This document shows, one piece after another, positions 1-64,000 of a stretch of DNA of 64,000 nucleotides (positions are counted from its first letter, which is position 1; each line of letters begins with the position of its first letter). The stretch is taken from assembly GCF_900176005.1 (NCBI RefSeq), contig NZ_LT838272.1, positions 578,501 to 642,500 of the forward strand, given 5' to 3'. The DNA comes from Thermanaeromonas toyohensis ToBE (GTDB lineage Bacteria; Bacillota; DSM-521; Neomoorellales; Neomoorellaceae). The notes under the pieces are model-generated. The model was given only the letters and a program-made list of their open reading frames with translations. It did no database searches and was not told where the DNA came from. The translations under genes were made by a program, and so were the position numbers.

Positions 1-1
1 G

Positions 2-349
2 GCAGGCTTAAATATGGCTGGGCTACGCGTCCCTGCTCGCACGGGAACCAGGGTGAATGCTGCTTCCTTTTTTGGCCTTCAAGCAGCCTCGGTGGGTCGG
101 ATCCGACCCCTAGAAGGGGACGAGGAGGTAACGGTGGTAGACCGCGGAAATAATTACCATAAGCTTATATTCCGGGAGGAATCCTTAGTAGGGGCAGTGC
201 TGGTGGGCGACATAAGAAATATAGGCTACTACCGGTGGCTAATCGCTGAACAAAGGTCGGCTAGTTCTTTACGCCAGGAACTAGGAAGGAAAATCTATAA
301 TTTTAGCGCTTGCTGGGCCAGAGTAACCCCTTTAAGGTGCTCTATTTAA
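2..349 (+). CDS. C-terminal part of an FAD/NAD(P)-dependent oxidoreductase (partial, 5' end outside window)
   Basis: The reading frame is open from base 2, so the gene begins upstream; about 115 residues are visible. The text AGLNMAG followed by NFFGL-like NAASFFGLQAASVG, and then LVGAVLVGDI, is typical of the C-terminal dimerisation region of pyridine nucleotide-disulfide oxidoreductases of the rubredoxin reductase/NirB N-domain type. The family transfers electrons from NAD(P)H through FAD to a small redox partner. The partner is unknown. The last ~15 residues (after about base 300) do not look like the family and may be a drifted tail. The gene lies 85 bp upstream of the ygeY-like gene in the same direction and may supply reducing power to the cluster. 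Confidence 0.6.
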   Translation, partial: AGLNMAGLRVPARTGTRVNAASFFGLQAASVGRIRPLEGDEEVTVVDRGNNYHKLIFREESLVGAVLVGDIRNIGYYRWLIAEQRSASSLRQELGRKIYNFSACWARVTPLRCSI

Positions 350-434
350 GTTTTAGATATTCGACCTCTTAATTAACTACGATTAAACTCTTAGCAAGTT
401 AGGTGGATTCATCCCTAAGAAAGGGGCTTTAACA

Positions 435-1625
435 ATGAGGGAAAACTTAAATACTTGGGTAGAAAAACAGCAGGAAGAGTTAGTTTCTTTTCTTAGGCGC
501 CTTATTGCTATTCCTAGCCCTTCCGGCCAGGAAAAAGAGGTGGCTGCTTATTTAGCGGAAGAGATGCGGCGAGTAGGGTTTGAAGAGGTTATCGTGGATT
601 CTCTAGGGAATGTGGCCGGGAGGATAGGTAGGGGCCGGGTGACCATAATTTATGATGCCCATATGGATACTGTTCCCGCTGGGGAGGCTAAGGAATGGGG
701 CTTCGACCCTTATAGTGGGAAATATGAAGAGGGCATTGTGTATGGTCGCGGGGCTAGCGATGATAAAGGATGCCTGGCCTGTATGGTGTATGCAGGAAAG
801 GCTATTAAGGAGCTAGAGTTAAAAGGGGACTTTACCCTTTATGTAGTGGGTGTAGTAGGGGAAGAGATAGGGGAAGGCAGGGGTATAAAGCATTTTCTAG
901 AAGAAACAGGGATTAACCCTTCTTATGTGGTTATAGGAGAGGCGAGTGGATTAAGGATCTGCCGGGGTCACCGGGGCCGCGCTTTATTTAAGGTTACTTT
1001 ACCTGGGAAGGCTGGCCATGCTAGCGCTCCCGAACTAGCAGATAACCCCTTATATAAAGCGGCCGCTTTTTTAAACCTGGTGGAAAAAATGGGAGGAACC
1101 TTGGCCGAAGATCCTTTCCTAGGCAAGGGGAGTATTGCCGCTACCCAGGTGGAATGCTTTACCCCTTCTTTAAATACCATTCCTGGGGAATGCGCTGTTT
1201 ATCTTGACCGCAGGTTAACCTTAGGGGAGAGCAAAGAGGTAGCTTTAGCCCAGGTGGAAAGGATAGCTTCTCTTTTGGGAGGCAAGGTGGAGATCCTTAA
1301 GTATGATGAGCGTTCTTATACTGGCCACCCCTTTGGGGGTGAAGAATTCTTCCCTGCCTGGTGCTTACCAGAGGAACACCCCTTTTTAGCTGCCTTTAAG
1401 GAGGCCTTCCAGGAAGCCTTGGGCCGGGAGCCAGTGGTGGGGCGCTGGGGTTTTTCTACGGATGGCAATTATACAGCAGGGCAGGCGGGGATACCCACCT
1501 TGGGGTTTGGACCAGGAAATGAACAGCACCCCCATTCTTACCAGGACCAGATAAGTGTAAAGGAGATGCTGGAAGCCTTGAAAGTATATGCCCTTTTACC
1601 CCTTAAATTAGCTAAGACTTCCTAA
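435..1625 (+). CDS. ygeY: YgeY-type M20-family metallohydrolase
   Basis: A 396-residue M20/peptidase-like hydrolase. Metal-site motifs are visible: DAHMD (His76, Asp78), GRGASDDKG (104-112), the catalytic pair EE (143-144) and GEASG with Glu169; a late histidine-rich stretch NEQHPH closes the site. The length and the motif set fit YgeY, the hydrolase that accompanies YgeW and the selenium- or molybdenum-dependent purine hydroxylases in other bacteria. It is presumed to cleave an amide or ureide intermediate in the cytoplasm. ATG 435 is preceded by AAAGGGG. It is the first complete gene of the purine-type island, followed at 33 bp by an iron-sulfur flavoprotein. The substrate is not decidable from sequence. 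Confidence 0.85.
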   Translation: MRENLNTWVEKQQEELVSFLRRLIAIPSPSGQEKEVAAYLAEEMRRVGFEEVIVDSLGNVAGRIGRGRVTIIYDAHMDTVPAGEAKEWGFDPYSGKYEEGIVYGRGASDDKGCLACMVYAGKAIKELELKGDFTLYVVGVVGEEIGEGRGIKHFLEETGINPSYVVIGEASGLRICRGHRGRALFKVTLPGKAGHASAPELADNPLYKAAAFLNLVEKMGGTLAEDPFLGKGSIAATQVECFTPSLNTIPGECAVYLDRRLTLGESKEVALAQVERIASLLGGKVEILKYDERSYTGHPFGGEEFFPAWCLPEEHPFLAAFKEAFQEALGREPVVGRWGFSTDGNYTAGQAGIPTLGFGPGNEQHPHSYQDQISVKEMLEALKVYALLPLKLAKTS

Positions 1626-1658
1626 AGGAATAGGGGGTGGTGGGGGAGGTAAAAAGGG

Positions 1659-2273
1659 ATGGCGGTAGAAATTTTGGGTTTGGCAGGTAGCCCGCGCAAG
1701 GGAGCCACGGAATATGTGGTGGAAGAGGCCTTGCGAGCAGCCCAGGAGCTGCCAGGGGTGAGCACCAAGTTTATGACCTTGCGCGGTAAAAAGATACAGC
1801 CTTGTACGGGCTGTGACTATTGTAAAACCCATAAAACGCGCTGTTGTATCAAAGATGACATGGAAGAGCTTTTTGAGGAATTTGTCAAGGCTGATGCTTA
1901 TTTAATCGCTTCCCCTGTTTATGTCATGGCTCCCACACCCCACCTGGCCGCTTTCTTTAGCCGCCTGCGGCCCATCCACCATGTTTATCCTGGAATGCTC
2001 CGCAATAAACCTGGGGGCGCCATAGCCGTGGGTGGTACGCGCCATGGAGGACAGGAAGTGACCGTAAATATACTCATAAATTATATGCTCACTCGGGGGC
2101 TCATAGTGGTGGGAGGCGAGATCGGTGGTTACGCTGGGGGAAAAGTGTGGTCTCAGGATAAAAAAGAAGAAGGCGCAGCAGCTGATAGTATAGGCCTGGA
2201 GACTGTACGGGGTTTGGCTAGGAGGGTGGCCGAAGTAGCGCTACTGCTTAAGGCAGCCCAGCGAGGTGGGTAA
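1659..2273 (+). CDS. Iron-sulfur flavoprotein (NAD(P)H-dependent FMN reductase-like)
   Basis: 204 residues with an N-terminal flavodoxin-like fold: GLAGSPRKGATE (FMN phosphate loop) and, later, SPVYVMAP. A cysteine cluster C49-x2-C52-x2-C55-x6-C62 matches the iron-sulfur flavoprotein pattern that binds a [4Fe-4S] cluster next to FMN. It would move one or two electrons between ferredoxin-like donors and a small acceptor in the cytoplasm. Close paralogues sit at 23684 and 41624, sharing the VGGTRHGGQE-type and W(S/T)xD-type motifs, and a more distant one at 40956. The start is chosen because GGGGGAGG lies a few bases upstream. A role in re-oxidising or reducing the purine-pathway enzymes is inference. 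Confidence 0.8.
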   Translation: MAVEILGLAGSPRKGATEYVVEEALRAAQELPGVSTKFMTLRGKKIQPCTGCDYCKTHKTRCCIKDDMEELFEEFVKADAYLIASPVYVMAPTPHLAAFFSRLRPIHHVYPGMLRNKPGGAIAVGGTRHGGQEVTVNILINYMLTRGLIVVGGEIGGYAGGKVWSQDKKEEGAAADSIGLETVRGLARRVAEVALLLKAAQRGG

Positions 2274-2310
2274 GAAGACTTAATATCAGTTAAGAAAAGG
2301 GAGGGAGAAT

Positions 2311-2348
2311 CCTAGGCTAGAAGTCTATTTTTTAATTTCTAGCCTAGG
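2311..2348 (+). promoter_or_regulatory. 12-bp hairpin over the ribosome-binding site of the preA-like gene
   Basis: A perfect 12-bp inverted repeat (CCTAGGCTAGAA at 2311-2322, complement at 2337-2348) with a 14-nt U-rich loop. The right arm ends 7 bases before ATG 2356 and includes the first bases of the AGGGG ribosome-binding site (2346-2350). Folding would therefore hide the translation start. No T-run follows, so a terminator is unlikely. Confidence 0.6.
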
Positions 2349-2355
2349 GGAAAAT

Positions 2356-3459
2356 ATGGCTAACATTAAGGTTAGCTTATGCGGTAAAGAGCTTAAAAAT
2401 CCTTTTATTTTAGGTTCAGGCCCCCTTTCTTATTCTGGGGAGGCCCTGGTCCGGGCTTTTAAAGCTGGAGCGGGGGCGGCAACGACCAAGACTTTACGGC
2501 TTAAACCTGCGGACAACCCTTACCCCCATATGGTAATGTCTGCTCCAGGTACCTTGATTAATGCGGAAAAATGGGCAGACTTGACTGCTGAACAGTGGAT
2601 AACCCAGGAGATCCCTTACGCCAAGTCCAAAGGAGTAGTGGTAATAGCTTCGGTAGGCCATACGCCAGAAGAAGCCCGGGCGCTGGTAGAAGGCGTAGAG
2701 GAGGCTGGAGCCGATTTTATTGAGCTAGTTTCCTATACAGAAGATACCATGGTACCTATGATTGAAGAAACTAAGAAGAGGACAAGCGTCCCGGTATTGG
2801 CCAAACTTTCTCCTAACTGGCCCGATATCGTTTCGGCCGCTGGGCGTTGCCTTGAAGCAGGAGCTGATGCTTTAACAGTGGCCGACTCTTTCGGGCCGGT
2901 TTTACGCCTTGATATCCGGACAGCCCACCCCTTGCTAGGCAGCCCTAGAGGGTGGGGCTGGCTTACAGGAGCAGCTTTAAAACCTATTACTTTGCGCTGT
3001 GTAGCTGAAATAGCCTTAGCCTTCCGGCCCACCGTTGTGGGACTTGGTGGGGTGATGGATGCTTCTGATGCTCTAGAGATGCTGTTAGCTGGGGCTAGCG
3101 CTGTGGGGATATGCACGGCAGCTATACTTAAGGGCCTTAAAGTTTTTCAAGAATTAAACCAGGGTTTAAATACCCTTCTAGACGAGTTAGGATATCCTAC
3201 AGTCTCTTCCGCCTCTGGCCGCGCTTTGCCCTACTTAAGAGAAGAAGAGGATCAAGACAAGCTAAAGTTTAGTTATGATCCGGAGAAATGCAACTTATGC
3301 CTTCTATGTGTTACGCGTTGCCCCTACCAGGCGCGTAATCTTACTCCCGATAAAGTCATGTCTTTAGATGAAACAAAGTGCCGTTATTGCGGATTTTGCG
3401 TATCTTTATGCCGGAGGAGAGCTTTGACTAGCGACCGCCTTTCTGGGCCAGCTTATTAA
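2356..3459 (+). CDS. preA: Dihydropyrimidine dehydrogenase (PreA)-like subunit with two [4Fe-4S] motifs
   Basis: 367 residues. Residues 1 to about 300 form a dihydroorotate dehydrogenase-like FMN barrel (NPFILGSGPLS near the N terminus, ELVSYTED, VLAKLSPNW, GLGGVM). The tail has two ferredoxin motifs, C312-x2-C-x2-C-x3-C-P and C342-x2-C-x2-C-x3-C. This domain order is that of PreA and of DHODH-type dehydrogenases that reduce or oxidise pyrimidine-like rings with an electron-input partner. The usual partner PreT (FAD/NADPH) is not in the window. A ring-reducing or ring-oxidising role on a purine or pyrimidine breakdown product is likely; the exact substrate is inference. Translation may be controlled by the hairpin just upstream. 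Confidence 0.75.
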   Translation: MANIKVSLCGKELKNPFILGSGPLSYSGEALVRAFKAGAGAATTKTLRLKPADNPYPHMVMSAPGTLINAEKWADLTAEQWITQEIPYAKSKGVVVIASVGHTPEEARALVEGVEEAGADFIELVSYTEDTMVPMIEETKKRTSVPVLAKLSPNWPDIVSAAGRCLEAGADALTVADSFGPVLRLDIRTAHPLLGSPRGWGWLTGAALKPITLRCVAEIALAFRPTVVGLGGVMDASDALEMLLAGASAVGICTAAILKGLKVFQELNQGLNTLLDELGYPTVSSASGRALPYLREEEDQDKLKFSYDPEKCNLCLLCVTRCPYQARNLTPDKVMSLDETKCRYCGFCVSLCRRRALTSDRLSGPAY

Positions 3460-3516
3460 AATACTTTTGAGGTTTGGAAACTAAGAGGAGGAACCGCTAA
3501 ATTCATGGCGAATATG

Positions 3517-3531
3517 TTCAACTGAACTTAA
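3517..3531 (+). promoter_or_regulatory. Candidate shared operator half-site (TTCAAC-TGA-ACTTAA)
   Basis: In the leader of the first ABC ATPase gene. It shares the right half ACTTAA and the 3-nt spacing with the perfect palindrome at 12256-12270 and with 14750-14764. Weak alone. Confidence 0.25.
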
Positions 3532-3592
3532 ATATTCCTGGGCAAAGGAGAGGCCTTAAGGTAGTAGAGGGGTCTAAGGGGGAAGTTACAGC

Positions 3593-5113
3593 GTGGACTA
3601 TATTTTAGAGATGCGGGAAATTATTAAAGAATTTGGTGCTTTACGGGCCAATGACAGGGTCAACCTTAAAGTAAAACGGGGCGAAATCCATGCTTTATTA
3701 GGAGAAAACGGTGCGGGTAAAACCACCCTTATGAATATACTTTATGGCCTATATCAACCCACTTCCGGTGAAATTATTTTTGAAGGCCGGCTAGTCAAAA
3801 TAACTTCGCCCAGGGAAGCCATTGAATTAGGTATCGGGATGGTGCACCAGCACTTTATGCTTATCCCGGCTTTGACTGTGGCTGAAAACATTATCCTGGG
3901 TATGAAGGCCGGTCCAGGAGGTCTATTAGATTTAAAACAGGCGGCTACGCGCATAAAGGAATTATCACATCAGTATGGGTTGGATGTAGATCCTTATGCT
4001 AAAGTTTGGCAACTCTCAGTGGGTCAGCAACAGAGGGTAGAGATAGTCAAAGCCCTTTATCGTGGAGCTCGGCTCCTTATACTAGATGAGCCTACTGCTG
4101 TGCTTACTCCCCAAGAGGTGCGGGAGCTTTTTCGAGTGCTAAAGCAGTTTACCCGGGAAGGTCATACGGTCATATTTATTAGCCACAAATTAGACGAGGT
4201 TATGAGCCTCTGTGATCGGGTTACAGTGTTGAGGGCTGGACGGGTAGTAGGTACCGTGGAAACTTCTAAGACAAGCAAAGAAGAACTAGCCCGTATGATG
4301 GTAGGTCGGGAGGTCTTCTTTAAAGTAGACAAAAAACCCTGTTGCCCAGGAGAGGTGATTTTGGAGCTTAAAGGGGTCGAAGCCCTGGATAATAAGGGAT
4401 TAAAGGCTTTAAAGGGGATAAGTTTTTCCCTCTACCGGGGAGAGATCTTAGGGATCGCCGGAGTAGATGGAAACGGGCAGAGTGAACTGGTGGAAGTAAT
4501 TACAGGATTAAGGAAAGCTATAGCGGGTAAGGTCTTTTTAAAAGGACAGGATATTACTAATTTGCCTCCCCGGAAGATCTTGGAGCAGAATGTCGCCCAT
4601 ATCCCAGAAGACCGCCACCTGCGAGGACTGGTAATGGAGATGTCTATAAAAGAGAACCTTATCCTCCAGACCTATTACCAGCAACCTTTTTCTAAAGGGT
4701 TTATTCTAGATTGGAAAACTATTAAAGAGCATGCTTGCCGCCTTATAAAGGAATACGATGTGCGGGCCCTTTCCGAAGAGGTACCGGTCAAGAATCTTTC
4801 TGGTGGTAACCAGCAGAAGGTTATATTAGCCCGAGAAGTATGCCGGCAACCCGAACTCCTTATTGCCATGCACCCTACCCGGGGGCTAGATGTAGGTGCG
4901 ACAGAATATATCCACAGGCGCCTAGTAGAAGAGCGTGACCGGGGAGCAGCTGTTCTGCTCATTTCCACTGAGCTAGATGAGGTTCTTTCTTTAAGCGATA
5001 GAATAGCTGTTTTGTACGAGGGCGAGATCATGGGTATTGTACCAGGGGGAGAGGTAGATATAGAGGAGTTGGGGCTGATGATGGCTGGCTCCCGCAGGAA
5101 AGTAGCTTGTTAG
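3593..5113 (+). CDS. BMP-type (nucleoside/purine) ABC transporter ATP-binding protein, system 1
   Basis: 506 residues with two fused ABC domains, as in the YufO/NupO and simple-sugar families. The first domain is intact: Walker A GENGAGKTT (37-45), signature LSVGQQQ, Walker B LLILDEPT. The second is degenerate: GVDGNGQSE in place of Walker A, signature LSGGNQQ, and IAMHPTRG in place of Walker B, a hallmark of this family. It drives uptake of nucleosides, purines or related heterocycles with the permeases at 6558 and 7657 and a BMP lipoprotein. The start is GTG 3593, with AGGGGG 10 bases upstream. An amidohydrolase gene is inserted between it and its permeases, which ties transport to deamination of the imported compound. 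Confidence 0.88.
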   Translation: MDYILEMREIIKEFGALRANDRVNLKVKRGEIHALLGENGAGKTTLMNILYGLYQPTSGEIIFEGRLVKITSPREAIELGIGMVHQHFMLIPALTVAENIILGMKAGPGGLLDLKQAATRIKELSHQYGLDVDPYAKVWQLSVGQQQRVEIVKALYRGARLLILDEPTAVLTPQEVRELFRVLKQFTREGHTVIFISHKLDEVMSLCDRVTVLRAGRVVGTVETSKTSKEELARMMVGREVFFKVDKKPCCPGEVILELKGVEALDNKGLKALKGISFSLYRGEILGIAGVDGNGQSELVEVITGLRKAIAGKVFLKGQDITNLPPRKILEQNVAHIPEDRHLRGLVMEMSIKENLILQTYYQQPFSKGFILDWKTIKEHACRLIKEYDVRALSEEVPVKNLSGGNQQKVILAREVCRQPELLIAMHPTRGLDVGATEYIHRRLVEERDRGAAVLLISTELDEVLSLSDRIAVLYEGEIMGIVPGGEVDIEELGLMMAGSRRKVAC

Positions 5114-5128
5114 AGGGGGAGAGTATCT

Positions 5129-6535
5129 ATGCTTGATTATCTTTTTATCCACGGTACAGTGGTGACTATAAATGCCAGACGGGAAATTATAGCTGATGGC
5201 GCTATAGGTGTACGGGGAGATCGTATTGAAGCGGTGGGCCCCACAGAAGAGGTATTAGCTACTTATGGAGGGGCGCGCAAGGTCATAGATGCCCAGGGGA
5301 AGGCTATATTTCCAGGTCTTATCAATACCCATAACCACCTCTTTCAATCTCTGCTTAAAGGATTAGGGGATGACCGGGTTCTTAAAGATTGGCTGGCTTA
5401 CATGACCTTTCCTAGCGCTGCCTTTCTTACCCCGGAAGATACTTATTATGGGGCTATTTTAGGGTGCTTGGATGGGCTGCATAGCGGTACTACAACCATG
5501 GTGGATTTTATGTATCCCCATTGCTGCCCTGGTTTATCGGATGGGATTCTTACGGCCTTCCGGGAGCTGGGTGTGCGAGCCGTATATGGCCGGGGGATGA
5601 TGAATACAGGGGAAAGGCATGGGGTTCCCCGGGCCATTATGCAAGATGTAACCACGGTGGAGGCGGACTGCCACCGGCTCTTTAAAGAATTCCACCAGGC
5701 AGATAACGGCAGGATCCAGATATGGCTGGCCCCGGCGGCTGTATGGTCTAATACGCGGGAGATGCTTCTTAAAGTTAAAGAATTAGCCAAAATATATGAT
5801 ACTGGGATCATGGTGCATATTTCTGAAACCCCCTTTGATAGGGAAGCAAGCTGTGTTGAGCACGGCTTGCCTGATATAGATGTATTGGAACAATTAGGGA
5901 TGCTAGGCCCCAAAACTTTAATGGTCCATTGTGTTTATTTAACTGACCGGGACGTACGCCTTAGCAAATTTTTTGATGCCCGGGTCTCCTATAATCCAGT
6001 AAGCAATATGTATCTTTCTTCGGGGGTTGCGCCTATACCTAAACTTTTAGGATGGGGTGTGACAGTGGGGCTGGCCACTGATGGGGCGGCGAGCAATAAT
6101 AGCAATGATATGTTGGAGACCTTGAAATTTGCTGCCCTCCTTCTTAAGGTAGCCCATCTAGATCCCACAGTGATTACAGCGGAAAAGGTGCTGGAGATGG
6201 CTACTATAGATGCTGCCCGGGCTTTAGGTTTAGAAGATAGAATAGGCTCCTTAGAAGTAGGGAAAAAAGCTGATCTTTTCATATTTAATCCAGCACGTAC
6301 AGCTAAGGCTACTCCTATGCATAACCCTGTTTCTACCCTTGTTTATTCCGCTAGCCCAGAAAATATAGAGCTAGTCATGATAGATGGCCGGGTAGTTTTG
6401 GAAGATGGGCGGGTTACCACAGTAAATGAAGCTACCAAAATAAAGGAAGCTAATGAGAGGGCTTATAAGCTTGCGGAAAGGGCAGGCACCTTACGTTTTG
6501 CGGCTGAGCGTCCCTGGCGCTCTTTAGCCTACTAG
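5129..6535 (+). CDS. Amidohydrolase, AtzA/TrzA-SsnA type (nucleobase or adenosyl deaminase-like)
   Basis: 468 residues of the metal-dependent amidohydrolase superfamily. All five usual ligands are visible: His68 and His70 (NTHNH), His230 with Glu233 (HISET), His267 (VHCVY) and Asp318 (ATDG). The family includes guanine, 8-oxoguanine, cytosine and S-adenosylhomocysteine deaminases and the chlorohydrolases. A hydrolytic deaminase acting on an imported heterocycle is the most likely role. It lies 15 bp after the ABC ATPase gene and 22 bp before the permease genes, inside one transport operon. A related gene, itself complete, is at 17048. Substrate assignment is not possible from sequence alone. 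Confidence 0.82.
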   Translation: MLDYLFIHGTVVTINARREIIADGAIGVRGDRIEAVGPTEEVLATYGGARKVIDAQGKAIFPGLINTHNHLFQSLLKGLGDDRVLKDWLAYMTFPSAAFLTPEDTYYGAILGCLDGLHSGTTTMVDFMYPHCCPGLSDGILTAFRELGVRAVYGRGMMNTGERHGVPRAIMQDVTTVEADCHRLFKEFHQADNGRIQIWLAPAAVWSNTREMLLKVKELAKIYDTGIMVHISETPFDREASCVEHGLPDIDVLEQLGMLGPKTLMVHCVYLTDRDVRLSKFFDARVSYNPVSNMYLSSGVAPIPKLLGWGVTVGLATDGAASNNSNDMLETLKFAALLLKVAHLDPTVITAEKVLEMATIDAARALGLEDRIGSLEVGKKADLFIFNPARTAKATPMHNPVSTLVYSASPENIELVMIDGRVVLEDGRVTTVNEATKIKEANERAYKLAERAGTLRFAAERPWRSLAY

Positions 6536-6557
6536 ATTTACTTTCAGGAGGGACAAT

Positions 6558-7688
6558 ATGAAAGAAGAAAATCACCTTGTAAGGTTTATAGCTCAAGGGG
6601 CAAAAACCTTAGCCACTCCGATTATAGCTACTGTTTTAGGGTTAATTTTAGGAGCCCTAGCTATAGCCCTCATGGGTTTAAGCCCTGTTAAAGCTTATCA
6701 GGCTTTGCTCAAGGGAGCCCTAGGTTCTTTAAATGGTATAGGGGAAACTCTAGTTAAGGCTACGCCCTTAATTTTCACTGGTTTATCCTTTGGCCTAGCT
6801 AAAAAAGGCGGGCTTATAAATATCGGGGCGGAAGGGCAACTTTACTTAGGCGGCTTAGCTAGCGTGTGGGTGGGCTTTGCCCTTAAAGGGTTGCCGGTTT
6901 TCATCCACCTCCCTTTAAGCATACTAGCAGGGTTTTTGGCTGGAGGTATATGGGGATTTATCCCAGGATGGCTTAAAGTGCGCTTCGGAGCCAGCGAGAT
7001 CATTACTACTGTAATGTTAAATTATGTAGGTATTTATCTTATAAGCTACATGGTAACTGGTCCCCTTATTGAGCCTCCGGGTAATTTTCCCCAGACCCCA
7101 CCTGTAGCTAAGACAGCCGAACTCCCCGTTATTTTAAGTGGTACTCGTTTGCATCTGGGATTCTTAATAGCCCTCCTTATGGTTTTAGGATATTATTTCT
7201 TCCTTTGGCGGACGAATATAGGGTATGAGATACGCGTAGTGGGGAATAATCCCCAGGCAGCAGCTTATGCTGGAATAAATGCTTCCCGCGACACTATGCT
7301 TGTAATGTTTTTAGCTGGAGGCCTGGCGGGGCTAGCTGGAGTAGGAGAGATTTTAGGTATACAGCACCGTCTTTTCCAGAACTTTTCTCCTGGATATGGG
7401 TATGATGGTATTGCAGTATCTTTATTAGGTTATAATTCACCGGTAGGTATATTGCTAGCTGCTCTCCTTTTTGGGGTGTTACGCAGTGGAGGAAATATGA
7501 TGCAGATGGTAGCTAAAGTTCCGGTGGCGGTAGTATATATTATCCAAGCTTTTGTGATCATTTTTGTGGCTGCGGAAGGGATGCTACGCCGGTGGCAGAA
7601 GAGGCGAGGCTTGAAGGCAGCACAAGCCTTGGACGTTAAGGAGGTGAGAGGTCAAGATGGGCAATACTTGGCTAGCCGAAATAATTAA
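6558..7688 (+). CDS. ABC transporter permease, BMP-type system 1, first subunit
   Basis: 376 residues, strongly hydrophobic, with about nine or ten membrane segments beginning near residue 18. The text LINIGAEGQLYLGGL and the GASEIITTVMLNYV stretch are characteristic of the YufP/NupP-like inner-membrane permeases (BPD_transp_2 family). The start ATG follows AGGAGGG. Its 3' end overlaps the next permease gene by 32 bp, so the two are translationally coupled. It forms the translocation path together with the product of 7657. Confidence 0.88.
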   Translation: MKEENHLVRFIAQGAKTLATPIIATVLGLILGALAIALMGLSPVKAYQALLKGALGSLNGIGETLVKATPLIFTGLSFGLAKKGGLINIGAEGQLYLGGLASVWVGFALKGLPVFIHLPLSILAGFLAGGIWGFIPGWLKVRFGASEIITTVMLNYVGIYLISYMVTGPLIEPPGNFPQTPPVAKTAELPVILSGTRLHLGFLIALLMVLGYYFFLWRTNIGYEIRVVGNNPQAAAYAGINASRDTMLVMFLAGGLAGLAGVGEILGIQHRLFQNFSPGYGYDGIAVSLLGYNSPVGILLAALLFGVLRSGGNMMQMVAKVPVAVVYIIQAFVIIFVAAEGMLRRWQKRRGLKAAQALDVKEVRGQDGQYLASRNN

Positions 7689-8589
7689 TTTTCTAGCGGC
7701 CGATATCCGTACAGCTGTTCCCCTTTTGATCGCGGCTACCGGCCTTATATTTAGCGAGCGGGCAGGGGTAGTTAACATAGGGGTAGAAGGAATGATGCTT
7801 ATGGGTTCCCTGGCCGGGGTAGCCGGGAGTTATTTTTTAGGGGATGCCTGGTTAGGGGTACTGGCGGCTGTTCTTACAGGAGCTATTTGTGGTTTGTTTT
7901 TTGCTTACCTGGTAGTAAGCGCCCAGGCGGATCAAGTAGTAATCGGAACGGCCTTTAATATATTGGGGTTAGGCGTTACCACTTCTTTTGCCCGTGTAAT
8001 CTTCGGGGTTAATACCGCACCTCCAGCTATAGACTCCTTTCATCCTGTAGCTATCCCGGTATTGTCTAGGATGCCTGTTTTAGGCCCTGTCCTGTTTAAC
8101 CAAACAGAGCTCGTATACCTGGCCCTGGTGTTAGTACCTGTGGTTCATTTTATATTATTTAAAACCGCCTTAGGCCTTAAGATAAGGGCAGTAGGAGAAC
8201 ATCCGCGGGCCGCCGATACAGTAGGAATCAATGTTTACCGGGTACGCTATGGCGCCTGCATCGTCGGCGGGGCTTTAGCTGGCCTGGCCGGATCCTATCT
8301 TTCTTTAAGCCTTCTTAATTTCTTCACCGAAAACATGACCGCTGGCCGCGGTTTTATCGCCTTAGCAGCCGTGATTTTTGGTAAGTGGACACCTTTAGGC
8401 ACTTTAGGAGCCACTTTGCTCTTCGGTGCGGGCGATGCCTTGCAATATAGACTTCAGGCGGCTAACTCGGGTATACCTTACCAAGTTTTGCTCATGATCC
8501 CTTATATTTTAACTATAGCAGCCTTAGCCGGCTTTGTAGGGAAGGCTATCCCGCCAGCAGCTAGCGGTAAACCTTATAGTAAAGAGTAG
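7657..8589 (+). CDS. ABC transporter permease, BMP-type system 1, second subunit
   Basis: 310 residues with about eight or nine membrane segments. GVVNIGVEGMMLMG and the cytoplasmic loop AVGEHPRAADTVGINVYRVR are the family signatures of YufQ/NupQ-like permeases. The start ATG 7657 lies inside the end of the preceding gene and is preceded by AAGGAGGTGAG, an excellent ribosome-binding site. Equivalent genes for systems 2 and 3 are at 30331 and 46095. Confidence 0.88.
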   Translation: MGNTWLAEIINFLAADIRTAVPLLIAATGLIFSERAGVVNIGVEGMMLMGSLAGVAGSYFLGDAWLGVLAAVLTGAICGLFFAYLVVSAQADQVVIGTAFNILGLGVTTSFARVIFGVNTAPPAIDSFHPVAIPVLSRMPVLGPVLFNQTELVYLALVLVPVVHFILFKTALGLKIRAVGEHPRAADTVGINVYRVRYGACIVGGALAGLAGSYLSLSLLNFFTENMTAGRGFIALAAVIFGKWTPLGTLGATLLFGAGDALQYRLQAANSGIPYQVLLMIPYILTIAALAGFVGKAIPPAASGKPYSKE

Positions 8590-8650
8590 TTTAATTTATT
8601 AGGTAAACTAAGAAATACAAAGTGGGGGCAAGCGTACTTGCTCCGTATAG

Positions 8651-8685
8651 GTGGCGAGTTTGGCTTAAAAAGCTGGACTCGCCAC
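8651..8685 (+). promoter_or_regulatory. Leader hairpin upstream of the molybdopterin subunit gene
   Basis: A perfect 9-bp inverted repeat (GTGGCGAGT at 8651-8659 and ACTCGCCAC at 8677-8685) with a 17-nt loop. It sits 10 bases ahead of the ribosome-binding site of the gene at 8713. No T-run follows, so it could be a weak attenuator or an mRNA-stabilising element. Function is not known. Confidence 0.4.
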
Positions 8686-8712
8686 TTTAGCCTTGGAGAG
8701 GAGGGGAAAACC

Positions 8713-10974
8713 ATGAAGGGCTCTTTAAAACGGGTGGATGCCTATGAGAAGGTTACTGGGCGGGCTAAATATGTAGCCGATTTAAAGTTTCCTGGTATGG
8801 TAGAAGTTAAAGTTCTTCGCAGCCCCTATGCCCATGCTCTTATTCGTTCTATAGATACAAGAGAGGCTATGGGGGTTAAAGGGGTATTAGCGGTACTTAC
8901 CGGCAAAGACCTACCTGGGATACCTTGCCGACCTAAAGAGCGACCTGTGCTGGCCAGGGAAGAGGTAAGATATACAGGGGATGGGGTAGCCATAGTAGTA
9001 GCCGAAACAGAGGAGGCCGCTGCTCTAGCTTTAGAGAAAATTAAAGTAGAATATGAAGTGCTACCTGCTGTATTTGATCCCGAGGAAGCCCTTAAGCCAG
9101 GGGCGCCTGAAGTGCATCCTGGGGGCAATTTAGTTTGCCAACATAAGGTGCGCCGGGGAGATATAAGGGAAGGTTTTAAAGAGGCAGAAATAATATTGGA
9201 ACGTACCTACCGGACTCAGCGGGTCTACCATGCTGCCTTGGAACCCGAAGCAGCTATAGCAGTTCCTGAACCTTCGGGAGAAATCACCATTTATTGTCCT
9301 ACCAAAAGCCCCTTTAACATGCGCAGGATTGTGGCTGAGGCCATGGGCATGGATCTAAATCGCATCCGCATTGTAGAAACTACTATAGGGGGCTCCTTTG
9401 GGGGCAAGGATTACGATATGGCGGTTTTAGGAGCGCGGGCAGCTTTGGCTGCTAAAGTTACTGGGCGGCCAGCGCGGATAGTTTTAACCCGGGAAGAATC
9501 TATACTGGAGAGCACTAAACGCCATCCCTATATTTTACATTACCGGCTGGGAGCTAAAAGAGATGGGACTTTATGTGCCCTGGAAGTAAAGGCTATCGCT
9601 GATGCGGGAGCTTATGTTTCCAAGACTCCCTTAGTAACCTGGCGCTCGAGCATAGAGGCGGCCGGGCCTTATGAAATACCTAATGTATCCATAGATGTTT
9701 ATGGAGTTTTTACTAACAACGTATCTAGCGACGCTTTACGGGGATTCGGTTCTCCTCAAGTTAATTTTGCTATGGAGCTTCTAATGGATGAATTGGCGGA
9801 AGTTCTAGGGCGGGACCCCCTGGAGCTACGCTGGCAGAATGGGTTCCGGGAAGGATCTGTAGCAGCTTGCGGGCAAGTATTACATGAAGTTAGTCTAAGG
9901 GAATGCCTGGATGAGGTAGCCCGGGCTTCAAACTGGGAAAACAAAAGGAAAGCTTACAGCCAGCAACAGGGGTTAAAGCGCCGGGGTATAGGTATGGCTT
10001 GTAGCTTCCGGGGTTCCTGCTTAGGTGCTGGTGGGGAGGGTTTGGATGCCGCGGGTGCAGCTATTATCGTTCACCGGGATGGGAGTTTAAGCATATCCAC
10101 TGGAATCGCCGAAGTGGGCCAGGGTTCCCGGACTGCCTTCGCTCGCTTGATAACCGAGATCCTGGGGGTGCCCCCGGAATCTTTAAGTTTTAATCCCGTA
10201 GATACCTCCCGGGTGATAGATAGCGGGCCCACGGTAGCTTCCCGGGGTACAGTTATAGGTGGACAGGCTATCAAAATAGCAGCAGAAAAGATACGCCAAG
10301 CTATGGCTGAAGTAGCTGGTGAGATGCTAGGGGTAAAGGCAGAAGAGATAGCTTTTGCAGGAGGGCGCATCTTCTGGAGAAGGGATCCCTCGAAGGGCTT
10401 AAGTTTTAAAGAAGTAGCTGAAAAGTGTTATGCGCGCGGGGTAAGCCTATATAGTTTTGGATGGTATAAAGCGCCTGATCTTTATTGGGACCGGGAAAGA
10501 GGTCAGGGAGAAGCCTATTTTAGCTATGTATATGCGGCTTGTTGTGCAGAAGTGGAGGTAGATCTCGAAACTGGTCAAGTACAGGTACTCAATTTTTGGG
10601 CTGCCCATGATGTGGGTAATGCCCTAAACGAAAGGGAGGTTAAAGGACAGATCGCTGGTGGGGCAGCCATGGGGATAGGGTATGCTCTGCTTGAAGAGGT
10701 GAAAGCACAAGAAGGAAGGCTATTAAATTTAAGTTATTCTAACTACCTCTTGCCTACAACTCTAGATACAGGAGAGATTATCCCCTTGATAGTAGAGCAC
10801 CCTGATCCTTTAGGTCCCCTTGGCGCCCGGGGATTGGGAGAGCCAGCTACCCAGATAGTAGCCCCGGCTATTATAAATGCCATCTGCCATGCTTTAGGCT
10901 GTCGCCTGTATGAGATACCTGCCACCTTCGAAAAAATATGGAGGGTTATAAATAAACAAGAGCCTAAGAGTTAA
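8713..10974 (+). CDS. Xanthine dehydrogenase family, molybdopterin-binding subunit
   Basis: 753 residues from ATG 8713, which follows GAGAGGAGGGG; a TTG 25 codons upstream lies ahead of a hairpin and is less likely. The aldehyde oxidase/xanthine dehydrogenase a/b hammerhead begins at the VDAYEKVTGRAKYVAD text. Molybdopterin motifs GGSFGGKD, RGFGSPQ and GQGSRTAF follow, and the late GARGLGEP carries the catalytic glutamate. The enzyme would hydroxylate a purine-type ring using water in the cytoplasm. No 2Fe-2S or FAD subunit is adjacent; the only 2Fe-2S domain in the window is the one fused at 20872. It probably shares that domain's function or uses subunits coded elsewhere. Confidence 0.85.
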   Translation: MKGSLKRVDAYEKVTGRAKYVADLKFPGMVEVKVLRSPYAHALIRSIDTREAMGVKGVLAVLTGKDLPGIPCRPKERPVLAREEVRYTGDGVAIVVAETEEAAALALEKIKVEYEVLPAVFDPEEALKPGAPEVHPGGNLVCQHKVRRGDIREGFKEAEIILERTYRTQRVYHAALEPEAAIAVPEPSGEITIYCPTKSPFNMRRIVAEAMGMDLNRIRIVETTIGGSFGGKDYDMAVLGARAALAAKVTGRPARIVLTREESILESTKRHPYILHYRLGAKRDGTLCALEVKAIADAGAYVSKTPLVTWRSSIEAAGPYEIPNVSIDVYGVFTNNVSSDALRGFGSPQVNFAMELLMDELAEVLGRDPLELRWQNGFREGSVAACGQVLHEVSLRECLDEVARASNWENKRKAYSQQQGLKRRGIGMACSFRGSCLGAGGEGLDAAGAAIIVHRDGSLSISTGIAEVGQGSRTAFARLITEILGVPPESLSFNPVDTSRVIDSGPTVASRGTVIGGQAIKIAAEKIRQAMAEVAGEMLGVKAEEIAFAGGRIFWRRDPSKGLSFKEVAEKCYARGVSLYSFGWYKAPDLYWDRERGQGEAYFSYVYAACCAEVEVDLETGQVQVLNFWAAHDVGNALNEREVKGQIAGGAAMGIGYALLEEVKAQEGRLLNLSYSNYLLPTTLDTGEIIPLIVEHPDPLGPLGARGLGEPATQIVAPAIINAICHALGCRLYEIPATFEKIWRVINKQEPKS

Positions 10975-11079
10975 ATTTTGTTAACATTTTTCAGGTTTCT
11001 TGCAGGAATATTGGAGAAAAGGGAGAATATAATATAGCATATTTTTACCTTGAGGTACCCTAAAAGGGAGGTTAAAAAA

Positions 11080-12102
11080 GTGAAAAGAATTATTCCCTTA
11101 GTGGTGTTAACCCTAGTAGCGCTCTTGGTGTTAAACGGGTGTGGAGGTAAACAAAGCGCCCCAAAGGAAGGAGCTTCGAAGGAAGGGGCCCAAGCTGAGG
11201 CCAAATTTAAAGTAGCCGCCTTATTACCAGGCCCTATTAATGATGGTGGATGGAACGCTTCCTGCTATGATGGCATCAAGAAAGCTGAGAAAGAGTTAGG
11301 AGCTGAAGTGGCTTACCGGGAAAGTGTACCCCAATCTGATTTTGAAGAGGCGTTCCGGGCCTATGCTTCCCAAGGATACAACGTAATTATCGGCCATGGC
11401 TTTCAGTTTGCTGATGCGGCAAAGAAAGTAGCCAAGGAATTTCCCAAGACTACTTTTCTTATAACCGATAGCCGGGAATCTCAAGAACCTAATGTGGGTT
11501 CCTATAGCGTCCTGGCTAAGGAGGCGGGCTTTTTAGGTGGCGCCCTGGCGGCCCTTATGACCAAGTCGGGTAAAGTAGCCTGTGTAGGGGGATTAGGCAT
11601 CCCTCCCGTAACTGATACCATTGAGGGATTTAAAAAAGGTGTTAAATATGTAAATCCTAAAGTCCAGCCTTTAACCGCTATTACAGGAAGCTTTGAGGAT
11701 GTAGCTAAGGCCAAGGAGACAGCCAGGGCCTTTATTGAAAATGGGGCTGACATAATTATGCATAATGCTGACCAGGCTGGACTAGGGGTCATTCAGGCCG
11801 CCCAGGAGAAGAAGATCTTGGCTATCGGGGTTATTAAGGATCAAAGCGGTATCGCACCAGATACTGTGTTTGTCAGCGCTTATCGTAACATAGCTGATGG
11901 GATAGTATATATGCTTAAGCAGGTTAAAGAGGGTAAGTTTAAAGCCCAGTTTTACCCGCTGGGGGTAAAACAGGGAGTGGTAGGGCTTTACTGGAATCAA
12001 AAGCTAGAAAGCAAGGTACCCGCCGAAGCTAAGGCTAAGATTGAGCAGATAATAAAAGATATGAAAGAGGGCAAGATAGATATAAACACTCTGCCGGAGT
12101 AG
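11080..12102 (+). CDS. BMP-family substrate-binding lipoprotein 1
   Basis: 340 residues from GTG 11080, preceded by AAAGGGAGG; a TTG ten codons earlier would place the ribosome-binding site inside the gene. A lysine-arginine start, a hydrophobic stretch and the lipobox LNGC predict a membrane-anchored lipoprotein. The mature protein has LLPGPINDGGWN, the hallmark of the BMP (basic membrane protein/PnrA) family, which binds nucleosides and related compounds for ABC import. It lies downstream of the system 1 ATPase and permeases, separated by the hydroxylase gene, and most likely feeds them. A terminator follows the stop. Confidence 0.87.
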   Translation: MKRIIPLVVLTLVALLVLNGCGGKQSAPKEGASKEGAQAEAKFKVAALLPGPINDGGWNASCYDGIKKAEKELGAEVAYRESVPQSDFEEAFRAYASQGYNVIIGHGFQFADAAKKVAKEFPKTTFLITDSRESQEPNVGSYSVLAKEAGFLGGALAALMTKSGKVACVGGLGIPPVTDTIEGFKKGVKYVNPKVQPLTAITGSFEDVAKAKETARAFIENGADIIMHNADQAGLGVIQAAQEKKILAIGVIKDQSGIAPDTVFVSAYRNIADGIVYMLKQVKEGKFKAQFYPLGVKQGVVGLYWNQKLESKVPAEAKAKIEQIIKDMKEGKIDINTLPE

Positions 12103-12150
12103 TTAGTCGAGCACTAAAAAGAGCTGGTTTTTTTCTGATATTTTCCTCCC

Positions 12151-12186
12151 AGAGGCCGAGCTTCTTTAAAGTCGGTCTCTTCTTTA
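12151..12186 (+). terminator. Rho-independent terminator after BMP gene 1
   Basis: A 9-bp stem (AGAGGCCGA at 12151-12159 with TCGGTCTCT at 12172-12180, one G-U pair) followed by TCTTTATCTTTAT. Confidence 0.6.
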
Positions 12187-12255
12187 TCTTTATAGAGCAT
12201 GGTTGAAATTCTTTTTTGCTTTTAGCAGGAGAACGGGAAAAGATGTGGAATAAAT

Positions 12256-12270
12256 TTAAGTAGAACTTAA
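12256..12270 (+). promoter_or_regulatory. Perfect palindrome TTAAGT-N3-ACTTAA upstream of ygeW
   Basis: A 6+3+6 palindrome 58 bp ahead of the ygeW start. Similar sites lie at 14750-14764 and 3517-3531 and, more weakly, at 373-387, each in front of a cluster gene. It is a candidate operator for a shared regulator; the regulator is not identified. Confidence 0.4.
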
Positions 12271-12327
12271 TCTAAAGCCCATTTAGTTACTGATGCCAAA
12301 CTAAATTCTAAATGGAGGGAGTTAGAC

Positions 12328-13308
12328 ATGATAACAGATCTTAAAGGGAAACATGTTATTACTTGGCAGGAATGGACTAAAGAAGAGATCGAGACTTTAC
12401 TCGATCTTGCTTTTGACCTTAAGCGCCGGAAGATGCTTAGGGAGAAGCATCATCTTTTAGAGGATCGCACCTTATATATGCTTTTCTTTGAAGAATCCAC
12501 CCGGACTCGTAATGCCTTTGAAACTGGTATGACGCAGTTAGGAGGTCACGCTGTTTACCTCACTCCCAAGATGACCCAGATCGGCCATGGAGAGACAGCT
12601 AAGGATACAGTAGAGGTTTTAGGCCGTTTTGGTGATGGTATCGGAGTGCGTAATTGCGCTTTTAAAGTAGGCAACGCTTATATGCGGGAGCTGGCCAAGT
12701 GGTCTAAGATTCCCGTTATTAATCTACAATGCGATCTTTACCATCCGACCCAGTCCTTAGCTGATTTGATGACTATACGGGAGAAATTCGGACCTAATCT
12801 CCGGGGTCTAAAATTTGTTATATCTTGGACCTATGCCCCTAAATACATTAGACCCCTCTCTATGCCTCAAGATCTTATATTGCTCATGCCGCGCTTTGGC
12901 ATGGATGTAACTTTAGCCCATCCCCCCGAGTTTTATCTCCTTCCGGAGATCGTAGAGCAGGCCAAGAAAAACGCTGAAGAAGCGGGAGTTAAATTTGAAA
13001 TCGTACATGATATGGATGAGGCTTGTAAAGATGCCCATATAGTATATGCCAAGAGCTGGGGTCCCATTGCTTATACGGGTAGCGATACAGAAGGTGCAGA
13101 TCTCATCGAAAAATACTCTAATTGGGTGATGGATGGCCGGCGTATGAACCTGGCCAGGCCCGAAGCTATTTACATGCATTGCATGCCTGCTGACCGCGGG
13201 ATTGAGGTTACTGAGGAGGTTATTGATGGGCCGCACTCGGTAATCTATGATGAGGCCGAAAATAGACTGCATGCGGCAAAGGCTATTTTAGCGGCCACTA
13301 TGCGTTAA
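12328..13308 (+). CDS. ygeW: YgeW-type knotted carbamoyltransferase
   Basis: 326 residues of the aspartate/ornithine carbamoyltransferase superfamily. The carbamoyl-phosphate loop FFEESTRTR (54-61), HPTQ (139-142) and HCMP near residue 280 are visible. The insertion ISWTYAPKYIRPLSMP (about 165-180) is the knot region that sets YgeW apart from ornithine transcarbamylase. In purine and ureide degraders the enzyme is thought to run in the phosphorolytic direction and release carbamoyl phosphate for ATP synthesis. Its physiological substrate has been uncertain. It lies as a single transcription unit between two BMP genes, with a palindrome upstream and a terminator downstream. No carbamate kinase is in the window. 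Confidence 0.9.
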   Translation: MITDLKGKHVITWQEWTKEEIETLLDLAFDLKRRKMLREKHHLLEDRTLYMLFFEESTRTRNAFETGMTQLGGHAVYLTPKMTQIGHGETAKDTVEVLGRFGDGIGVRNCAFKVGNAYMRELAKWSKIPVINLQCDLYHPTQSLADLMTIREKFGPNLRGLKFVISWTYAPKYIRPLSMPQDLILLMPRFGMDVTLAHPPEFYLLPEIVEQAKKNAEEAGVKFEIVHDMDEACKDAHIVYAKSWGPIAYTGSDTEGADLIEKYSNWVMDGRRMNLARPEAIYMHCMPADRGIEVTEEVIDGPHSVIYDEAENRLHAAKAILAATMR

Positions 13309-13331
13309 GTTTTAAAGATGATTAAACCGGT

Positions 13332-13367
13332 GCCGGGGAAATCTTTTAAACCCCGGCCTTTATTTTT
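13332..13367 (+). terminator. Rho-independent terminator after ygeW
   Basis: GCCGGGG (13332-13338) pairs with CCCCGGC (13351-13357) around an AT-rich loop and is followed by CTTTATTTTT. Confidence 0.75.
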
Positions 13368-13515
13368 GAGTGGCAAAGGGGATTTAGTACACCTTAAAAA
13401 ATTTATGTAAATACCTTAACAATTAGGAGGAACCTCTTTTAGTACAGCGAATTTAATCACTGAGATAACCTTAAAGGGGGGCGAAAAGTAAAGTAGTAGA
13501 AGATAAATAAGAGAA

Positions 13516-13535
13516 GCTAAAATTAAACTTTTAGC
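13516..13535 (+). promoter_or_regulatory. Inverted repeat upstream of BMP gene 2
   Basis: GCTAAAA and TTTTAGC flank TTAAAC, a perfect 7-bp inverted repeat with a 6-nt spacer, 70 bp ahead of the BMP 2 start. A similar AAGCTAAAATTAAA string occurs upstream of the gntR gene near 40125. It is a candidate regulator site or AT-rich promoter element. The rest of the 13309-13604 interval holds no recognisable gene. Confidence 0.3.
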
Positions 13536-13604
13536 ATAAACCTTTAAAAAGAGATCGCTTTTAAATAATCTCCATAAAAATAATAAAGTAAGGGGGTAAG
13601 GGGA

Positions 13605-14675
13605 TTGCGAATCAAAAAGAAAAAGTTTCTAGTTACTACCTTAGCTTTACTTTTAGTTTTTGCCTTAACACTCCTTTTAGCTGGCTGCGGCGGCCAGAAA
13701 ACGAGTGAGCCGCCCAAGGGGCAAAGCCAGGAAACGGCTAAGGCTGATAGTAGCGGAACGAGCGGGAAAAAATTAAAAGTTGCCTTGCTCTTACCCGGCC
13801 CCATTAACGATATGGGGTGGAACGCTTCGGCCTATGAAGGTATTAAAAAAGCGGAGAAAGATTTAGGGGTAGAAGTGGCTTACCGGGAGAGGGTTAGCCA
13901 GTCTGAGCAACTGGAAGCTTTTAGGGCTTATGCAGCTCAAGGGTATGATGTAGTTATCGGCCATGGCTTTGAATTTGGTGAAGCAGCTAAAAAAGTGGCC
14001 CAGGAATTTTCTAAAGTCAAATTTATCGTTACCAGTAGCGATATAAGCCAGCCTCCCAACCTAGCTTCTTTACAGGTGATGAATACGGAAGCCGGGTTTT
14101 TTGGCGGAGTCCTAGCTGGTCTTATTACCAAGACAGGCAAAGTTGGCTATATCGGGGGCATGGAAATACCGCCCATAGCCAATGCCTTAAAAGGATTCAT
14201 AGCCGGGGCTAAAATGGTAAATCCCCAAGTTAAAGTGCTGTCGGCCTTTACAGGGAGCTTTGAAGATGTAGCTAAGGCTAAAGAGACAGCGCTAAGTTTT
14301 ATTCAGCAGGGGGCTGACGTGGTGATGGGTAATGCTGATCAGGGCGGCTTAGGCGTTATACAAGCAGCCAAGGAGAAAGGAGTAATGGCTATAGGCTATG
14401 ACCATGATCAGAGCTCGGTAGCCCCCGATACTGTAGTAGCTTCATCCCTCCAGAGCTATCCTATTGCCATAGAATTTCTTATAAAGACCGTCCAGGAAGG
14501 TAAATTTGAACCCAAATTCTACCCCATAGGTGTTAAGGAAGGAGCTACCGGGATAGTGTGGAACCCCAGCTACCAGAAACTTCCGGCTGGAGTTAAAGAA
14601 AAGATAAACCAGGTTACAGAGGATCTTAAAGCTGGTAAAATCGATATATTAAAGCTGTATGAGCAATATAAATAA
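13605..14675 (+). CDS. BMP-family substrate-binding lipoprotein 2
   Basis: 356 residues from TTG 13605, preceded by AGGGGGTAAGGGG. A very basic start (RIKKKK), a long hydrophobic stretch and lipobox LAGC give a lipoprotein signal. A serine/glycine/lysine linker leads into LLPGPINDMGWN and VIGHGFEF, the BMP signatures. It is very similar to BMP 1 (11080) and to the broken copy at 18424, and has no transporter genes of its own. It probably shares system 1 and widens its substrate range, which is inference. Confidence 0.87.
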   Translation: MRIKKKKFLVTTLALLLVFALTLLLAGCGGQKTSEPPKGQSQETAKADSSGTSGKKLKVALLLPGPINDMGWNASAYEGIKKAEKDLGVEVAYRERVSQSEQLEAFRAYAAQGYDVVIGHGFEFGEAAKKVAQEFSKVKFIVTSSDISQPPNLASLQVMNTEAGFFGGVLAGLITKTGKVGYIGGMEIPPIANALKGFIAGAKMVNPQVKVLSAFTGSFEDVAKAKETALSFIQQGADVVMGNADQGGLGVIQAAKEKGVMAIGYDHDQSSVAPDTVVASSLQSYPIAIEFLIKTVQEGKFEPKFYPIGVKEGATGIVWNPSYQKLPAGVKEKINQVTEDLKAGKIDILKLYEQYK

Positions 14676-14685
14676 GAAACCTTTC

Positions 14686-14710
14686 CTCCCGCTTTCGAGC
14701 GGGAGTTTTT
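14686..14710 (+). terminator. Rho-independent terminator after BMP gene 2
   Basis: CTCCCGCT and AGCGGGAG form a perfect 8-bp stem closed by a TTCG tetraloop and followed by TTTTT. This is a textbook intrinsic terminator. Confidence 0.9.
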
Positions 14711-14749
14711 ATTGGTTTAAGGAGGATCCTTTTAGGGGGAGAAGAATAT

Positions 14750-14764
14750 TTAACGTACACTTAA
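14750..14764 (+). promoter_or_regulatory. TTAACG-TAC-ACTTAA, candidate shared operator
   Basis: Located 50 bp upstream of the cytosine deaminase-like gene. It has the same 6+3+6 spacing and the same ACTTAA half as 12256-12270. Confidence 0.3.
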
Positions 14765-14814
14765 ATTTTCTCTAAAAAATTATTTAACACCTTGAAAGCG
14801 GGGTAAATCAAAAG

Positions 14815-16041
14815 GTGGATATTCTTATAAAACAAGCCCGGCTAATGGAGGGCGAGTTAAAGGATATAGCTATAAAAGATGGCCAAATACAAGATATAGG
14901 GGAAAACCTTTCCTACCCTGCCCAGCAAGTTATAGAGGCTCAAGGGAGGCTAACCATCCCTTCCTTTGTTGATGTCCATACTCACCTAGAAAAGGCCATG
15001 GTGGGAGTAGAGTCGGGGGTAAACTCTTTAGAAGATGCTATCCTGGCTTTTGGCTCCCGATATTCTTCCTTGACTAAAGAAGATATACAGACTAGGGCTC
15101 GCCAAGTACTGGAATTAGCCATTGAAAATGGTACAGGTACTATACGGAGCCATGTAACTGTGGTACCCGAAATCGGCCTTATAGCCCTGGAGGCCTTGCT
15201 AGAGCTTAAAGAAAAAGCTAAAAGGGTTATTGATCTTCAGCTTGTAGCCATGCCTGCAGGGGTAAAGTATGAATTGGACAGGAAAACGCTAGACCTTCTA
15301 GAAGAGGCCGCCCGTTTAGGTGTTGAGGCTTTAGGTGGCGCACCCCATTTAGCCCTAAATCCATTTGAGGCAATAGATAAGACTTTGGATTTAGCCGAAA
15401 AATATGATTTAGCTATAGATTTCCATGTGGACGAGACCGATGAACCCGATGTAAGGACGCTAGAATACCTAGCCGATCAAGTACTCAAGAGGGGATTTAA
15501 AGGGAGGGTGGTGGCGGGTCACTGTTGCGCTTTGGCGGCAGTTTCCGATGAGGTGGCTAACCGGGTTATAGCTAAAGTGAAGGAAGCGGGCATTAGCGTA
15601 GTGACTCTTCCTTCCTGTAATCTTTATCTAATGGGGCGTAAGGATAAACAGCCTATCCGCCGTGGGGTTACCCGGGTACGTGAACTTCTCAAGGCGGGGG
15701 TAAATGTGGCCTATGCTTCTGATAATATACGCGATCCCTTCCGGCCCTTTGGCAATGCAGATATGTTGGAAGAAGCGTTAATTACCGCCCAGGTAGTACA
15801 GATGGGGTTGCCTCAGGAGCTAGAAACTGTGTTGCGTATGGGGACTTATAATGCGGCCCAAGCGGCAGGACTTGGGAAGCTTTATGGTTTACACCCCGGC
15901 GCCCAGGCTGATGTGGTTATCTTAGATGCCCGGGATCCAGCGGAGGCTATTATAACCCAGGCGACTAAACTATATGTCCTTAAAAGGGGACGCGTGGTAG
16001 CTAAAAATAAAAAGCAGGTTGAGATATATCTCCCCTGGTAA
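14815..16041 (+). CDS. Cytosine deaminase-like amidohydrolase (CodA family)
   Basis: 408 residues from GTG 14815; the ribosome-binding site is weak (GCGGGG about 12 bases away). Metal and catalytic motifs DVHTHLEK (about residues 53-60), FHVDE, AGHC and ASDN match the cytosine deaminase branch of the amidohydrolase superfamily. It would hydrolytically remove an exocyclic amine from a cytosine-like or other heterocycle such as isoguanine in the cytoplasm. It starts a block that continues with the serine dehydratase alpha gene 63 bp later. The CodA branch includes creatinine and N-isopropylammelide hydrolases, so substrate is open. Confidence 0.78.
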   Translation: MDILIKQARLMEGELKDIAIKDGQIQDIGENLSYPAQQVIEAQGRLTIPSFVDVHTHLEKAMVGVESGVNSLEDAILAFGSRYSSLTKEDIQTRARQVLELAIENGTGTIRSHVTVVPEIGLIALEALLELKEKAKRVIDLQLVAMPAGVKYELDRKTLDLLEEAARLGVEALGGAPHLALNPFEAIDKTLDLAEKYDLAIDFHVDETDEPDVRTLEYLADQVLKRGFKGRVVAGHCCALAAVSDEVANRVIAKVKEAGISVVTLPSCNLYLMGRKDKQPIRRGVTRVRELLKAGVNVAYASDNIRDPFRPFGNADMLEEALITAQVVQMGLPQELETVLRMGTYNAAQAAGLGKLYGLHPGAQADVVILDARDPAEAIITQATKLYVLKRGRVVAKNKKQVEIYLPW

Positions 16042-16104
16042 AGTCCTTTAAGATACCTCCCCAACCTGCCAAATACCCTGAAATCAGTCCAGAGGAGGGG
16101 TCCC

Positions 16105-16977
16105 GTGGTAGGCGTTAAAAGTGCTCAGGAGATTCTTTCTATGGTACGGGAGAAAAAACTCACCTTAAGTCAAGCCGCCCAGGAATGGGAGAAAGAGACA
16201 AGTGGTCGGGAGCTTATAGAGATCCGGCACGAGATGCGGAAAAGGCTTCTGGTTATGCGCCAGGCAGCGCGTAAAGGCTTGGAGGAGGATATGAAATCAC
16301 CCAGCGGCTTGATAGGCGGCGGGGGGCGGCTCTTGGAACAAGCCCGAAGGGAAAATAAGCTTTTGTCCGGTGGTACCACAGCACGGGCTATAACTATTGC
16401 TTTAGCCATAGCCGAAGTCAATGCTTGCATGGGGAAGATTGTAGCAGCTCCTACGGCTGGATCTTGTGGTATTTTACCAGGAGTTCTGTTAGCCCTGGAA
16501 GAAGAAAGAAAGCTTCCTGAGGAAACCCTCATCGATGGGCTGTTCACTGCTGCCGGAGTGGGAATGGTGATGGCTTCTATGGCTTCCCTTTCGGGAGCTG
16601 CTTTGGGTTGCCAGGCTGAAGTAGGGGCCGCTACAGCTATGGCTGCGGCAGCGGCAGTGGAGATGGTAGGAGGTAGCCCCTGGCAAGCTTTAGATGCAGC
16701 AGCCATTGCCCTTAAAGGGCTGATGGGGTTAGTATGTGATCCAGTAGGAGGCCTAGTGGAGATACCTTGTGTAAAACGAAATGCCCTTGGTGCAGCCCAC
16801 GCCCTAGCTGCTGCGGATATAGCGTTGGCTGGCCTTAAATCCTTTATCCCTTTGGAAGAAGTTATAGAAGCCCTGGTAAAAGTAGGTAGAAGCTTACCAC
16901 CTGAATTAAAGGAAACAGCTGAAGGTGGCATTGCTATTTGTCCCACTGCCCAAAAGCTAGTTTCCCAGCTAGTTTAA
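16105..16977 (+). CDS. sdaAA: L-serine dehydratase, iron-sulfur dependent, alpha subunit
   Basis: 290 residues from GTG 16105, preceded by AGAGGAGGGG. The text GLIGGGGRLL, PTAGSCGILPG, LGCQAEVG and CDPVGGLVEIPC is typical, and the cysteines in these motifs hold the catalytic [4Fe-4S] cluster. With the beta subunit it converts L-serine to pyruvate and ammonia. The beta gene is 7.5 kb away at 24489 instead of adjacent. In this setting it may process serine, or possibly the diaminopropionate-type C3 product of purine breakdown that YgeX handles elsewhere; that alternative is inference. Confidence 0.9.
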   Translation: MVGVKSAQEILSMVREKKLTLSQAAQEWEKETSGRELIEIRHEMRKRLLVMRQAARKGLEEDMKSPSGLIGGGGRLLEQARRENKLLSGGTTARAITIALAIAEVNACMGKIVAAPTAGSCGILPGVLLALEEERKLPEETLIDGLFTAAGVGMVMASMASLSGAALGCQAEVGAATAMAAAAAVEMVGGSPWQALDAAAIALKGLMGLVCDPVGGLVEIPCVKRNALGAAHALAAADIALAGLKSFIPLEEVIEALVKVGRSLPPELKETAEGGIAICPTAQKLVSQLV

Positions 16978-17047
16978 TCTTTTTTCCTCCATGCCAGAAG
17001 CAGCGACGGGCCGTTCAAAAGCTTTCACTAGAGAGGATGAGGGATGC

Positions 17048-18427
17048 ATGGGTATCCTTATAAAAGATGGGTGGATTTTGACTTGGAACGGAAAGAAAGC
17101 AGAATTTAAGCGGGGATACGTCTGGGTGGAAGGGAATCTTATTAAGGAGGTAAAAGTAGATGAAGGGGAAAGACAAGATAACGGACGTCAAAAGGTGTTA
17201 GAGCAACAATGTTCTCTAGTAATAGATGCTAAAAACTGTGCTGTTCTCCCGGGGTTTATAAACGCCCACTCCCACCTCTTCCAGACCTATATAAGGGGGC
17301 TCGCCGATGATAAGCCTCTCTTTATGTGGCTTAAGACAGCCGTCTGGCCTTTGGCCTTAAATATGACCGAAGAGGATTTCTACCTTGCAGCTTTAATAGG
17401 GTGCCTAGAAAACTTAAAATGTGGTTCCACCACCGTAATAGATATGCATTATGTACATACCGTTAAGGCCAGCTCCGATATGGTATTGCAAGCCATGCGA
17501 GATGCAGGTATACGGGGGTACTTATGCCGTACCTCGGCGGACCAGAATTACCACCCGCCGCTTATGGAAGATAAAGATACGGTATTTAAAGAAATGGACC
17601 GGTTACTATCCAAATGGCAGAGAGAGACCGGAGGACGCCTAAACGTGGCCTTAGGGTTACTTAATCCCTGGGCCTGTTCGTCAGAACTGGTGAGGACGGC
17701 TGCAGAATATGCCCGGAATAATGATATTTTCATTCAAATCCATGTAGCAGAAAGCGAGGCGGTGGTACAAAAAACAATTGAAAAGTATGGCCAGCGCAAT
17801 GTGGACTGGCTAAAAGCGCAGGGGCTTTTAGGGGAGAATATACAATACGTGCACGGGGTTTGGCTGGAAGATGATGAACTGGAAGTATTGTCTCAAAGCG
17901 GAGTATCCTTGGTCCACTGCCCTATAGCCAACATGTATCTAGCCTCTGGGGCGGCCCGGGTTACCGACTGGCTTAAGAAAGATATCAATGTGGCCCTGGC
18001 CACCGATGGTCCGGGGAGTAACAACAGCCAGGATATGCTGGAAGTTCTCAAATTTACGGCTTGCCTGCAGAAACTCCGCACCATGGATGCCGCAGCTATT
18101 TCTTGCGACGAGGTACTATGCATGGCCACCCAAGGAGGTGCCCGGGCTTTAGGGAGAGAAGACTTAGGAGTATTGCGGGAAGGGGCTAAGGCCGATATTA
18201 TAACCGTGCGCCTCGACCGCCCCCATATTTCACCTGTGCACCGCATAGAGTCGGCCCTAATATACAACGCCAACGGAGGTGATGTGGACACTGTCTTGGT
18301 AGACGGTAGAGTGGTAGTATGGAAAGGCCGTTCTACTTTGGTGGACGAGGAAGAGATTTGGGAAAAAGCCCAGAAAAGGGCGCAGACCTTAAGAAGAAAA
18401 CTTTATGAAGGGAGTCAAGGGGTATGA
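17048..18427 (+). CDS. Amidohydrolase, AtzA/TrzA type, second copy
   Basis: 459 residues from ATG 17048, chosen because GAGAGGATGAGGG precedes it; an ATG 19 codons upstream has no good ribosome-binding site and gives a non-family start. Ligands are visible: His74 and His76 (NAHSH), IHVAES, YVHGVWL and ATDGPGSNNS. It is similar throughout to the enzyme at 5129 and is probably a deaminase for a different ring or nucleoside. Its stop overlaps the start of the broken BMP gene 3 by 4 bp (ATGA), which suggests they were once one operon of binding protein and deaminase. Confidence 0.8.
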   Translation: MGILIKDGWILTWNGKKAEFKRGYVWVEGNLIKEVKVDEGERQDNGRQKVLEQQCSLVIDAKNCAVLPGFINAHSHLFQTYIRGLADDKPLFMWLKTAVWPLALNMTEEDFYLAALIGCLENLKCGSTTVIDMHYVHTVKASSDMVLQAMRDAGIRGYLCRTSADQNYHPPLMEDKDTVFKEMDRLLSKWQRETGGRLNVALGLLNPWACSSELVRTAAEYARNNDIFIQIHVAESEAVVQKTIEKYGQRNVDWLKAQGLLGENIQYVHGVWLEDDELEVLSQSGVSLVHCPIANMYLASGAARVTDWLKKDINVALATDGPGSNNSQDMLEVLKFTACLQKLRTMDAAAISCDEVLCMATQGGARALGREDLGVLREGAKADIITVRLDRPHISPVHRIESALIYNANGGDVDTVLVDGRVVVWKGRSTLVDEEEIWEKAQKRAQTLRRKLYEGSQGV

Positions 18428-19351
18428 AAAAATGGATGGCGTTTTTTTTAACTTTAACTTTGCTGGCCGTATTGGTAGGTTGTGGATCTAAACCCCAACC
18501 TGGTAGCAGCGATACGGGGGTCGAGGCTTCTCCCAGCGGTGAGGCTAAAGGAGGGAAGAAACAGCTTAAAATAGCCCTTCTCCTTCCGGGACCTATAAAT
18601 GATATGGGCTGGAACGCTTCGGCCTATGAGGGGTTAAAACAGGCAGAGAAGAAATATGGGGCTTCCGTAGCCTATGTAGAAAATGTGGCCCAGTCGGATA
18701 TGGAAGAAAATTTCAGGGGTTTCGCCCTACAAGGATATGATTTAATCATAGGCCACGGGTTCCAGTTTGGCGATGCGGCTAAGAAAGTGGCCTCCCAGTT
18801 TCCTAAAGCTAAATTTGTAGTAACCAGCAGCAATATATCCCAGCCTCCCAACGTAGCTTCTGTGAATATAGATAACGAGATGCAAGGATTTATAATGGGT
18901 GCTATAGCCGCCCTCATGAGCAAATCAAAAGTAGTGGGCAATTTCAACGATATTAATAAAGCTAAAGAGATGGCTTTAGCCATGATAGCCCAGGGGGCAG
19001 ATAATTATAATGGCCAATGCTAATCAGGCCGGACTTGGCTCTATCCAGGCTTGCAGAGAGAAGAAAATCTTGGCTATAGGTAGCAATATGGATCAGAACC
19101 CCGTAGCTCCAGATACAGTATTGGTTAGCGTTATAAAGAGTGTTCCTGTTTTAATTTTTCATGTAGTAGATCTTATTTATAACAACAAATTTGAGCCCAA
19201 ATTTTACAATCTAGGCGTAAAAGAAGGGGCCATATATCTTTCACCCTGGCATGGATTTGAGAATAAGGTTCCCCAGGAAGTTAAGGACAGGATAGCTAGG
19301 ATTATGAAAGATCTGGAGGAAGGCAAATTAGATATCCGTCAATACAAATAG
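18424..19351 (+). pseudogene. BMP-family lipoprotein 3, broken by a frameshift and an internal deletion
   Basis: The 5' frame (18424-19023) has signal, lipobox LVGC and LLPGPINDMGWN. The 3' frame (19010-19351) carries MANANQAGLGSI through to the C terminus. The frames join exactly if one A is removed from the AA at 19003-19004, restoring GAD-II-MANANQ. In addition, against paralogues 1 and 2, about 36 residues are missing between SKSKVVG and NFNDINKAKE, the part that normally reads GG-x-IPP through the TGSFED region. Two independent lesions make a functional binding protein unlikely. Codon use otherwise looks normal, so decay is recent. A sequencing error could explain the frameshift but not the deletion. 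Confidence 0.82.
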
Positions 19352-19453
19352 AATGCGCAATTATGGAGGTATATTCTTGTTTCATGGCTAACCTATTTTG
19401 GCTTTTGCGCCTTCAAAGGGCAAGACACTTCTCCTAGAAAATGGACTGAAGTC

Positions 19454-19492
19454 GGGCCAGGCCTATTAAAGGCTTGCCCCAAAGTCTGGCCT
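19454..19492 (+). terminator. Possible stem-loop downstream of the BMP pseudogene
   Basis: GGCCAG (19455-19460) can pair with CTGGCC (19486-19491), followed by TTTAAAT; alternatively GGGCCAGGCCT pairs with AGGCTTGCCCC with one mismatch. Only moderately terminator-like. Confidence 0.35.
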
Positions 19493-19525
19493 TTAAATAA
19501 AGAATGAGCAGGAGGAATTTATAAA

Positions 19526-20839
19526 ATGGCGGTTGTTCTGGGGGGGTTTCTTATTCCTTCGGTTACCCGGGGGGCCCTGCGAGAATGGGGAATACGCATA
19601 AAGGGTGGAGAGGTCCAGGAAGTAAAATCTAACGAAGAACTACTGCAAAACCTTAATGGAGAAGAAGTATACGATTTTCGCGATTGTATTATAATTCCTG
19701 GCTTTATAAACGGGCATATGCATATGTATGGCGTCCTTTCCCACGGTATCGAAGTCCCGGTAACCCTTACGGGCTTTAAAAGTTTTCTAGATGATTTCTG
19801 GTGGCCCATGATCGAAAACCGGCTAGATCACGAAATGATCGCAGCTTCTACGGCTTGGGCTTGCTTAGAGATGCTGCGTTCTGGTATTACCACCTTTTGC
19901 GATATCCTGGAAGCGCCCAATGCTATACCAGGGGCTCTTCTGATGGAAAAAGAAGTGGTGGAGAAGGCCGGCCTTAGAGGAATTCTCTCCTTTGAAGCTT
20001 GCGAGCGCGTAAATACAGAAAATGGCGAGTTGGGGCTAGAAGAAAATGCACGGTTGATTAGGGAAAGTTCCGGCGGGTTAGTAACAGGCTTGTTAAGCGT
20101 GCATACCACTTTCACTTGCTCTCCTACCTTCCTTAAAAAAGCGGATGAGATGGCCCGTGAGCTAGGCGCCATGTTCCATATGCATCTTTCGGAGAGCAGC
20201 TATGAACCCCAGTATTGCCTGGAGACCTACGGGAAGCGGCCGGTAGAAGTGTACAGGGACCTAGGTATTCTAGGCCCCCATGTGCTGGCTTCCCAGGGAG
20301 TTGATTTAAGCCCGGGAGAAATAGAACTCTTAAGCCAATATAAAGTAAACTTGGTGCATATGCCCCTTTCCAACTGTGAGGTAGGAGGAGGGATCGCCCC
20401 TGTTCCCCAGCTTTTAGAACGCGGGGTAACTGTGGGCCTAGGAACCGACGGCTATATAAACAACTTTTTTGAGGTTATGCGGGGAGCTTTTCTTTTACAT
20501 AAGGCAGCCCAGAAGAACCCGGCGGTAATGCCAGCGCGGGCGGTCCTGGCCATGGCTACGGAAATGGGTGCCCGGGCGTTAGGAAGACCGGAACTGGGAC
20601 GCCTGGAAATCGGTTGTAAGGCCGACCTGGTGGCCATCTCCGCTGATACTCCCACACCAATAAATGAAAAGAATATCTTCGACCAGCTCGTTCTTTATCG
20701 CAATCCAGAAAACATTAGAGCGGTTATGGTGGGAGGCCGGCTGGTGGTGGTTGAGGGCCGAGTTCTGTCTTTAAATGAAGATAAAGTTAAAGAGGACTTA
20801 AAGAAGGCCACCTTAAAACTTTGGGGTTTCCCCCTCTAA
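19526..20839 (+). CDS. Amidohydrolase, SsnA/AtzA-related, with an altered metal site
   Basis: 437 residues. The superfamily barrel is clear: HMH (His64, His66), HLSES (His220, Glu223) and GTDG (Asp308). The strand-6 histidine found in its relatives (VHCVY at 5129, YVHGVW at 17048) is replaced by Gln257 in LASQGVDL. The FWW text near residue 91 recalls SsnA. The start ATG follows GCAGGAGGAATTT. It is likely a deaminase or hydrolase of the purine pathway, but the missing ligand makes either a changed mechanism or a different metal geometry possible. It lies 33 bp ahead of the fused hydroxylase gene, as ssnA lies near xdhD elsewhere. Confidence 0.75.
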   Translation: MAVVLGGFLIPSVTRGALREWGIRIKGGEVQEVKSNEELLQNLNGEEVYDFRDCIIIPGFINGHMHMYGVLSHGIEVPVTLTGFKSFLDDFWWPMIENRLDHEMIAASTAWACLEMLRSGITTFCDILEAPNAIPGALLMEKEVVEKAGLRGILSFEACERVNTENGELGLEENARLIRESSGGLVTGLLSVHTTFTCSPTFLKKADEMARELGAMFHMHLSESSYEPQYCLETYGKRPVEVYRDLGILGPHVLASQGVDLSPGEIELLSQYKVNLVHMPLSNCEVGGGIAPVPQLLERGVTVGLGTDGYINNFFEVMRGAFLLHKAAQKNPAVMPARAVLAMATEMGARALGRPELGRLEIGCKADLVAISADTPTPINEKNIFDQLVLYRNPENIRAVMVGGRLVVVEGRVLSLNEDKVKEDLKKATLKLWGFPL

Positions 20840-20871
20840 TGTAGCTCCTCCTTCTTTTGGGGGTGAAAGGA

Positions 20872-23625
20872 ATGGAGCGCATTAAACTTAAAATTAACGG
20901 ACGGCTCTATACCCTGGAGGTAAAACCTAATTGGACGCTCCTTAAGGTGCTCCGTGAGGTATTAGGTTTAACAGGCACCAAATGTGGTTGCGCTACTGGG
21001 GATTGTGGCGCTTGCAAGGTACTGGTGGATGGCGAGGCGGTGAAATCCTGCACTCTGCTGGCCAGGAAGGCCCAGGGTAAAGAGATCATCACCATAGAAG
21101 GTTTAAGCCAGAATGGTGAGCTTCATCCTTTGCAGCGGGCTTTTATAGAGACCGGTGCTGTACAGTGCGGATTTTGTACCCCGGGGATGATAATAGCGGC
21201 CAAAGCATTGCTAGACAAGAATCCCCATCCTACCCGAGAAGAAATATGTGAGGCCCTGCAGGATAACTTATGCCGTTGCACGGGCTATGTAAAGATAATT
21301 GAAGCCGTTGAACTTGCAGCCGCTTGGCTCCGGGGGGAGAAGGTGAAAGTAGCTAGAGAGGAGACGCGTACCGGTCAGGTCGTAGGTCGGGGCCGGCCCT
21401 TACGTGATGCAGTGGATAAGGTAACAGGCCGAACTTGCTATGTTGCCGATATGCGGCTTCCCGGGATGTTGTATGGGCGGGTGCTTTTTAGCCCTGTAGC
21501 CCATGCTAGGATAAAGCGTATTGATACAAGCAAGGCGGAGGCGCTACCAGGGGTAAAGGCTGTAGTGACCTATAAGGATGCCCCGCGAATACCCTACAAC
21601 AGTGCCCTCCGCTTTAAAGGACATGATATTCCCCGGGACGAATATATCTTTGATGAGAAAGTGCGCTATGTGGGCGACCGGGTGGCGGCGGTAGCGGCCG
21701 ATGATCCGGAAACGGCGGAAAAAGCCCTTAGGCTCATCGAAGTAGAGTATGAAGAACTACCGGCAGTATTCGACCCTGAAGAAGCTTTAAAACCGGAAGC
21801 ACCACCAGTCCACGAGGGCGGTAACTTAATTAGGAAACTTGAAGCTACTGTCGGCAATGTGGAACAAGCGTTGGCGGAGGCTGATTATGTTTTTACCGAC
21901 CGCATAAAGTTGCCTATGGTGACTCATGTAGCCTTGGAGCCCCACGCGAGCCTGGCCCATTTTGATACTTTGACCGGTAAGCTTACTGTTTGGACCGCTA
22001 ACCAAAATATTTTCGCTACTAGAGTGATCTTATCGGAGATCTTCCATCTTCCTCTGCATAAAGTGCGCGTTATTAAGCCGCCGGTAGGTGGCGGCTTTGG
22101 GGGAAAATTGGAGGCTATTCTAGAGCCGGTGGCCGCCCTTTTATCCATGAAAACCGGGAGACCCGTATTAGTGGAAATGAAACGAAAAGATGTTTTGGTG
22201 TCCACTAGGACGCGCCATTCGGCTATCTTTTACTTGAAGACGGGAATGAAAAAAGACGGTACTATTGTGGGCCAGGATATAGTGGCTTACTTTAACACCG
22301 GTGCTTATGCCACTAGCGCCTTGAATGTCCCTGGTGCTATGATAGATAAAGCCTTCCGGCTTTACCGCATTCCCCATTTGCGCGTAACCGTTTACCCAGT
22401 TTATACCAATTGCCCGGTGGCAGGGGCCATGCGCGGTTACGGTTCTCCGCAGCTCATGGCCGCGAGGGAAATCCACCTGGACAAAGTGGCTAAGAAGCTA
22501 GGCCTGGATCCAGTAGAATTTCGGAGAAAGAATCTAGTAAGACCTAATGATGTGAATCCACGCTTCGGGACCTCCCTGGGGAACTGCCGGGTGTTGGACT
22601 GCCTGGAGAAAGGCGTAAACGAATTTGAGTGGGAAGAAAAAAGACGGAAGCCTAAAGGGGAAGGGCGCTTCCGCCGCGGTATAGGGGTGGCTGCGGGTAA
22701 CCACGGTAATGGCACCTTTGGGGTACACGTGGACATGACCTCTATCGCTTTAAAGATGAACGAGGATGGAACCTTAACTATGTTCACTGGTACCCAGGAT
22801 CTGGGACAGGGGAGCACCACAGCGTTGTGTATGATTGTAGCCCAAGTCTTAGGTATCTCTCCAGAGGATATAGAAGTAATAGAGGCGGATACCGACCTTA
22901 CCCCTTGGGATCTCGGCACCTATGCTAGCCGGGGAATATGGGTAGGCGGTAATGCAGCCCTTAAGGCGGCCCAGAGCCTCCGGCAACAGCTATTGAAAGT
23001 AGCCGCTTCTAGGCTTGGGGCTAAAGAGGAAGAAATTGAGCTAAAAGAAGGCTTCGCTTACTGCCGGGATAATCCCGAAAAGAAACTTCCTTTAAAGGAG
23101 ATTGTAATAGCCGCGCAGCTTAGCAAAGAAGGAAGCCGGGAGATAAAAGCTTATGAAAGCTTTGCCTCCCTAGCTGGGCCCAATTCTTATGGTGTGCACT
23201 TCGCTGAAGTGGAGGTGGATACTGAAACAGGTGAGGTCAAAGTTTTAAACTATGTAGCCGTACATGACGTAGGCCGGGCCATCAATCCTTTACTAGTGGA
23301 AGGGCAGATAGAGGGCGGTATCCAGATGGGCCTCGGTTACGGGCTTACCGAGGAACTCGTTCTAGATAAGAAGACAGGTAAGGTGGTAAACGCTTCCCTT
23401 AAGGGGTATAAACTTTTCCGGGCCAAGGACATGCCTAAGATAAAAGTTTTGCTGGTGGAAGAAGGAGAGGATCCGGGTCCTTTTGGGGCCAAAAGTATCG
23501 GTGAGGCGGCTACAGTCCCGGTAGCCCCGGCGGTGGTAAACGCTGTGGCCGATGCTTTGGGCCTGGATTTTGATGAATTACCCGTCACACCGGGAAGGAT
23601 ACTAGCTAAGATTAGAAGCAATTAA
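20872..23625 (+). CDS. xdhD: Fused 2Fe-2S and molybdopterin purine hydroxylase (XdhD type)
   Basis: 917 residues from ATG 20872, with GGGGGTGAAAGG just upstream; a TTG five codons earlier covers that site. The N-terminal ~150 residues hold two [2Fe-2S] clusters: C38-x-C-x4-C-x2-C region, then C99-x2-C102 with C134-x-C136 (CRCTGY). The rest is a molybdopterin domain: GGGFGGKLE, AMRGYGSPQ, GQGSTTAL and the catalytic glutamate in AKSIGEAA. This fusion without FAD domain is the layout of E. coli XdhD and of aldehyde oxidoreductase Mop. Next to an SsnA-like gene the XdhD reading is preferred. It hydroxylates a purine ring and passes electrons to an external acceptor, perhaps the flavoprotein coded next door. 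Confidence 0.85.
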   Translation: MERIKLKINGRLYTLEVKPNWTLLKVLREVLGLTGTKCGCATGDCGACKVLVDGEAVKSCTLLARKAQGKEIITIEGLSQNGELHPLQRAFIETGAVQCGFCTPGMIIAAKALLDKNPHPTREEICEALQDNLCRCTGYVKIIEAVELAAAWLRGEKVKVAREETRTGQVVGRGRPLRDAVDKVTGRTCYVADMRLPGMLYGRVLFSPVAHARIKRIDTSKAEALPGVKAVVTYKDAPRIPYNSALRFKGHDIPRDEYIFDEKVRYVGDRVAAVAADDPETAEKALRLIEVEYEELPAVFDPEEALKPEAPPVHEGGNLIRKLEATVGNVEQALAEADYVFTDRIKLPMVTHVALEPHASLAHFDTLTGKLTVWTANQNIFATRVILSEIFHLPLHKVRVIKPPVGGGFGGKLEAILEPVAALLSMKTGRPVLVEMKRKDVLVSTRTRHSAIFYLKTGMKKDGTIVGQDIVAYFNTGAYATSALNVPGAMIDKAFRLYRIPHLRVTVYPVYTNCPVAGAMRGYGSPQLMAAREIHLDKVAKKLGLDPVEFRRKNLVRPNDVNPRFGTSLGNCRVLDCLEKGVNEFEWEEKRRKPKGEGRFRRGIGVAAGNHGNGTFGVHVDMTSIALKMNEDGTLTMFTGTQDLGQGSTTALCMIVAQVLGISPEDIEVIEADTDLTPWDLGTYASRGIWVGGNAALKAAQSLRQQLLKVAASRLGAKEEEIELKEGFAYCRDNPEKKLPLKEIVIAAQLSKEGSREIKAYESFASLAGPNSYGVHFAEVEVDTETGEVKVLNYVAVHDVGRAINPLLVEGQIEGGIQMGLGYGLTEELVLDKKTGKVVNASLKGYKLFRAKDMPKIKVLLVEEGEDPGPFGAKSIGEAATVPVAPAVVNAVADALGLDFDELPVTPGRILAKIRSN

Positions 23626-23683
23626 AGGAAATTAAAGGATATTTTGGGGTCGAAAAAATTATTATATCGGGGAGGAGAGATAT

Positions 23684-24355
23684 ATGCCTGTAATCTTAGG
23701 TATAAGCGGGAGCCCCAGAAAAGGAGCCACTGAGTATGCTGTCCAGGTGGCCCTGGAAGCTGCTTCCCAGTTCCCGGGTATTACTACACGTTACTGGAGC
23801 GTGCGAGGTAAAAAAATTAACTTTTGTACCCATTGCGATAAGTGTATACGAGAAAAAACCATGTGCCATATCCAGGATGATGTGAAAGAATTGGAGGAAT
23901 TGGTCCTCGAAGCTGATGGCTTTATTATAGGATCACCAGTATATGATATGAACATCACTGCCCAACTAGCCGCCTGCTTTAACCGCTTGCGACCCATATT
24001 CTTGGTACACCCAGGAAAACTGCGCAACAAAGTGGGAGGAGCTATTGCCCTGGGAGGTACGAGGCATGGAGGACAGGAAACGGCTCTGCAAGCTATAATC
24101 AATTTTTACCTTATGCATGAAATGCTAGTATGTGGAGGCATAGGTGGGTGCTATACAGGAGGTACTGTCTGGACTAAGGATGGCAAGGCGCAGGGTGCAG
24201 CTGAGGATGAAGTGGGTATGGCTACAGTCAAGGGATTAGGACGGGCAGTAGCAGAGGCCACTTTGGTCACCTTTTGGGGGCGGGAAGCTTGGGAGAAGAC
24301 AAAAGCAGAGTTAGGGATTGTAGAGGCTGGACCAGTGAGGGATCATGCTATATAG
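23684..24355 (+). CDS. Iron-sulfur flavoprotein, second copy
   Basis: 223 residues; closest in the window to the genes at 1659 and 41624. FMN loop GISGSPRKGATE, cluster C48-x2-C51-x2-C54-x6-C61, then GSPVYDMNI and LGGTRHGGQE. The start ATG follows GGGGAGGAG. It directly follows the XdhD-like gene (58 bp), so it is a good candidate electron acceptor for that FAD-less hydroxylase; this is inference from position. Confidence 0.8.
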   Translation: MPVILGISGSPRKGATEYAVQVALEAASQFPGITTRYWSVRGKKINFCTHCDKCIREKTMCHIQDDVKELEELVLEADGFIIGSPVYDMNITAQLAACFNRLRPIFLVHPGKLRNKVGGAIALGGTRHGGQETALQAIINFYLMHEMLVCGGIGGCYTGGTVWTKDGKAQGAAEDEVGMATVKGLGRAVAEATLVTFWGREAWEKTKAELGIVEAGPVRDHAI

Positions 24356-24488
24356 TACGTCAGATTACATTAGAATTGAGATATTGTGTATAGCGGGTAA
24401 TTCTATTCCAAAGTAATAAACCTGTAGTATAACAAATCTGCAAATGTAATATAACAAAAAATCCACAGTAGTATAAGGGGCATCTATA

Positions 24489-25145
24489 ATGGGGGTATTT
24501 GATATTATTGGTCCTATCATGATAGGGCCTTCAAGTTCCCACACCGCCGGGGCTATCCGCATAGGAAGGCTGGCGCGGTTTATCTTGGGAGAAGAACCCC
24601 GTAAAGCCCACATTTTTCTCCACGGTTCCTTTGCTCGTACTTTCAAAGGCCATGGTACAGATAAGGCTTTAGTGGCGGGATTATTAGGGCTTACGGTCGA
24701 CGATGAAAAGGTGAGGGAAGCTTTAGAGTTAGCCCGGGAGAAGGGACTGGAGGTTTATTGGGGCTTTAAAGATCTAGGGGAAGTCCATCCCAATTCTGTG
24801 GAACTGGATCTTAAAGGAAACCAAAACCATGTTAAGGTAGTGGCCTCTTCTATAGGAGGAGGGGAGATCCTCCTTTCCCGGCTGGACGGGTTTGAGGTAG
24901 AGTTTAAAGGGGAGCTTCCCGGGTTGGTAGCTATTTACCCTGACCAGCGGGGTGTGGTAGCCCAGGTGGCTTCTATCCTGGCTTACCATAAGATAAATAT
25001 AGCCACGATGCGTGTGTCCCGGGAAAGGGCAGGTGGGCGGGCTTTAATGGCTGTAGAGACTGATCAGGAAATATCACCGCCAGCCCGGGAAGCCTTGCTT
25101 TCCTTGTCGGTGCTGGAAAGACTAGTTATCCTTCCCCGGGTTTAA
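24489..25145 (+). CDS. sdaAB: L-serine dehydratase, iron-sulfur dependent, beta subunit
   Basis: 218 residues. The N-terminal motif GPIMIGPSSSHTAGA is diagnostic for the beta subunit, and the HGSFARTFKGHGTD stretch follows. Residues from about 148 on form an ACT domain (LVAIYPDQRGVVAQVASILA), which in this family serves regulation or cluster stability. It must work with the alpha subunit coded at 16105. The upstream 133 bp are AT-rich with repeated GTATAAC-like words and may carry its own promoter. Confidence 0.9.
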   Translation: MGVFDIIGPIMIGPSSSHTAGAIRIGRLARFILGEEPRKAHIFLHGSFARTFKGHGTDKALVAGLLGLTVDDEKVREALELAREKGLEVYWGFKDLGEVHPNSVELDLKGNQNHVKVVASSIGGGEILLSRLDGFEVEFKGELPGLVAIYPDQRGVVAQVASILAYHKINIATMRVSRERAGGRALMAVETDQEISPPAREALLSLSVLERLVILPRV

Positions 25146-25215
25146 TTTCCCAGGTTTAATTTTTTTGTTAAAAAGGCGGCAGGAACAAAGTAAAAGGTGT
25201 CGAATATAGTTTTAT

Positions 25216-25228
25216 GTAACTAAGTTAC
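25216..25228 (+). promoter_or_regulatory. Palindrome GTAACT-A-AGTTAC upstream of the RpiR gene
   Basis: A perfect 6+1+6 palindrome 130 bp ahead of the RpiR-type regulator, with another AGTTAC half-site at 25256-25261. Candidate autoregulatory operator. Confidence 0.4.
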
Positions 25229-25357
25229 GAAGTAAATTGCTAGTATAGCAGATATTAGTTACCACCTAAAGCAACTGTAAAAGGTTTTTCGGCTAATGTG
25301 GCCGCGGAAAAGCTCTCCCTTAAGGAGTACTAAAGGAGCCGTAAAAGGAGCAGCAAA

Positions 25358-26251
25358 ATGGGATCCTATCTTGCCCGGAGGCTGGCCTTGCTTTTAAAAG
25401 AATTACCTCCTGCAGAAAAAGCGGTAGCTGAGCTAATCTTGGCTGATGTAGGAAAAAGTGTTTCCCTTTCTATTTCTGAGTTGGCGCGGCTTGCCCGAAC
25501 AAGTAAAACCACTGTCTTACGCTTGTGCCAGCGTTTAGGTTTTAGTAGTTTTAAAGATTTTCGCTTGGCCCTGGCCCGGGAGTCCAGTTACTCTTTGGAA
25601 AGCTTAAATCTTTGTATTACAGAAGAAGATGATATCCCTACTTTAGTAGCCAAGGTGCGCCAGCTCCATACAGAGGCTATCAATACTGCCCTCTCCAGTG
25701 TAGATCCTAAAGTGCTAGAGCAAGTGGCCAAGCTACTGCTTAAAGCACGGTATATAAGATTATTCGCTTCCGGAGGCGCAGCGGTTACTGCTTTAGATGC
25801 TCATCATAAATTAATACGCATGGGTTTACCTTCCTATCTTTCTTTGGACCAGCGGGAGCAAAAGATGCTGGCCGGGCTTTCCGAGCCTAATGATGTGGTA
25901 TGGGGTTTTTCCTTTTCTGGTGCCAGTATAAGTATCTTAGAAGCCTTAAAGATAGCGAGGGCTACAGGGGCTACTATTGTTTCCTTGACTAACAACCGAA
26001 ATTCACCTATTGCCCGGATAAGCCATTATAGCCTCTTTGGGGTAACTAATTACTTATCCCATTTTACGGGGACCATAGAGTTTCGCATCTCCCAGCTTAG
26101 CATAGTAGATAGCTTATTTCTAACTATGATTAAAATAGGTTTGCCTGAAGTATATAGCCCCTTACAGAAGACCCAGGAGATTATAGAGGCTGATTTATAT
26201 AGGAGAAACAAACATAATTCAAACCCGGAAGAAGGAGGGGACCATGGTTAA
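25358..26251 (+). CDS. RpiR/MurR-family transcriptional regulator
   Basis: 297 residues. Residues 1-77 form the helix-turn-helix domain (SISELARLARTSKTTVLRLCQRLGFSSFKDF). From about 120 to 260 lies a SIS sugar-isomerase domain (LFASGGAA, GFSFSGAS, TIVSLTNN) that normally senses a phosphosugar or similar ligand. In this location it probably controls the purine island or the system 2 transporter. The start ATG 25358 follows AAAAGGAGCAGC. The 212-bp upstream region is AT-rich and holds the palindrome listed separately. Confidence 0.87.
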   Translation: MGSYLARRLALLLKELPPAEKAVAELILADVGKSVSLSISELARLARTSKTTVLRLCQRLGFSSFKDFRLALARESSYSLESLNLCITEEDDIPTLVAKVRQLHTEAINTALSSVDPKVLEQVAKLLLKARYIRLFASGGAAVTALDAHHKLIRMGLPSYLSLDQREQKMLAGLSEPNDVVWGFSFSGASISILEALKIARATGATIVSLTNNRNSPIARISHYSLFGVTNYLSHFTGTIEFRISQLSIVDSLFLTMIKIGLPEVYSPLQKTQEIIEADLYRRNKHNSNPEEGGDHG

Positions 26252-26513
26252 ATACATCGAAGGTACAGTAGTCTCTATAGAAAAGGAATGTAGCGCGGGG
26301 TTAAAACCCGGGTATTCCTTTAAGGTAAAAGTGAATAGCTGCCTTAAGCTTTACGAAGCAGACGGGATGTGTCTGGAGTTACTCCATAACGCTTTCCCGG
26401 CCATAATGGCCATGGCCTTCGGGCAATTACCTTTTGAGAAGGAAGGCGAAGCCCTGGTGAGCTGCCCAGATCCTGTAAGTAAGGTGGTGATTCGGCTAAG
26501 AAGAATTACTTGA
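26244..26513 (+). CDS. Small conserved protein, TIGR04076-like
   Basis: 89 residues starting 8 bp inside the end of the RpiR gene, with GAAGGAGGGG ahead of the ATG, so it is translationally coupled. The C-terminal pattern MAMAFGQ... SCPDPVSKVVIRLRRI recalls the short TIGR04076 family (ALAFGG... CCTDGxRPVIFKIERI), whose function is unknown. It has two internal cysteines (residues 12 and 25 areas) and a late SCPD. I regard the family link as probable, not certain. Confidence 0.6.
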   Translation: MVKYIEGTVVSIEKECSAGLKPGYSFKVKVNSCLKLYEADGMCLELLHNAFPAIMAMAFGQLPFEKEGEALVSCPDPVSKVVIRLRRIT

Positions 26514-26595
26514 AACTCACTTAAAACGTTAAGGTAAGCTGGCGGTTAAGTAAGGTACTTGGCAAAAAGTTATCACAAAATAGGGGGTTGAGACT

Positions 26596-27627
26596 ATGAA
26601 GTACATTTCTAAGATTTTAATGATAGGACTTTTGGGGATTTTCTTATTGGGCTGTGGTACCCAAGGAGGCGGAGGAGCTAAAACTTCTAAAGAAGAGCCG
26701 AAAGAAAAGAAATTCCGGGTAGCCATGGTCTTGACTGGTCCTATAAATGATGCGGGCTGGAACGAATCTGCCTATAAAGGTTTAATGGAAGCTCAAAAGA
26801 AATTTAACATTGAGACAGCCTATACTGAAAATGTACCTCAGCCTGATTTTGAGAGCGTCATCCGGGATTACGCAGATAAAGGCTATAACCTTATCATAGC
26901 CCACGGCTTTGAATTTACAGATGCGGTCAAAGCGGTTTCCCCTTCTTTCCCCAAGACCATCTTTGCAGTGGTAAACGGTAATTCATTTCAGGAACCTAAT
27001 ATGGTATCTTATCGATTTAATACTCCAGAAACAGGATTCCTGGCTGGGACAGTGGCTGGCCTTGTTACCAAGAGCAATGTGGTGGGTATGATAGGGGGCA
27101 TGAAGTTCCCCCACATTGTAGACTCCCTTAAAGGGTTTGAAGCTGGCGCTAAATATGTTAACCCCAAAGTTAAAGTGCTTACCGGGTATACCGAATCCTG
27201 GACTGATATCCCCAAGGGTAAGGAAATGGCTATGGCTATGATCGAGCAGGGGGCTGATGTGGTATGCGCCAACGCTAATCAGGTAGGTTTGGGAGTTATA
27301 GATGCCGCTAAACAGAAAAAGATCAAGGCTATAGGGTATATAGATGATCAATATAATGTAGCCCCGGAAACCGTGGTAGTCTCTGCTATACAGAGCGTGC
27401 AGGATATGATGCTTCATATCATCGATCAAGCCATGAAAGGCCAGGCTAAGCCGGGTCTTTACCTCTTGGGTCACAAGGAAGGGGTAATAAGGCTTTCTTC
27501 TTTCCACGGCCATGAAAAGGAACTGCCTCCTTCCGCCATGGACAAGATAAATGAAGTGCTAAACGGGATTAAAGATGGGTCCTTAAAAGCCAAAGGTATC
27601 CTGCCTAAGTCCACCTTTGAAAAGTAA
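26596..27627 (+). CDS. BMP-family substrate-binding lipoprotein 4 (system 2)
   Basis: 343 residues; ATG follows TAGGGGGTTGAG. Signal peptide with lipobox LLGC, short basic linker, then MVLTGPINDAGWN and IIAHGFEF. It differs from copies 1-3 in carrying TGPIND instead of PGPIND and NESAYKG near the pocket, suggesting a different ligand. It heads the second full transporter operon and is followed by a strong terminator before the ATPase gene. Confidence 0.88.
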   Translation: MKYISKILMIGLLGIFLLGCGTQGGGGAKTSKEEPKEKKFRVAMVLTGPINDAGWNESAYKGLMEAQKKFNIETAYTENVPQPDFESVIRDYADKGYNLIIAHGFEFTDAVKAVSPSFPKTIFAVVNGNSFQEPNMVSYRFNTPETGFLAGTVAGLVTKSNVVGMIGGMKFPHIVDSLKGFEAGAKYVNPKVKVLTGYTESWTDIPKGKEMAMAMIEQGADVVCANANQVGLGVIDAAKQKKIKAIGYIDDQYNVAPETVVVSAIQSVQDMMLHIIDQAMKGQAKPGLYLLGHKEGVIRLSSFHGHEKELPPSAMDKINEVLNGIKDGSLKAKGILPKSTFEK

Positions 27628-27645
27628 TTTAGCCTTATAAGCTTT

Positions 27646-27685
27646 CCCGGGGGCACCCTCCCGGAGGAGCTGCCCCCGGGTTTTT
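27646..27685 (+). terminator. Strong rho-independent terminator between BMP 4 and its ATPase gene
   Basis: CCCGGGGGCA (27646-27655) pairs perfectly with TGCCCCCGGG (27671-27680), followed by TTTTT. Partial read-through would give more binding protein than membrane components. Confidence 0.88.
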
Positions 27686-27699
27686 AACGAGGAGTGTTT

Positions 27700-29232
27700 A
27701 TGGTGGATTCAGAAGTTGTACTGGCCATGCGCAATATAACCAAGCGTTTTCCAGGTGTAATAGCCAATAAGAAAGTAAATTTTGAATTGCGCCGGGGCGA
27801 GATTCATGCCCTTTTAGGAGAGAATGGGGCGGGGAAAACCACCTTAATGAACATCCTTTACGGGCTTTATGCCCCTGATGCTGGGGAGATATATGTTAAA
27901 GGCGAGAAAGTTAACATCCAATCCCCCAAGGATGCGATAGCCTTGGGTATAGGTATGGTACACCAGCATTTTATGCTAGTTCCCACTTTAACTGTGGCCG
28001 AAAATGTGATCCTGGGAATGAAAGGTAGCCCCTTTAAACTCGATCTAGAAAAAGCCCGGCAGGAGATAAAAGAACTTTGTGCCCGTTATAATTTCCAGCT
28101 AGATGTGGATAGCAAAGTGCAGGATCTTTCTGTCGGTGCCCAGCAGAGGGTAGAGCTCATCAAGGCTTTTTACCGGGGAGCAGAGATTTTAGTTATGGAT
28201 GAACCCACCGCTGTACTCACCCCCCAGGAGGTAGAGGAATTATTCCGCATCCTTAGGCAATTTGTAGAGAGTGGCAAATCTGTAGTTTTTATTTCCCATA
28301 AGCTTTGGGAAGTTATGCGTATTTCCGATAGGGTTACGGTCTTAAGGGGAGGGGAAGTAGTCGGGACTTTAAACACTAAAGACACTACTAAAGAGGAGCT
28401 AGCTTCACTCATGGTGGGGCGGCCTGTTATGATGGAATACGCTAAGGTAGCTTGTACCCGGCCTTATCCCTTGCTTATATTAGAAAACCTTCGGGTAAAA
28501 GGTGAGAGCAGCGCTTCCAGTCTAAAAGGGATAAGCTTTTCTGTACATGGAGGCGAGATAGTAGGTATTGCCGGGGTGGACGGCAACGGCCAGAAGGAGC
28601 TGGCGGAGGCCATTATGGGCCTAAGACCAGTAGAAGGTGGAAAGATAATTTTTGCCGGCCAAGATATAACCTCCTGGCCTACTAGAGCCCGTATAGAAGC
28701 TGGCCTGGCCCATGTGCCGGAAGACCGGCACCGAGAGGGCCTTATCCTCGATTTTACAGTAGCCGAAAACTTGGTGCTCGATACTTATGATAAGCCTCCT
28801 TTTACCCGGGGTAAGGTTTTTTATCCGGTAGAAGTAAAGGAATTGGGGAGGAGACTGGTAAAGGAATTTGACATTCGCCCTCCTAACCCGGAAGCTTTGG
28901 CGCGTTATTTTTCCGGCGGAAACCAGCAGAAGATAATACTTGCGCGCCAGCTTTCCCGCCAGCCCAAGTTTTTATTGGCTGTTCAACCTACTAGGGGCTT
29001 AGATGTAGGAGCTACTGAATTTGTCCACCAGAGGCTTCTAAATGAAAAGCAGAAAGGGGTCGCCATACTTCTTATTTCTGCCGACTTAGATGAGGTATTG
29101 CTTCTTTCGGACCGGGTATTGGTGATCTATGAAGGAAGGATCATGGGAGAAGTTATACCTGGTCAGGTCTCTTATACCGAGATAGGGCTCTTAATGGGTG
29201 GTGCCCAAGTGGCGGAGAGGAGTGCAAGTTAA
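27700..29232 (+). CDS. BMP-type ABC transporter ATP-binding protein, system 2
   Basis: 510 residues from ATG 27700, placed 6-7 bases after GAGGAG; GTG 27694 is too close to that site. Two ABC domains: GENGAGKTT, LSVGAQQ and LVMDEPT in the first; degenerate GVDGNGQKE, FSGGNQQ and LAVQPTRG in the second. It powers the permease pair coded at 29232 and 30331. Its stop overlaps the permease start (TAATG). Confidence 0.88.
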   Translation: MVDSEVVLAMRNITKRFPGVIANKKVNFELRRGEIHALLGENGAGKTTLMNILYGLYAPDAGEIYVKGEKVNIQSPKDAIALGIGMVHQHFMLVPTLTVAENVILGMKGSPFKLDLEKARQEIKELCARYNFQLDVDSKVQDLSVGAQQRVELIKAFYRGAEILVMDEPTAVLTPQEVEELFRILRQFVESGKSVVFISHKLWEVMRISDRVTVLRGGEVVGTLNTKDTTKEELASLMVGRPVMMEYAKVACTRPYPLLILENLRVKGESSASSLKGISFSVHGGEIVGIAGVDGNGQKELAEAIMGLRPVEGGKIIFAGQDITSWPTRARIEAGLAHVPEDRHREGLILDFTVAENLVLDTYDKPPFTRGKVFYPVEVKELGRRLVKEFDIRPPNPEALARYFSGGNQQKIILARQLSRQPKFLLAVQPTRGLDVGATEFVHQRLLNEKQKGVAILLISADLDEVLLLSDRVLVIYEGRIMGEVIPGQVSYTEIGLLMGGAQVAERSAS

Positions 29233-30341
29233 TGGAAGTAAAATGGGGAAAATGGATGCTTAAGGTAGAACGTAAACCAAGACTAAAAGGAACAGTCCCT
29301 GCCTTGATAGGTCCTCTGGTGGCCTTATCTTTAGCCCTCGCTGTAAGCTCGCTGGTAATAGCCCTATCCAAGGTTAACCCCCTGGTGGCTTACCAGTATA
29401 TGTTTTATGGCGCTTTTGGTAGCGTACGGAGTTTTACCGAAACCCTGGTCAAGACCACCCCTCTTTTGCTCTGCGGTTTGGGCTTGACTATTGCCTACCG
29501 CACAGGCCTTATTTCTGTAGGTGCGGAAGGGCAGATGATAATAGGAGGGTTATTTACTACTTTAGCAGGCCTTTATATGGGCTGGCTCCCTGGCTTCCTG
29601 CTTCTGCCCGTTCTTATGTTAGCTGGTCTTATCGGCGGGGGGTTATGGGGAGCTATCCCAGGGTATTTAAAAGCTAGGCTGGGTGTATCGGAAGTTATTA
29701 ACACTATTATGCTAAACTATATAGCTTATTACCTGGTGGCTTACCTATTAGATGTACCTTTAAGGGAACCCCCCGGTTATTTTCCCCAGAGTGCCCAGAT
29801 TGCCCGGCAAGGGTGGCTACCTTACCTTCTACCGGGAACCAGGCTTCATTTAGGAGTTATAATAGCGTTTCTCTCCTGTTTTATTGTATATTTTATCCTC
29901 TGGCGCTCGCCCCTAGGATACCAGATGCGGGCTGTAGGATACAACCGCGAGGCAGCCAGGCATAGCGGCATAAACGTAGAGAAAAATATGGTGTTAGCCT
30001 TTACTTTGTCCGGTGCCTTTGCTGGCCTGGCGGGTATGGTGGAGATAGCAGGGCTACATCATCGCCTTCTAGGAGGATTTAGCTCAGAGTATGGCTTCGA
30101 TGCCATGGCCGTAGCCCTTTTAGGTAAGCTCCACCCAGCAGGTGTAGCTATTGCCGCTCTCTTCTTCGGAGCCTTACGGGTGGGGGCTAATATGATGCAA
30201 AGGAGCGTTCAGGTACCTGCTTCTTTGGTATTTGTGATTCAAGGGTTGGTGATACTCTTTGTTCTTATGGATGAGCTTTTACGTAACTATGTAATACGCT
30301 TTCTTAAGCCCTATGTGGAGGAAGAAAGCCATGGAGCTTAA
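29232..30341 (+). CDS. ABC transporter permease, BMP-type system 2, first subunit
   Basis: 369 residues, about nine or ten hydrophobic segments after a basic N terminus. LISVGAEGQMIIGGL and GVSEVINTIMLNYI are the family motifs; equivalent to the products of 6558 and 45015. It begins one base inside the ATPase gene's stop codon, so translation is coupled. Confidence 0.87.
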   Translation: MEVKWGKWMLKVERKPRLKGTVPALIGPLVALSLALAVSSLVIALSKVNPLVAYQYMFYGAFGSVRSFTETLVKTTPLLLCGLGLTIAYRTGLISVGAEGQMIIGGLFTTLAGLYMGWLPGFLLLPVLMLAGLIGGGLWGAIPGYLKARLGVSEVINTIMLNYIAYYLVAYLLDVPLREPPGYFPQSAQIARQGWLPYLLPGTRLHLGVIIAFLSCFIVYFILWRSPLGYQMRAVGYNREAARHSGINVEKNMVLAFTLSGAFAGLAGMVEIAGLHHRLLGGFSSEYGFDAMAVALLGKLHPAGVAIAALFFGALRVGANMMQRSVQVPASLVFVIQGLVILFVLMDELLRNYVIRFLKPYVEEESHGA

Positions 30342-31260
30342 CAACGTTGTAGGATTTATCCAGGCCACCATCCGGATGAGCACTCCTATACTGCTGGCCA
30401 GCTTAGGCGGTGTTTTCACTGCTCGGGTAGGTATTATCAATTTTGCCCTAGAAGGTATTATGCTGGTGGGGGCTTTTATGGGGGTCTATGGTTCTTATTT
30501 TACAGGTAACCCCTGGGTGGGAGTAGCCTTAGGTGCTGTGGGAGGAATGTTGACTGCTTTAATTTTAGGTTATATGAGCATCACTGTAAAGGTAGATCAA
30601 GTAGTAGCAGGCACAGGCATAAATATCTTGGCTATCGGGCTTACCAGTTACCTTCTTAATATGGTTTTTGGTATAGGAGCTAAACCCTCCGCCGTAGCCT
30701 CCCTTAAAGCCTGGCCCATACCTGGGTTAAGCGAGATCCCCGTTTTAGGTCCTGTCCTTTTTGACCAGATACCCCTTGTATATATCGCTTTTTTACTGGT
30801 GCCCCTTACTTGGTACATCATCTATAAAACCCCTTTTGGTCTTAGCCTGCGGGCTGTGGGAGAACATCCCCGGGCAGCGGATAGCCTGGGTATTAATGTG
30901 GGCCTGGTACGCTATATAGCTGTTATAATCTCCGGTATCTTGGGGGGCATGGGTGGCGCCTTTTTATCCATAGGTGAACTCTCGGTCTTTATGGAGAAGC
31001 TTACTTCCGGCCGAGGATATGTAGCCTGGTCCACCGTGACAGTAGGGAAGTGGAACCCGCTAGGGATCATGGGCGCTTCCCTTTTATTCGGGGCGGCTGA
31101 TGCTCTGCAGTTGCGGCTACAAGCAGTAGGGATAAAAGTGCCTTATCAATTTTTCCTTATGCTACCCTATATTCTCACTATGCTAGTCCTGGCGGGTGTG
31201 GTGGGCCGCACGGTGGCCCCTGCTGCTATGGGGAAACCCTATAGCCGGGAAGGAAAATGA
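30331..31260 (+). CDS. ABC transporter permease, BMP-type system 2, second subunit
   Basis: 309 residues from ATG 30331, with GTGGAGG 10 bases upstream; an ATG six codons earlier would hide this ribosome-binding site. Multi-span membrane protein with VGIINFALEGIMLVG and AVGEHPRAADSLGIN. Overlaps the previous gene by 11 bp. Last gene of the transport set; the UbiD-like gene follows after 68 bp. Confidence 0.87.
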   Translation: MELNNVVGFIQATIRMSTPILLASLGGVFTARVGIINFALEGIMLVGAFMGVYGSYFTGNPWVGVALGAVGGMLTALILGYMSITVKVDQVVAGTGINILAIGLTSYLLNMVFGIGAKPSAVASLKAWPIPGLSEIPVLGPVLFDQIPLVYIAFLLVPLTWYIIYKTPFGLSLRAVGEHPRAADSLGINVGLVRYIAVIISGILGGMGGAFLSIGELSVFMEKLTSGRGYVAWSTVTVGKWNPLGIMGASLLFGAADALQLRLQAVGIKVPYQFFLMLPYILTMLVLAGVVGRTVAPAAMGKPYSREGK

Positions 31261-31328
31261 GAGAAAAGTTAAATATTGGAACCTAAAGGATTAGAACAAA
31301 GAGATTAAGTAGGAGGAGAAGGAGAGAA

Positions 31329-32660
31329 GTGGATTTAAGGGAATTCTTGGATAAGCTTAAGGCTAAAGGCCAATTGGTAGAAATTGAGCGTCCGGTGAGC
31401 ATTAAATTCGAGTTGGCTAACGTGATCAATACTATGCTACAAGAAGGAGCGCCTGTTGGCCTATTTAAAAATATCGATCATCCCTCAGGTATACCTATTG
31501 TTGGTGGTCTTTTAGCTCATACAGAGAGGATAGCCATCGCTTTAGAGTGCGAGGTGAAGGATATAAATGCCAAGATAGAGAGGGCCTTAGTTAATCTTAT
31601 AGATCCTATAGTGGTGGACCGGCCCCTATTCCGGCAGAACGAATTGTTGGGTGAGGAGGTAGATCTAACCCAGCAACTACCCATCCCCCACCATAACCCC
31701 GGGGATGGGGGGCCTTATATAACAGCGGGGATAGTCATTGCCCGGGACCCGGTAACTGGTCGCCATAACTATTCTTATAATCGCTTGCACCTTAAAGGGC
31801 CGCGAAAATTGGCAGTCATGATGAACGAATGGAGGCATATAGCCTGGTTTTACCGGGAAGCTGAAAAACGCGGCCAGCCCTTGGAAGTAGCCATAGCCAT
31901 AGGGGTAGATCCTGTAGTAGAGATCGCAGCAGGCTTCAGGATAGAAGAGGATGAAGCGAAACTGGCTGGCGCCTTACGGGGTCATCCTTTAGAGATCAGC
32001 CGCTGCCGGACTGTAGATATTTATGTGCCCCAGAAGGCTGAAATAGTAATCGAAGGACGTATCCCCCCCCATTACCGGGAAGAAGAGGGGCCCTTGGCTG
32101 AATTTACCGGTCATTTTGGGGAAGTTTACCAGCACCCGGTGGTAGAGGTTACAGCTTTATGCTACCGTCACCAACCCATTTACCGGACTATTGTACCGGG
32201 TTCTTTTGAACACGTCTATATTGGCAATGTTTTACCTCGAGAACCCATGCTTTTCCGTTTCTGCCGCCATGTATCCCCTAATGTACAGAATGTACACCTC
32301 TTACCCTGTACGGGCGGGTTTATGGCTGTAATTGCTCTGGATAAACAAAACCAGGGAGAACCTAAAAACGTAGCCCTGGCTGCCCTCATGACCCATGTAA
32401 ATATTAAGATGGCTATTGTGGTAGATACAGATGTTAATATCTACGATCCGAGCGAGGTACTCTGGGCTTTAGCTACCCGGGTAGATGCGGCGCGGGATGT
32501 TTTCCATATCCCCTATGCCCAGGGTATGGAAAACGATCCTACTACTAATGCTGAAGGCACCCATACTAAAGTGGGGATTGACGCCACCTTAGATCTGGCT
32601 TTACGCAAAGACTACAAGCGAGTGATCTATCCCAAGGTCAACTTGAAGGAGTATGTGTAG
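31329..32660 (+). CDS. UbiD-family decarboxylase
   Basis: 443 residues from GTG 31329, preceded by AGGAGGAGAAGGAGAG. UbiD-family text is clear: LREFLDKL at the start, IPHHNPGDGGPYITAG, YNRLHLKGPRK, GEYQHP-like GEVYQHP and the late MENDPTTNAEGTHTKVGIDAT. The family uses prenylated FMN to add or remove a carboxyl group on unsaturated or aromatic acids, including heterocyclic carboxylates. No UbiX prenyltransferase gene is in the window. Directly downstream of transport system 2, so its substrate may be the imported heterocyclic acid; this is inference. Confidence 0.87.
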   Translation: MDLREFLDKLKAKGQLVEIERPVSIKFELANVINTMLQEGAPVGLFKNIDHPSGIPIVGGLLAHTERIAIALECEVKDINAKIERALVNLIDPIVVDRPLFRQNELLGEEVDLTQQLPIPHHNPGDGGPYITAGIVIARDPVTGRHNYSYNRLHLKGPRKLAVMMNEWRHIAWFYREAEKRGQPLEVAIAIGVDPVVEIAAGFRIEEDEAKLAGALRGHPLEISRCRTVDIYVPQKAEIVIEGRIPPHYREEEGPLAEFTGHFGEVYQHPVVEVTALCYRHQPIYRTIVPGSFEHVYIGNVLPREPMLFRFCRHVSPNVQNVHLLPCTGGFMAVIALDKQNQGEPKNVALAALMTHVNIKMAIVVDTDVNIYDPSEVLWALATRVDAARDVFHIPYAQGMENDPTTNAEGTHTKVGIDATLDLALRKDYKRVIYPKVNLKEYV

Positions 32661-32726
32661 CTTTGGGTTGCTCACCTTAAAGGAGATAGCTCCTGGCCAC
32701 TTAGTAGCCTGTCATTACCCGTTAGA

Positions 32727-33659
32727 GTGAAGGGGGTATATTATCTTTTGGAAGCTTTAAGCTTTAAGCTACAAAATCTCAAATATTGCTTGGCCTTCCG
32801 GAATGAAGCGCTTCTTAAAGAAATAGAAGAGAAATGTGCTTTTTCTACCCCGCCTAAAGTAGAAAAAGTCTTAGGTTCCCTCCTTTTCCCCTGTCCTTCT
32901 GATAAGAGGCCCTATATTTATGGGTGTATGGTCCTATCGGCGGACGGTAAAATGGCTTTCCTGGATAATCCAGCAGGCCATTTGATTTCAGCGGGAAATC
33001 GCATAGATAAAGAAGGGGCCTTGACCGATTATTGGATCTTAAATGTATGCCGTGCTTATGCTGATGCTGTAATTTTAGGCGCGGGAACCTTAAAAGTACC
33101 AAGGAAATGGACAGCCAAAATAGCGGATCCAGAACTGGTGGAGGCGCGCCGGACTATACTAAATAAACAGGAAGATTATCCTTATCCTTTAATAGCTACC
33201 CTTGATGGCACTGATCTTCCCCTCGAACATGAAATCTTTTCTTCTTACCCTTCAGTAGGTATTATTACTTCCCCTTGGGGGGCGGAATGGCTTAAAGAAC
33301 GGCTGGGTAGGGATTGTACCCTTATCTCTTCGGATGGGGAATTTAAAGAAAAGAAAGCCCGGGTAAAGATTTTTACCCGGGGAGAGGGGAAGGTTCCCGC
33401 TACTTCTGAGATAATGAAGCTTTTGCGCCAGGTGGGGATAGAGTACCTCTTGGTGGAAGCCCCTAGTTATATCTGGCATTTAATAGAAGAGAAGCTGCTG
33501 GATGAATTTTTCCTAACCTATTCTTGTGTATATGTTGGAGGTGAATACGGGCTAGGCCGGACCCGGCCCTTTACTACCAGTGACCATCCCCATAGCGTAC
33601 TTTTAACTTTAGGATACCACCAAGGTTTTATATATACGCGTCAGAAATTGATTTACTAA
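32727..33659 (+). CDS. RibD C-terminal/dihydrofolate reductase-like protein
   Basis: 310 residues from GTG 32727 (TTG 32748, 11 bases after AAGGGGG, is an alternative start). Residues from about 62 on resemble the RibD reductase domain: YIYGCMVLSADGKMAF, AYADAVILGAGTL and EAPSYIWHLIEEKLLDEFFLTYS. The first 60 residues are an extension I do not recognise; the family is usually near 220-240 residues. The domain uses NADPH to reduce pyrimidine- or pterin-like compounds. Next to the UbiD gene, an NADPH-dependent step on a heterocycle is likely but unproven. Confidence 0.65.
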   Translation: MKGVYYLLEALSFKLQNLKYCLAFRNEALLKEIEEKCAFSTPPKVEKVLGSLLFPCPSDKRPYIYGCMVLSADGKMAFLDNPAGHLISAGNRIDKEGALTDYWILNVCRAYADAVILGAGTLKVPRKWTAKIADPELVEARRTILNKQEDYPYPLIATLDGTDLPLEHEIFSSYPSVGIITSPWGAEWLKERLGRDCTLISSDGEFKEKKARVKIFTRGEGKVPATSEIMKLLRQVGIEYLLVEAPSYIWHLIEEKLLDEFFLTYSCVYVGGEYGLGRTRPFTTSDHPHSVLLTLGYHQGFIYTRQKLIY

Positions 33660-33670
33660 AATATTTACCA

Positions 33671-33688
33671 GGAAATGGTATCATTTCC
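33671..33688. terminator. Possible bidirectional stem-loop between convergent genes
   Basis: GGAAATG (33671-33677) pairs with CATTTCC (33682-33688) over a 4-nt loop in the 46-bp gap between two convergent genes; CTTTTT follows 12 bases later on the plus strand. Confidence 0.4.
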
Positions 33689-33705
33689 ACGGTATAATGC
33701 TCTTT

Positions 33706-35592
33706 TTAGGGAAGATCTTTAACCAAATCCTCGAGGCCTAGTTCTTTAAGGCGATCAGGAGTGGGGATGCCTTCTTTGGTCCACCCGCCCAAGGTATAGT
33801 ATTCGTCTAGCATAGTATCGAGATCAATGGTCAATCCTTTATAAAGGAGTTCGGCCTCCTGGGGGGAAACCCTTTCAATATCTTCAGGGTGAACGTATAC
33901 GTCTAAAGGTTCTTTTAAAAAGCGTGGCGGGAGATAATCGTCTTTCCGGTTAAAACCATGGCGCACGTTATACATGCGTTCTAAATTTACTATCCGCTGT
34001 CCAGCAAGTAAAATTTCTTCGTCTTTAATAGGTATCCCTAAGGTTCGTAATCCTTTGGCCAGGTCATAAGGGGATAAAGCATAGGTTTCGGTAAAGCTAA
34101 ATTTACAAATTCCTAAGGCATCCGCCAAGGCATTACAAGCTTCAGTAAAGCGGACCATATGGGCTTTAAACTTTTCGGAAGTTACTTCCATAAGCTCGGG
34201 GCCGCATTTCGGCAACCACTCTTTAGCTATATCTATTTTCCCAGCCACATCGATCACTGGCAGGGCATAGAGATGATCTGCTCCCCGGTTGCTGGTAGCA
34301 TGGGCTAACCCAAAGGCTTTAAGCACCCGGCCTTCTTGCCGCGGGATCTCTACTCCCTTTACATGAAGAGCAAACTCACGGCTTAAGCCCCCTAGCTTCA
34401 TACTGGCCTCTTTTACCCCTTCCGCGAGAAGCTCGCCTATCCCTTCCCGGTAAGCTATATCCCGGATGAGCCCCAAGATGGTTTCCGGATCTCCCCAAGC
34501 TAGGCTATACTTATCCCCTTGGAGGAGCCCTTTTTCCCTAGCTTCCATAGCAAAAGAGATAACCAGACCAGTGGAGATGGTATCTAATCCCAGTTCATTA
34601 CATAGCTTATTAGCATGGATGATCACTTCTATATTATCGTTCCACAAGTTGGAACCCAGGGCATTGGTGGTCTCGTATTCGGGCCCTTCGGTTTCAGGGG
34701 TTTTAAAGGGTCCTTCCGGGACAGAAGTTACGCGGGAACATTTAATGGGGCAGGCAAAACAACCTTGGGTGCGAACTGTGTAACGAGCTACAGCTTCTGC
34801 ATCAATGTTTTTACAACCTGGGAACTGTCCCCAGCGGTGATTTTTAGAAGGCATATCGCCTATCCTGTTCTTAGAAGCGATCAACGCTACAGTGCCCCAC
34901 TGGCGGTAAGCCTGGCTACCAGGATGTTCGCGCACCCGGGCCATGGCTTCCCGCGCTATAGCTATAAATTCAGGGGGAAAAGAGAGCTTCTGGGAACCTT
35001 TGACTGCCAGGGCCTTGAGGTTCTTAGAACCCATGACCGCACCCATGCCAGTGCGGGCTGCAGCCCGGGCGTAATCGTTAATAATAGCCGCAAAGTATAC
35101 CAGATTCTCCCCCGCGGGACCTATGGAAGCCACCCGGCTTCCTGGATATCTTTGGCGGAGGATACTTTCAGTTTCGGCGGTAGCTTTCCCCCATAGATCC
35201 CGGGCTGGTAGGATGTTGATTTGTTCATCAAATATAGTTAAGTATACAGGTTCCCGCGCTTTGCCAGTGATAACTACCAGCTCGTAGCCTGCTTTTTTTA
35301 ATTCAGGGCCAAAGAAGCCCGAACTGTTAGCGTAGCCATAGGCGCCGGTGGCTGGTGATTTGGAGGTAACTGTATAGCGAGCCCCGCAGGGCCAAGGAGT
35401 TCCTGTAAAGGGACCCACCGAAAAGATTAAAAGATTGCGGGGATCAAAGGGGCTAATATCTGGCCCTACATGATCATAGAGTATTCTAGCTGCTATCCCC
35501 CGGCTCCCTAAGTACTTTAAGGTATATTCTTTGGGGACTTCTTGTACCCTAATTTGACGGGTTGTAAGATCTACCCATGCCATTTTTCCCAT
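33706..35592 (-). CDS. Aldehyde ferredoxin oxidoreductase family protein, copy 1
   Basis: 628 residues from ATG at 35592, preceded on its strand by AGGAGGGAG. N-terminal domain with VDLTTRQI, LGSRGIAARIL, NLLIFSVGPFTGT and NSSGFFGPELKKAGY; then IGPAGENLV and GRTGMGAVMGSKNLKA-like text that binds the tungsten-bispterin. The [4Fe-4S] ligands are C278-x2-C281-x3-C285 plus a late cysteine in LGICKF. These are the canonical AOR spacings. It oxidises an aldehyde to the acid with ferredoxin, or the reverse. A MoaD/ThiS-like gene precedes it by 20 bp, common for AOR loci. Confidence 0.9.
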   Translation of the reverse strand: MGKMAWVDLTTRQIRVQEVPKEYTLKYLGSRGIAARILYDHVGPDISPFDPRNLLIFSVGPFTGTPWPCGARYTVTSKSPATGAYGYANSSGFFGPELKKAGYELVVITGKAREPVYLTIFDEQINILPARDLWGKATAETESILRQRYPGSRVASIGPAGENLVYFAAIINDYARAAARTGMGAVMGSKNLKALAVKGSQKLSFPPEFIAIAREAMARVREHPGSQAYRQWGTVALIASKNRIGDMPSKNHRWGQFPGCKNIDAEAVARYTVRTQGCFACPIKCSRVTSVPEGPFKTPETEGPEYETTNALGSNLWNDNIEVIIHANKLCNELGLDTISTGLVISFAMEAREKGLLQGDKYSLAWGDPETILGLIRDIAYREGIGELLAEGVKEASMKLGGLSREFALHVKGVEIPRQEGRVLKAFGLAHATSNRGADHLYALPVIDVAGKIDIAKEWLPKCGPELMEVTSEKFKAHMVRFTEACNALADALGICKFSFTETYALSPYDLAKGLRTLGIPIKDEEILLAGQRIVNLERMYNVRHGFNRKDDYLPPRFLKEPLDVYVHPEDIERVSPQEAELLYKGLTIDLDTMLDEYYTLGGWTKEGIPTPDRLKELGLEDLVKDLP

Positions 35593-35612
35593 TTTCTTAA
35601 TCTCCCTCCTAA

Positions 35613-35840
35613 TTAACCTCCTACTATAGCGTTGAAAATCTCAATTTTATCTCCTTCTTCTACTAAGGTCCTCTCCCACTCTTCCCGGGGGACTCGCCGG
35701 CCGTTTAAACTTAAGCCTAACATATTGGCTAAGGTGGGGTCCCGCAAGGAAGGAAATTGAGAGGATAGAAGTTCAAGTAAAGAAGAAATGCTTTGCGGGG
35801 AAGGGATATCGAGCTCAAAGCTATTAGTTTTAAATAACAC
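35613..35840 (-). CDS. MoaD/ThiS-family sulfur-carrier-like protein
   Basis: 75 residues from GTG at 35840 with a weak ribosome-binding site. Beta-grasp pattern with LSLNGRRVPREEWERTLVEEGDKIEIFNAIVGG; the C terminus ends in the Gly-Gly needed for adenylation and thiocarboxylate formation. Such proteins supply sulfur for molybdopterin/tungstopterin or thiamin; beside AOR genes a dedicated pterin-cofactor role is likely. It lies between the iron alcohol dehydrogenase and AOR copy 1. Confidence 0.8.
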   Translation of the reverse strand: MLFKTNSFELDIPSPQSISSLLELLSSQFPSLRDPTLANMLGLSLNGRRVPREEWERTLVEEGDKIEIFNAIVGG

Positions 35841-35903
35841 CTGCCAGAAACCGAAAAAGGAAATTTCTACCCCACTAATTTAGCCCTCCTTGAAGCTTTA
35901 TAT

Positions 35904-37046
35904 CTATCTTAAGACCTTTTCCAGGATAGCTTCGCAAACAGATACCGAAACTGGCCGCGGGTTGGAAGAAGCTAAGGGCATATTGGCTGCCTCTTGGGCA
36001 AGCTGATTTAGATTCTTTTTCTCTTTAAGAAAGTCTGCCAAGGTAGAAGGCAATTCTAGATCGCTTAAAAGTTCGCGTACAGCTGTTACGGCTTCCCTGG
36101 CCCTTGCGCGGATTTCTCCCTTTGTCTTTTTCCCCAAAAGGGTGGCTATATAGGCGTACTTTTCAGGGACAGCCACCAAATTATATTCCATGCCCCAGGG
36201 AAGAAGTATAGCATTAGCCAAACCATGAGGTATATCATAATGGCTGCAGAGGGGGCCGGCTAGGGCATGGACAATTCCTAATCCTGCTTGGTCCATGGCT
36301 GCCCCGGCTAAAGTGCTGGCCATAGCCACCTGCTCCCTAGCCCTAAGGTCATCACCTGCAGCAAAGGCCCTTCTTAAGTACTGGCCTAAAAGCTTTATAG
36401 CTGTAGCTGCCCAAGATTCGGTTAGAGGGTGGCTTCCCCGCGCCACTAAAGCTTCGATAGCATGGGTGAGGGCATCCATACCGGTTATAGCTGTGATAAA
36501 AGGGGGGAGAGTCAGCATAAGCTCAGGATCTATGAAAGAAGCCAAGGGCAACAATTTTTCGCTCCGGATACCTTTTTTAGTAGCACGATCTACTATAACG
36601 GCTACCTGGGTTACTTCGCTCCCTGTACCGGCGGTAGTGGGTAACATGTAGAGGGGGATACCTGGTAAAGTGAAGGGCTTACCTTCCCATTGGTACTCTT
36701 CTAACCTACCGCCATTGGTGATAAGGGCGCTGACCACCTTGGCCACATCCATAGGGCTGCCTCCGCCCAGGGCGACAACAGCCGTCACTTTAAAATCCCT
36801 AGCTACTTTTAAGGCTTTTTCCACATCTAAAGCTTGGGGATTAGCCGGTACTTCGTTGAAAATTTCCCAGAGGCATCCTATTTCGTTTAACACTTCTTCT
36901 AGTTTGCCTATGGTCCCGCTTTGCACCAGTCCCTGATCAGTGATCACTAGCACGCGATCTCCTGCTTGCAAAAAGGAAGAAAGCTTTCGCCGCGCCCCAG
37001 GGCCAAAATATATTCTGGTGGGCAAATAGAAGGATTTGATGGTCAA
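35904..37046 (-). CDS. Iron-containing alcohol dehydrogenase
   Basis: 380 residues from TTG at 37046, overlapping the stop of the upstream AOR gene (TTGA). NAD-binding GGGSPMDVAK, PTTAGTGSEVT and the iron ligands in GMDALTHAIEA, IVHALAGPLCSHYDIPHG are present, as in group III Fe-ADHs. It interconverts an alcohol and aldehyde with NAD(P)H; with two AOR enzymes beside it, an alcohol-aldehyde-acid conversion is the likely unit. The substrate is not apparent. Confidence 0.88.
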   Translation of the reverse strand: MTIKSFYLPTRIYFGPGARRKLSSFLQAGDRVLVITDQGLVQSGTIGKLEEVLNEIGCLWEIFNEVPANPQALDVEKALKVARDFKVTAVVALGGGSPMDVAKVVSALITNGGRLEEYQWEGKPFTLPGIPLYMLPTTAGTGSEVTQVAVIVDRATKKGIRSEKLLPLASFIDPELMLTLPPFITAITGMDALTHAIEALVARGSHPLTESWAATAIKLLGQYLRRAFAAGDDLRAREQVAMASTLAGAAMDQAGLGIVHALAGPLCSHYDIPHGLANAILLPWGMEYNLVAVPEKYAYIATLLGKKTKGEIRARAREAVTAVRELLSDLELPSTLADFLKEKKNLNQLAQEAANMPLASSNPRPVSVSVCEAILEKVLR

Positions 37047-38761
37047 GGTTTTCTTCCCCCTACCTTAAGATTTTCCCAAAAGCAGGCCAGCTCTTCTGGT
37101 GGTATATCCCAAGAGAGGTGATAAGGGTCTAAGGGTTCCTCCTTCATAAATTCTGGTAGCTCTTCTACCTCCGGTAAACCGGCCGCCGTGTTGTAAGCCT
37201 TCTCTATAGAGATGACTTCCGCACCTAATTCCTCTAAATAGTGAGGTTTAAGCTCTAAATCATAACAAGCATTAAGCAAGTTTACTACTTTATCTGGATG
37301 TTGACCGGTGGCGGAAAGGAGGAAAACGCAAAGGCCTAAGGCGTCATAGGCTGCCCGGATAATCTGTGTTCTAAAGGATAATTCCTTTTGACCTTCTTTG
37401 GTGTGATGGTCTACCGGAGCAAAAACAGTCAGGCCTGCTGTATGATCAGCTCCCATGGGAGAAGTTAAATAAGTGAGGCCTGTTCCTTTAACCCCCCGGG
37501 GATCGTAGGCGGAAATAGCTTGACCTTTGATGGCAGGAACCCGCTCAGTTCCTAAAGCCAGGCCGCAGAAGGAGGCTCCCATACCAGCTAATCTACCTAG
37601 AAGGCCGTCCTTATATATTTCTAGGATTATTTTTTCGAAGCTTAAAGGTTGGCCGAAGGTGGCCAGCCCCGCTTCGGCCATAACTCCTAAGGCAGCCCCT
37701 ACTTCAATGGTGTCTAAACCCAGATCGTTTAAATAATAATTCCAGCGCGCGATGCTATCCAGATCAGAGACGCCTAAATTGGCGCCCATAAGGCCCAAGG
37801 TTTCATATTCTAAAGGAGCCACTATCTCTGTACCATCAGGGGCGGGAACGACATTTGAGCACCGGATTAGGCAAGCAGCCATGCATTTTTCGGTATGCTT
37901 ACCCGCTCCTTGCCGCTCTTTTATTAGATTAAACAAAGCCTCCCCGTTGATTAAGTGGGCCAGCTCAAACTGGCCCTGCCGGAAATTTCGCGTGGGCAGA
38001 GCTCCCAAAGTGTTCACAAGCCCTAGAGTTTCCGCAGTACCGTACTTAGCTAGTATTTTAATGCGCTCGCTTTTTAATATAAGGTGGTGAAATTCTTTCT
38101 TGGCTTCTATAAGTGACCACCTTTTTTCCCTTAGGGAAGGTGAAACTTGTCCATAAGGGAGCAAGATCCCCTTTACCCGCTTGCTCCCCATTACAGCTCC
38201 CAAACCGCCTCTTGCAGCCATGCGGCTGGGACGGCCGCAAGGGTCAGTGACCGCAACCCCGGAGGCCCACAACTTCTTTTCTCCTGCCGGGCCGATGAGG
38301 ATGAGGGAATAGTCCTTTCCCCATTCTTGGTGCAAAAGCTCGGCGGTCTTATAATTGCCTAAACCCAAGTACCTTTCGGCAGGTAAAAACTTTACCTCTT
38401 GCTCTTCTAATACCAAAATAACCCATTCTGGCGAGCGTCCTTCTAGGATTACCGCGTTCCACCCGAGCCTCGCTAAAGCATCGCCTGCCGTGCCTCCAGC
38501 GTTAGCTTCTTTTATCCCCCCGGTTAAAGGACTTTTAGAGCCTACGGACAAACGGCTAGCGCTGGATATGCCTTGGCCAGCTAAGGGTCCGCAAGCGAGT
38601 ATGATTTTATTTTGCTCTGAAAAGGGCCGGGTATGGGGAGGCACTTCTCGGCTTATTAGGTAAGAGGTTAAATAGCGCCCACCAGCCATTTTACTTAAGG
38701 AGATCTTTTCTTCCTGCCAGCATTTTTTAGTTAAATTGACCCGCAGTATTTTAGCTTTCAT
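37043..38761 (-). CDS. Aldehyde ferredoxin oxidoreductase family protein, copy 2 (variant)
   Basis: 572 residues from ATG at 38761. The AOR layout is recognisable: KILRVNLTKK, SASRLSVGSKSPLTGG, EANAGGTAG, IGPAGEKKL and GGLGAVMGSKRVKG. It is shorter than copy 1 (628). The iron-sulfur ligand motif reads C293-x3-C297-x3-C301, one residue longer than the canonical C-x2-C-x3-C; a late cysteine in LGLCVF could be the fourth. It may be a distinct subfamily with another aldehyde or acid substrate. It is upstream of, and coupled to, the iron alcohol dehydrogenase gene. Confidence 0.82.
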   Translation of the reverse strand: MKAKILRVNLTKKCWQEEKISLSKMAGGRYLTSYLISREVPPHTRPFSEQNKIILACGPLAGQGISSASRLSVGSKSPLTGGIKEANAGGTAGDALARLGWNAVILEGRSPEWVILVLEEQEVKFLPAERYLGLGNYKTAELLHQEWGKDYSLILIGPAGEKKLWASGVAVTDPCGRPSRMAARGGLGAVMGSKRVKGILLPYGQVSPSLREKRWSLIEAKKEFHHLILKSERIKILAKYGTAETLGLVNTLGALPTRNFRQGQFELAHLINGEALFNLIKERQGAGKHTEKCMAACLIRCSNVVPAPDGTEIVAPLEYETLGLMGANLGVSDLDSIARWNYYLNDLGLDTIEVGAALGVMAEAGLATFGQPLSFEKIILEIYKDGLLGRLAGMGASFCGLALGTERVPAIKGQAISAYDPRGVKGTGLTYLTSPMGADHTAGLTVFAPVDHHTKEGQKELSFRTQIIRAAYDALGLCVFLLSATGQHPDKVVNLLNACYDLELKPHYLEELGAEVISIEKAYNTAAGLPEVEELPEFMKEEPLDPYHLSWDIPPEELACFWENLKVGGRKP

Positions 38762-38803
38762 GCTAAAAATTACTCCTTCCTAAGGAAAAACTAAAGAAAT
38801 AAG

Positions 38804-38843
38804 AGCAAAAGCCCGCCCTTTAAGTTTATCCTTTAAGGCGGGC
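38804..38843 (-). terminator. Terminator after BMP gene 5 (minus strand)
   Basis: On the minus strand GCCCGCC (complement of 38837-38843) pairs with GGCGGGC (complement of 38811-38817) and is followed by TTTTGCTCTT. It separates BMP 5 from the AOR operon. Confidence 0.7.
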
Positions 38844-38866
38844 TAAAGATTAGGTGTCCTGTTTAT

Positions 38867-39913
38867 TTATATAGTTGAGCGCTGGACTTTAATCTTTCCA
38901 CTTTTTATATCCTCTACTACTTTGTTGATTTTTTCTTTTACCTCTGGCGCAAGTTTATTTTCAAACCCATGGAAAGGCGCAAGATACACAGCTCCTTCCT
39001 TTACCCCCATGTAATACACTTTAGGTTCGTATTTCCCTTCTTGTACGATTTTACCCAGGGCTACCATGGCTTTAGCCCAGCTTTGTACCACACTAGTAAC
39101 CACCGTATCCGGCGCCACGTTATTTAAATCAGCACCATAACCAATAGCTAGTACCTTTTTTTCTTGGGCAGCCTGGATAGCTCCTAGGCTGGCCTGGTTA
39201 GCATCGCCCATAACTACGTCCACACCTTGGTTTATAAAGCTTAAGGCCATTTCTTTCATTTTAGCTACATCAGTAAAGCTCCCTGTCATGGCTGTCTTCA
39301 CATCGATATCCGGTTTTATATATTTAGCCCCCTGGACAAATCCTTCTAAAGTCTGGCGAATGGGCGGCATCTCTTCTCCTCCTATGGCAGCTACTTTACC
39401 TGTTTTACTTAAAATAGCCGCTATGGCCCCTTGCAAGAAACCTATCTGGTAATTATCTACTACCAGGGAGCATACATTTTCTTTAGCTATGCTACCGTTA
39501 TTAATGACGAACTTGACCTTAGGGTATTGGGGGGCCACCCTTTGCATGGCATCAGCGAACTGGAAACCATGGGCGATGATCATATCGTACCCTTGTTGGG
39601 CATACCCGCGGATTATCTCTTCCTGGTCAGACTGGCTTACATTTTCAGTATAACTACCTTCCACCCCTAACTCTTTTTCCATGGCCTTTAATCCTTCATA
39701 GGCTGTAGCATTCCAGCCATTATCGTTTATAGGACCCGGTAGCACTAAAGCTACTTTAAGCTTGTTGGATTCCTTTTTCTCTTTTTTTACTTCCTCTTTT
39801 TTGGACGAAGGAGTGGCAGAGCCTGTTTTAGGGGTACAGGCACTAGTAAAAGTAGCTAGGGTAAGCATACCCACAAGTAAAAGGAAAAGCGATATATAGC
39901 GTTTTATATACAT
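38867..39913 (-). CDS. BMP-family substrate-binding lipoprotein 5 (orphan)
   Basis: 348 residues from ATG at 39913, with AAGGAGGG upstream. Signal peptide with lipobox TSAC; a lysine/glutamate-rich linker (KKEEVKKEKKES) leads to LVLPGPINDNGWN and IIAHGFQF. The linker is unusually charged compared with the other copies. It has no ATPase or permease beside it and is transcribed away from the gntR operon. It probably docks on one of the three BMP transporters, with a ligand linked to the AOR/ADH genes downstream. Confidence 0.86.
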   Translation of the reverse strand: MYIKRYISLFLLLVGMLTLATFTSACTPKTGSATPSSKKEEVKKEKKESNKLKVALVLPGPINDNGWNATAYEGLKAMEKELGVEGSYTENVSQSDQEEIIRGYAQQGYDMIIAHGFQFADAMQRVAPQYPKVKFVINNGSIAKENVCSLVVDNYQIGFLQGAIAAILSKTGKVAAIGGEEMPPIRQTLEGFVQGAKYIKPDIDVKTAMTGSFTDVAKMKEMALSFINQGVDVVMGDANQASLGAIQAAQEKKVLAIGYGADLNNVAPDTVVTSVVQSWAKAMVALGKIVQEGKYEPKVYYMGVKEGAVYLAPFHGFENKLAPEVKEKINKVVEDIKSGKIKVQRSTI

Positions 39914-40200
39914 GATTTCCCTCCTTGAGAGTAATGTTTTAAAAAATGTTCTATATTTGTTACATTCTTTAGGAGTGTAGAGGATCCTTCTTTTATCTAT
40001 GGCTTGTTTTTAAGTAAATTGTACGAGTTAGTCAGCAGGAGATTTAAGGCTTGTACTAGAGTAATAACCCTTTTTATTTGCGCATTTTGTTCATATTTTC
40101 CCTTTACTAGTTTACTTACTTAAAGCTAAAATTAAAGCAGATGCAGTATATACCGGTCTATGCAGGTCTAGACTACAAGGTAAAAGGTAGGAGGTAAGTT
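39914..40200. other. Divergent intergenic region between BMP 5 and gntR
   Basis: 287 bp, AT-rich, with no coding potential; it must hold promoters in both directions. A GntR-type operator candidate is at its right end (40165-40174). Confidence 0.6.
40165..40174 (+). promoter_or_regulatory. GntR/HutC-type operator candidate (GGTCTAGACT)
   Basis: GTCTAGAC (40166-40173) is a perfect 8-bp palindrome; the GGTCTAGAC core is like operators known for HutC-subfamily regulators such as NagR/DasR. A second GGTCTA half is at 40155-40160. It lies 27 bp ahead of the gntR start, as expected for autoregulation. Confidence 0.5.
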
Positions 40201-40950
40201 GTGGTTAATAATAAAGTAGAAGGTCCTGTACCTGCTTATTTTCAAATAATGCAAGATCTCCAACAGCAGATCTTAAATGGCATTTTAAAACCTGATGACC
40301 GGGTACCTTCGGAGACTACATTGGCTAAAATTTATGGTGTTAGCCGTATGACGGCCCGCCATGCTTTGACGGAATTAGTAAACCAGGGGTATCTTTATCG
40401 AGTATACGGGAAAGGAACTTTTGTTTCTCGTCCCAAAATTGAGCGTAGCTATGCGCCCTTAACCGGATTTATGGAGGATATGCGGGAGCGAGGGTTGCGC
40501 CCCTCTTCTAAGCTATTGAGTTTAGAACAAGTTTTACCTGATCCTGAACTACGTAATAAATTAAAACTTCCTGTAAATGCTAAGGTATATCAAATTGCAC
40601 GATTGCGCTATGCTAACGCTGAGCCCATCGTTATCCAGATTTCTCGGATACCTCAGTATTTATGTCCGGGATTAGAAGAAGTAGATTTGGAAAATAGCTC
40701 TTTATATTTTGTGTTAGAAAAGCGTTATGGGATTCGCCTTTATCGTGCTGTGCAGCGGTTAGAGGCTACGCAAGCTACTCCAGAACAAGCGAAGCTATTG
40801 GAGATCCCCCGACATAGCCCTCTTCTTTATGTCCACCGTTTAAGCTTTCTTGCTGATGATACACCGGTTGAGTTTGTGGAATCCTGGTATAGAAGCGATC
40901 GTTATGCTTTTGAAGTAACCCTGTATAAAGACTGGGCGGGTAGGCGATAA
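40201..40950 (+). CDS. GntR-family (HutC subfamily) transcriptional regulator
   Basis: 249 residues from GTG 40201, preceded by GTAGGAGG. Residues ~10-78 are a winged helix (RVPSETTLAKIYGVSRMTARHALTELVNQGYLYRVYGKGTFV), and residues ~95-240 a UTRA ligand domain (SRIPQYLCPGLEE, ATPEQAKLLEI, VEFVESWYRSDRY). UTRA domains sense small metabolites such as phosphosugars or amino-acid breakdown products. It heads an operon of two flavoproteins, transport system 3 and sugar-type enzymes and is presumed to repress it. Confidence 0.88.
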   Translation: MVNNKVEGPVPAYFQIMQDLQQQILNGILKPDDRVPSETTLAKIYGVSRMTARHALTELVNQGYLYRVYGKGTFVSRPKIERSYAPLTGFMEDMRERGLRPSSKLLSLEQVLPDPELRNKLKLPVNAKVYQIARLRYANAEPIVIQISRIPQYLCPGLEEVDLENSSLYFVLEKRYGIRLYRAVQRLEATQATPEQAKLLEIPRHSPLLYVHRLSFLADDTPVEFVESWYRSDRYAFEVTLYKDWAGRR

Positions 40951-40955
40951 GCTGA

Positions 40956-41555
40956 ATGGTTATTGATGTGATAGGGATAGTAGGTAGCCCTCGTAAAAAA
41001 GCTAATACAGATCTTTTGGTAGAAAAAGCCTTAGAAGGAGTAAAGGCAACAGGGTTACAGGTGCAGAAGTTTTATTTGAATGACATGGAAATTAAGCCAT
41101 GTCAGTATTGCAACTATTGCCGTAAACATGGGAGTTGTTATATAAAGGATGATATGAACATTTTATATTCTGCTATTGAACAAAGCCGAGGTTTAATATT
41201 GGGTACTCCTACTTTTTACGGTGATATCTCTGCTCAAACCAAGCTTTTTATCGACCGGTGTTACCGGTATGTGGAAATAATTAAGAAAGAAGATGGAGGC
41301 TTTCTATTTTCTAGCCGGCTTCCAGGAAAGCGGTTGGGCATGATGATAGGGGTAACGGGTAGTTTTGGACCTGAAACTTTTAATAAGCAAATTGAAGTAA
41401 TTCAACTCTTATTCAACGATCTAAATGCCGAATTCGCGGACCGGTTGCTATATACGGGTACCGATTTTTTGCCAGTAAGGGATAATCCGGACATTTTGTC
41501 TTTGGCTTGGGATAAGGGTGTGGCATTGGGGCAAAGGATAAAAAATTCTCTATAA
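40956..41555 (+). CDS. Iron-sulfur flavoprotein, divergent copy
   Basis: 199 residues starting 5 bp after gntR. FMN loop GIVGSPRKKANTD, cluster C49-x2-C52-x2-C55-x5-C61, then GTPTFYGDISAQTKLFIDR, which is closer to the general NADPH-dependent FMN reductase family than to the other three copies. Electron partner unknown. Confidence 0.75.
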   Translation: MVIDVIGIVGSPRKKANTDLLVEKALEGVKATGLQVQKFYLNDMEIKPCQYCNYCRKHGSCYIKDDMNILYSAIEQSRGLILGTPTFYGDISAQTKLFIDRCYRYVEIIKKEDGGFLFSSRLPGKRLGMMIGVTGSFGPETFNKQIEVIQLLFNDLNAEFADRLLYTGTDFLPVRDNPDILSLAWDKGVALGQRIKNSL

Positions 41556-41623
41556 AAATCTTAAAGAACTTAAGCAAAAAGGTTTATAAGAGCAAAGGGT
41601 AATTTAAGGAGAGATAAGCTAAT

Positions 41624-42262
41624 ATGGTGTGGATACTAGGATTATGCGCTAGCCCTCGGGTAGCTGCTACTGATTTTTGTGTGCAAGAGGCTTTAAAGGC
41701 TGCTCGAGAAGTAGGAGAGATTGAGACAGAATATATTTCCTTGCGAGGAAAAGAAATCAAACCCTGCCTTCACTGCGATAAATGTTTGGACACGGGCCTT
41801 TGTATTCATAAGGATGATGCCCTTCCTATCATCGAAGCCTTTTTTAGAGCAGATGGGATCATTATCGGTTCCCCTGTTTATGATATGAATATACCCGCCC
41901 AACTAGCTGCCCTTTTTAATCGTTTTCGTATGCGTTTTGTTGAAGTATGCGATCGTAGCCCGCGAGCTTTAGAGTATAAAGTTGCAGGTGCTATAGCTGT
42001 GGGAGGTAGTCGCAATGGAGGCCAGGAGATCGTCCTAGGAGCCATCCTTAACTTCTGCTTGGCAGAAGGGATGATTGTGGTAGGGGGAGAAAAATTCCAG
42101 AATCATGGGGCTGCTGTTTGGTCCCAAGATAGAAAAAGAGCTGGCGCAGAGGAGGATGAGATAGGGTTAGCAGCGGTTAGGGCTGTAGGACGCCGGGTGG
42201 CCAAGGTAGCTTCGTTGATTGTAGCTTCTAAAGAAATCTGGATAGAAAAAAGGCGGGGGTGA
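41624..42262 (+). CDS. Iron-sulfur flavoprotein, third close copy
   Basis: 212 residues; GLCASPRVAATD replaces the usual GSPRKGATE, so the FMN loop is slightly altered. Cluster C48-x2-C51-x2-C54-x5-C60, GSPVYDMNIPAQLAALFNRFR and VGGSRNGGQE match the copies at 1659 and 23684. It is separated by a purine-rich 126-bp stretch from BMP gene 6. Confidence 0.78.
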   Translation: MVWILGLCASPRVAATDFCVQEALKAAREVGEIETEYISLRGKEIKPCLHCDKCLDTGLCIHKDDALPIIEAFFRADGIIIGSPVYDMNIPAQLAALFNRFRMRFVEVCDRSPRALEYKVAGAIAVGGSRNGGQEIVLGAILNFCLAEGMIVVGGEKFQNHGAAVWSQDRKRAGAEEDEIGLAAVRAVGRRVAKVASLIVASKEIWIEKRRG

Positions 42263-42388
42263 TGTAAAAGGGGAGAAAGGTAGAGAATTTAAAAAGGAGA
42301 ATTTAAGCGTAGGAGGCAAGATAAGGAAAAGGGGAAAAATCTCAAAAACAAGATTTAGTCTTAAAAAATTAAGGAGGGCATAGAAAGG

Positions 42389-43414
42389 ATGGCGGGTGGC
42401 AAAATAGGGAAGTTATTGATAGGGGTGTTAGTTACATGCTTGATTTTAGGGCTAGCGGCCTGCGGAGGGAAAAAAGAAAGCACAAGTGGACAGGGGCAAA
42501 CTACACAGGAAAGCAAACAGGGAGAGAAAAGATTTAAAGTAGCTTTGTTACTTCCAGGTTCTATAAATGATGGAGGTTGGAGCCAGAGCGCTTATGAAGG
42601 TTTGATGGAAGTAAAGAGCAACCTAGGAGCTGAGGTAGCTTACACCGAAAATGTAAAGAAAAACGATCAGGTCCAGATAATGCGCGAGTACGCCCGGAAA
42701 GGGTACGATGTTATCTTAGGTCACGGTTTTGAGTTTTCCGATGCCTTAAAACAGGTTTCCAGTGAGTATCCCAATGTAAAATTTGCTGGTATTGGAACTA
42801 AGGTAACTGGACCTAATCTAGCCTCCTTACAGTTTAAGTACGGAGAGCTGGGGTACCTAGCTGGTATAGTAGCGGGACGGTGCACTAAGGCTAACAAGAT
42901 AGGGTGGGTCACCGCTACTAAAGATCCTACAGGGCAAATGGAGTTAGTCAACCTAGAAGAAGCGGCCAAAAAAGTAAATCCTCAGGTATCTGTGACCGCT
43001 GCTTATACGGGAAGCTGGGAAGATATTAATAAAGCTAAAGAAGCAGCTTTAGCGCAGATTGCCAATGGAATCGATGTTATCGTTACCAACCATGACGCGG
43101 GTAATTTAAGCGTTATCCAGGCTGCTAAAGAGAAAAACATCATGGTCATAGGGTGGACCGGTGATTATTGTGATCTGGCCCCGGATAATGTGTTGACTAG
43201 TATGGTACAGAAAGTTTCTTCCCTCATCTTTATGGGTGTAAAAGAGTTTAAAGAGGGTAAGTTTGAAGGTAAGATTTACCAGTTTGGCTTAAAAGACAAA
43301 GTTCAATATGTAGGTAAGTATGGTAACAAAGTAACGGAAGAAGTAAAGAATGAGGTAGCTAAAGCTACTGAAGATATAATTTCCGGCAAGATCCAGCTAA
43401 AAGGTAGCCTATAA
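42389..43414 (+). CDS. BMP-family substrate-binding lipoprotein 6 (system 3)
   Basis: 341 residues; AAGGAGGG lies 11 bases upstream of ATG 42389. Lipobox LAAC; then LLPGSINDGGWSQSAYEG, which differs from the usual PGPINDxGWN by Ser for Pro and WS for WN, and LGHGFEF. These changes near the binding pocket point to a different ligand, consistent with sugar-type enzymes downstream. Heads transport system 3. Confidence 0.87.
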   Translation: MAGGKIGKLLIGVLVTCLILGLAACGGKKESTSGQGQTTQESKQGEKRFKVALLLPGSINDGGWSQSAYEGLMEVKSNLGAEVAYTENVKKNDQVQIMREYARKGYDVILGHGFEFSDALKQVSSEYPNVKFAGIGTKVTGPNLASLQFKYGELGYLAGIVAGRCTKANKIGWVTATKDPTGQMELVNLEEAAKKVNPQVSVTAAYTGSWEDINKAKEAALAQIANGIDVIVTNHDAGNLSVIQAAKEKNIMVIGWTGDYCDLAPDNVLTSMVQKVSSLIFMGVKEFKEGKFEGKIYQFGLKDKVQYVGKYGNKVTEEVKNEVAKATEDIISGKIQLKGSL

Positions 43415-43425
43415 GGAAAAGGAAA

Positions 43426-43448
43426 GGGCGGGAGAGCTCCTCCCGCCC
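43426..43448 (+). other. Strong hairpin between BMP gene 6 and its ATPase gene
   Basis: GGGCGGGAG (43426-43434) pairs perfectly with CTCCCGCCC (43440-43448), 5-nt loop. No T-run follows, so it more likely protects the upstream mRNA or pauses transcription than terminates. Confidence 0.7.
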
Positions 43449-43481
43449 ATAAACTGAAAACCCGGAGGGGACTGTTTCTTC

Positions 43482-45002
43482 ATGCCTGTTCTTCTGGAAC
43501 TCCGTGGCATATGTAAATCATTTCCGGGAGTAAAAGCCAATGACAATGTGAACTTACAAGTAGCTGCAGGTGAAATCCATGCCTTATTAGGGGAGAATGG
43601 GGCAGGCAAAACAACCCTTATGAACTGTATCTACGGTCTTTATACCCCTGATGCAGGCCAGATCTTTTGGGAAGGCCGGGAAGTTAAGATTAATTCTATC
43701 CGGGATGCTATAAATTTGGGTATTGGCATGGTGCACCAGCATTTCATGCTAGTGCATAATTTTACGGTTTTAGAAAATATCATGCTCGGCTTGCCTTCTA
43801 GGAGGGAGCCTTTTTTAGATAAGGCTAAGGTGGCCAGGGAAGTTAAGGAATTGATGGAAGCTTACGGGCTCTATGTAGATCTTGATGCCCAAATATGGCA
43901 GCTGCCAGTAGGGCTACAGCAAAGGGTGGAGATCCTCAAGGCTTTATACCGGAAGGCCCGGTTATTGATTTTGGATGAACCCACAGCGGTTTTAACACCT
44001 GGTGAAGTTAAGGAGCTCTTTCACATTTTACGCCAATTAGTAGCCCAAGGATATGCGGTAATTTTTATAACCCATAAATTAGATGAAGTTATGGCCATTG
44101 CTGACCGGATAACAGTATTAAGGGATGGCAAAGTAGTTAAAACTTTGGAAGCTAAAGCAGCTGACAAAAAAATGCTAGCGCGGCTCATGGTCGGCCGGGA
44201 GATCGCTTACGAAAAACCTAAAACCTCAGCTACCCCTGGAGAAGAGGTCTTAAGGGTTGAAAATTTGCAGGCCTTAGATAATAAGGGACTGCCAGCTTTA
44301 AGAGGTGTTTCTTTCACCATCCGGCGCGGAGAGATTTTGGGGATCGCTGGAGTAGCAGGGAACGGTCAAACAGAACTGGCGGAAGTTTTAACGGGGCTAC
44401 GTCAGGCCACGGGAGGCAAGGTGTTTTTTAAAGGGCAAGAAATCACCAACTGGACTCCCCGGGCTTTATACGAATTGAATATCGCTCATATCCCTGAAGA
44501 CAGGCAACGCGTAGGACTTATCATGGACTTTTCGGTAAAGGAAAACACCCTTTTGGGTGTGTATTATCGTTGGCCTTTTGCTAAAGGTATCCAGATGAAC
44601 CACTCTGTTATACGAGAGCATGCCGCAAAACTTATCCAGGAATATGGCATCCGCACCCCGGGACCAGAAGCCAAAGTGCGGTTTCTTTCGGGTGGTAATC
44701 AGCAGAAGCTCATTTTAGCCCGGGAGCTCTCACGGAAACCTGGACTTTTAATTGCAGTTCAACCTACTAGAGGACTGGATATCAGTGCTACAGAGTTTGT
44801 CCACCAACAGATACTGCTTCAACGGGAACAAGGGACAGCTATACTTTATATCTCTACCGAGCTAGATGAGATTATGAAGTTAAGCGACCGTATTGCTGTA
44901 TTTTATAAAGGAGAAATCATGGGTATTTTAGAGCCTCATAAAACCGATATAGAGACCCTGGGGCTTCTGATGGCGGGGGCCCAACGTTTGGAAACAAATT
45001 AA
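43482..45002 (+). CDS. BMP-type ABC transporter ATP-binding protein, system 3
   Basis: 506 residues; ATG 43482, AACCCGGAGGGG upstream. First domain GENGAGKTT, LPVGLQQ (a variant signature) and LLILDEPT; second domain GVAGNGQTE, LSGGNQQ, IAVQPTRG. Same layout as systems 1 and 2. Permease genes follow 12 bp later. Confidence 0.88.
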   Translation: MPVLLELRGICKSFPGVKANDNVNLQVAAGEIHALLGENGAGKTTLMNCIYGLYTPDAGQIFWEGREVKINSIRDAINLGIGMVHQHFMLVHNFTVLENIMLGLPSRREPFLDKAKVAREVKELMEAYGLYVDLDAQIWQLPVGLQQRVEILKALYRKARLLILDEPTAVLTPGEVKELFHILRQLVAQGYAVIFITHKLDEVMAIADRITVLRDGKVVKTLEAKAADKKMLARLMVGREIAYEKPKTSATPGEEVLRVENLQALDNKGLPALRGVSFTIRRGEILGIAGVAGNGQTELAEVLTGLRQATGGKVFFKGQEITNWTPRALYELNIAHIPEDRQRVGLIMDFSVKENTLLGVYYRWPFAKGIQMNHSVIREHAAKLIQEYGIRTPGPEAKVRFLSGGNQQKLILARELSRKPGLLIAVQPTRGLDISATEFVHQQILLQREQGTAILYISTELDEIMKLSDRIAVFYKGEIMGILEPHKTDIETLGLLMAGAQRLETN

Positions 45003-45014
45003 AGGAGGACAAGG

Positions 45015-46094
45015 ATGCCGGACAAACTATTGGGCTGGGTTAAAGTTTTCCAGCGGGAAGGTTTAAGCGGCATTTTAACTCCAGTTTTTGGTATCATTTT
45101 TGGTTTAGCAGTAGCCGCGATAGTTATTATCCAGCAAGGAGTAAGCCCTTTAGAGGCCTATAGGGAGTTATTTTTAGGGGCCTTTGGTGATTTAGGAAGT
45201 TTTACCTTTACCCTCTTGCGCTTTATACCTTTGGCTTTCACGGGTCTAGCTGTTACGCTGGCGTACCGGGGTGGAGTTTTTAATATCGGCGCAGAGGGCC
45301 AACTCTATGTAGCAGCCCTAGCCTCTACCTGGGTGGGGATATACCCGCTACATGGGCCAGCCTTTATACACGTATTTTTGGCTCTGCTCGCTGGTATGAT
45401 AGCGGGTGCCTTCTGGGCTTTTATACCAGGTTATCTTAAGGCTACGCGCGGGATCAATGAAATTTTGACTACCATTTTAATGAATTACGTGGCTATAAAT
45501 CTTGTAGGTTTAGCAGTCAATACTTTTCTTATGGAACCTGGGCAAAGCGCTCCCCAGAGCCCTCCTATACTTGATAGCGCAAGACTTCCCATTATTCTAC
45601 CTGGCACTTTTCTCCACGCAGGGTTCCTGTTGGTTTTTATTTTAGCTTGGTTAGTGTACTGGGTCTTATGGCATACCACCTGGGGGTATGAGATCCGGAG
45701 CGTGGGGGCCAACAGGGAGGCAGCCTGTTACGGGGGAATCAATGTAAAACGAGTTATGATATTGACCATGACTGCTAGTGGTGCCTTAGCTTCTTTGGCT
45801 GGAAGCTCAGAGATCCTGGGGGTACAGTATCGGTTGCTAGAAAATTTTATGGTAGGTTATGGTTATGATGCTATTGCTATAGCCTTGCTGGGAGGTTTGC
45901 ATCCTTTAGGGACTCTAGTAGCGGCCCTCTTCTTCGGGGCTTTACGTAATGGTGCTAACTCTATGCAGATTGCTGTAGGTGTACCCGTATCTATAGTGTA
46001 TGTGATACAAGCTCTGGCAGTTTTAAGCATTATAGCAACGGTTGCTGTCCGCAATATATACTTCCGGCAGACCTTTAAAAAGGAGGAGAGGTAA
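45015..46094 (+). CDS. ABC transporter permease, BMP-type system 3, first subunit
   Basis: 359 residues with about nine or ten membrane segments; VFNIGAEGQLYVAAL and GINEILTTILMNYV are the family motifs. AAAGGAGGACAAGG precedes the ATG. Immediately followed by the second permease gene. Confidence 0.87.
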   Translation: MPDKLLGWVKVFQREGLSGILTPVFGIIFGLAVAAIVIIQQGVSPLEAYRELFLGAFGDLGSFTFTLLRFIPLAFTGLAVTLAYRGGVFNIGAEGQLYVAALASTWVGIYPLHGPAFIHVFLALLAGMIAGAFWAFIPGYLKATRGINEILTTILMNYVAINLVGLAVNTFLMEPGQSAPQSPPILDSARLPIILPGTFLHAGFLLVFILAWLVYWVLWHTTWGYEIRSVGANREAACYGGINVKRVMILTMTASGALASLAGSSEILGVQYRLLENFMVGYGYDAIAIALLGGLHPLGTLVAALFFGALRNGANSMQIAVGVPVSIVYVIQALAVLSIIATVAVRNIYFRQTFKKEER

Positions 46095-47036
46095 TTGGAA
46101 AATATTTGGGCAATAGTTGGTAATATTGATTTTTTGGTAGCTAGCCTACGCATGGCCACTCCTCTTTTGTTGGCTGCTACAGGAGATATTTTCTCTGAAC
46201 GAACTGGCGTGCTTAATATCGCTTTGGAGTCCATGATGTTAATAGGAGCCTTTGGGTCCTTTATTTTCGCCTATTATTTTGGGAATCCCTATGTAGGGAT
46301 ACTAGCAGCCGTTGCATTGGGAGCTCTCATGGGATTAAACCACGCTTTTTTTACTGTAACTTTACGCTGCGATCAGGTAGTTACGGCGGTGGGAGAAAAT
46401 ATCTTTGCTTTAGGTGTCACCAGCACCCTTTACCGCATTCTCCTAGGTGCTACTCCTATCCAGCCTGAAGCGCCCGGCTTACCGGTATTACGCATTCCTT
46501 GGCTTAGCCAGATCCCTGGGGTAGGAAGCCTTCTCTTTAACCAGAATATCTTGGTGTATCTAGCTTTAATCATGGTTCCTATCACCTATATAATCTTATT
46601 TCATACAACTTGGGGATTGAAAATCCGGGCCGTGGGGGAACATCCGCGGGCAGCTGATACCATGGGTATAAATGTATATTTAACCCGTTATATATGTGTT
46701 GTTATAAGCAGTATTATGGCTTCCTTGGGTGGAGCGGCTCTTACGGTGGGCGGTTTGAGATATTTTATGGATAATATGACTGCAGGGAGGGGTTTTATCG
46801 CCTTTTCAGCGGTGATCTTCGGCCGCTACAATCCTTGGGGAACCTTTGTAGCTACCGCGCTTTTTGGTATAACCGATGCTTTTCAATTGAGGATGCAAGC
46901 TATGGGCTTTAGCGTGCCTTACCATATATTCTTAATGCTTCCCTACGTGGTCACCTTGTTAGTTTTAGTGTCTGTAATAGGCTCCACAGTTGCGCCCCGT
47001 TCCCAAGGGATACCTTATATTCGGGAGGAACGGTAG
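46095..47036 (+). CDS. ABC transporter permease, BMP-type system 3, second subunit
   Basis: 313 residues from TTG 46095, which directly follows the stop of the previous gene, with AAAGGAGGAGAGG upstream. GVLNIALESMMLIG and AVGEHPRAADTMGIN are typical. Multi-span membrane protein. Confidence 0.87.
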   Translation: MENIWAIVGNIDFLVASLRMATPLLLAATGDIFSERTGVLNIALESMMLIGAFGSFIFAYYFGNPYVGILAAVALGALMGLNHAFFTVTLRCDQVVTAVGENIFALGVTSTLYRILLGATPIQPEAPGLPVLRIPWLSQIPGVGSLLFNQNILVYLALIMVPITYIILFHTTWGLKIRAVGEHPRAADTMGINVYLTRYICVVISSIMASLGGAALTVGGLRYFMDNMTAGRGFIAFSAVIFGRYNPWGTFVATALFGITDAFQLRMQAMGFSVPYHIFLMLPYVVTLLVLVSVIGSTVAPRSQGIPYIREER

Positions 47037-47077
47037 AAAGGGAAAAGGGATGAAAGAGTTTTAAGGGGGTTAAATAC

Positions 47078-47866
47078 ATGAGCAATATAGGTAAAGTACG
47101 CCGGTTAAAGCGGCTGTTTCGCCCAGATGGACGTACATTTATTGTAGCTATGGACCACGGCACCAATGCAGGACCCCTTCCGGGGTTAGAAAGACCGGGG
47201 GAAACTTTGACTAAAATAGCTGCTAGCGGTGCTGATGCTGTAATTGTCAATTATGGTGTAGCCCGAGAATTTGCCCGTGAATTAGCTAGCTTAGGTTTAA
47301 TTCTACGCCTTGATATACCTCCGACGGTGCTCGGACAGGGGTGTGCAAGTCACCTAGTATATGGGGTAGAAGAAGCTTTGCGCCTGGGCGCCGATGCAGT
47401 GATTGTAAACGCTGGTCCAGGTGTGGGAGTAGAAGAGGTTACTTTACCCCAGCTAGCCCAAATAGCTCGTCAATGTGATGCCTGGGGTATACCTCTTATA
47501 GGAGAGATTTCCCCTGGAGGTTTCGACAGTGATCCGGCTTTGCGCACATTAAAAAACATACAGCTTGGTGCCCGAATCGCCTGCGAATTAGGGGTAGATG
47601 CTATAAAAACTATTTACCACCCTGGGTTTGAAGCGGTGGTGAAAAACTGTTTTGTACCCATAGTAGTGCTAGGAGGGGCCAGGGTAAGCGATGATGTAAC
47701 CTTTCTAGCCTCTATTAAAAGCGCCTTGGAAGAAGGGGCCGCAGGGGTAGCTATAGGGCGAAACGTTTGGGGACATCCACAGCCAGAAAAGATGGCGCGA
47801 GCCCTCGAGGCTCTTATCCATAAAGGGGCAACTTTGGGAGAAGCTAAAGCTATATTACAGGGTTAA
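47078..47866 (+). CDS. DeoC/FbaB/LsrF-family class I aldolase-like protein
   Basis: 262 residues. AMDHG (24-28), GADAVIVNYG, a phosphate-type site VLGGARVSD and Lys177 in DAIKTIYHPG, the Schiff-base lysine of this family. Members include archaeal-type fructose-bisphosphate aldolase, the hept-6-ulosonate synthase and LsrF thiolase. With the kinase at 48925 it probably cleaves a phosphorylated keto-sugar to C2/C3 units. ATG 47078 follows TTTTAAGGGGG. Confidence 0.8.
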   Translation: MSNIGKVRRLKRLFRPDGRTFIVAMDHGTNAGPLPGLERPGETLTKIAASGADAVIVNYGVAREFARELASLGLILRLDIPPTVLGQGCASHLVYGVEEALRLGADAVIVNAGPGVGVEEVTLPQLAQIARQCDAWGIPLIGEISPGGFDSDPALRTLKNIQLGARIACELGVDAIKTIYHPGFEAVVKNCFVPIVVLGGARVSDDVTFLASIKSALEEGAAGVAIGRNVWGHPQPEKMARALEALIHKGATLGEAKAILQG

Positions 47867-47874
47867 AGGAGAGG

Positions 47875-48906
47875 ATGCTGTTGCTCAGAGCAGTAATAAC
47901 GGGACCGGAGACTATCAAGCTAGAAGAAGTTCCTTTGAGAAAATTAGAACCTGATGAGGTCTTGGTAAAGGTAAGGGCTTGTGGCATCTGTACGTGGGAG
48001 CAGCGTTTTTTCCGTGGAGTAGAAAAAAGTTATCCTTTCCTTGGCGGGCATGAGATTTCTGGGGAGGTGGTAGAGGTAGGCCCCCGCGTGGCCGAGAGGT
48101 TAAAAATAGGGCAGAAAGTAGCTGTAGCCCGGCTTACCCGGTGCGGCGAATGCTATTTCTGCCGCCGGGGGATGGATCATATGTGCGCTAATGCGGGAAA
48201 TGATCCTACACCTGGTAATTATTGGGGGCCGGCCGGTTTTGCTGAGTATTTAATTGCTAAAGGATATGAAATTTATCCCTTAGCGGATAGGGTCGACTTT
48301 ACCCATGCCACATTATCCGAACCTTTAGCTTGTGTTATACGGAGTATAGGCAGAAGCGACTTACGGTTAGGGGATACAGCAGTAGTTTTAGGGGCAGGAG
48401 TTATGGGTCTTTTGCATCTTAAACTAGCCAGACTTAAAGGTGCCCAGGTTATTGTAAGCGAGCCAGATAGTGAGCGAAGAGAAAAAGCTCTCCAGCTTGG
48501 AGCTACAGCTGCGATAGATCCTTTTAAGGAAGATATTATTTCTATTGTTAAAGATTTAACTGCGGGCCGGGGTGTCGAAGCTGTATTTTTTACAGGTGGA
48601 GGAACTCCCGCTTTAACCCAAGGGATAAAACTTCTCGCTAAAGGTGGCACTTTGGTAATATATGGTTCTGTCTATCCTCCTAATCCCTTAGAAGTAAATC
48701 CTAATGATCTGCATTACAACGAATTTATCCTCACAGGGGCTATAAGGCACGATAGAGAGAGCTTCCGCCAGGCTACTGCCCTGTTATCCGAAGGGTTAGT
48801 GGAGGTAGAAGACTTGATCAGCGCTCAGATTCCATTTAAAGAGATTGAAAAAGCTTTTAGATTAGCTATTGAACCGGGTACTTACCGGGTAGTGTTAACC
48901 TTCTAA
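47875..48906 (+). CDS. Zinc-dependent medium-chain alcohol/polyol dehydrogenase
   Basis: 343 residues. Catalytic zinc residues in ACGICTWEQ and GGHEISGEV, structural zinc cysteines in CGECYFCRRGMDHMC, and Rossmann motif VVLGAGVMGLLHL. Sorbitol- or threonine-dehydrogenase-like; converts a polyol or secondary alcohol to the ketone with NAD(P). TTAAAGGAGAGG precedes ATG 47875, and the spacing to the aldolase gene is 8 bp. Confidence 0.85.
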   Translation: MLLLRAVITGPETIKLEEVPLRKLEPDEVLVKVRACGICTWEQRFFRGVEKSYPFLGGHEISGEVVEVGPRVAERLKIGQKVAVARLTRCGECYFCRRGMDHMCANAGNDPTPGNYWGPAGFAEYLIAKGYEIYPLADRVDFTHATLSEPLACVIRSIGRSDLRLGDTAVVLGAGVMGLLHLKLARLKGAQVIVSEPDSERREKALQLGATAAIDPFKEDIISIVKDLTAGRGVEAVFFTGGGTPALTQGIKLLAKGGTLVIYGSVYPPNPLEVNPNDLHYNEFILTGAIRHDRESFRQATALLSEGLVEVEDLISAQIPFKEIEKAFRLAIEPGTYRVVLTF

Positions 48907-48924
48907 TAGAAGTGGTGATCAAAA

Positions 48925-50370
48925 TTGTCCCTTCTATTGGGAGTGGATATAGGCACCTTAGGGACTAAAGCGGTGTTAGCAGATGAAACGGGATGTATTC
49001 TGGCTTCCGGGCAAATCCAACATAGCATAAGTTATCCTCATCCGGGATGGGCAGAACAAGATCCAGAGAAAGAATGGTGGGGTGAGTTTGTGGTCTTGGT
49101 GCGGGAGGTATTAACCAAGGCTAATGTCACCCCATCAGCAATTATAGGTATAAGTATAACGGGACTGGTCCCTACCCTTTGTGTGCTGGACAGGGAGGGG
49201 CGTAGCTTAAGGCCAGCTATTCTGCATTGCGATAACCGGGCCACCGCTGAGTTAAAAGAGTTGCTAGAAAATTATGGGCTAGAAATAACTTTAGAGCAAG
49301 TCTTACCTAAGCTGTTATGGCTTAAAAAACATGAACCAGATATTTATAAAAAGGCCCATGTTATCTTAAATCCCCATAGCTATATCGTCTACCGGTTAAC
49401 TGGTCGGAAAACAACAGACTTTGATACTGCCAATATTTTTGGAGGAATTTTTGATGCTAGTAGTATGACCTGGAAAGAAAAATTATGTGTTGATTTAGGT
49501 ATCAACCCTAGTTTATTGCCCGAACCACTTCCTGGTACAGCTATTGCTGGTGGTGTGTTACCAGAGGCAGCTCATCTTACAGGCCTAGCTCCAGGTACCC
49601 CAGTAATTGTGGGTACAGGAGACTCTTTCGTTACTCTTTTGTCAGCTGGGGTTACACAACCTGGGGAAATGATGATTTATCTAGGTACGGCAGGGACAGC
49701 TATTTTAGTCCGGCGGCCTTTAGTTGAAGTAGCTAGCACTTTGCATATCAGTAATAGACCCTCAGCAGTAGAGTTTTGTGCCAATATCTTAACCTGCGGG
49801 CAAGCCCTTAATTGGTATAAAAATAATTTCTTTCCTGAAACTCCAGAGCAGGAATTTTTTAAGTTAGTAGAAACCCAAGCCAGATCTCTTCCTCCTGCTG
49901 CTCAAGGCCTTTATTTTTTACCCCATCTTATGGGTCGACGCTTACCTTACCCTCAGCCTTTGGCCCGGGGGACCCTTTTTGGCCTGACACCTGCTCACCA
50001 CCGTTACCATATTTTTCGGGCTCTATTGGAAGGTATAGCTTATGAATTTAAATGTGGATACCTCAAGGTAAAAGAAGAAGTGCGACGGATAGTAGTAACT
50101 GGTGGCGGTGCCTACAGCTCCCTATGGCGGCAGATTATAAGTGATGTGCTAGACAAAGAGATATACTCTCCCCTCCATCATAATACAGCTTTAGGGGCCG
50201 CTTACTTTACAGGGTATTCTTTAGGCCTGTTTACCGATTTTCATAAAATGCGGGAACAATGGAATCCGGTTAAGGATCACCATAAGCCCCAACTCCAAGC
50301 TTCAGTATGTTATCGTAAAGCCTTTAATGTTTATCTAAAATTAAATCGTATTCTCCAGGAGCTTTATTAA
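48925..50370 (+). CDS. FGGY-family carbohydrate kinase
   Basis: 481 residues from TTG 48925; the ribosome-binding site is weak (AGAAGTGGTGA). N-terminal ATP-fold GVDIGTLGTKAVL, GISITGLVPT, LHCDNRAT, then GTGDSFVTLLSAG, YLGTAGT and RRIVVTGGGAYS. Xylulokinase-like, phosphorylates a keto-sugar or polyol. It completes a dehydrogenase-kinase-aldolase set behind transport system 3. Confidence 0.85.
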   Translation: MSLLLGVDIGTLGTKAVLADETGCILASGQIQHSISYPHPGWAEQDPEKEWWGEFVVLVREVLTKANVTPSAIIGISITGLVPTLCVLDREGRSLRPAILHCDNRATAELKELLENYGLEITLEQVLPKLLWLKKHEPDIYKKAHVILNPHSYIVYRLTGRKTTDFDTANIFGGIFDASSMTWKEKLCVDLGINPSLLPEPLPGTAIAGGVLPEAAHLTGLAPGTPVIVGTGDSFVTLLSAGVTQPGEMMIYLGTAGTAILVRRPLVEVASTLHISNRPSAVEFCANILTCGQALNWYKNNFFPETPEQEFFKLVETQARSLPPAAQGLYFLPHLMGRRLPYPQPLARGTLFGLTPAHHRYHIFRALLEGIAYEFKCGYLKVKEEVRRIVVTGGGAYSSLWRQIISDVLDKEIYSPLHHNTALGAAYFTGYSLGLFTDFHKMREQWNPVKDHHKPQLQASVCYRKAFNVYLKLNRILQELY

Positions 50371-50608
50371 TCGTAGATAAAGGTATATTTACTCGGTCCA
50401 TCGCAATATGCTATAACAATGAGCTTCTAGAAATTAACTTTCACTTTATATTTAATATGCCTACAAAGCGGAAGAGGAGCGAAGAGAGAGTGGAGAAGGG
50501 CTAGAAGAGCTTAATTAAGTATAATTTAAATCTTTTAGGACACTAGCTATAGAGTGCCCACGGGAAATGTGAAAAATGTGGAAGATAAATCAGACAAGAG
50601 GTTAGTAA
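50371..50608. other. Intergenic, no gene recognised
   Basis: 238 bp of AT-rich sequence after the kinase gene; no open frame with family resemblance and no clear terminator. It ends where the decayed hicA begins. Confidence 0.5.
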
Positions 50609-50724
50609 TTAGAGTAAGACTATAAATTCATCTACTGTTAACCCTGCGCTTTTTAAAATGCTTTTAAGGGTCTTAGGTTTTAAGACTTTACCAGCATGTA
50701 CAGGAACTATAACTTGCCGCTCAT
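50609..50724 (-). pseudogene. hicA: Remnant of a hicA toxin gene (internal deletion)
   Basis: On the minus strand the gene begins ATGAGCGGCAAG (Met-Ser-Gly-Lys), overlapping the hicB stop as ATGA, the normal hicBA coupling. After only 11 bases the sequence jumps, out of frame, to codons reading VIVPVHAGKVLKPKTLKSIL and on to SAGLTVDEFIVLL and a stop: the C-terminal half of HicA. The middle, including the catalytic glycine-serine-histidine region, is missing. The joined frame stops after five codons. The toxin is therefore inactive. Confidence 0.78.
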
Positions 50725-51062
50725 ACGGTGACCTCCACGAGATTATCACCTTCCTGGTCGTTTGGCGGTAGCGGTTGCCCTGTTAGAAGGAGGTATTCTA
50801 GGTAACAGGTTATTGCCTCGCGGGCGTTGGCTAGAGCTTCTTCTTTGTTATCGCCTTGAGTAATGACAGGGGGAAGAGAGGGGACTAATACCGTGTAACC
50901 ACCCACAGGGTCCTCCTCGTCGGGTTCATTCCATTCCAGTACCACGTTATACCGGCGGGTAATTTTCTCGTTCATCGAGGAAGCCTGGGCAAAGTTAAGC
51001 ACCATCTGCAAGCGCTCTGGAGAAAGCTTAGAAAGTGCTTCCATAATTTCTGGCGGTAACAT
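50721..51062 (-). CDS. hicB: HicB-family antitoxin (orphan)
   Basis: 113 residues from ATG at 51062, with AAAAGGAGAG upstream. The partial RNase-H-like HicB core is clear: GGYTVLVPSLPPVITQGDNKEEALANAREAI followed by YLE. The first 30 residues (LPPEIMEALSKLSPERLQMVL) form an extra, probably helical extension ahead of the core. Its toxin partner hicA downstream is deleted, so the antitoxin may persist as a regulator or as a protective relic. Confidence 0.82.
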   Translation of the reverse strand: MLPPEIMEALSKLSPERLQMVLNFAQASSMNEKITRRYNVVLEWNEPDEEDPVGGYTVLVPSLPPVITQGDNKEEALANAREAITCYLEYLLLTGQPLPPNDQEGDNLVEVTV

Positions 51063-51412
51063 TGGGGTATCACTCTCCTTTTAGGTTAATTATTTAATTA
51101 TAATGTATTTTTTAATTCTATCTACCGCCGCCGGGGATCAGAAGCTGTTAAGTAGACCTAGGTAATTTTTTGTTTTTTTTCCTCCAATGGTAAATGGGTA
51201 TTTATGTAGTTTATGTTAGTTATTGGTATAACAAAGGTATACAACATTTGACAAAGACACCTTCTGTTAAAACAGTCGTATATTTCTCTAAAAAATTTCT
51301 CTAAAAAACTCGGCTAGTGAAGAAGGAAAATATAAGATGATATCGAATATATATCATAGATTTTTGGGACCGGTTTCAAAATTAGTGCAGACAGAGGGCG
51401 ATTAATAGGCTT
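51063..51412. other. AT-rich intergenic region upstream of lacI
   Basis: 350 bp, no coding potential. A TTGACA word is at 51248-51253 without a convincing -10 at normal spacing. The operator candidate 51362-51381 lies at its right end. Confidence 0.5.
51362..51381 (+). promoter_or_regulatory. LacI-type operator candidate upstream of lacI
   Basis: TTTTGGGACCGGTTTCAAAA is a palindrome about CC|GG with 8 of 10 matching pairs. It shares the ACCGGT core with the perfect palindrome at 52521-52534. It lies 31 bp ahead of the lacI start, suiting autorepression. Confidence 0.55.
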
Positions 51413-52417
51413 ATGAAGGTTACTATTAAAGAAATTGCTAAGAGGAGTGGGGTTTCCCGATCGACTGTTTCGCGAGTCATTTCTAATCACCCTAATGTAG
51501 ATGAGGAAACGAGACAAAAAGTAAAAAAAGTTATGGAAGAGTTAAATTACCGTCCCAGCCGGTTAGCACAAGGGTTAGTAAAAGGGAAAATAAACGTTGT
51601 AGGCCTAATAATTGGCGATATTCGTAATCCATTTTATTCTGAGCTTACCCGGGCAATAGAGGATATACTTAACGCTGAAGGATACATGGTGGTGTTGTGC
51701 GATAGCGATTATAATCCTCAGAAAGAAGAATTGTACTTGCGAACGGCTGAGGAATTAGGCTTTGCGGGAGTTATCATGACTTCTGCTATGGAAACAAAGG
51801 AATTACTACAGACCCTTCAAAGCCTTAGCTGTCCGGTAGTGTTGCTAAACCGTTATTTGCGAGCTTTTGAGACGGATGTCGTATCTTTTGATAATTATAA
51901 TGGTGGATATATTGCGGCTGAACATCTAATTAAACTTGGGCACCGAAGAATTGCTATTTTAGCTGGACCCAATAATTCCACATCCAGTAAAGATCGTCTG
52001 AGGGGGTACAGTGATGCTTTGAGGGATTACGGACTTGAATATAAAGAAGAGGAAGTTACTTACGGTGATTTGCGTTGGGCAACTGGTTATGAATTCGGGC
52101 TTCACCTATTGAGACGACAAGAAAGGCCTACTGCTGTTTTTGCCGGGAACGATCTCATGGCTTTGGGTATAATTCAGGCTTATTTGGACAATGGGCTTAA
52201 GGTACCGGATGACCTTAGTGTGGTCGGGTTTGATGATATTCCAGCAGCGTATATGGGTGCAGTAAAGTTAACCACTGTGAGGCAGCCTCAATACGAAATG
52301 GGTGTAGAAGCGGCAAAACTAATGTTAGAGCGCATTAAAGGGATACCACATGCTCCGAAACGTATAATTTTTGATGCTAAGTTGGTAATTAGGGAAAGCA
52401 CAAAACCTATTATATAA
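51413..52417 (+). CDS. LacI-family transcriptional regulator
   Basis: 334 residues. N-terminal helix-turn-helix TIKEIAKRSGVSRSTVSRVISNH, hinge RPSRLAQGL, then a periplasmic-binding-protein-like ligand domain (VVGLIIGDIRNPFYSEL, HRRIAILAGP, AVFAGNDLMALG, SVVGFDD). ATG 51413 has a poor ribosome-binding site. It probably regulates the thiolase/aconitase X operon and perhaps the Liv transporter, through ACCGGT-centred operators. Confidence 0.88.
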   Translation: MKVTIKEIAKRSGVSRSTVSRVISNHPNVDEETRQKVKKVMEELNYRPSRLAQGLVKGKINVVGLIIGDIRNPFYSELTRAIEDILNAEGYMVVLCDSDYNPQKEELYLRTAEELGFAGVIMTSAMETKELLQTLQSLSCPVVLLNRYLRAFETDVVSFDNYNGGYIAAEHLIKLGHRRIAILAGPNNSTSSKDRLRGYSDALRDYGLEYKEEEVTYGDLRWATGYEFGLHLLRRQERPTAVFAGNDLMALGIIQAYLDNGLKVPDDLSVVGFDDIPAAYMGAVKLTTVRQPQYEMGVEAAKLMLERIKGIPHAPKRIIFDAKLVIRESTKPII

Positions 52418-52467
52418 TCCTTTTTAGGGTTATATAAAGAGTAGGTATCGCACTGACCCTCGAAACG

Positions 52468-52487
52468 CAAATAATATTATTTTGCCT
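52468..52487 (+). other. AT-rich palindrome in the lacI-thiolase gap
   Basis: AAATAATATTATTT is a perfect palindrome flanked by GC and GC (GCAAAT...TTTTGC). It may be the lacI terminator or a second regulator site. Confidence 0.3.
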
Positions 52488-52520
52488 ACGAGCTAATCAA
52501 ACCCAAAGTAGCTACTTTAA

Positions 52521-52534
52521 TGGTACCGGTACCA
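52521..52534 (+). promoter_or_regulatory. Perfect LacI-type operator TGGTACCGGTACCA
   Basis: A 14-bp perfect palindrome with central CCGG, 27 bp ahead of the thiolase start and just downstream of the lacI gene. The position would block transcription of the operon when bound. Confidence 0.6.
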
Positions 52535-52561
52535 ATATAAACTTTAAGGGAGAGAAAGGCT

Positions 52562-53743
52562 ATGACTTCTAAAGAAGTTGTTATTGTAAGCGGGGTAAGG
52601 ACACCTATAGGGACTATGGGAGGAAGCCTAAAAGACGTACATCCAACTGATTTAGGTGCTATGGTAATTAGAGAAGCTATCCGCCGGGCTCAAATTGAGG
52701 ACCATTTAGTAGATGAAGTTATAGTAGGCAATGTAGGGCAGATAGCCGAGAATGGCTTTATTGCTCGTGTGTGTTCCTTGAAGGCTGGTCTACCGTTAGA
52801 GACTACGGCTTATTCTGTTAACCGTCAGTGCGGCTCAGGGTTGCAGGCGATTAATTCAGCCGTACAGGCTATTCAAACAGGCGAGGCTGATGTAGTTGTA
52901 GCCTGCGGTACGGAAAACATGAACCAATTACCCTATTATGTTCGGAATGCCCGTTTCGGTTATCGTTTTGGCCACGGGCAACTTGAAGATGGTTTGCTAA
53001 CTATATTGACCTGGCCGCTAGGGCCCTATCCTAATGGTATTACGGCAGAAAATGTGGCGGAACGTTTCCATATTAGCCGTGAAGAACAGGATGAATTTGC
53101 GTTACAGAGTCAACGAAAGGCCGAAGCCGCAATTAAAGCAGGAAAGTTTGTCGAGGAGATTTTACCTGTACAAGTTACCATTGGTAAAGAAACCAAGCTT
53201 TTCAGTCAAGATGAACATCCTCGCTTTGGTATAACGCTAGAGCGGTTAAGCCAACTAAAACCGGCATTTAAAGAGGGTGGTACAGTTACTGCAGGCAATT
53301 CTTCCGGTATCAACGATGGTGCTGCGGCAGTAGTCATTATGTCGCATGAAAAAGCGAAGCAATTAGGGATCAAACCTATTTTAGCCATTAGAAGCCAGGC
53401 GGTAGTAGGTATTGATCCTGATATCATGGGTGTTGCCCCGGCACCGGCAACGAAAAAGGCGGTTTCTAAAGCGGGTTTAAGCCTGGATGATATAGACTTA
53501 TTTGAAATAAATGAGGCTTTTGCTTCTCAGGCTATAGCCGTAATCCGCGAACTTGGTGTCCCACCAGAAAAAGTAAACGTTAATGGTGGAGCTATTGCTT
53601 TAGGGCATCCTATAGGAGCTACAGGGGTGATTTTGACTGTAAAGCTAATGTATGAGATGCAGCGTCGTGGCAGCCGTTATGGCGTTGTTACCATGTGCAT
53701 AGGAGGGGGGCAGGGCATAGCTACAGTATTTGAAAGGCTCTAA
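52562..53743 (+). CDS. Thiolase (acetyl-CoA C-acyltransferase family)
   Basis: 393 residues. Nucleophile Cys90 in SVNRQCGSGLQ, NEAFASQ, GHPIGATG with the catalytic histidine, and CIGGGQG with the second cysteine. All active-site parts of a thiolase are present. It would split a 3-ketoacyl-CoA into acetyl-CoA and a shorter acyl-CoA, or condense two acyl-CoAs. First gene of the LacI-controlled operon; ATG follows AAGGGAGAGAAAGG. Confidence 0.9.
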   Translation: MTSKEVVIVSGVRTPIGTMGGSLKDVHPTDLGAMVIREAIRRAQIEDHLVDEVIVGNVGQIAENGFIARVCSLKAGLPLETTAYSVNRQCGSGLQAINSAVQAIQTGEADVVVACGTENMNQLPYYVRNARFGYRFGHGQLEDGLLTILTWPLGPYPNGITAENVAERFHISREEQDEFALQSQRKAEAAIKAGKFVEEILPVQVTIGKETKLFSQDEHPRFGITLERLSQLKPAFKEGGTVTAGNSSGINDGAAAVVIMSHEKAKQLGIKPILAIRSQAVVGIDPDIMGVAPAPATKKAVSKAGLSLDDIDLFEINEAFASQAIAVIRELGVPPEKVNVNGGAIALGHPIGATGVILTVKLMYEMQRRGSRYGVVTMCIGGGQGIATVFERL

Positions 53744-53770
53744 CAGTCAAAGAAATTGGGGGTAATTAAG

Positions 53771-55348
53771 ATGAAAGCCAAATTTCTTAGCGCTAAAGAG
53801 GCTGTATCGCTAATAAAAGATGGGGCTACGGTTGCCACAGTTGGTATGACTTTAGTGGGTATGGCCGAAGCTATATTGAAAGCCATTGAGAAGAGCTTTT
53901 TGGAGACTGGGAGACCCCGTGATTTAACCCTTGTCCATTCAGCAGGGCAAAGTGATGGGGAATTGGGGATCCAACATTTAGCGCATGAAGGTTTAGTCAA
54001 ACGCATTATAGGTTCCCATTGGGGGCTTGCACCTCGATGGATGGAGATGATAACCAACAATAAAGTAGAAGCGTATTGCTTACCTCAAGGGCAAATTGCT
54101 CAGTTATACCGCTCTATGGCTTGTGGTCTGCCTGGAAAGATGTCTAAGGTGGGGTTAGGTACCTTCATTGATCCGCGCATAGAAGGGGGGAAAATGAATA
54201 GACGGACGCAAAGTTTGCCTTCTTTGGTCGAAGTGATGAACTACCAGGGAGAAGAATATCTCTTTTATAAAGCTATTCCTTTAGATGTAGTAATCATTCG
54301 TGGTACTACTGCAGATGAAATGGGGAACATAACTACTGAAGAAGAACCCATGAAGTTAGAGCTTTTAAGTGCAGCCTTGGCTGCTAAACGTTTTGGAGGT
54401 ATTGTCTTAGCTCAGGTTAAACAAGTTGCCCAGAAGGGGACACTCCATCCCAAGGAGGTAGTAGTGCCCGGCGTCTTTGTTGATGCTATTGTGGTAGCAG
54501 AAAACCCGGAAGTAGATCACAGGCAAACTTCATCTTGGGTTTTTGACCCAGCTTATTGCGGTGACTTAAGAGTCCCTCAGACAGCCTTGGAGCCGCTTCC
54601 TTTATCCATCCGCAAGGTCATCGGTCGGCGGGCTATGCTTGAGTTATATCCGGGAGCTATAATCAACCTAGGGATCGGTATCCCCAATGATGTAATTGGC
54701 TATATCGCTGCTGAGGAAGGAATTTCAGAAGATATTATGATTACCGTGGAATCGGGTATTTATGGAGGCGTCCCGGCGGGCGGGATAGATTTTGGTATCG
54801 CTAAGAATACTTGGGCTTTAATAGAACATACCAACCAATTCGATTTTTATAACGGTGCCGGTGTAGATTTTGCCTTTATGGGTGCAGGAGAAATAGATTC
54901 GGAAGGGAATGTAAATGCTACTAAATTTGGAGATCGGGCCACGGGATGCGGTGGCTTCATCGATATTACTCAATTTGCAAAACACGTGGTTTTTTGTTCT
55001 ACATTCACTGCGCAAGGATTGCAGGTAGATTTTTCTGAAGGTAAGGTGCGAATATTACAAGAGGGGAAAATCAAGAAATTGGTCAATAGAGTGCAACAGA
55101 TTTCGTTTAATGGTATGCTCGCAAGAAGAAAGGGACAAAAAGTACATTTCGTTACGGAAAGAGCCGTATTTGAATTACAACAGGAAGGCCTAGTATTAGT
55201 AGAGATTGCCCCGGGTATTGATTTACAACGTGATATTCTGGATCAGATGGAATTTAAACCCAAAATTGCTCCCAACTTAAAGATAATTGATCCAGCTATT
55301 TATCAAGAGGGACCCTTTGGGTTGAAGCGCTTATTGGAAGCTAAATAG
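53771..55348 (+). CDS. Acyl-CoA:carboxylate CoA-transferase (propionate CoA-transferase type)
   Basis: 525 residues from ATG 53771, 8 bases after TTGGGGGT; a TTG five codons earlier covers that site. Both CoA-transferase halves are fused: alpha part up to about residue 270 and beta part with INLGIGIPND and the catalytic glutamate in TVESGIYGGVPAGG. It activates an acid by moving CoA from acetyl-CoA or similar. It sits 27 bp after thiolase and 13 bp before the reductase gene, so a keto- or hydroxy-acid activated here could feed thiolase. Confidence 0.85.
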   Translation: MKAKFLSAKEAVSLIKDGATVATVGMTLVGMAEAILKAIEKSFLETGRPRDLTLVHSAGQSDGELGIQHLAHEGLVKRIIGSHWGLAPRWMEMITNNKVEAYCLPQGQIAQLYRSMACGLPGKMSKVGLGTFIDPRIEGGKMNRRTQSLPSLVEVMNYQGEEYLFYKAIPLDVVIIRGTTADEMGNITTEEEPMKLELLSAALAAKRFGGIVLAQVKQVAQKGTLHPKEVVVPGVFVDAIVVAENPEVDHRQTSSWVFDPAYCGDLRVPQTALEPLPLSIRKVIGRRAMLELYPGAIINLGIGIPNDVIGYIAAEEGISEDIMITVESGIYGGVPAGGIDFGIAKNTWALIEHTNQFDFYNGAGVDFAFMGAGEIDSEGNVNATKFGDRATGCGGFIDITQFAKHVVFCSTFTAQGLQVDFSEGKVRILQEGKIKKLVNRVQQISFNGMLARRKGQKVHFVTERAVFELQQEGLVLVEIAPGIDLQRDILDQMEFKPKIAPNLKIIDPAIYQEGPFGLKRLLEAK

Positions 55349-55361
55349 AGGGGGTTCTTAA

Positions 55362-56099
55362 ATGCGTTTGAGAGATAAGGTGGCTATTATTACCGGCGCT
55401 GGACGGGGGATTGGCCGAGCGATCGCCCTTAAGCTGGCTCAAGAAGGAGCTAAAGTAGTGGTTAGCGATATTATTATAGAAAATGCTCAAGCTGTCGCCG
55501 AGGAGATTAAAAAAGCAGGGGGGACCGCTCTGGCGATAAAAACTAATATTGCTGTACGGGAGGAGGTGGAACAGCTCTTCACGGAGGCCATCAATCACTT
55601 TGGGAAGATAGATATCCTTGTTAACAATGCTGGCATTAACCGTGATGCTATGTTGCACAAAATGACAGATGAACAATGGGATGAAGTCATTGCTGTAAAC
55701 CTGACGGGTACTTTTTATTGTACCCGCCAGGCGGCTATTTATATGCGAGAACGAGGTTATGGTCGCATCATTAACATCGCTTCTGCCAGTTGGTTGGGCA
55801 ATATAGGCCAGGCCAATTATGCGGCTTCTAAAGCAGGAGTTGTAGGACTAACTAAAACAGCTGCAAGAGAACTTGCCAAAAAAGGTATTACTGTTAATGC
55901 CATTTGCCCGGGGTTCATCGATACTGATATGACTAGAGGGGTGCCCCCAAAAGTCTGGGATCTCATGATTAGTAAAATTCCTATGGGACGTGTGGGACAA
56001 CCGGAAGATGTGGCAAATTTAGTGGCTTTTCTGGCTTCTGACGAGGCCAGTTATATAACGGGTGAGGTTATAAATGTCGGCGGTGGCATGGTTTTATGA
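55362..56099 (+). CDS. Short-chain dehydrogenase/reductase (FabG-like)
   Basis: 245 residues. Cofactor loop TGAGRGIG (11-18), NNAG (88-91), active-site serine near 141-143, Tyr153 and Lys157 in YAASK. Classical SDR oxidising a 3-hydroxyacyl or hydroxy-acid group, or reducing a keto group. Similar to 3-oxoacyl-ACP reductase and acetoacetyl-CoA reductase, but here in a catabolic operon. GAGGGGG precedes ATG 55362. Confidence 0.88.
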   Translation: MRLRDKVAIITGAGRGIGRAIALKLAQEGAKVVVSDIIIENAQAVAEEIKKAGGTALAIKTNIAVREEVEQLFTEAINHFGKIDILVNNAGINRDAMLHKMTDEQWDEVIAVNLTGTFYCTRQAAIYMRERGYGRIINIASASWLGNIGQANYAASKAGVVGLTKTAARELAKKGITVNAICPGFIDTDMTRGVPPKVWDLMISKIPMGRVGQPEDVANLVAFLASDEASYITGEVINVGGGMVL

Positions 56100-56136
56100 C
56101 GCGCTTTAAAAACTTAAAGACAAAGGGAGGAGGAGT

Positions 56137-57393
56137 ATGTATCTAACAGACGAAGAAAAAGCGATGCTTGACGGTAACGAAGGGGAAGCAGTTAAATTGG
56201 CAATGGAAATATTAGTTACAGCGGGTGAAAGCTTAGGCGCTCAACGCCTAATACCCGTAAGCAGTGCTCACATTGTTTTGGCTATGTATAAAAGTATATA
56301 TGATGCCGGGGTTGAAGTGTGTGAGAAGTTTGCAGCTCTAGGTGGCAAGTTTAAGATACCAACAACTTTAGATCCTTGTGGGATGGATACAGAAAACTGG
56401 GAGGAATTTAAAACTCCCCATGAGTACGCTAGCAAGCAGATAAGAGTAATGAAGGCTTATAAGGAAATGGGAGCTATACCGGTGTGGACCTGTACTCCTT
56501 ATTTTACAGGTAATTTACCTCGTTTCGGTGAACATGTGGCGTGGACTGAATCATCTGCAGTAGCATTTATAAATTCAGTATTAGGAGCTCGTTCAAACAG
56601 GGAGACGGCAGTGCTAGATATTTGCGCCGGTCTTACTGGGCGAGTACCGGAACATGGTCTGCATCTTGATGAGAATCGGAAAGGGGAGGTTTTAATACAC
56701 CTCCAACTAGGTAATCGAGCGTTGGCTAGCTGGGAATACCCGGTTTTAGGCTACTACCTGGGCAAGACCCTTGGAAGCCAGATAGGTGTCGTTGAAGGGA
56801 TGAAAGGCCATCCTTCAAATGATGATTTAAAAGCCATGATGGCTGCTGCTGCAGCCTCGGGTTCCTTAGCTCTAATTCATATAGTTGGGATAACTCCTGA
56901 GGCTCCAACTACCAAGATTGCCTTCGGGGGCCGCCCTATTTCAAGTGAGTTGGAAGTAACAGAAGATATTTTGGCTAAGACAAGAGAAGAAATGTGTACA
57001 AAGGATACTGGTAATATTGACTTGGTAGCAGTTGGTTGTCCCCATTATAGTATTGGCGAAATTGAACGTGTGGTAAGGCTACTTCATGGACGTCGCATTC
57101 ATCCTAACACCGAATTTTGGGTTTATACCAATAAGAACACAGCTGTGATGGCCGAAAGAATGGGATTCCGTCAAGCATTAAAAGAATCGGGAGTTCGTCT
57201 AGTATTGGAAACGTGTATGCTGATTTCGCCGATTGAAACATGGGGTTTTAAAACTATTATGACAGATTCAGGTAAGTGCGCTTATTATGCACCTATGCAG
57301 TGCAAGGCAGACGTAATCTTTGGTAGTATAGAAGAGTGTGTCGAAAGTGCTGTCTCTGGCCGATTGTTAAGGGAAGGGGGCAAAAGACTTTGA
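56137..57393 (+). CDS. Aconitase X, large catalytic subunit
   Basis: 418 residues of the AcnX (DUF521) family: MYLTDEEKAMLDG at the start, GAQRLIPVSSAHI, PTTLDPCGMD, ESSAVAFINSVLGARSNRE, and late cysteines in ETCMLISP and SGKCAYYAPMQC that bind the iron-sulfur cluster. Known members dehydrate cis-3-hydroxy-L-proline, or mevalonate 5-phosphate in archaea. GGGAGGAGG precedes the ATG. As the two subunits are separate this is the two-chain type. Which hydroxy acid it dehydrates here is not evident. Confidence 0.88.
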   Translation: MYLTDEEKAMLDGNEGEAVKLAMEILVTAGESLGAQRLIPVSSAHIVLAMYKSIYDAGVEVCEKFAALGGKFKIPTTLDPCGMDTENWEEFKTPHEYASKQIRVMKAYKEMGAIPVWTCTPYFTGNLPRFGEHVAWTESSAVAFINSVLGARSNRETAVLDICAGLTGRVPEHGLHLDENRKGEVLIHLQLGNRALASWEYPVLGYYLGKTLGSQIGVVEGMKGHPSNDDLKAMMAAAAASGSLALIHIVGITPEAPTTKIAFGGRPISSELEVTEDILAKTREEMCTKDTGNIDLVAVGCPHYSIGEIERVVRLLHGRRIHPNTEFWVYTNKNTAVMAERMGFRQALKESGVRLVLETCMLISPIETWGFKTIMTDSGKCAYYAPMQCKADVIFGSIEECVESAVSGRLLREGGKRL

Positions 57394-57827
57394 GAATATT
57401 ATATGGTAGAGGTATCACTAAGGGTTGTAGCAGGGGAGAAGCCATTGTCACTAGGCAGCCGTTTGGTTTTTGGGGTGGTGTTGACCCTAAGACGGGATTC
57501 ATTATCGATAAAAGGCATGAATTATATGGTCAAAATGTGAAAGGAAAAGTTTTTGTTTTCCCTGAGGGTCGAGGTTCAACTGTTGGTGCAGCAGTAATAC
57601 TAGAGCTAGTGAGGTGTGGTAATGCTCCGGCGGCTATAGTTAACCGAAAGACGGAGACTATTTTAGCAGTTGGTGGCGTGTTAGCGGAGAAGTTTTATAA
57701 TACGAGTATCCCCATTGTTGATAGCTTAAATGAAGATCCTACTGTAGTAATTAAAACGGGAGACATAGTTGAGGTGAATGGAATAACCGGTGAAGTAAAA
57801 ATTAAATCACACTCGGCGGGACTGTAA
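57390..57827 (+). CDS. Aconitase X, small swivel subunit
   Basis: 145 residues from TTG 57390, overlapping the large-subunit stop (TTGA), with GGAAGGGGG 8 bases upstream; a longer frame upstream lies inside the large-subunit gene and has no ribosome-binding site. DUF126 swivel text: GRGITKGCSRGEAIV, GGVDPKTGFIID, VFPEGRGSTVGA with its conserved serine, and NAPAAIVNRKTE. Works with the large subunit as one enzyme. Confidence 0.87.
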   Translation: MRILYGRGITKGCSRGEAIVTRQPFGFWGGVDPKTGFIIDKRHELYGQNVKGKVFVFPEGRGSTVGAAVILELVRCGNAPAAIVNRKTETILAVGGVLAEKFYNTSIPIVDSLNEDPTVVIKTGDIVEVNGITGEVKIKSHSAGL

Positions 57828-58765
57828 ATCGGATAGCAGCCAAATAGTACCTATAACGTATCGGAAGGATAATGACAACAAAATTGGGGGGTCGGCGAAG
57901 AAGATGATGCTGGCTACCCCGTGTCGGACCCCAATATAAAGTAGCTAGTACAGTGAAGTGACAGGGGATGGATTTGCAACTCTTCTAAAGGGTTTCTCGA
58001 AATTGGCGGCAAAACTTCAGAGTAGTCTGGCTTCGGAGTTAAGGATTAGTGTTCCTAAAACAACACCAGCTGGCGCGGTGCTTGTTAACCTTTCCTTAAC
58101 CCCAACCTCTAAGGTGGGAGAAATCGTTGACGGGCCTTGGACGAAGAAGATCTATACAATGTAGGAGACGAGCGGATACAAGATGACCTTGGCCTGGATA
58201 TCCTCTAGATAGGTGCCAGTAGGATCTGGCGGGAGCTCAGTGCGAACATGACGGATTGTTTACGAAAGCGTGAGCGCGCTTTACAACATTGAAGAGGCCT
58301 TGTGATTGCGGGCATGTCAGGTAAATCACGGGACGACAAAACAGGAGGTGGGGAGCAGATTTAACAACCGGACTGTGGCTAGGATGGCGGAGAGGGACAA
58401 CAGGCTGCATGGGGCAGAAACAAATGGCGAATAGGGGGCCTGGCGCCGGGGAATTGCTCTGAAAGGAGAGTGAGAACAACAAGGTAGGGGTAAAGTACTA
58501 TCTCAACCAAGGAGTGGAAATGGTGGCAGGCTGATTTTGGTGGCGTTTCAAAGAGTCGGGAAGGTGGAAGATGGAGTTTGTCAACGGTTACAAGGAGATC
58601 TGTTTATTCTCTATGCAAATAACAACTTAGATGGCTATTGTAGCGGCTAACCAGTTTGCATGCTTTCTGGGGAGGGGGGAGATAAGAGGTTATTTTTGAA
58701 GGACGGGCATAGATACTATTGGTGGTTCCGAGAAACTACATGAAAAATATGAGGGGGGAAGAATA
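57828..58765. other. 938-bp stretch with no recognised gene
   Basis: Short open stretches (for example 57958-58164) show no family resemblance, and stop codons occur in all frames. It is less AT-rich than the other intergenic regions here and contains short inverted repeats such as GGGGTC...GACCCC near 57887-57937 and GCCAG...CTGGC near 58213. A decayed mobile element is the likeliest origin, but I could not align it to a family. The livK promoter must lie at its right end. Confidence 0.5.
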
Positions 58766-59923
58766 ATGAAAGCTAGACAATGGAAAGTGGTTACCATCCT
58801 GGGATTGTTAATGTTAATACTGTTGCTCTCAGTCGGTTGTGGGAAAAAAGAAGGTACCACAATTAAAATTGGACAGATTATTACTTCCTTGACAGGCGAG
58901 GCAGCAATGTACGGCCATTACCAAAAGAATGCTGCGCAAATGGCTGCCGATGAGATAAATGCAGCAGGCGGAGTTAACGGAAAAAAAATAGAAATTATTG
59001 CTTTGGACGATCAGGCGAAGCCTAATGTGGCCTTGAATGCGATGCAAAAATTAATAAGTGAAGTTAAGCCTGTAGCGGTCTTGGGACCTGACTGGAGTGG
59101 TAACACTTTAGCAGCTGCCCCTGTCGCTCAGCAGAATAGGGTGCCGCAAATTACCAGTAGCAAAAGTTGGAAAATAACCCACCAAGGAAATCCGTATATT
59201 TTCAGGGTTGTGGCATTGGGTCCATTTGTGGCTGAAGCGCTAGTAAATTACGCTTACCAGCAAGGGTATCGTAAAATGGCTATTCTGTACACTAATAGTG
59301 AGTATGGTGTTAGCGGTGGCGAGGGTGCCAAAGCAGCTCTAGAAAAATTGGGGTTAAAACCAGTGGCATATGAAACCTATAATGTTGGAGATAATGATTT
59401 CACAGCTCAGCTAATGCGTATTAAAAATTCTGGGGCTGAAGTGGTTATTGATTATTCCATCCAAATTGAGGGAGCAAAATCGTTCCGGCAAATGAGGGAA
59501 ATGGGAATTAACATCCCGGTTTACGGAGGGGATGCTTTTATAACACCAGAATTCGCGGAGTTAGTTGGTCCCGAAAAGATGGAGGGTATTATTGCTGGGT
59601 CCGCGTTCATTCCATCATGTCCCGAGCCGGCTGTGCAAGAGTTTGTCAGAAAGTATAAGGAAAAATATGGGGTTATCCCAGATGATCATGCTGCCCCTTA
59701 CTATGACGCAGTGAAGATTTTGGCGCAGGTCATCGCTAAGGTGGGCACGGATCGTGAAAAAATAGCCGAAGAACTGAGGAATCTAAAAGGATTCCAGGGT
59801 GTTCAAGGTGACTATACTGCGGATAAATGGGGCAATTTAATTCATAGTGTAATGCTGGCAAGGTATACCAACGGGCAATGGCAGTATTTAACAACAATCA
59901 AGAATCTCACTGACCACGAATAA
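58766..59923 (+). CDS. livK: Branched-chain-type ABC transporter substrate-binding lipoprotein
   Basis: 385 residues. Signal peptide with lipobox SVGC (Cys25), then KIGQIITSLTGEAAMYGHYQKNAAQMAADEINAAGG, the standard start of the LivK/amide-binding family, and Rossmann-like IIALDDQAKPN. It binds a small amino-acid-like or carboxylate ligand outside the membrane. GGGGGGAAG precedes ATG 58766. Coupled with the permeases and ATPases below; the ligand may be the substrate of the thiolase/aconitase X pathway. Confidence 0.9.
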   Translation: MKARQWKVVTILGLLMLILLLSVGCGKKEGTTIKIGQIITSLTGEAAMYGHYQKNAAQMAADEINAAGGVNGKKIEIIALDDQAKPNVALNAMQKLISEVKPVAVLGPDWSGNTLAAAPVAQQNRVPQITSSKSWKITHQGNPYIFRVVALGPFVAEALVNYAYQQGYRKMAILYTNSEYGVSGGEGAKAALEKLGLKPVAYETYNVGDNDFTAQLMRIKNSGAEVVIDYSIQIEGAKSFRQMREMGINIPVYGGDAFITPEFAELVGPEKMEGIIAGSAFIPSCPEPAVQEFVRKYKEKYGVIPDDHAAPYYDAVKILAQVIAKVGTDREKIAEELRNLKGFQGVQGDYTADKWGNLIHSVMLARYTNGQWQYLTTIKNLTDHE

Positions 59924-59948
59924 AGTTGGTCGTGGAATTCAGTAAAAG

Positions 59949-60010
59949 TGGGCGTAGGTATAAACGTCTTAGATATAATAATATCAATAACGACGGAATA
60001 CCTACGCCCA
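59949..60010 (+). other. Long-loop inverted repeat between livK and livH
   Basis: TGGGCGTAGGTAT (59949-59961) and its exact complement (59998-60010): 13 perfect base pairs with a 36-nt AT-rich loop that can itself add CGTC/GACG. No T-run. Probably shields or attenuates the livK message. Confidence 0.65.
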
Positions 60011-60090
60011 GATATAGAAGAGTATGTATACGTGAATTTAAGACCTTAAGTGTTAAATCTGGACTCAATTGTGGCTGGGAGGTCTGTTGA

Positions 60091-60972
60091 GTGGATTGGG
60101 TAATCCAGGTGTTGGCTGGAGGAATGGCAATAGGACTGTTGTATTCTTTACCTGCATTGGCTATTGTTTTGCTTTGGAACACGGCCGGTTTTTTTAATTT
60201 AGCTCAGGGTGATTTTATGGCTCTGTCAGCCTATTGCCTCTTGTTATTCTATATGACCCTAAGATTGCCGTTTATAATATCTGCACTTTTTACAATACTG
60301 GTTTTGGCTATAGTGGGCTTTGTGGTCGATAAGATTTTGTTTTATCCCTTGCGCAAATTCCGTGCACAAGAATTATTGACGTTAATTGCTACGGTAGGTT
60401 TATCAGTTTTTATGAAGAATCTTATCAGAGCAACATGGGGGACAAAACCATTATCCATTACTAACGTTTTTGGTACTAATCCTTTAAAAATCATGGGAGC
60501 TTACATTATGCCCCATGTGCTTTGGATTATGGGTGTATCTATACTCCTTATTATTGTCTTATATTATTTGTCCCAAAAGTCATTACTTGGCATTGCGATG
60601 CGAGCTGCAGCTGAAGATAAGGAAGCTGCTCAGCTTATGGGAATCAAAGTAAATACAATGATTGGTCTGTCTTTTGCGATTAGCCTGGCGATCACAGCAG
60701 TCGCCGGTATTCTCAGTTCACCGATATTATATCTGGTTCCAGAGATGGGTGATTCGATTGGACTTAAAGCGTTTGCTGCTACAGTAATAGGAGGTTTTGG
60801 GAACCCAGCAGGTGCGGTTTTTGGTGGAGTGATTCTTGGCCTTGTGGAAACCCTTGTTGGCATGTTTCTTACGAGTAGCTATAAAAATGCAATTACGTTT
60901 GCTGTTTTGATCGGTTTTCTGTTGTTTAAGCCTGACGGGTTGTTCGCCCTGAGAACATCAGAAAAGGTTTAG
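60091..60972 (+). CDS. livH: Branched-chain-type ABC permease, LivH
   Basis: 293 residues from GTG 60091, with GGGAGG about 10 bases ahead. About eight membrane segments; GGMAIGLLYSLPALAIVLLWNTAG, the AEDKEAAQLMGI cytoplasmic loop and FGNPAGAVFGG match LivH. Forms the membrane channel with LivM. Confidence 0.88.
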   Translation: MDWVIQVLAGGMAIGLLYSLPALAIVLLWNTAGFFNLAQGDFMALSAYCLLLFYMTLRLPFIISALFTILVLAIVGFVVDKILFYPLRKFRAQELLTLIATVGLSVFMKNLIRATWGTKPLSITNVFGTNPLKIMGAYIMPHVLWIMGVSILLIIVLYYLSQKSLLGIAMRAAAEDKEAAQLMGIKVNTMIGLSFAISLAITAVAGILSSPILYLVPEMGDSIGLKAFAATVIGGFGNPAGAVFGGVILGLVETLVGMFLTSSYKNAITFAVLIGFLLFKPDGLFALRTSEKV

Positions 60973-60994
60973 AGAAAAGATTTAGGTGGTGTCT

Positions 60995-61921
60995 ATGAAG
61001 CGAGATAACAAGTTCAAGTGTCTCCCATTAGTTATTCTATTGATCGTGGTAACTACATTACCTTTGGTATTAGAGAGTGAATATTTACTTTTAGTTACCG
61101 ATATGGGTGCTGCTATAGCTTTGGTAGTATTGGGTTTAGTGGTGTTAACAGGATTTACAGGTTTATTGTCTTTGGGTCAAGTCGCATTTTATGCATTGGG
61201 AGCCTATACATCTGCCGTTTTGTCAACTCGATTAGGCATCTCCCCCTGGATAGGTTTACTGGCCGCTTGTGTTATGGGGGGAATTTGGGGGATAATTATA
61301 GGCTTACCAGCGTTTAATCTCCGGGAACCTTTTCTTGTAATGGTTACGATAGGTTTTGCCGAGATTGTAAGGATAATGGCATTAAATCTGCAGAGTATTA
61401 CTGGAGGTCCTTTCGGTATATCCCATATACCTCAACTGGAATTACTAGGGGTATCAATTAGTAAGCCTTTACTGTTCTATTATTTTATCCTTACTTTAGT
61501 CACCCTGTGTATCTTAGGAGTAAATCGACTAAGGTCATCACGAATAGGCAGGGCTATGGTTGCTATCCGTGATGATGAAGTAGCTGCTGAAATAATGGGT
61601 GTAAATGTGCGCCGTTATAAAGTGATGAGCTTCGCTATTTCAGCCTTGCTGGCGAGTCTTGGCGGAGCCTTTTATGCCCATTTAACTAGCTACATTGTTA
61701 TTGATCTTTTTTCATTTAACGAGTCGGCTTCCTACCTTACAATGGCAGTATTAGGAGGCTTTAATACCATAGGGTCAGCTTTAGTTAGTGTAGTTCTAAC
61801 TCTTTTGCCAGAACTTCTCCGGGCTCTTAAAGATTATTATATGCTGTTCTTCAGCTTGGTATTGATGATACTAGTCGTGTTTGTTGCATGGCGTGAATTC
61901 AAGGCATCGATGGATAAGTAA
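60995..61921 (+). CDS. livM: Branched-chain-type ABC permease, LivM
   Basis: 308 residues from ATG 60995, with TTAGGTGG just upstream; a GTG three codons earlier covers that site. Multi-span protein with GLLSLGQVAFYALGAY, AIRDDEVAAEIMGVNVRRYK and LGGFNTIGSA, all LivM features. Confidence 0.88.
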   Translation: MKRDNKFKCLPLVILLIVVTTLPLVLESEYLLLVTDMGAAIALVVLGLVVLTGFTGLLSLGQVAFYALGAYTSAVLSTRLGISPWIGLLAACVMGGIWGIIIGLPAFNLREPFLVMVTIGFAEIVRIMALNLQSITGGPFGISHIPQLELLGVSISKPLLFYYFILTLVTLCILGVNRLRSSRIGRAMVAIRDDEVAAEIMGVNVRRYKVMSFAISALLASLGGAFYAHLTSYIVIDLFSFNESASYLTMAVLGGFNTIGSALVSVVLTLLPELLRALKDYYMLFFSLVLMILVVFVAWREFKASMDK

Positions 61922-61948
61922 CAATGTGTAAGTAGAAAGCATGATGAG

Positions 61949-62740
61949 GTGGTTGTGGTGGACGGTGAAGTAATTCTTGTTGCCGAAGGGATAACAAAAA
62001 AGTTTGGGGGACTTGTTGCGTTAAATAAAGTGGACGTTGTAATACGTAAGGGCGAGAGACACGTAATGATTGGGCCAAATGGGTCTGGCAAGACTACTTT
62101 TATCAATGTGGTAACAGGCGTATACCAGCCTGACGAGGGCAATATTAGGCTTCAAGATGAGGAAATAACGAGGCTTCCACCGCACAAAATTACCGAGAAA
62201 GGAATAGGAAGGACATTTCAAAACATCAGGTTATTTGGGAGCATGACGGTTTGGGAAAACATTGCTGTTGGGATGCATTGTCGGACGCAATCTGGGCTCA
62301 TTGAAGTTTTGTTACGCCTAGGCAGAGAACGTGAGGAAAGGAAGATAATTGAAAAAAAGATAAGAGAGATAAGTTATTTTTTAGGCTTAGATAAGGTATT
62401 AAATCAAAATGTACGTAGTCTCCCCTATGGTAAACAGCGGATAGTGGAGATCGGGAGAGCGATGGCTACCGACCCTAAAATGCTGATTCTTGACGAGCCG
62501 GCTGCGGGAATGAATAGCCAGGAGGTAGTGGAACTAGCTACAATCATCAAGAAAATTAGCCAACTGGGAATTACGGTGCTGTTAATTGAACATAACATGG
62601 AATTTGTAAAAGATATTGCTGATAGGATAACGGTACTTGATGCTGGTCAAAAAATAGCTGAGGGCAATTTCGAAGAGATTCAAAGCCATCCTAAAGTCGT
62701 TGAAGCTTATCTTGGCACGCGAGGTGTAGCAAATGCTTGA
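61949..62740 (+). CDS. livG: Branched-chain-type ABC ATPase, LivG
   Basis: Up to 263 residues. Walker A GPNGSGKTT, the LivG-type GRTFQNIRLFGSMTVWENI, Walker B MLILDEPAAGM and switch IEHNMEF. The signature is PYGKQRIVEIGRAMA rather than LSGGxQ, as is usual for LivG. Start is uncertain among GTG 61949, 61955 and 61958; GATGAGGTGG just upstream favours one of the latter two. Overlaps livF by 8 bp. Confidence 0.88.
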   Translation: MVVVDGEVILVAEGITKKFGGLVALNKVDVVIRKGERHVMIGPNGSGKTTFINVVTGVYQPDEGNIRLQDEEITRLPPHKITEKGIGRTFQNIRLFGSMTVWENIAVGMHCRTQSGLIEVLLRLGREREERKIIEKKIREISYFLGLDKVLNQNVRSLPYGKQRIVEIGRAMATDPKMLILDEPAAGMNSQEVVELATIIKKISQLGITVLLIEHNMEFVKDIADRITVLDAGQKIAEGNFEEIQSHPKVVEAYLGTRGVANA

Positions 62741-63440
62741 AGTTAACAGTTTGAAGGTTAAGTATGGTCGGGCTGAAGCCTTGAAGGGTGTATCACTTAC
62801 CGTTGGACAAGGTAAAGTTGTTGCAGTTCTTGGTAGTAATGGGGCCGGAAAATCAACATTGCTTAAAGCAATTTCTGGATTAGTACCAGTAAGTAAAGAG
62901 AGTAGTATTAGGTTAAATGGGGAGGAAATAAGTGGATTACCACCTGACAAGATTGTAGCTAAAGGGATTTCATATGTACCCGAGGGAAGAAAGATATTTC
63001 CGGGTCTTACTGTTCGAGAAAATTTAAGGATAGGCGCTTATTTACGTCAGGATAAAAAAGGAATAGAAGAAGATATGGAAAGATGTTATGAACTTTTTCC
63101 CCGCCTTAAAGAACGTTCAAATCAGCGTGCTGGCACCTTGTCTGGTGGTGAACAACAAATGTTGGCCATTAGCAGAGCATTAATGTCGAAACCCAAACTT
63201 CTCTTATTAGATGAGCCTTCAATGGGACTTGCTCCTGTTCTCGTTGAGAGAATATACGAGAAGATCGCTCAAATACGTGAGCAAGGGGTTACCATGCTCC
63301 TAGTTGAGCAAAATGCTAATTTGGCCCTGACAATTAGCGATTATGTATATGTTATAGCTAATGGCGAAATAAAGCTCCAGGGGGCGGCGAAAGACTTCTT
63401 GAGAGAACGAGACCTTGTAAAGGCTTACTTGGGATCTTAA
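62733..63440 (+). CDS. livF: Branched-chain-type ABC ATPase, LivF
   Basis: 235 residues. Walker A GSNGAGKST, FPGLTVRENLRIGAY, signature TLSGGEQQMLAI, Walker B LLLLDEPSMGL, switch VEQNAN. ATG 62733 lies within the end of livG, so translation is coupled. Last gene of the operon; no terminator with a T-run follows. Confidence 0.9.
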   Translation: MLEVNSLKVKYGRAEALKGVSLTVGQGKVVAVLGSNGAGKSTLLKAISGLVPVSKESSIRLNGEEISGLPPDKIVAKGISYVPEGRKIFPGLTVRENLRIGAYLRQDKKGIEEDMERCYELFPRLKERSNQRAGTLSGGEQQMLAISRALMSKPKLLLLDEPSMGLAPVLVERIYEKIAQIREQGVTMLLVEQNANLALTISDYVYVIANGEIKLQGAAKDFLRERDLVKAYLGS

Positions 63441-63662
63441 TCGCAATAGGGATGTATATATTACTCTTCGTTGTCAAGACTGGTGCTAGTCCGAGCAAAC
63501 TCGGCCGGGCAGCGTCGCTGCCCGGTGCTGTCCCGAAAATCGCGGGAATTAAAGGCGGTAGTCCCTCAATACCCTGTGGTATAACAGGGGTAAGAACAAC
63601 AAGCAAAGGTGATAAGTGCGGGCAATGCCGGTTATACCACTAGAGGGTAAGTAATCTAATAT
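63441..63662 (+). ncRNA. Dense stem-loop region with pseudoknot-type pairing (candidate structured RNA)
   Basis: Four perfect stems lie within 100 nt: CCGAG/CTCGG (63491-63504, 4-nt loop), CCGGGCAGC/GCTGCCCGG (63505-63525, 3-nt loop), TCCCG/CGGGA (63531-63547) and CCCTGT/ACAGGG (63572-63589). The apex of the last, GTGGTATAAC (63576-63585), is exactly complementary to GTTATACCAC (63641-63650), and CCCTC (63563-63567) can pair with GAGGG (63653-63657) to enclose it. A coding reading of 63452-63643 shows no family resemblance. The architecture recalls transposon-linked RNAs such as HEARO/omega RNA, but I cannot confirm a family. Strand is assumed. Confidence 0.4.
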
Positions 63663-63665
63663 CCC

Positions 63666-64000
63666 ATGAGGCTTTTCCTGGTCTCCCGACCTACATTTCA
63701 GATTTCTCTGGAGGAAGTTGTTGGTAAAGCTTGGGATGGGCTGCTTGCCCTGTCCGTAGCCGTCTACTTAGATGTAGTTAAGGCAATGATGGAGGCGTAA
63801 GTAGCCGAAATCGTTAGACCTAAGGTTGAACATAATCTTTTAAACGTACGGCCAAGCGTCATGGAAGGAGAAGGGTAGCGTGATTTTGGGCTGGTTGAAG
63901 GTACCCATCCGGCACCTCGAGTGCCTACAAAGGAGGGCATGAAGCAACGTTAGAAACCTACACTAAACCTTTCAGGACGAAAGCCTGGTAACTGAGGTAG
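63666..64000 (+). pseudogene. Decayed IS256-family transposase, N-terminal part (runs off window)
   Basis: Frame 0 from ATG 63666 gives VGKAWDGLLALSVAVYLDVV then AMMEA-stop-VAEIVRPKVEHN, with TAA 63798-63800 where relatives have a glutamate codon. Frame 2 at 63845 gives RTAKRHGR, frame 1 at 63874 gives GSVILGWLKVPIR, frame 0 near 63915 gives PRVPTKEG, and frame 2 at 63941 gives EATLETYTK. In order these match the IS256-type text AEIVGPKxKHN-RTAxRHGxEKGSVxLGGRKVPIRRPRVRT-LETY. One nonsense change and at least four frameshifts make it dead. The rest of the element lies outside the window. Confidence 0.72.

Follow-up and report, generated by a model that had tools for sequence, protein, structure and literature searches.

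A Thermanaeromonas toyohensis operon that may import a heterocyclic compound and cut its polyol tail

What does a BMP-type importer bring into the cell when its genes share an operon with kinase, dehydrogenase, and aldolase genes? The question is raised by a locus of Thermanaeromonas toyohensis ToBE within positions 578,501-642,500 of NZ_LT838272.1 (GCF_900176005.1); the whole stretch of 64,000 nt that was analyzed is called the window here. The operon comprises ten co-directional genes on the + strand (40201-50370), encoding a GntR/UTRA regulator, two iron-sulfur flavoproteins, a BMP-type ABC importer, a DeoC/DhnA class I aldolase, a zinc dehydrogenase, and an FGGY kinase. These genes, an operator-like site, and a reductase gene discussed below are located in the window as follows.

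32727..33659, + strand: RibD_C-type reductase (RibD_C, 32.4 bits; cut-off, 24.1)
40146..40174, + strand: operator-like site, GTATATAC-N2-GTCTA then GGTCTAGAC, closely preceding the GntR gene
40201..40950, + strand: GntR/UTRA (HutC-type) regulator (Pfam GntR, 64 bits; UTRA, 153 bits)
40956..41555, + strand: flavoprotein Fl1 (FMN_red) with C-x2-C-x2-C-x5-C, iron-sulfur flavoprotein type
41624..42262, + strand: flavoprotein Fl2 (FMN_red), same motif type as Fl1
42389..43414, + strand: BMP6, substrate-binding lipoprotein of the BMP/PnrA family (Bmp PF02608, 203.4 bits; gathering threshold, 24.1)
43482..45002, + strand: ABC ATPase with two nucleotide-binding domains (ABC_tran, two stretches)
45015..46094, + strand: permease 1 (BPD_transp_2)
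46095..47036, + strand: permease 2 (BPD_transp_2)
47078..47866, + strand: DeoC/DhnA-type class I aldolase with Lys177 and a phosphate site at GG199-200 and GRN227-229
47875..48906, + strand: MDR zinc dehydrogenase with a CTWEQ catalytic motif and a four-Cys structural zinc site
48925..50370, + strand: FGGY kinase (FGGY_N and FGGY_C) with GTGDS at 230

The intergenic gaps calculated from these coordinates were 5, 68, 126, 67, 12, 0, 41, 8, and 18 nt in gene order, which agrees with the sequence-only reading that the genes run in one direction with short gaps. All ten products scored above the Pfam gathering thresholds (GntR plus UTRA, FMN_red twice, Bmp, ABC_tran, BPD_transp_2 twice, DeoC, ADH_N plus ADH_zinc_N, and FGGY_N plus FGGY_C). 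The gene order was kept in five genomes, including that of the window. All ten genes were present in G006 (67 to 84% identity to the window) and G130 (50 to 70% identity), nine genes and a kinase remnant in G014, and seven genes in G011, which lacks the flavoproteins and the kinase; both G014 and G011 retain a paralogous kinase. Conservation of the neighborhood, which had been named earlier as a check, was thus found in four other genomes; two of these have the whole set, and in two the kinase is decayed or missing. Because the order recurs in these genomes, the operon is not a chance arrangement. All matches in a plasmid search were below 60% identity, and promoter and terminator scans remained at chance level.

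The aldolase scored 95.2 bits against PF01791 (threshold, 23.8), placing it in the DhnA/DeoC class I aldolase superfamily. The Schiff-base Lys177, correctly picked out in the earlier reading, and the glycine and arginine residues of the phosphate site were invariant in 98/98 aligned aldolases. The window aldolase has its fold family, Schiff-base lysine, and GG/GRN phosphate site in common with the archaeal-type class I FBP aldolase and with MJ0400 (2-amino-3,7-dideoxyheptulosonate synthase), but its scores were below the cut-offs (135.3 bits against a cut-off of 430 for the archaeal-type FBP aldolase, NF040816), and it has serine in place of the catalytic Tyr146 of that enzyme. The dehydrogenase scored below the cut-off for L-threonine 3-dehydrogenase (TIGR00692, 172 bits; cut-off, 458). 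The kinase was likewise not assigned as xylulokinase (TIGR01312, 327.9 bits; cut-off, 380.25), and a named pentulose pathway was not supported. The kinase, dehydrogenase, and aldolase form a conserved three-enzyme module, and the aldolase has a Schiff-base lysine as well as a phosphate site, which suggests that the module phosphorylates, oxidizes, and cleaves its substrate, the last by a retro-aldol reaction. The previous proposal that a sugar or polyol is oxidized, phosphorylated, and cleaved would therefore be the natural reading of the module, but the LsrK/LsrF label attached to it did not hold: the aldolase scored 144.2 bits against the LsrF (P-HPD thiolase) model NF006081 of NCBIfam (cut-off, 297), and the kinase scored 162.3 bits against the LsrK (autoinducer-2 kinase) model NF008187 (cut-off, 528).

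A related gene pair links the module to flavin-induced genes. The fin (flavin-induced) neighborhood is induced by riboflavin in the gut bacterium Clostridium scindens, and Muricomes intestini is named as a carrier of it (PMC12934955, a preprint of February 2026). In C. scindens, the evidence on these genes is limited to their induction, and both an overflow role and metabolic damage are considered by the authors (PMC12934955). The window aldolase and dehydrogenase were 37% identical over 252 aa and 40% identical over 336 aa, respectively, to an M. intestini pair in the same gene order, FinC and FinD being the aldolase and dehydrogenase of the fin neighborhood. This pair adjoins a second RibF-type gene, and the locus (second RibF-type gene, GrdB, and component-B reductase genes) matches the fin description in PMC12934955. 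In both the window and the M. intestini dehydrogenases, the unusual zinc-site motif CT-x-EQ occupies the position where the best-aligned solved threonine dehydrogenase shows CGTD. The M. intestini genome carries both the window-type and the fin-type versions of the aldolase-dehydrogenase pair, thereby indicating that the versions are not interchangeable. In the tree, FinC grouped with L096, L078, L049, and L050 (SH-aLRT, 97), and the window aldolase was placed in another clade (SH-aLRT, 97 to 98). Loss of the FBP-aldolase tyrosine was rejected as a mark of the window clade because most members of the wider family, among them FinC, have another residue there. Gly113, found in 23/25 clade members against mostly bulky residues elsewhere, was also set aside, since FinC has Phe. 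The window operon thus resembles fin in its aldolase-to-dehydrogenase order, its CT-x-EQ motif, and its associated kinase gene, but it has an FGGY kinase in place of the RibF-type kinase, has a BMP ABC importer, lacks aldehyde dehydrogenase and glycine-reductase genes, and encodes an aldolase outside the FinC subclade. The operon contains no RibF-type kinase gene, and the genome's only flavokinase gene is far off, at 1306236. Because the FGGY kinase occupies the place of the RibF-type kinase in the fin neighborhood, the ligand is probably a riboflavin relative and not riboflavin itself.

The neighbors of the aldolase family were counted at 97 loci (L066 was left out as a duplicate of L048) within a reach of 10.5 kb, which was shortened by contig ends in many loci; neighbor genes were recognized by BLAST against proteins of the window and its relatives, which favors close relatives. 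RibD_C, MCH, or FolB genes were near 17/33 aldolases of the window clade and 0/64 others, and iron-sulfur flavoprotein genes were near 20/33 and 0/64, respectively, although these associations count related loci and their statistical independence is overstated. The motif C-x2-C-x2-C-x(3-8)-C was present in all 28 flavoproteins near these aldolases. MCH of the BMP-cluster type was found in 7/8 genomes with a clade aldolase and in 2/141 others, the membership of both sets among the 149 genomes being assigned by the analyst. 5'-Nucleotidase-type genes were seen in L062, L064, and L068. The window's own operon contains no RibD_C, MCH, or FolB gene, and no MCH was found in the whole genome. The gene for the RibD_C-type reductase belongs to another BMP operon and lies 13.4 kb upstream of that for the aldolase; in relatives, members of this reductase family are found beside the aldolase module. 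Because the distance exceeds 10.5 kb, the window was scored RibD_C negative in the counts. Together with the RibD_C/MCH/FolB clusters, the fin link makes a plain sugar or a purine nucleoside less likely as the ligand and favors a pteridine-, flavin-, or xanthine-like ring bearing a polyol tail.

The binding protein BMP6 (the earlier labels "BMP system 3" and "BMP 6" both seemingly denote this protein) grouped in the tree with BMPs of MCH-bearing clusters (bootstrap, 87; SH-aLRT, 99), apart from the window's other BMPs. The best structural matches of its AlphaFold2 model (pLDDT, 82) were BMPs (14 entries with Z scores of 29 to 34, including 33.9 for 2hqb, 33.8 for 7x0r, and 29.7 for 4iil), whereas sugar-binding proteins reached Z scores of at most 22. 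The ligands named in the titles of the 14 entries are nucleosides and riboflavin; binders of the two kinds were not separable by fold comparison, which was discarded as a ligand test. BMP6 belongs to the same binding-protein family as the RfuABCD riboflavin importer and the PnrA/Lbp nucleoside importers, but it is 20 to 32% identical to the 14 solved members by structural alignment. An importer of the BMP type suggests that the ligand bears a ring. The pocket motif PGSIND/GWSQ, previously described as altered, does differ from those of the window's other BMPs but varies among orthologues (PGSASD/GWST in two and SGPVND/GWNQ in one); a Trp in IGWTGD is the steadier mark.

We tentatively propose, at somewhat under an even chance, that the operon imports an N-heterocyclic compound whose tail is either an open, ribityl-like polyol or a sugar that can be opened, and that this tail is passed to glycolysis. 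BMP6 and its ABC partners would import the compound, the FGGY kinase would phosphorylate the terminal hydroxyl of the tail, and the zinc dehydrogenase would then convert the neighboring secondary hydroxyl to a ketone, making a DHAP-like end; phosphorylation is presumed to precede oxidation. With the phosphate held at GG199-200/GR227-228, the aldolase would use Lys177 to cleave the tail into dihydroxyacetone phosphate (DHAP) and a shortened heterocycle-bearing aldehyde. The iron-sulfur flavoproteins may carry electrons, and the GntR regulator may sense the ligand or a product. By the same chemistry, riboflavin would yield formylmethylflavin and, from it, hydroxyethylflavin, which has been reported as the product in F. 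fissicatena.

In an alternative that we consider rather unlikely, a free sugar or polyol would be degraded: it would be phosphorylated and oxidized to the ketose 1-phosphate, whose cleavage would give DHAP and an aldehyde, and the BMP importer would have been recruited to a sugar-like ligand. Aldolases of the wider family adjoin PTS, CUT1, or ECF transporters, and related aldolase-dehydrogenase pairs lie beside mannose-family PTS genes at 15/64 loci outside the clade and 1/33 inside, or beside CUT1 ABC genes at 16/64 and 5/33. The close clade members L062 and L064 have CUT1 sugar-type importers, and a free polyol is therefore possible as a ligand. However, the binding protein of the window operon is of the BMP type and not the sugar type, the RibD_C/MCH/FolB/flavoprotein neighbors are specific to the clade, and homologues are induced by riboflavin. 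It is a little less probable that BMP6 imports an ordinary nucleoside whose base is removed elsewhere, the three enzymes processing the freed pentose. The closest structure to BMP6 by sequence is guanosine-bound Lbp (7x0r), and genes for YgeY and for SsnA- and XDH-like proteins of purine breakdown are also present in the window; however, nucleosidase or phosphorylase genes were not noticed in a general inspection of the conserved arrays, the RibD_C and FolB-like neighbors are left unexplained, and the routes known to us for pentose from nucleosides need neither a dehydrogenase nor such an aldolase. It is highly improbable that the operon takes up and processes autoinducer-2 in an Lsr-like manner: the lsr operon likewise has an FGGY kinase (LsrK) and a DhnA-family lyase (LsrF) beside an ABC importer, but the window operon has a different transporter family (BMP6 is nearer to BMPs than to LsrB, 1tm2, Z score of 20.8), both family scores are far below the cut-offs, and its dehydrogenase has, to our knowledge, no counterpart in lsr.

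The proposed import and tail cutting might also belong to a hitherto unreported anaerobic route dismantling ribityl-bearing 2,4-dioxo heterocycles, such as 6,7-dimethyl-8-ribityllumazine or deaminated pteridines, but we consider this quite doubtful. In such a route, the BMP system would import the compound, the ring would be handled by RibD_C, FolB-like, and MCH-like enzymes and the C4 fragment by an acetoin-dehydrogenase-type complex, and the tail would be cut to DHAP by the FGGY kinase, CT-x-EQ dehydrogenase, and DhnA aldolase; the operon of this genome would hold the import and tail-cutting part only. In the excerpts available from open-licence literature, which is weak evidence, nothing was on point for a link between purine degradation and methenyl-H4MPT cyclohydrolase (the match was on halophilic archaea), for pterin catabolism or ribityllumazine degradation, for the combination of cyclohydrolase, dihydroneopterin aldolase, and BMP family, for that of FGGY, class I aldolase, and polyol, or for MCH in Firmicutes or Moorella. 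Anaerobic breakdown of vitamins and cofactors is hardly charted; C. scindens has been called the first reported anaerobe to convert riboflavin to lumichrome (PMC12934955). If the tail-cutting chemistry is true, it would account for hydroxyethylflavin arising without oxygen and would predict a family of pathways, one of them here, that act on ring compounds so far unknown as carbon sources. The proposal also offers a testable role for the MCH and FolB homologues of bacterial clusters that encode BMP importers.

The window and 19 related loci showed no FMN, purine, or THF riboswitch in Rfam scans, and RNA thus gave no hint of the ligand; the scans listed a single riboswitch, an M-box in L042 that lies apart from the module. 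An operator based on GGTCTAGACC was rejected because it held for the window alone, and the orthologues have GTATATAC in common instead. The latter occurs as a single copy in the window, where the chance expectation is 0.74, so it is weak alone; it also precedes the GntR gene in L041, L042, L045, L058, L059, and L061.

The operon is conserved and its anatomy is sound. An array running in one direction with short gaps had been described by the sequence-only reading, and this was borne out by the coordinates and by the Pfam and NCBIfam assignments. The ten co-directional genes, with intergenic gaps of 0 to 126 nt, encode a GntR/UTRA regulator, two FMN_red flavoproteins, a BMP-type binding protein, an ABC ATPase, two permeases, a DeoC-family aldolase, a zinc dehydrogenase and an FGGY kinase. 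The features discussed here are as follows:

40201-50370, the operon of ten co-directional genes
42389-43414, BMP6, the substrate-binding lipoprotein of the operon
47078-47866, the aldolase, with Lys177

The window (G000:C1:578501-642500) belongs to a single-contig genome of 3.33 Mb. The surroundings of the operon look like a purine-breakdown region, with a YgeY gene at window position 435 and XDH-, SsnA- and other amidohydrolase-like genes, among which only YgeY passes its equivalog cut-off. The window also holds a broken extra BMP gene (18424-19530), in which a 199-codon open frame is followed by in-frame stops and a second fragment was found downstream with the Bmp model. In another BMP operon, a UbiD-family decarboxylase gene (31329-32660) lies directly 5' of a RibD_C gene; a similar RibD_C at locus L164 lies beside BMP transporter genes of 68 to 76% identity.

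The operon fits best as the FGGY-kinase form of a proposed tail-cutting pathway, of which the form with a RibF kinase is switched on by riboflavin. One report (PMC12934955) describes conversion of riboflavin to lumichrome by C. scindens with induction of the fin genes, which include a RibF-type kinase, a class I aldolase (FinC) and an alcohol dehydrogenase (FinD), and lists Muricomes intestini among the carriers. The M. intestini genome has a DeoC-family aldolase 4 kb away from a second gene of the RibF type. This aldolase and its adjoining dehydrogenase shared 37% and 40% identity with the window pair, in identical order, and genes nearby were confirmed to encode flavokinase, GrdB and glycine-reductase domains. 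The same genome also carries, at locus L060, an FGGY version with an aldolase 57% identical to that of the window. Because M. intestini holds both, the RibF and FGGY versions are distinct.

A contig scan gave 80 aldolase loci, which with 16 from the genome search, the M. intestini fin locus and the window made a set of 98. In their tree, the window aldolase fell in a 34-row clade (SH-aLRT 97) and in a 26-row clade nested within it (98). Within 10.5 kb, and counting related, non-independent loci with one duplicate row dropped, the clade aldolases had RibD_C (8/33), MCH, a methenyltetrahydromethanopterin cyclohydrolase type (7/33), FolB (4/33) and iron-sulfur flavoproteins (20/33) as neighbors. 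None of these four was found within that reach of the 64 other aldolases, whose neighbors were instead PTS (15/64), CUT1 (16/64), ECF (15/64) and ADP-ribosylglycohydrolase (13/64) genes. By our reading of the tree, in which loci are related, RibD_C neighbors turn up in five lineages and MCH neighbors in about four; representative RibD_C, FolB and MCH proteins were verified with Pfam. At L059 to L061, the aldolase-dehydrogenase-kinase module is flanked by two RibD_C genes, one on each side, and accompanied by permease-looking proteins of 513 to 539 aa, with no NCBIfam match in two tested and no Pfam match in one tested. The window's genome has a second, distant aldolase-dehydrogenase pair (L051, G000:C1:192420-193142; 30% and 29% identity) beside ECF transporter, NAD-kinase-like and ADP-ribosylglycohydrolase genes, and this arrangement recurs in Chloroflexi.

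Lys177, Gly199, Gly200, Gly227 and Arg228 were the same in every one of the 98 aldolases, most of which have another residue in place of the FBP-aldolase Tyr. The window dehydrogenase keeps both zinc-site motifs, but its CTWEQ corresponds to CGTD in the aligned threonine dehydrogenase. The CT-x-E pattern was common to FinD and all readable dehydrogenases beside clade aldolases, in a survey where 7 of 33 clade loci lacked a dehydrogenase match and L065 was not parsed. Because of these invariant residues and dehydrogenase motifs, we propose that the tail would be phosphorylated at its terminus, the adjacent carbinol oxidized, and DHAP freed by retro-aldol cleavage. The general idea of an imported ligand whose sugar or polyol part is oxidized, phosphorylated and cleaved stands, and the earlier Lsr label falls. 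Applied to riboflavin 5'-phosphate, the scheme would yield formylmethylflavin and, after reduction, hydroxyethylflavin; the sections of PMC12934955 consulted do not state this derivation.

The predicted BMP6 model (pLDDT 82) matched 14 BMP structure entries at Z 29 to 34, whose titles include guanosine, inosine, adenosine, thymidine, uridine and riboflavin as ligands, and an ordinary nucleoside is a live rival as ligand. A free polyol is likewise a live rival; sugar-binding proteins reached Z 22 at best. Because the model matches BMPs above sugar binders, a ring-bearing compound is more likely than a bare sugar. In a BMP tree of 32 rows (four sequences omitted: a duplicate and three that are partial or broken), BMP6 and its orthologues joined seven BMPs (bootstrap 87, SH-aLRT 99), each of which comes from an MCH-bearing cluster or module, and the window's four other intact BMPs fell outside this group.

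The aldolase search matched 32 of 149 genomes, and six, including the window's own, had a copy of at least 64% identity. The order from BMP to dehydrogenase was kept in five of the six, again including the window's; in the sixth (G095), the locus is at a contig end with GntR-aldolase-dehydrogenase visible. All ten genes were present in G006 and G130. The G014 kinase match covered only the last 111 codons, and the G011 locus is without kinase and flavoproteins. These two genomes each have a second module, LacI-aldolase-dehydrogenase-kinase-flavoprotein (identities of 51%, 49-50%, 45-46% and 39-40%), adjoined by an MCH/BMP cluster.

MCH was present in 14 of the 149 genomes searched and absent from the window's own, and one copy passed the NCBI equivalog cut-off for the cyclohydrolase (234.7 over 228.8). 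BMP-type MCH occurred in 7 of the 8 genomes carrying a clade aldolase versus 2 of 141 others, where nine genomes' MCH was taken as BMP-type, we judged membership of both sets from scores and contexts, and several of the genomes are closely related. The MCH regions contain BMP importers with varying sets of MCH, FolB, amidohydrolase, flavoprotein, aldehyde:ferredoxin oxidoreductase, RibD_C and acetoin-dehydrogenase-type genes. In FolB-like neighbors, the Lys and Tyr regions known from dihydroneopterin aldolase are conserved. In seven ORFs (L048, L046, L069, L167, L169, L171 and L121), Gln replaces the Glu of three aligned solved enzymes (segment LVE-SIA or LLE-TVA). That Glu anchors the pterin, and a Gln there would be compatible with a 2,4-dioxo ring, e.g., lumazine or xanthine; the point concerns the relatives rather than the operon of the window. 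In bacterial BMP-importer clusters at L158 to L163, L166 to L169 and L171, MCH homologues are often paired with a shorter MCH-like partner, beside FolB, RibD_C, amidohydrolase and acetoin-dehydrogenase-type genes, and G095 has several MCH copies.
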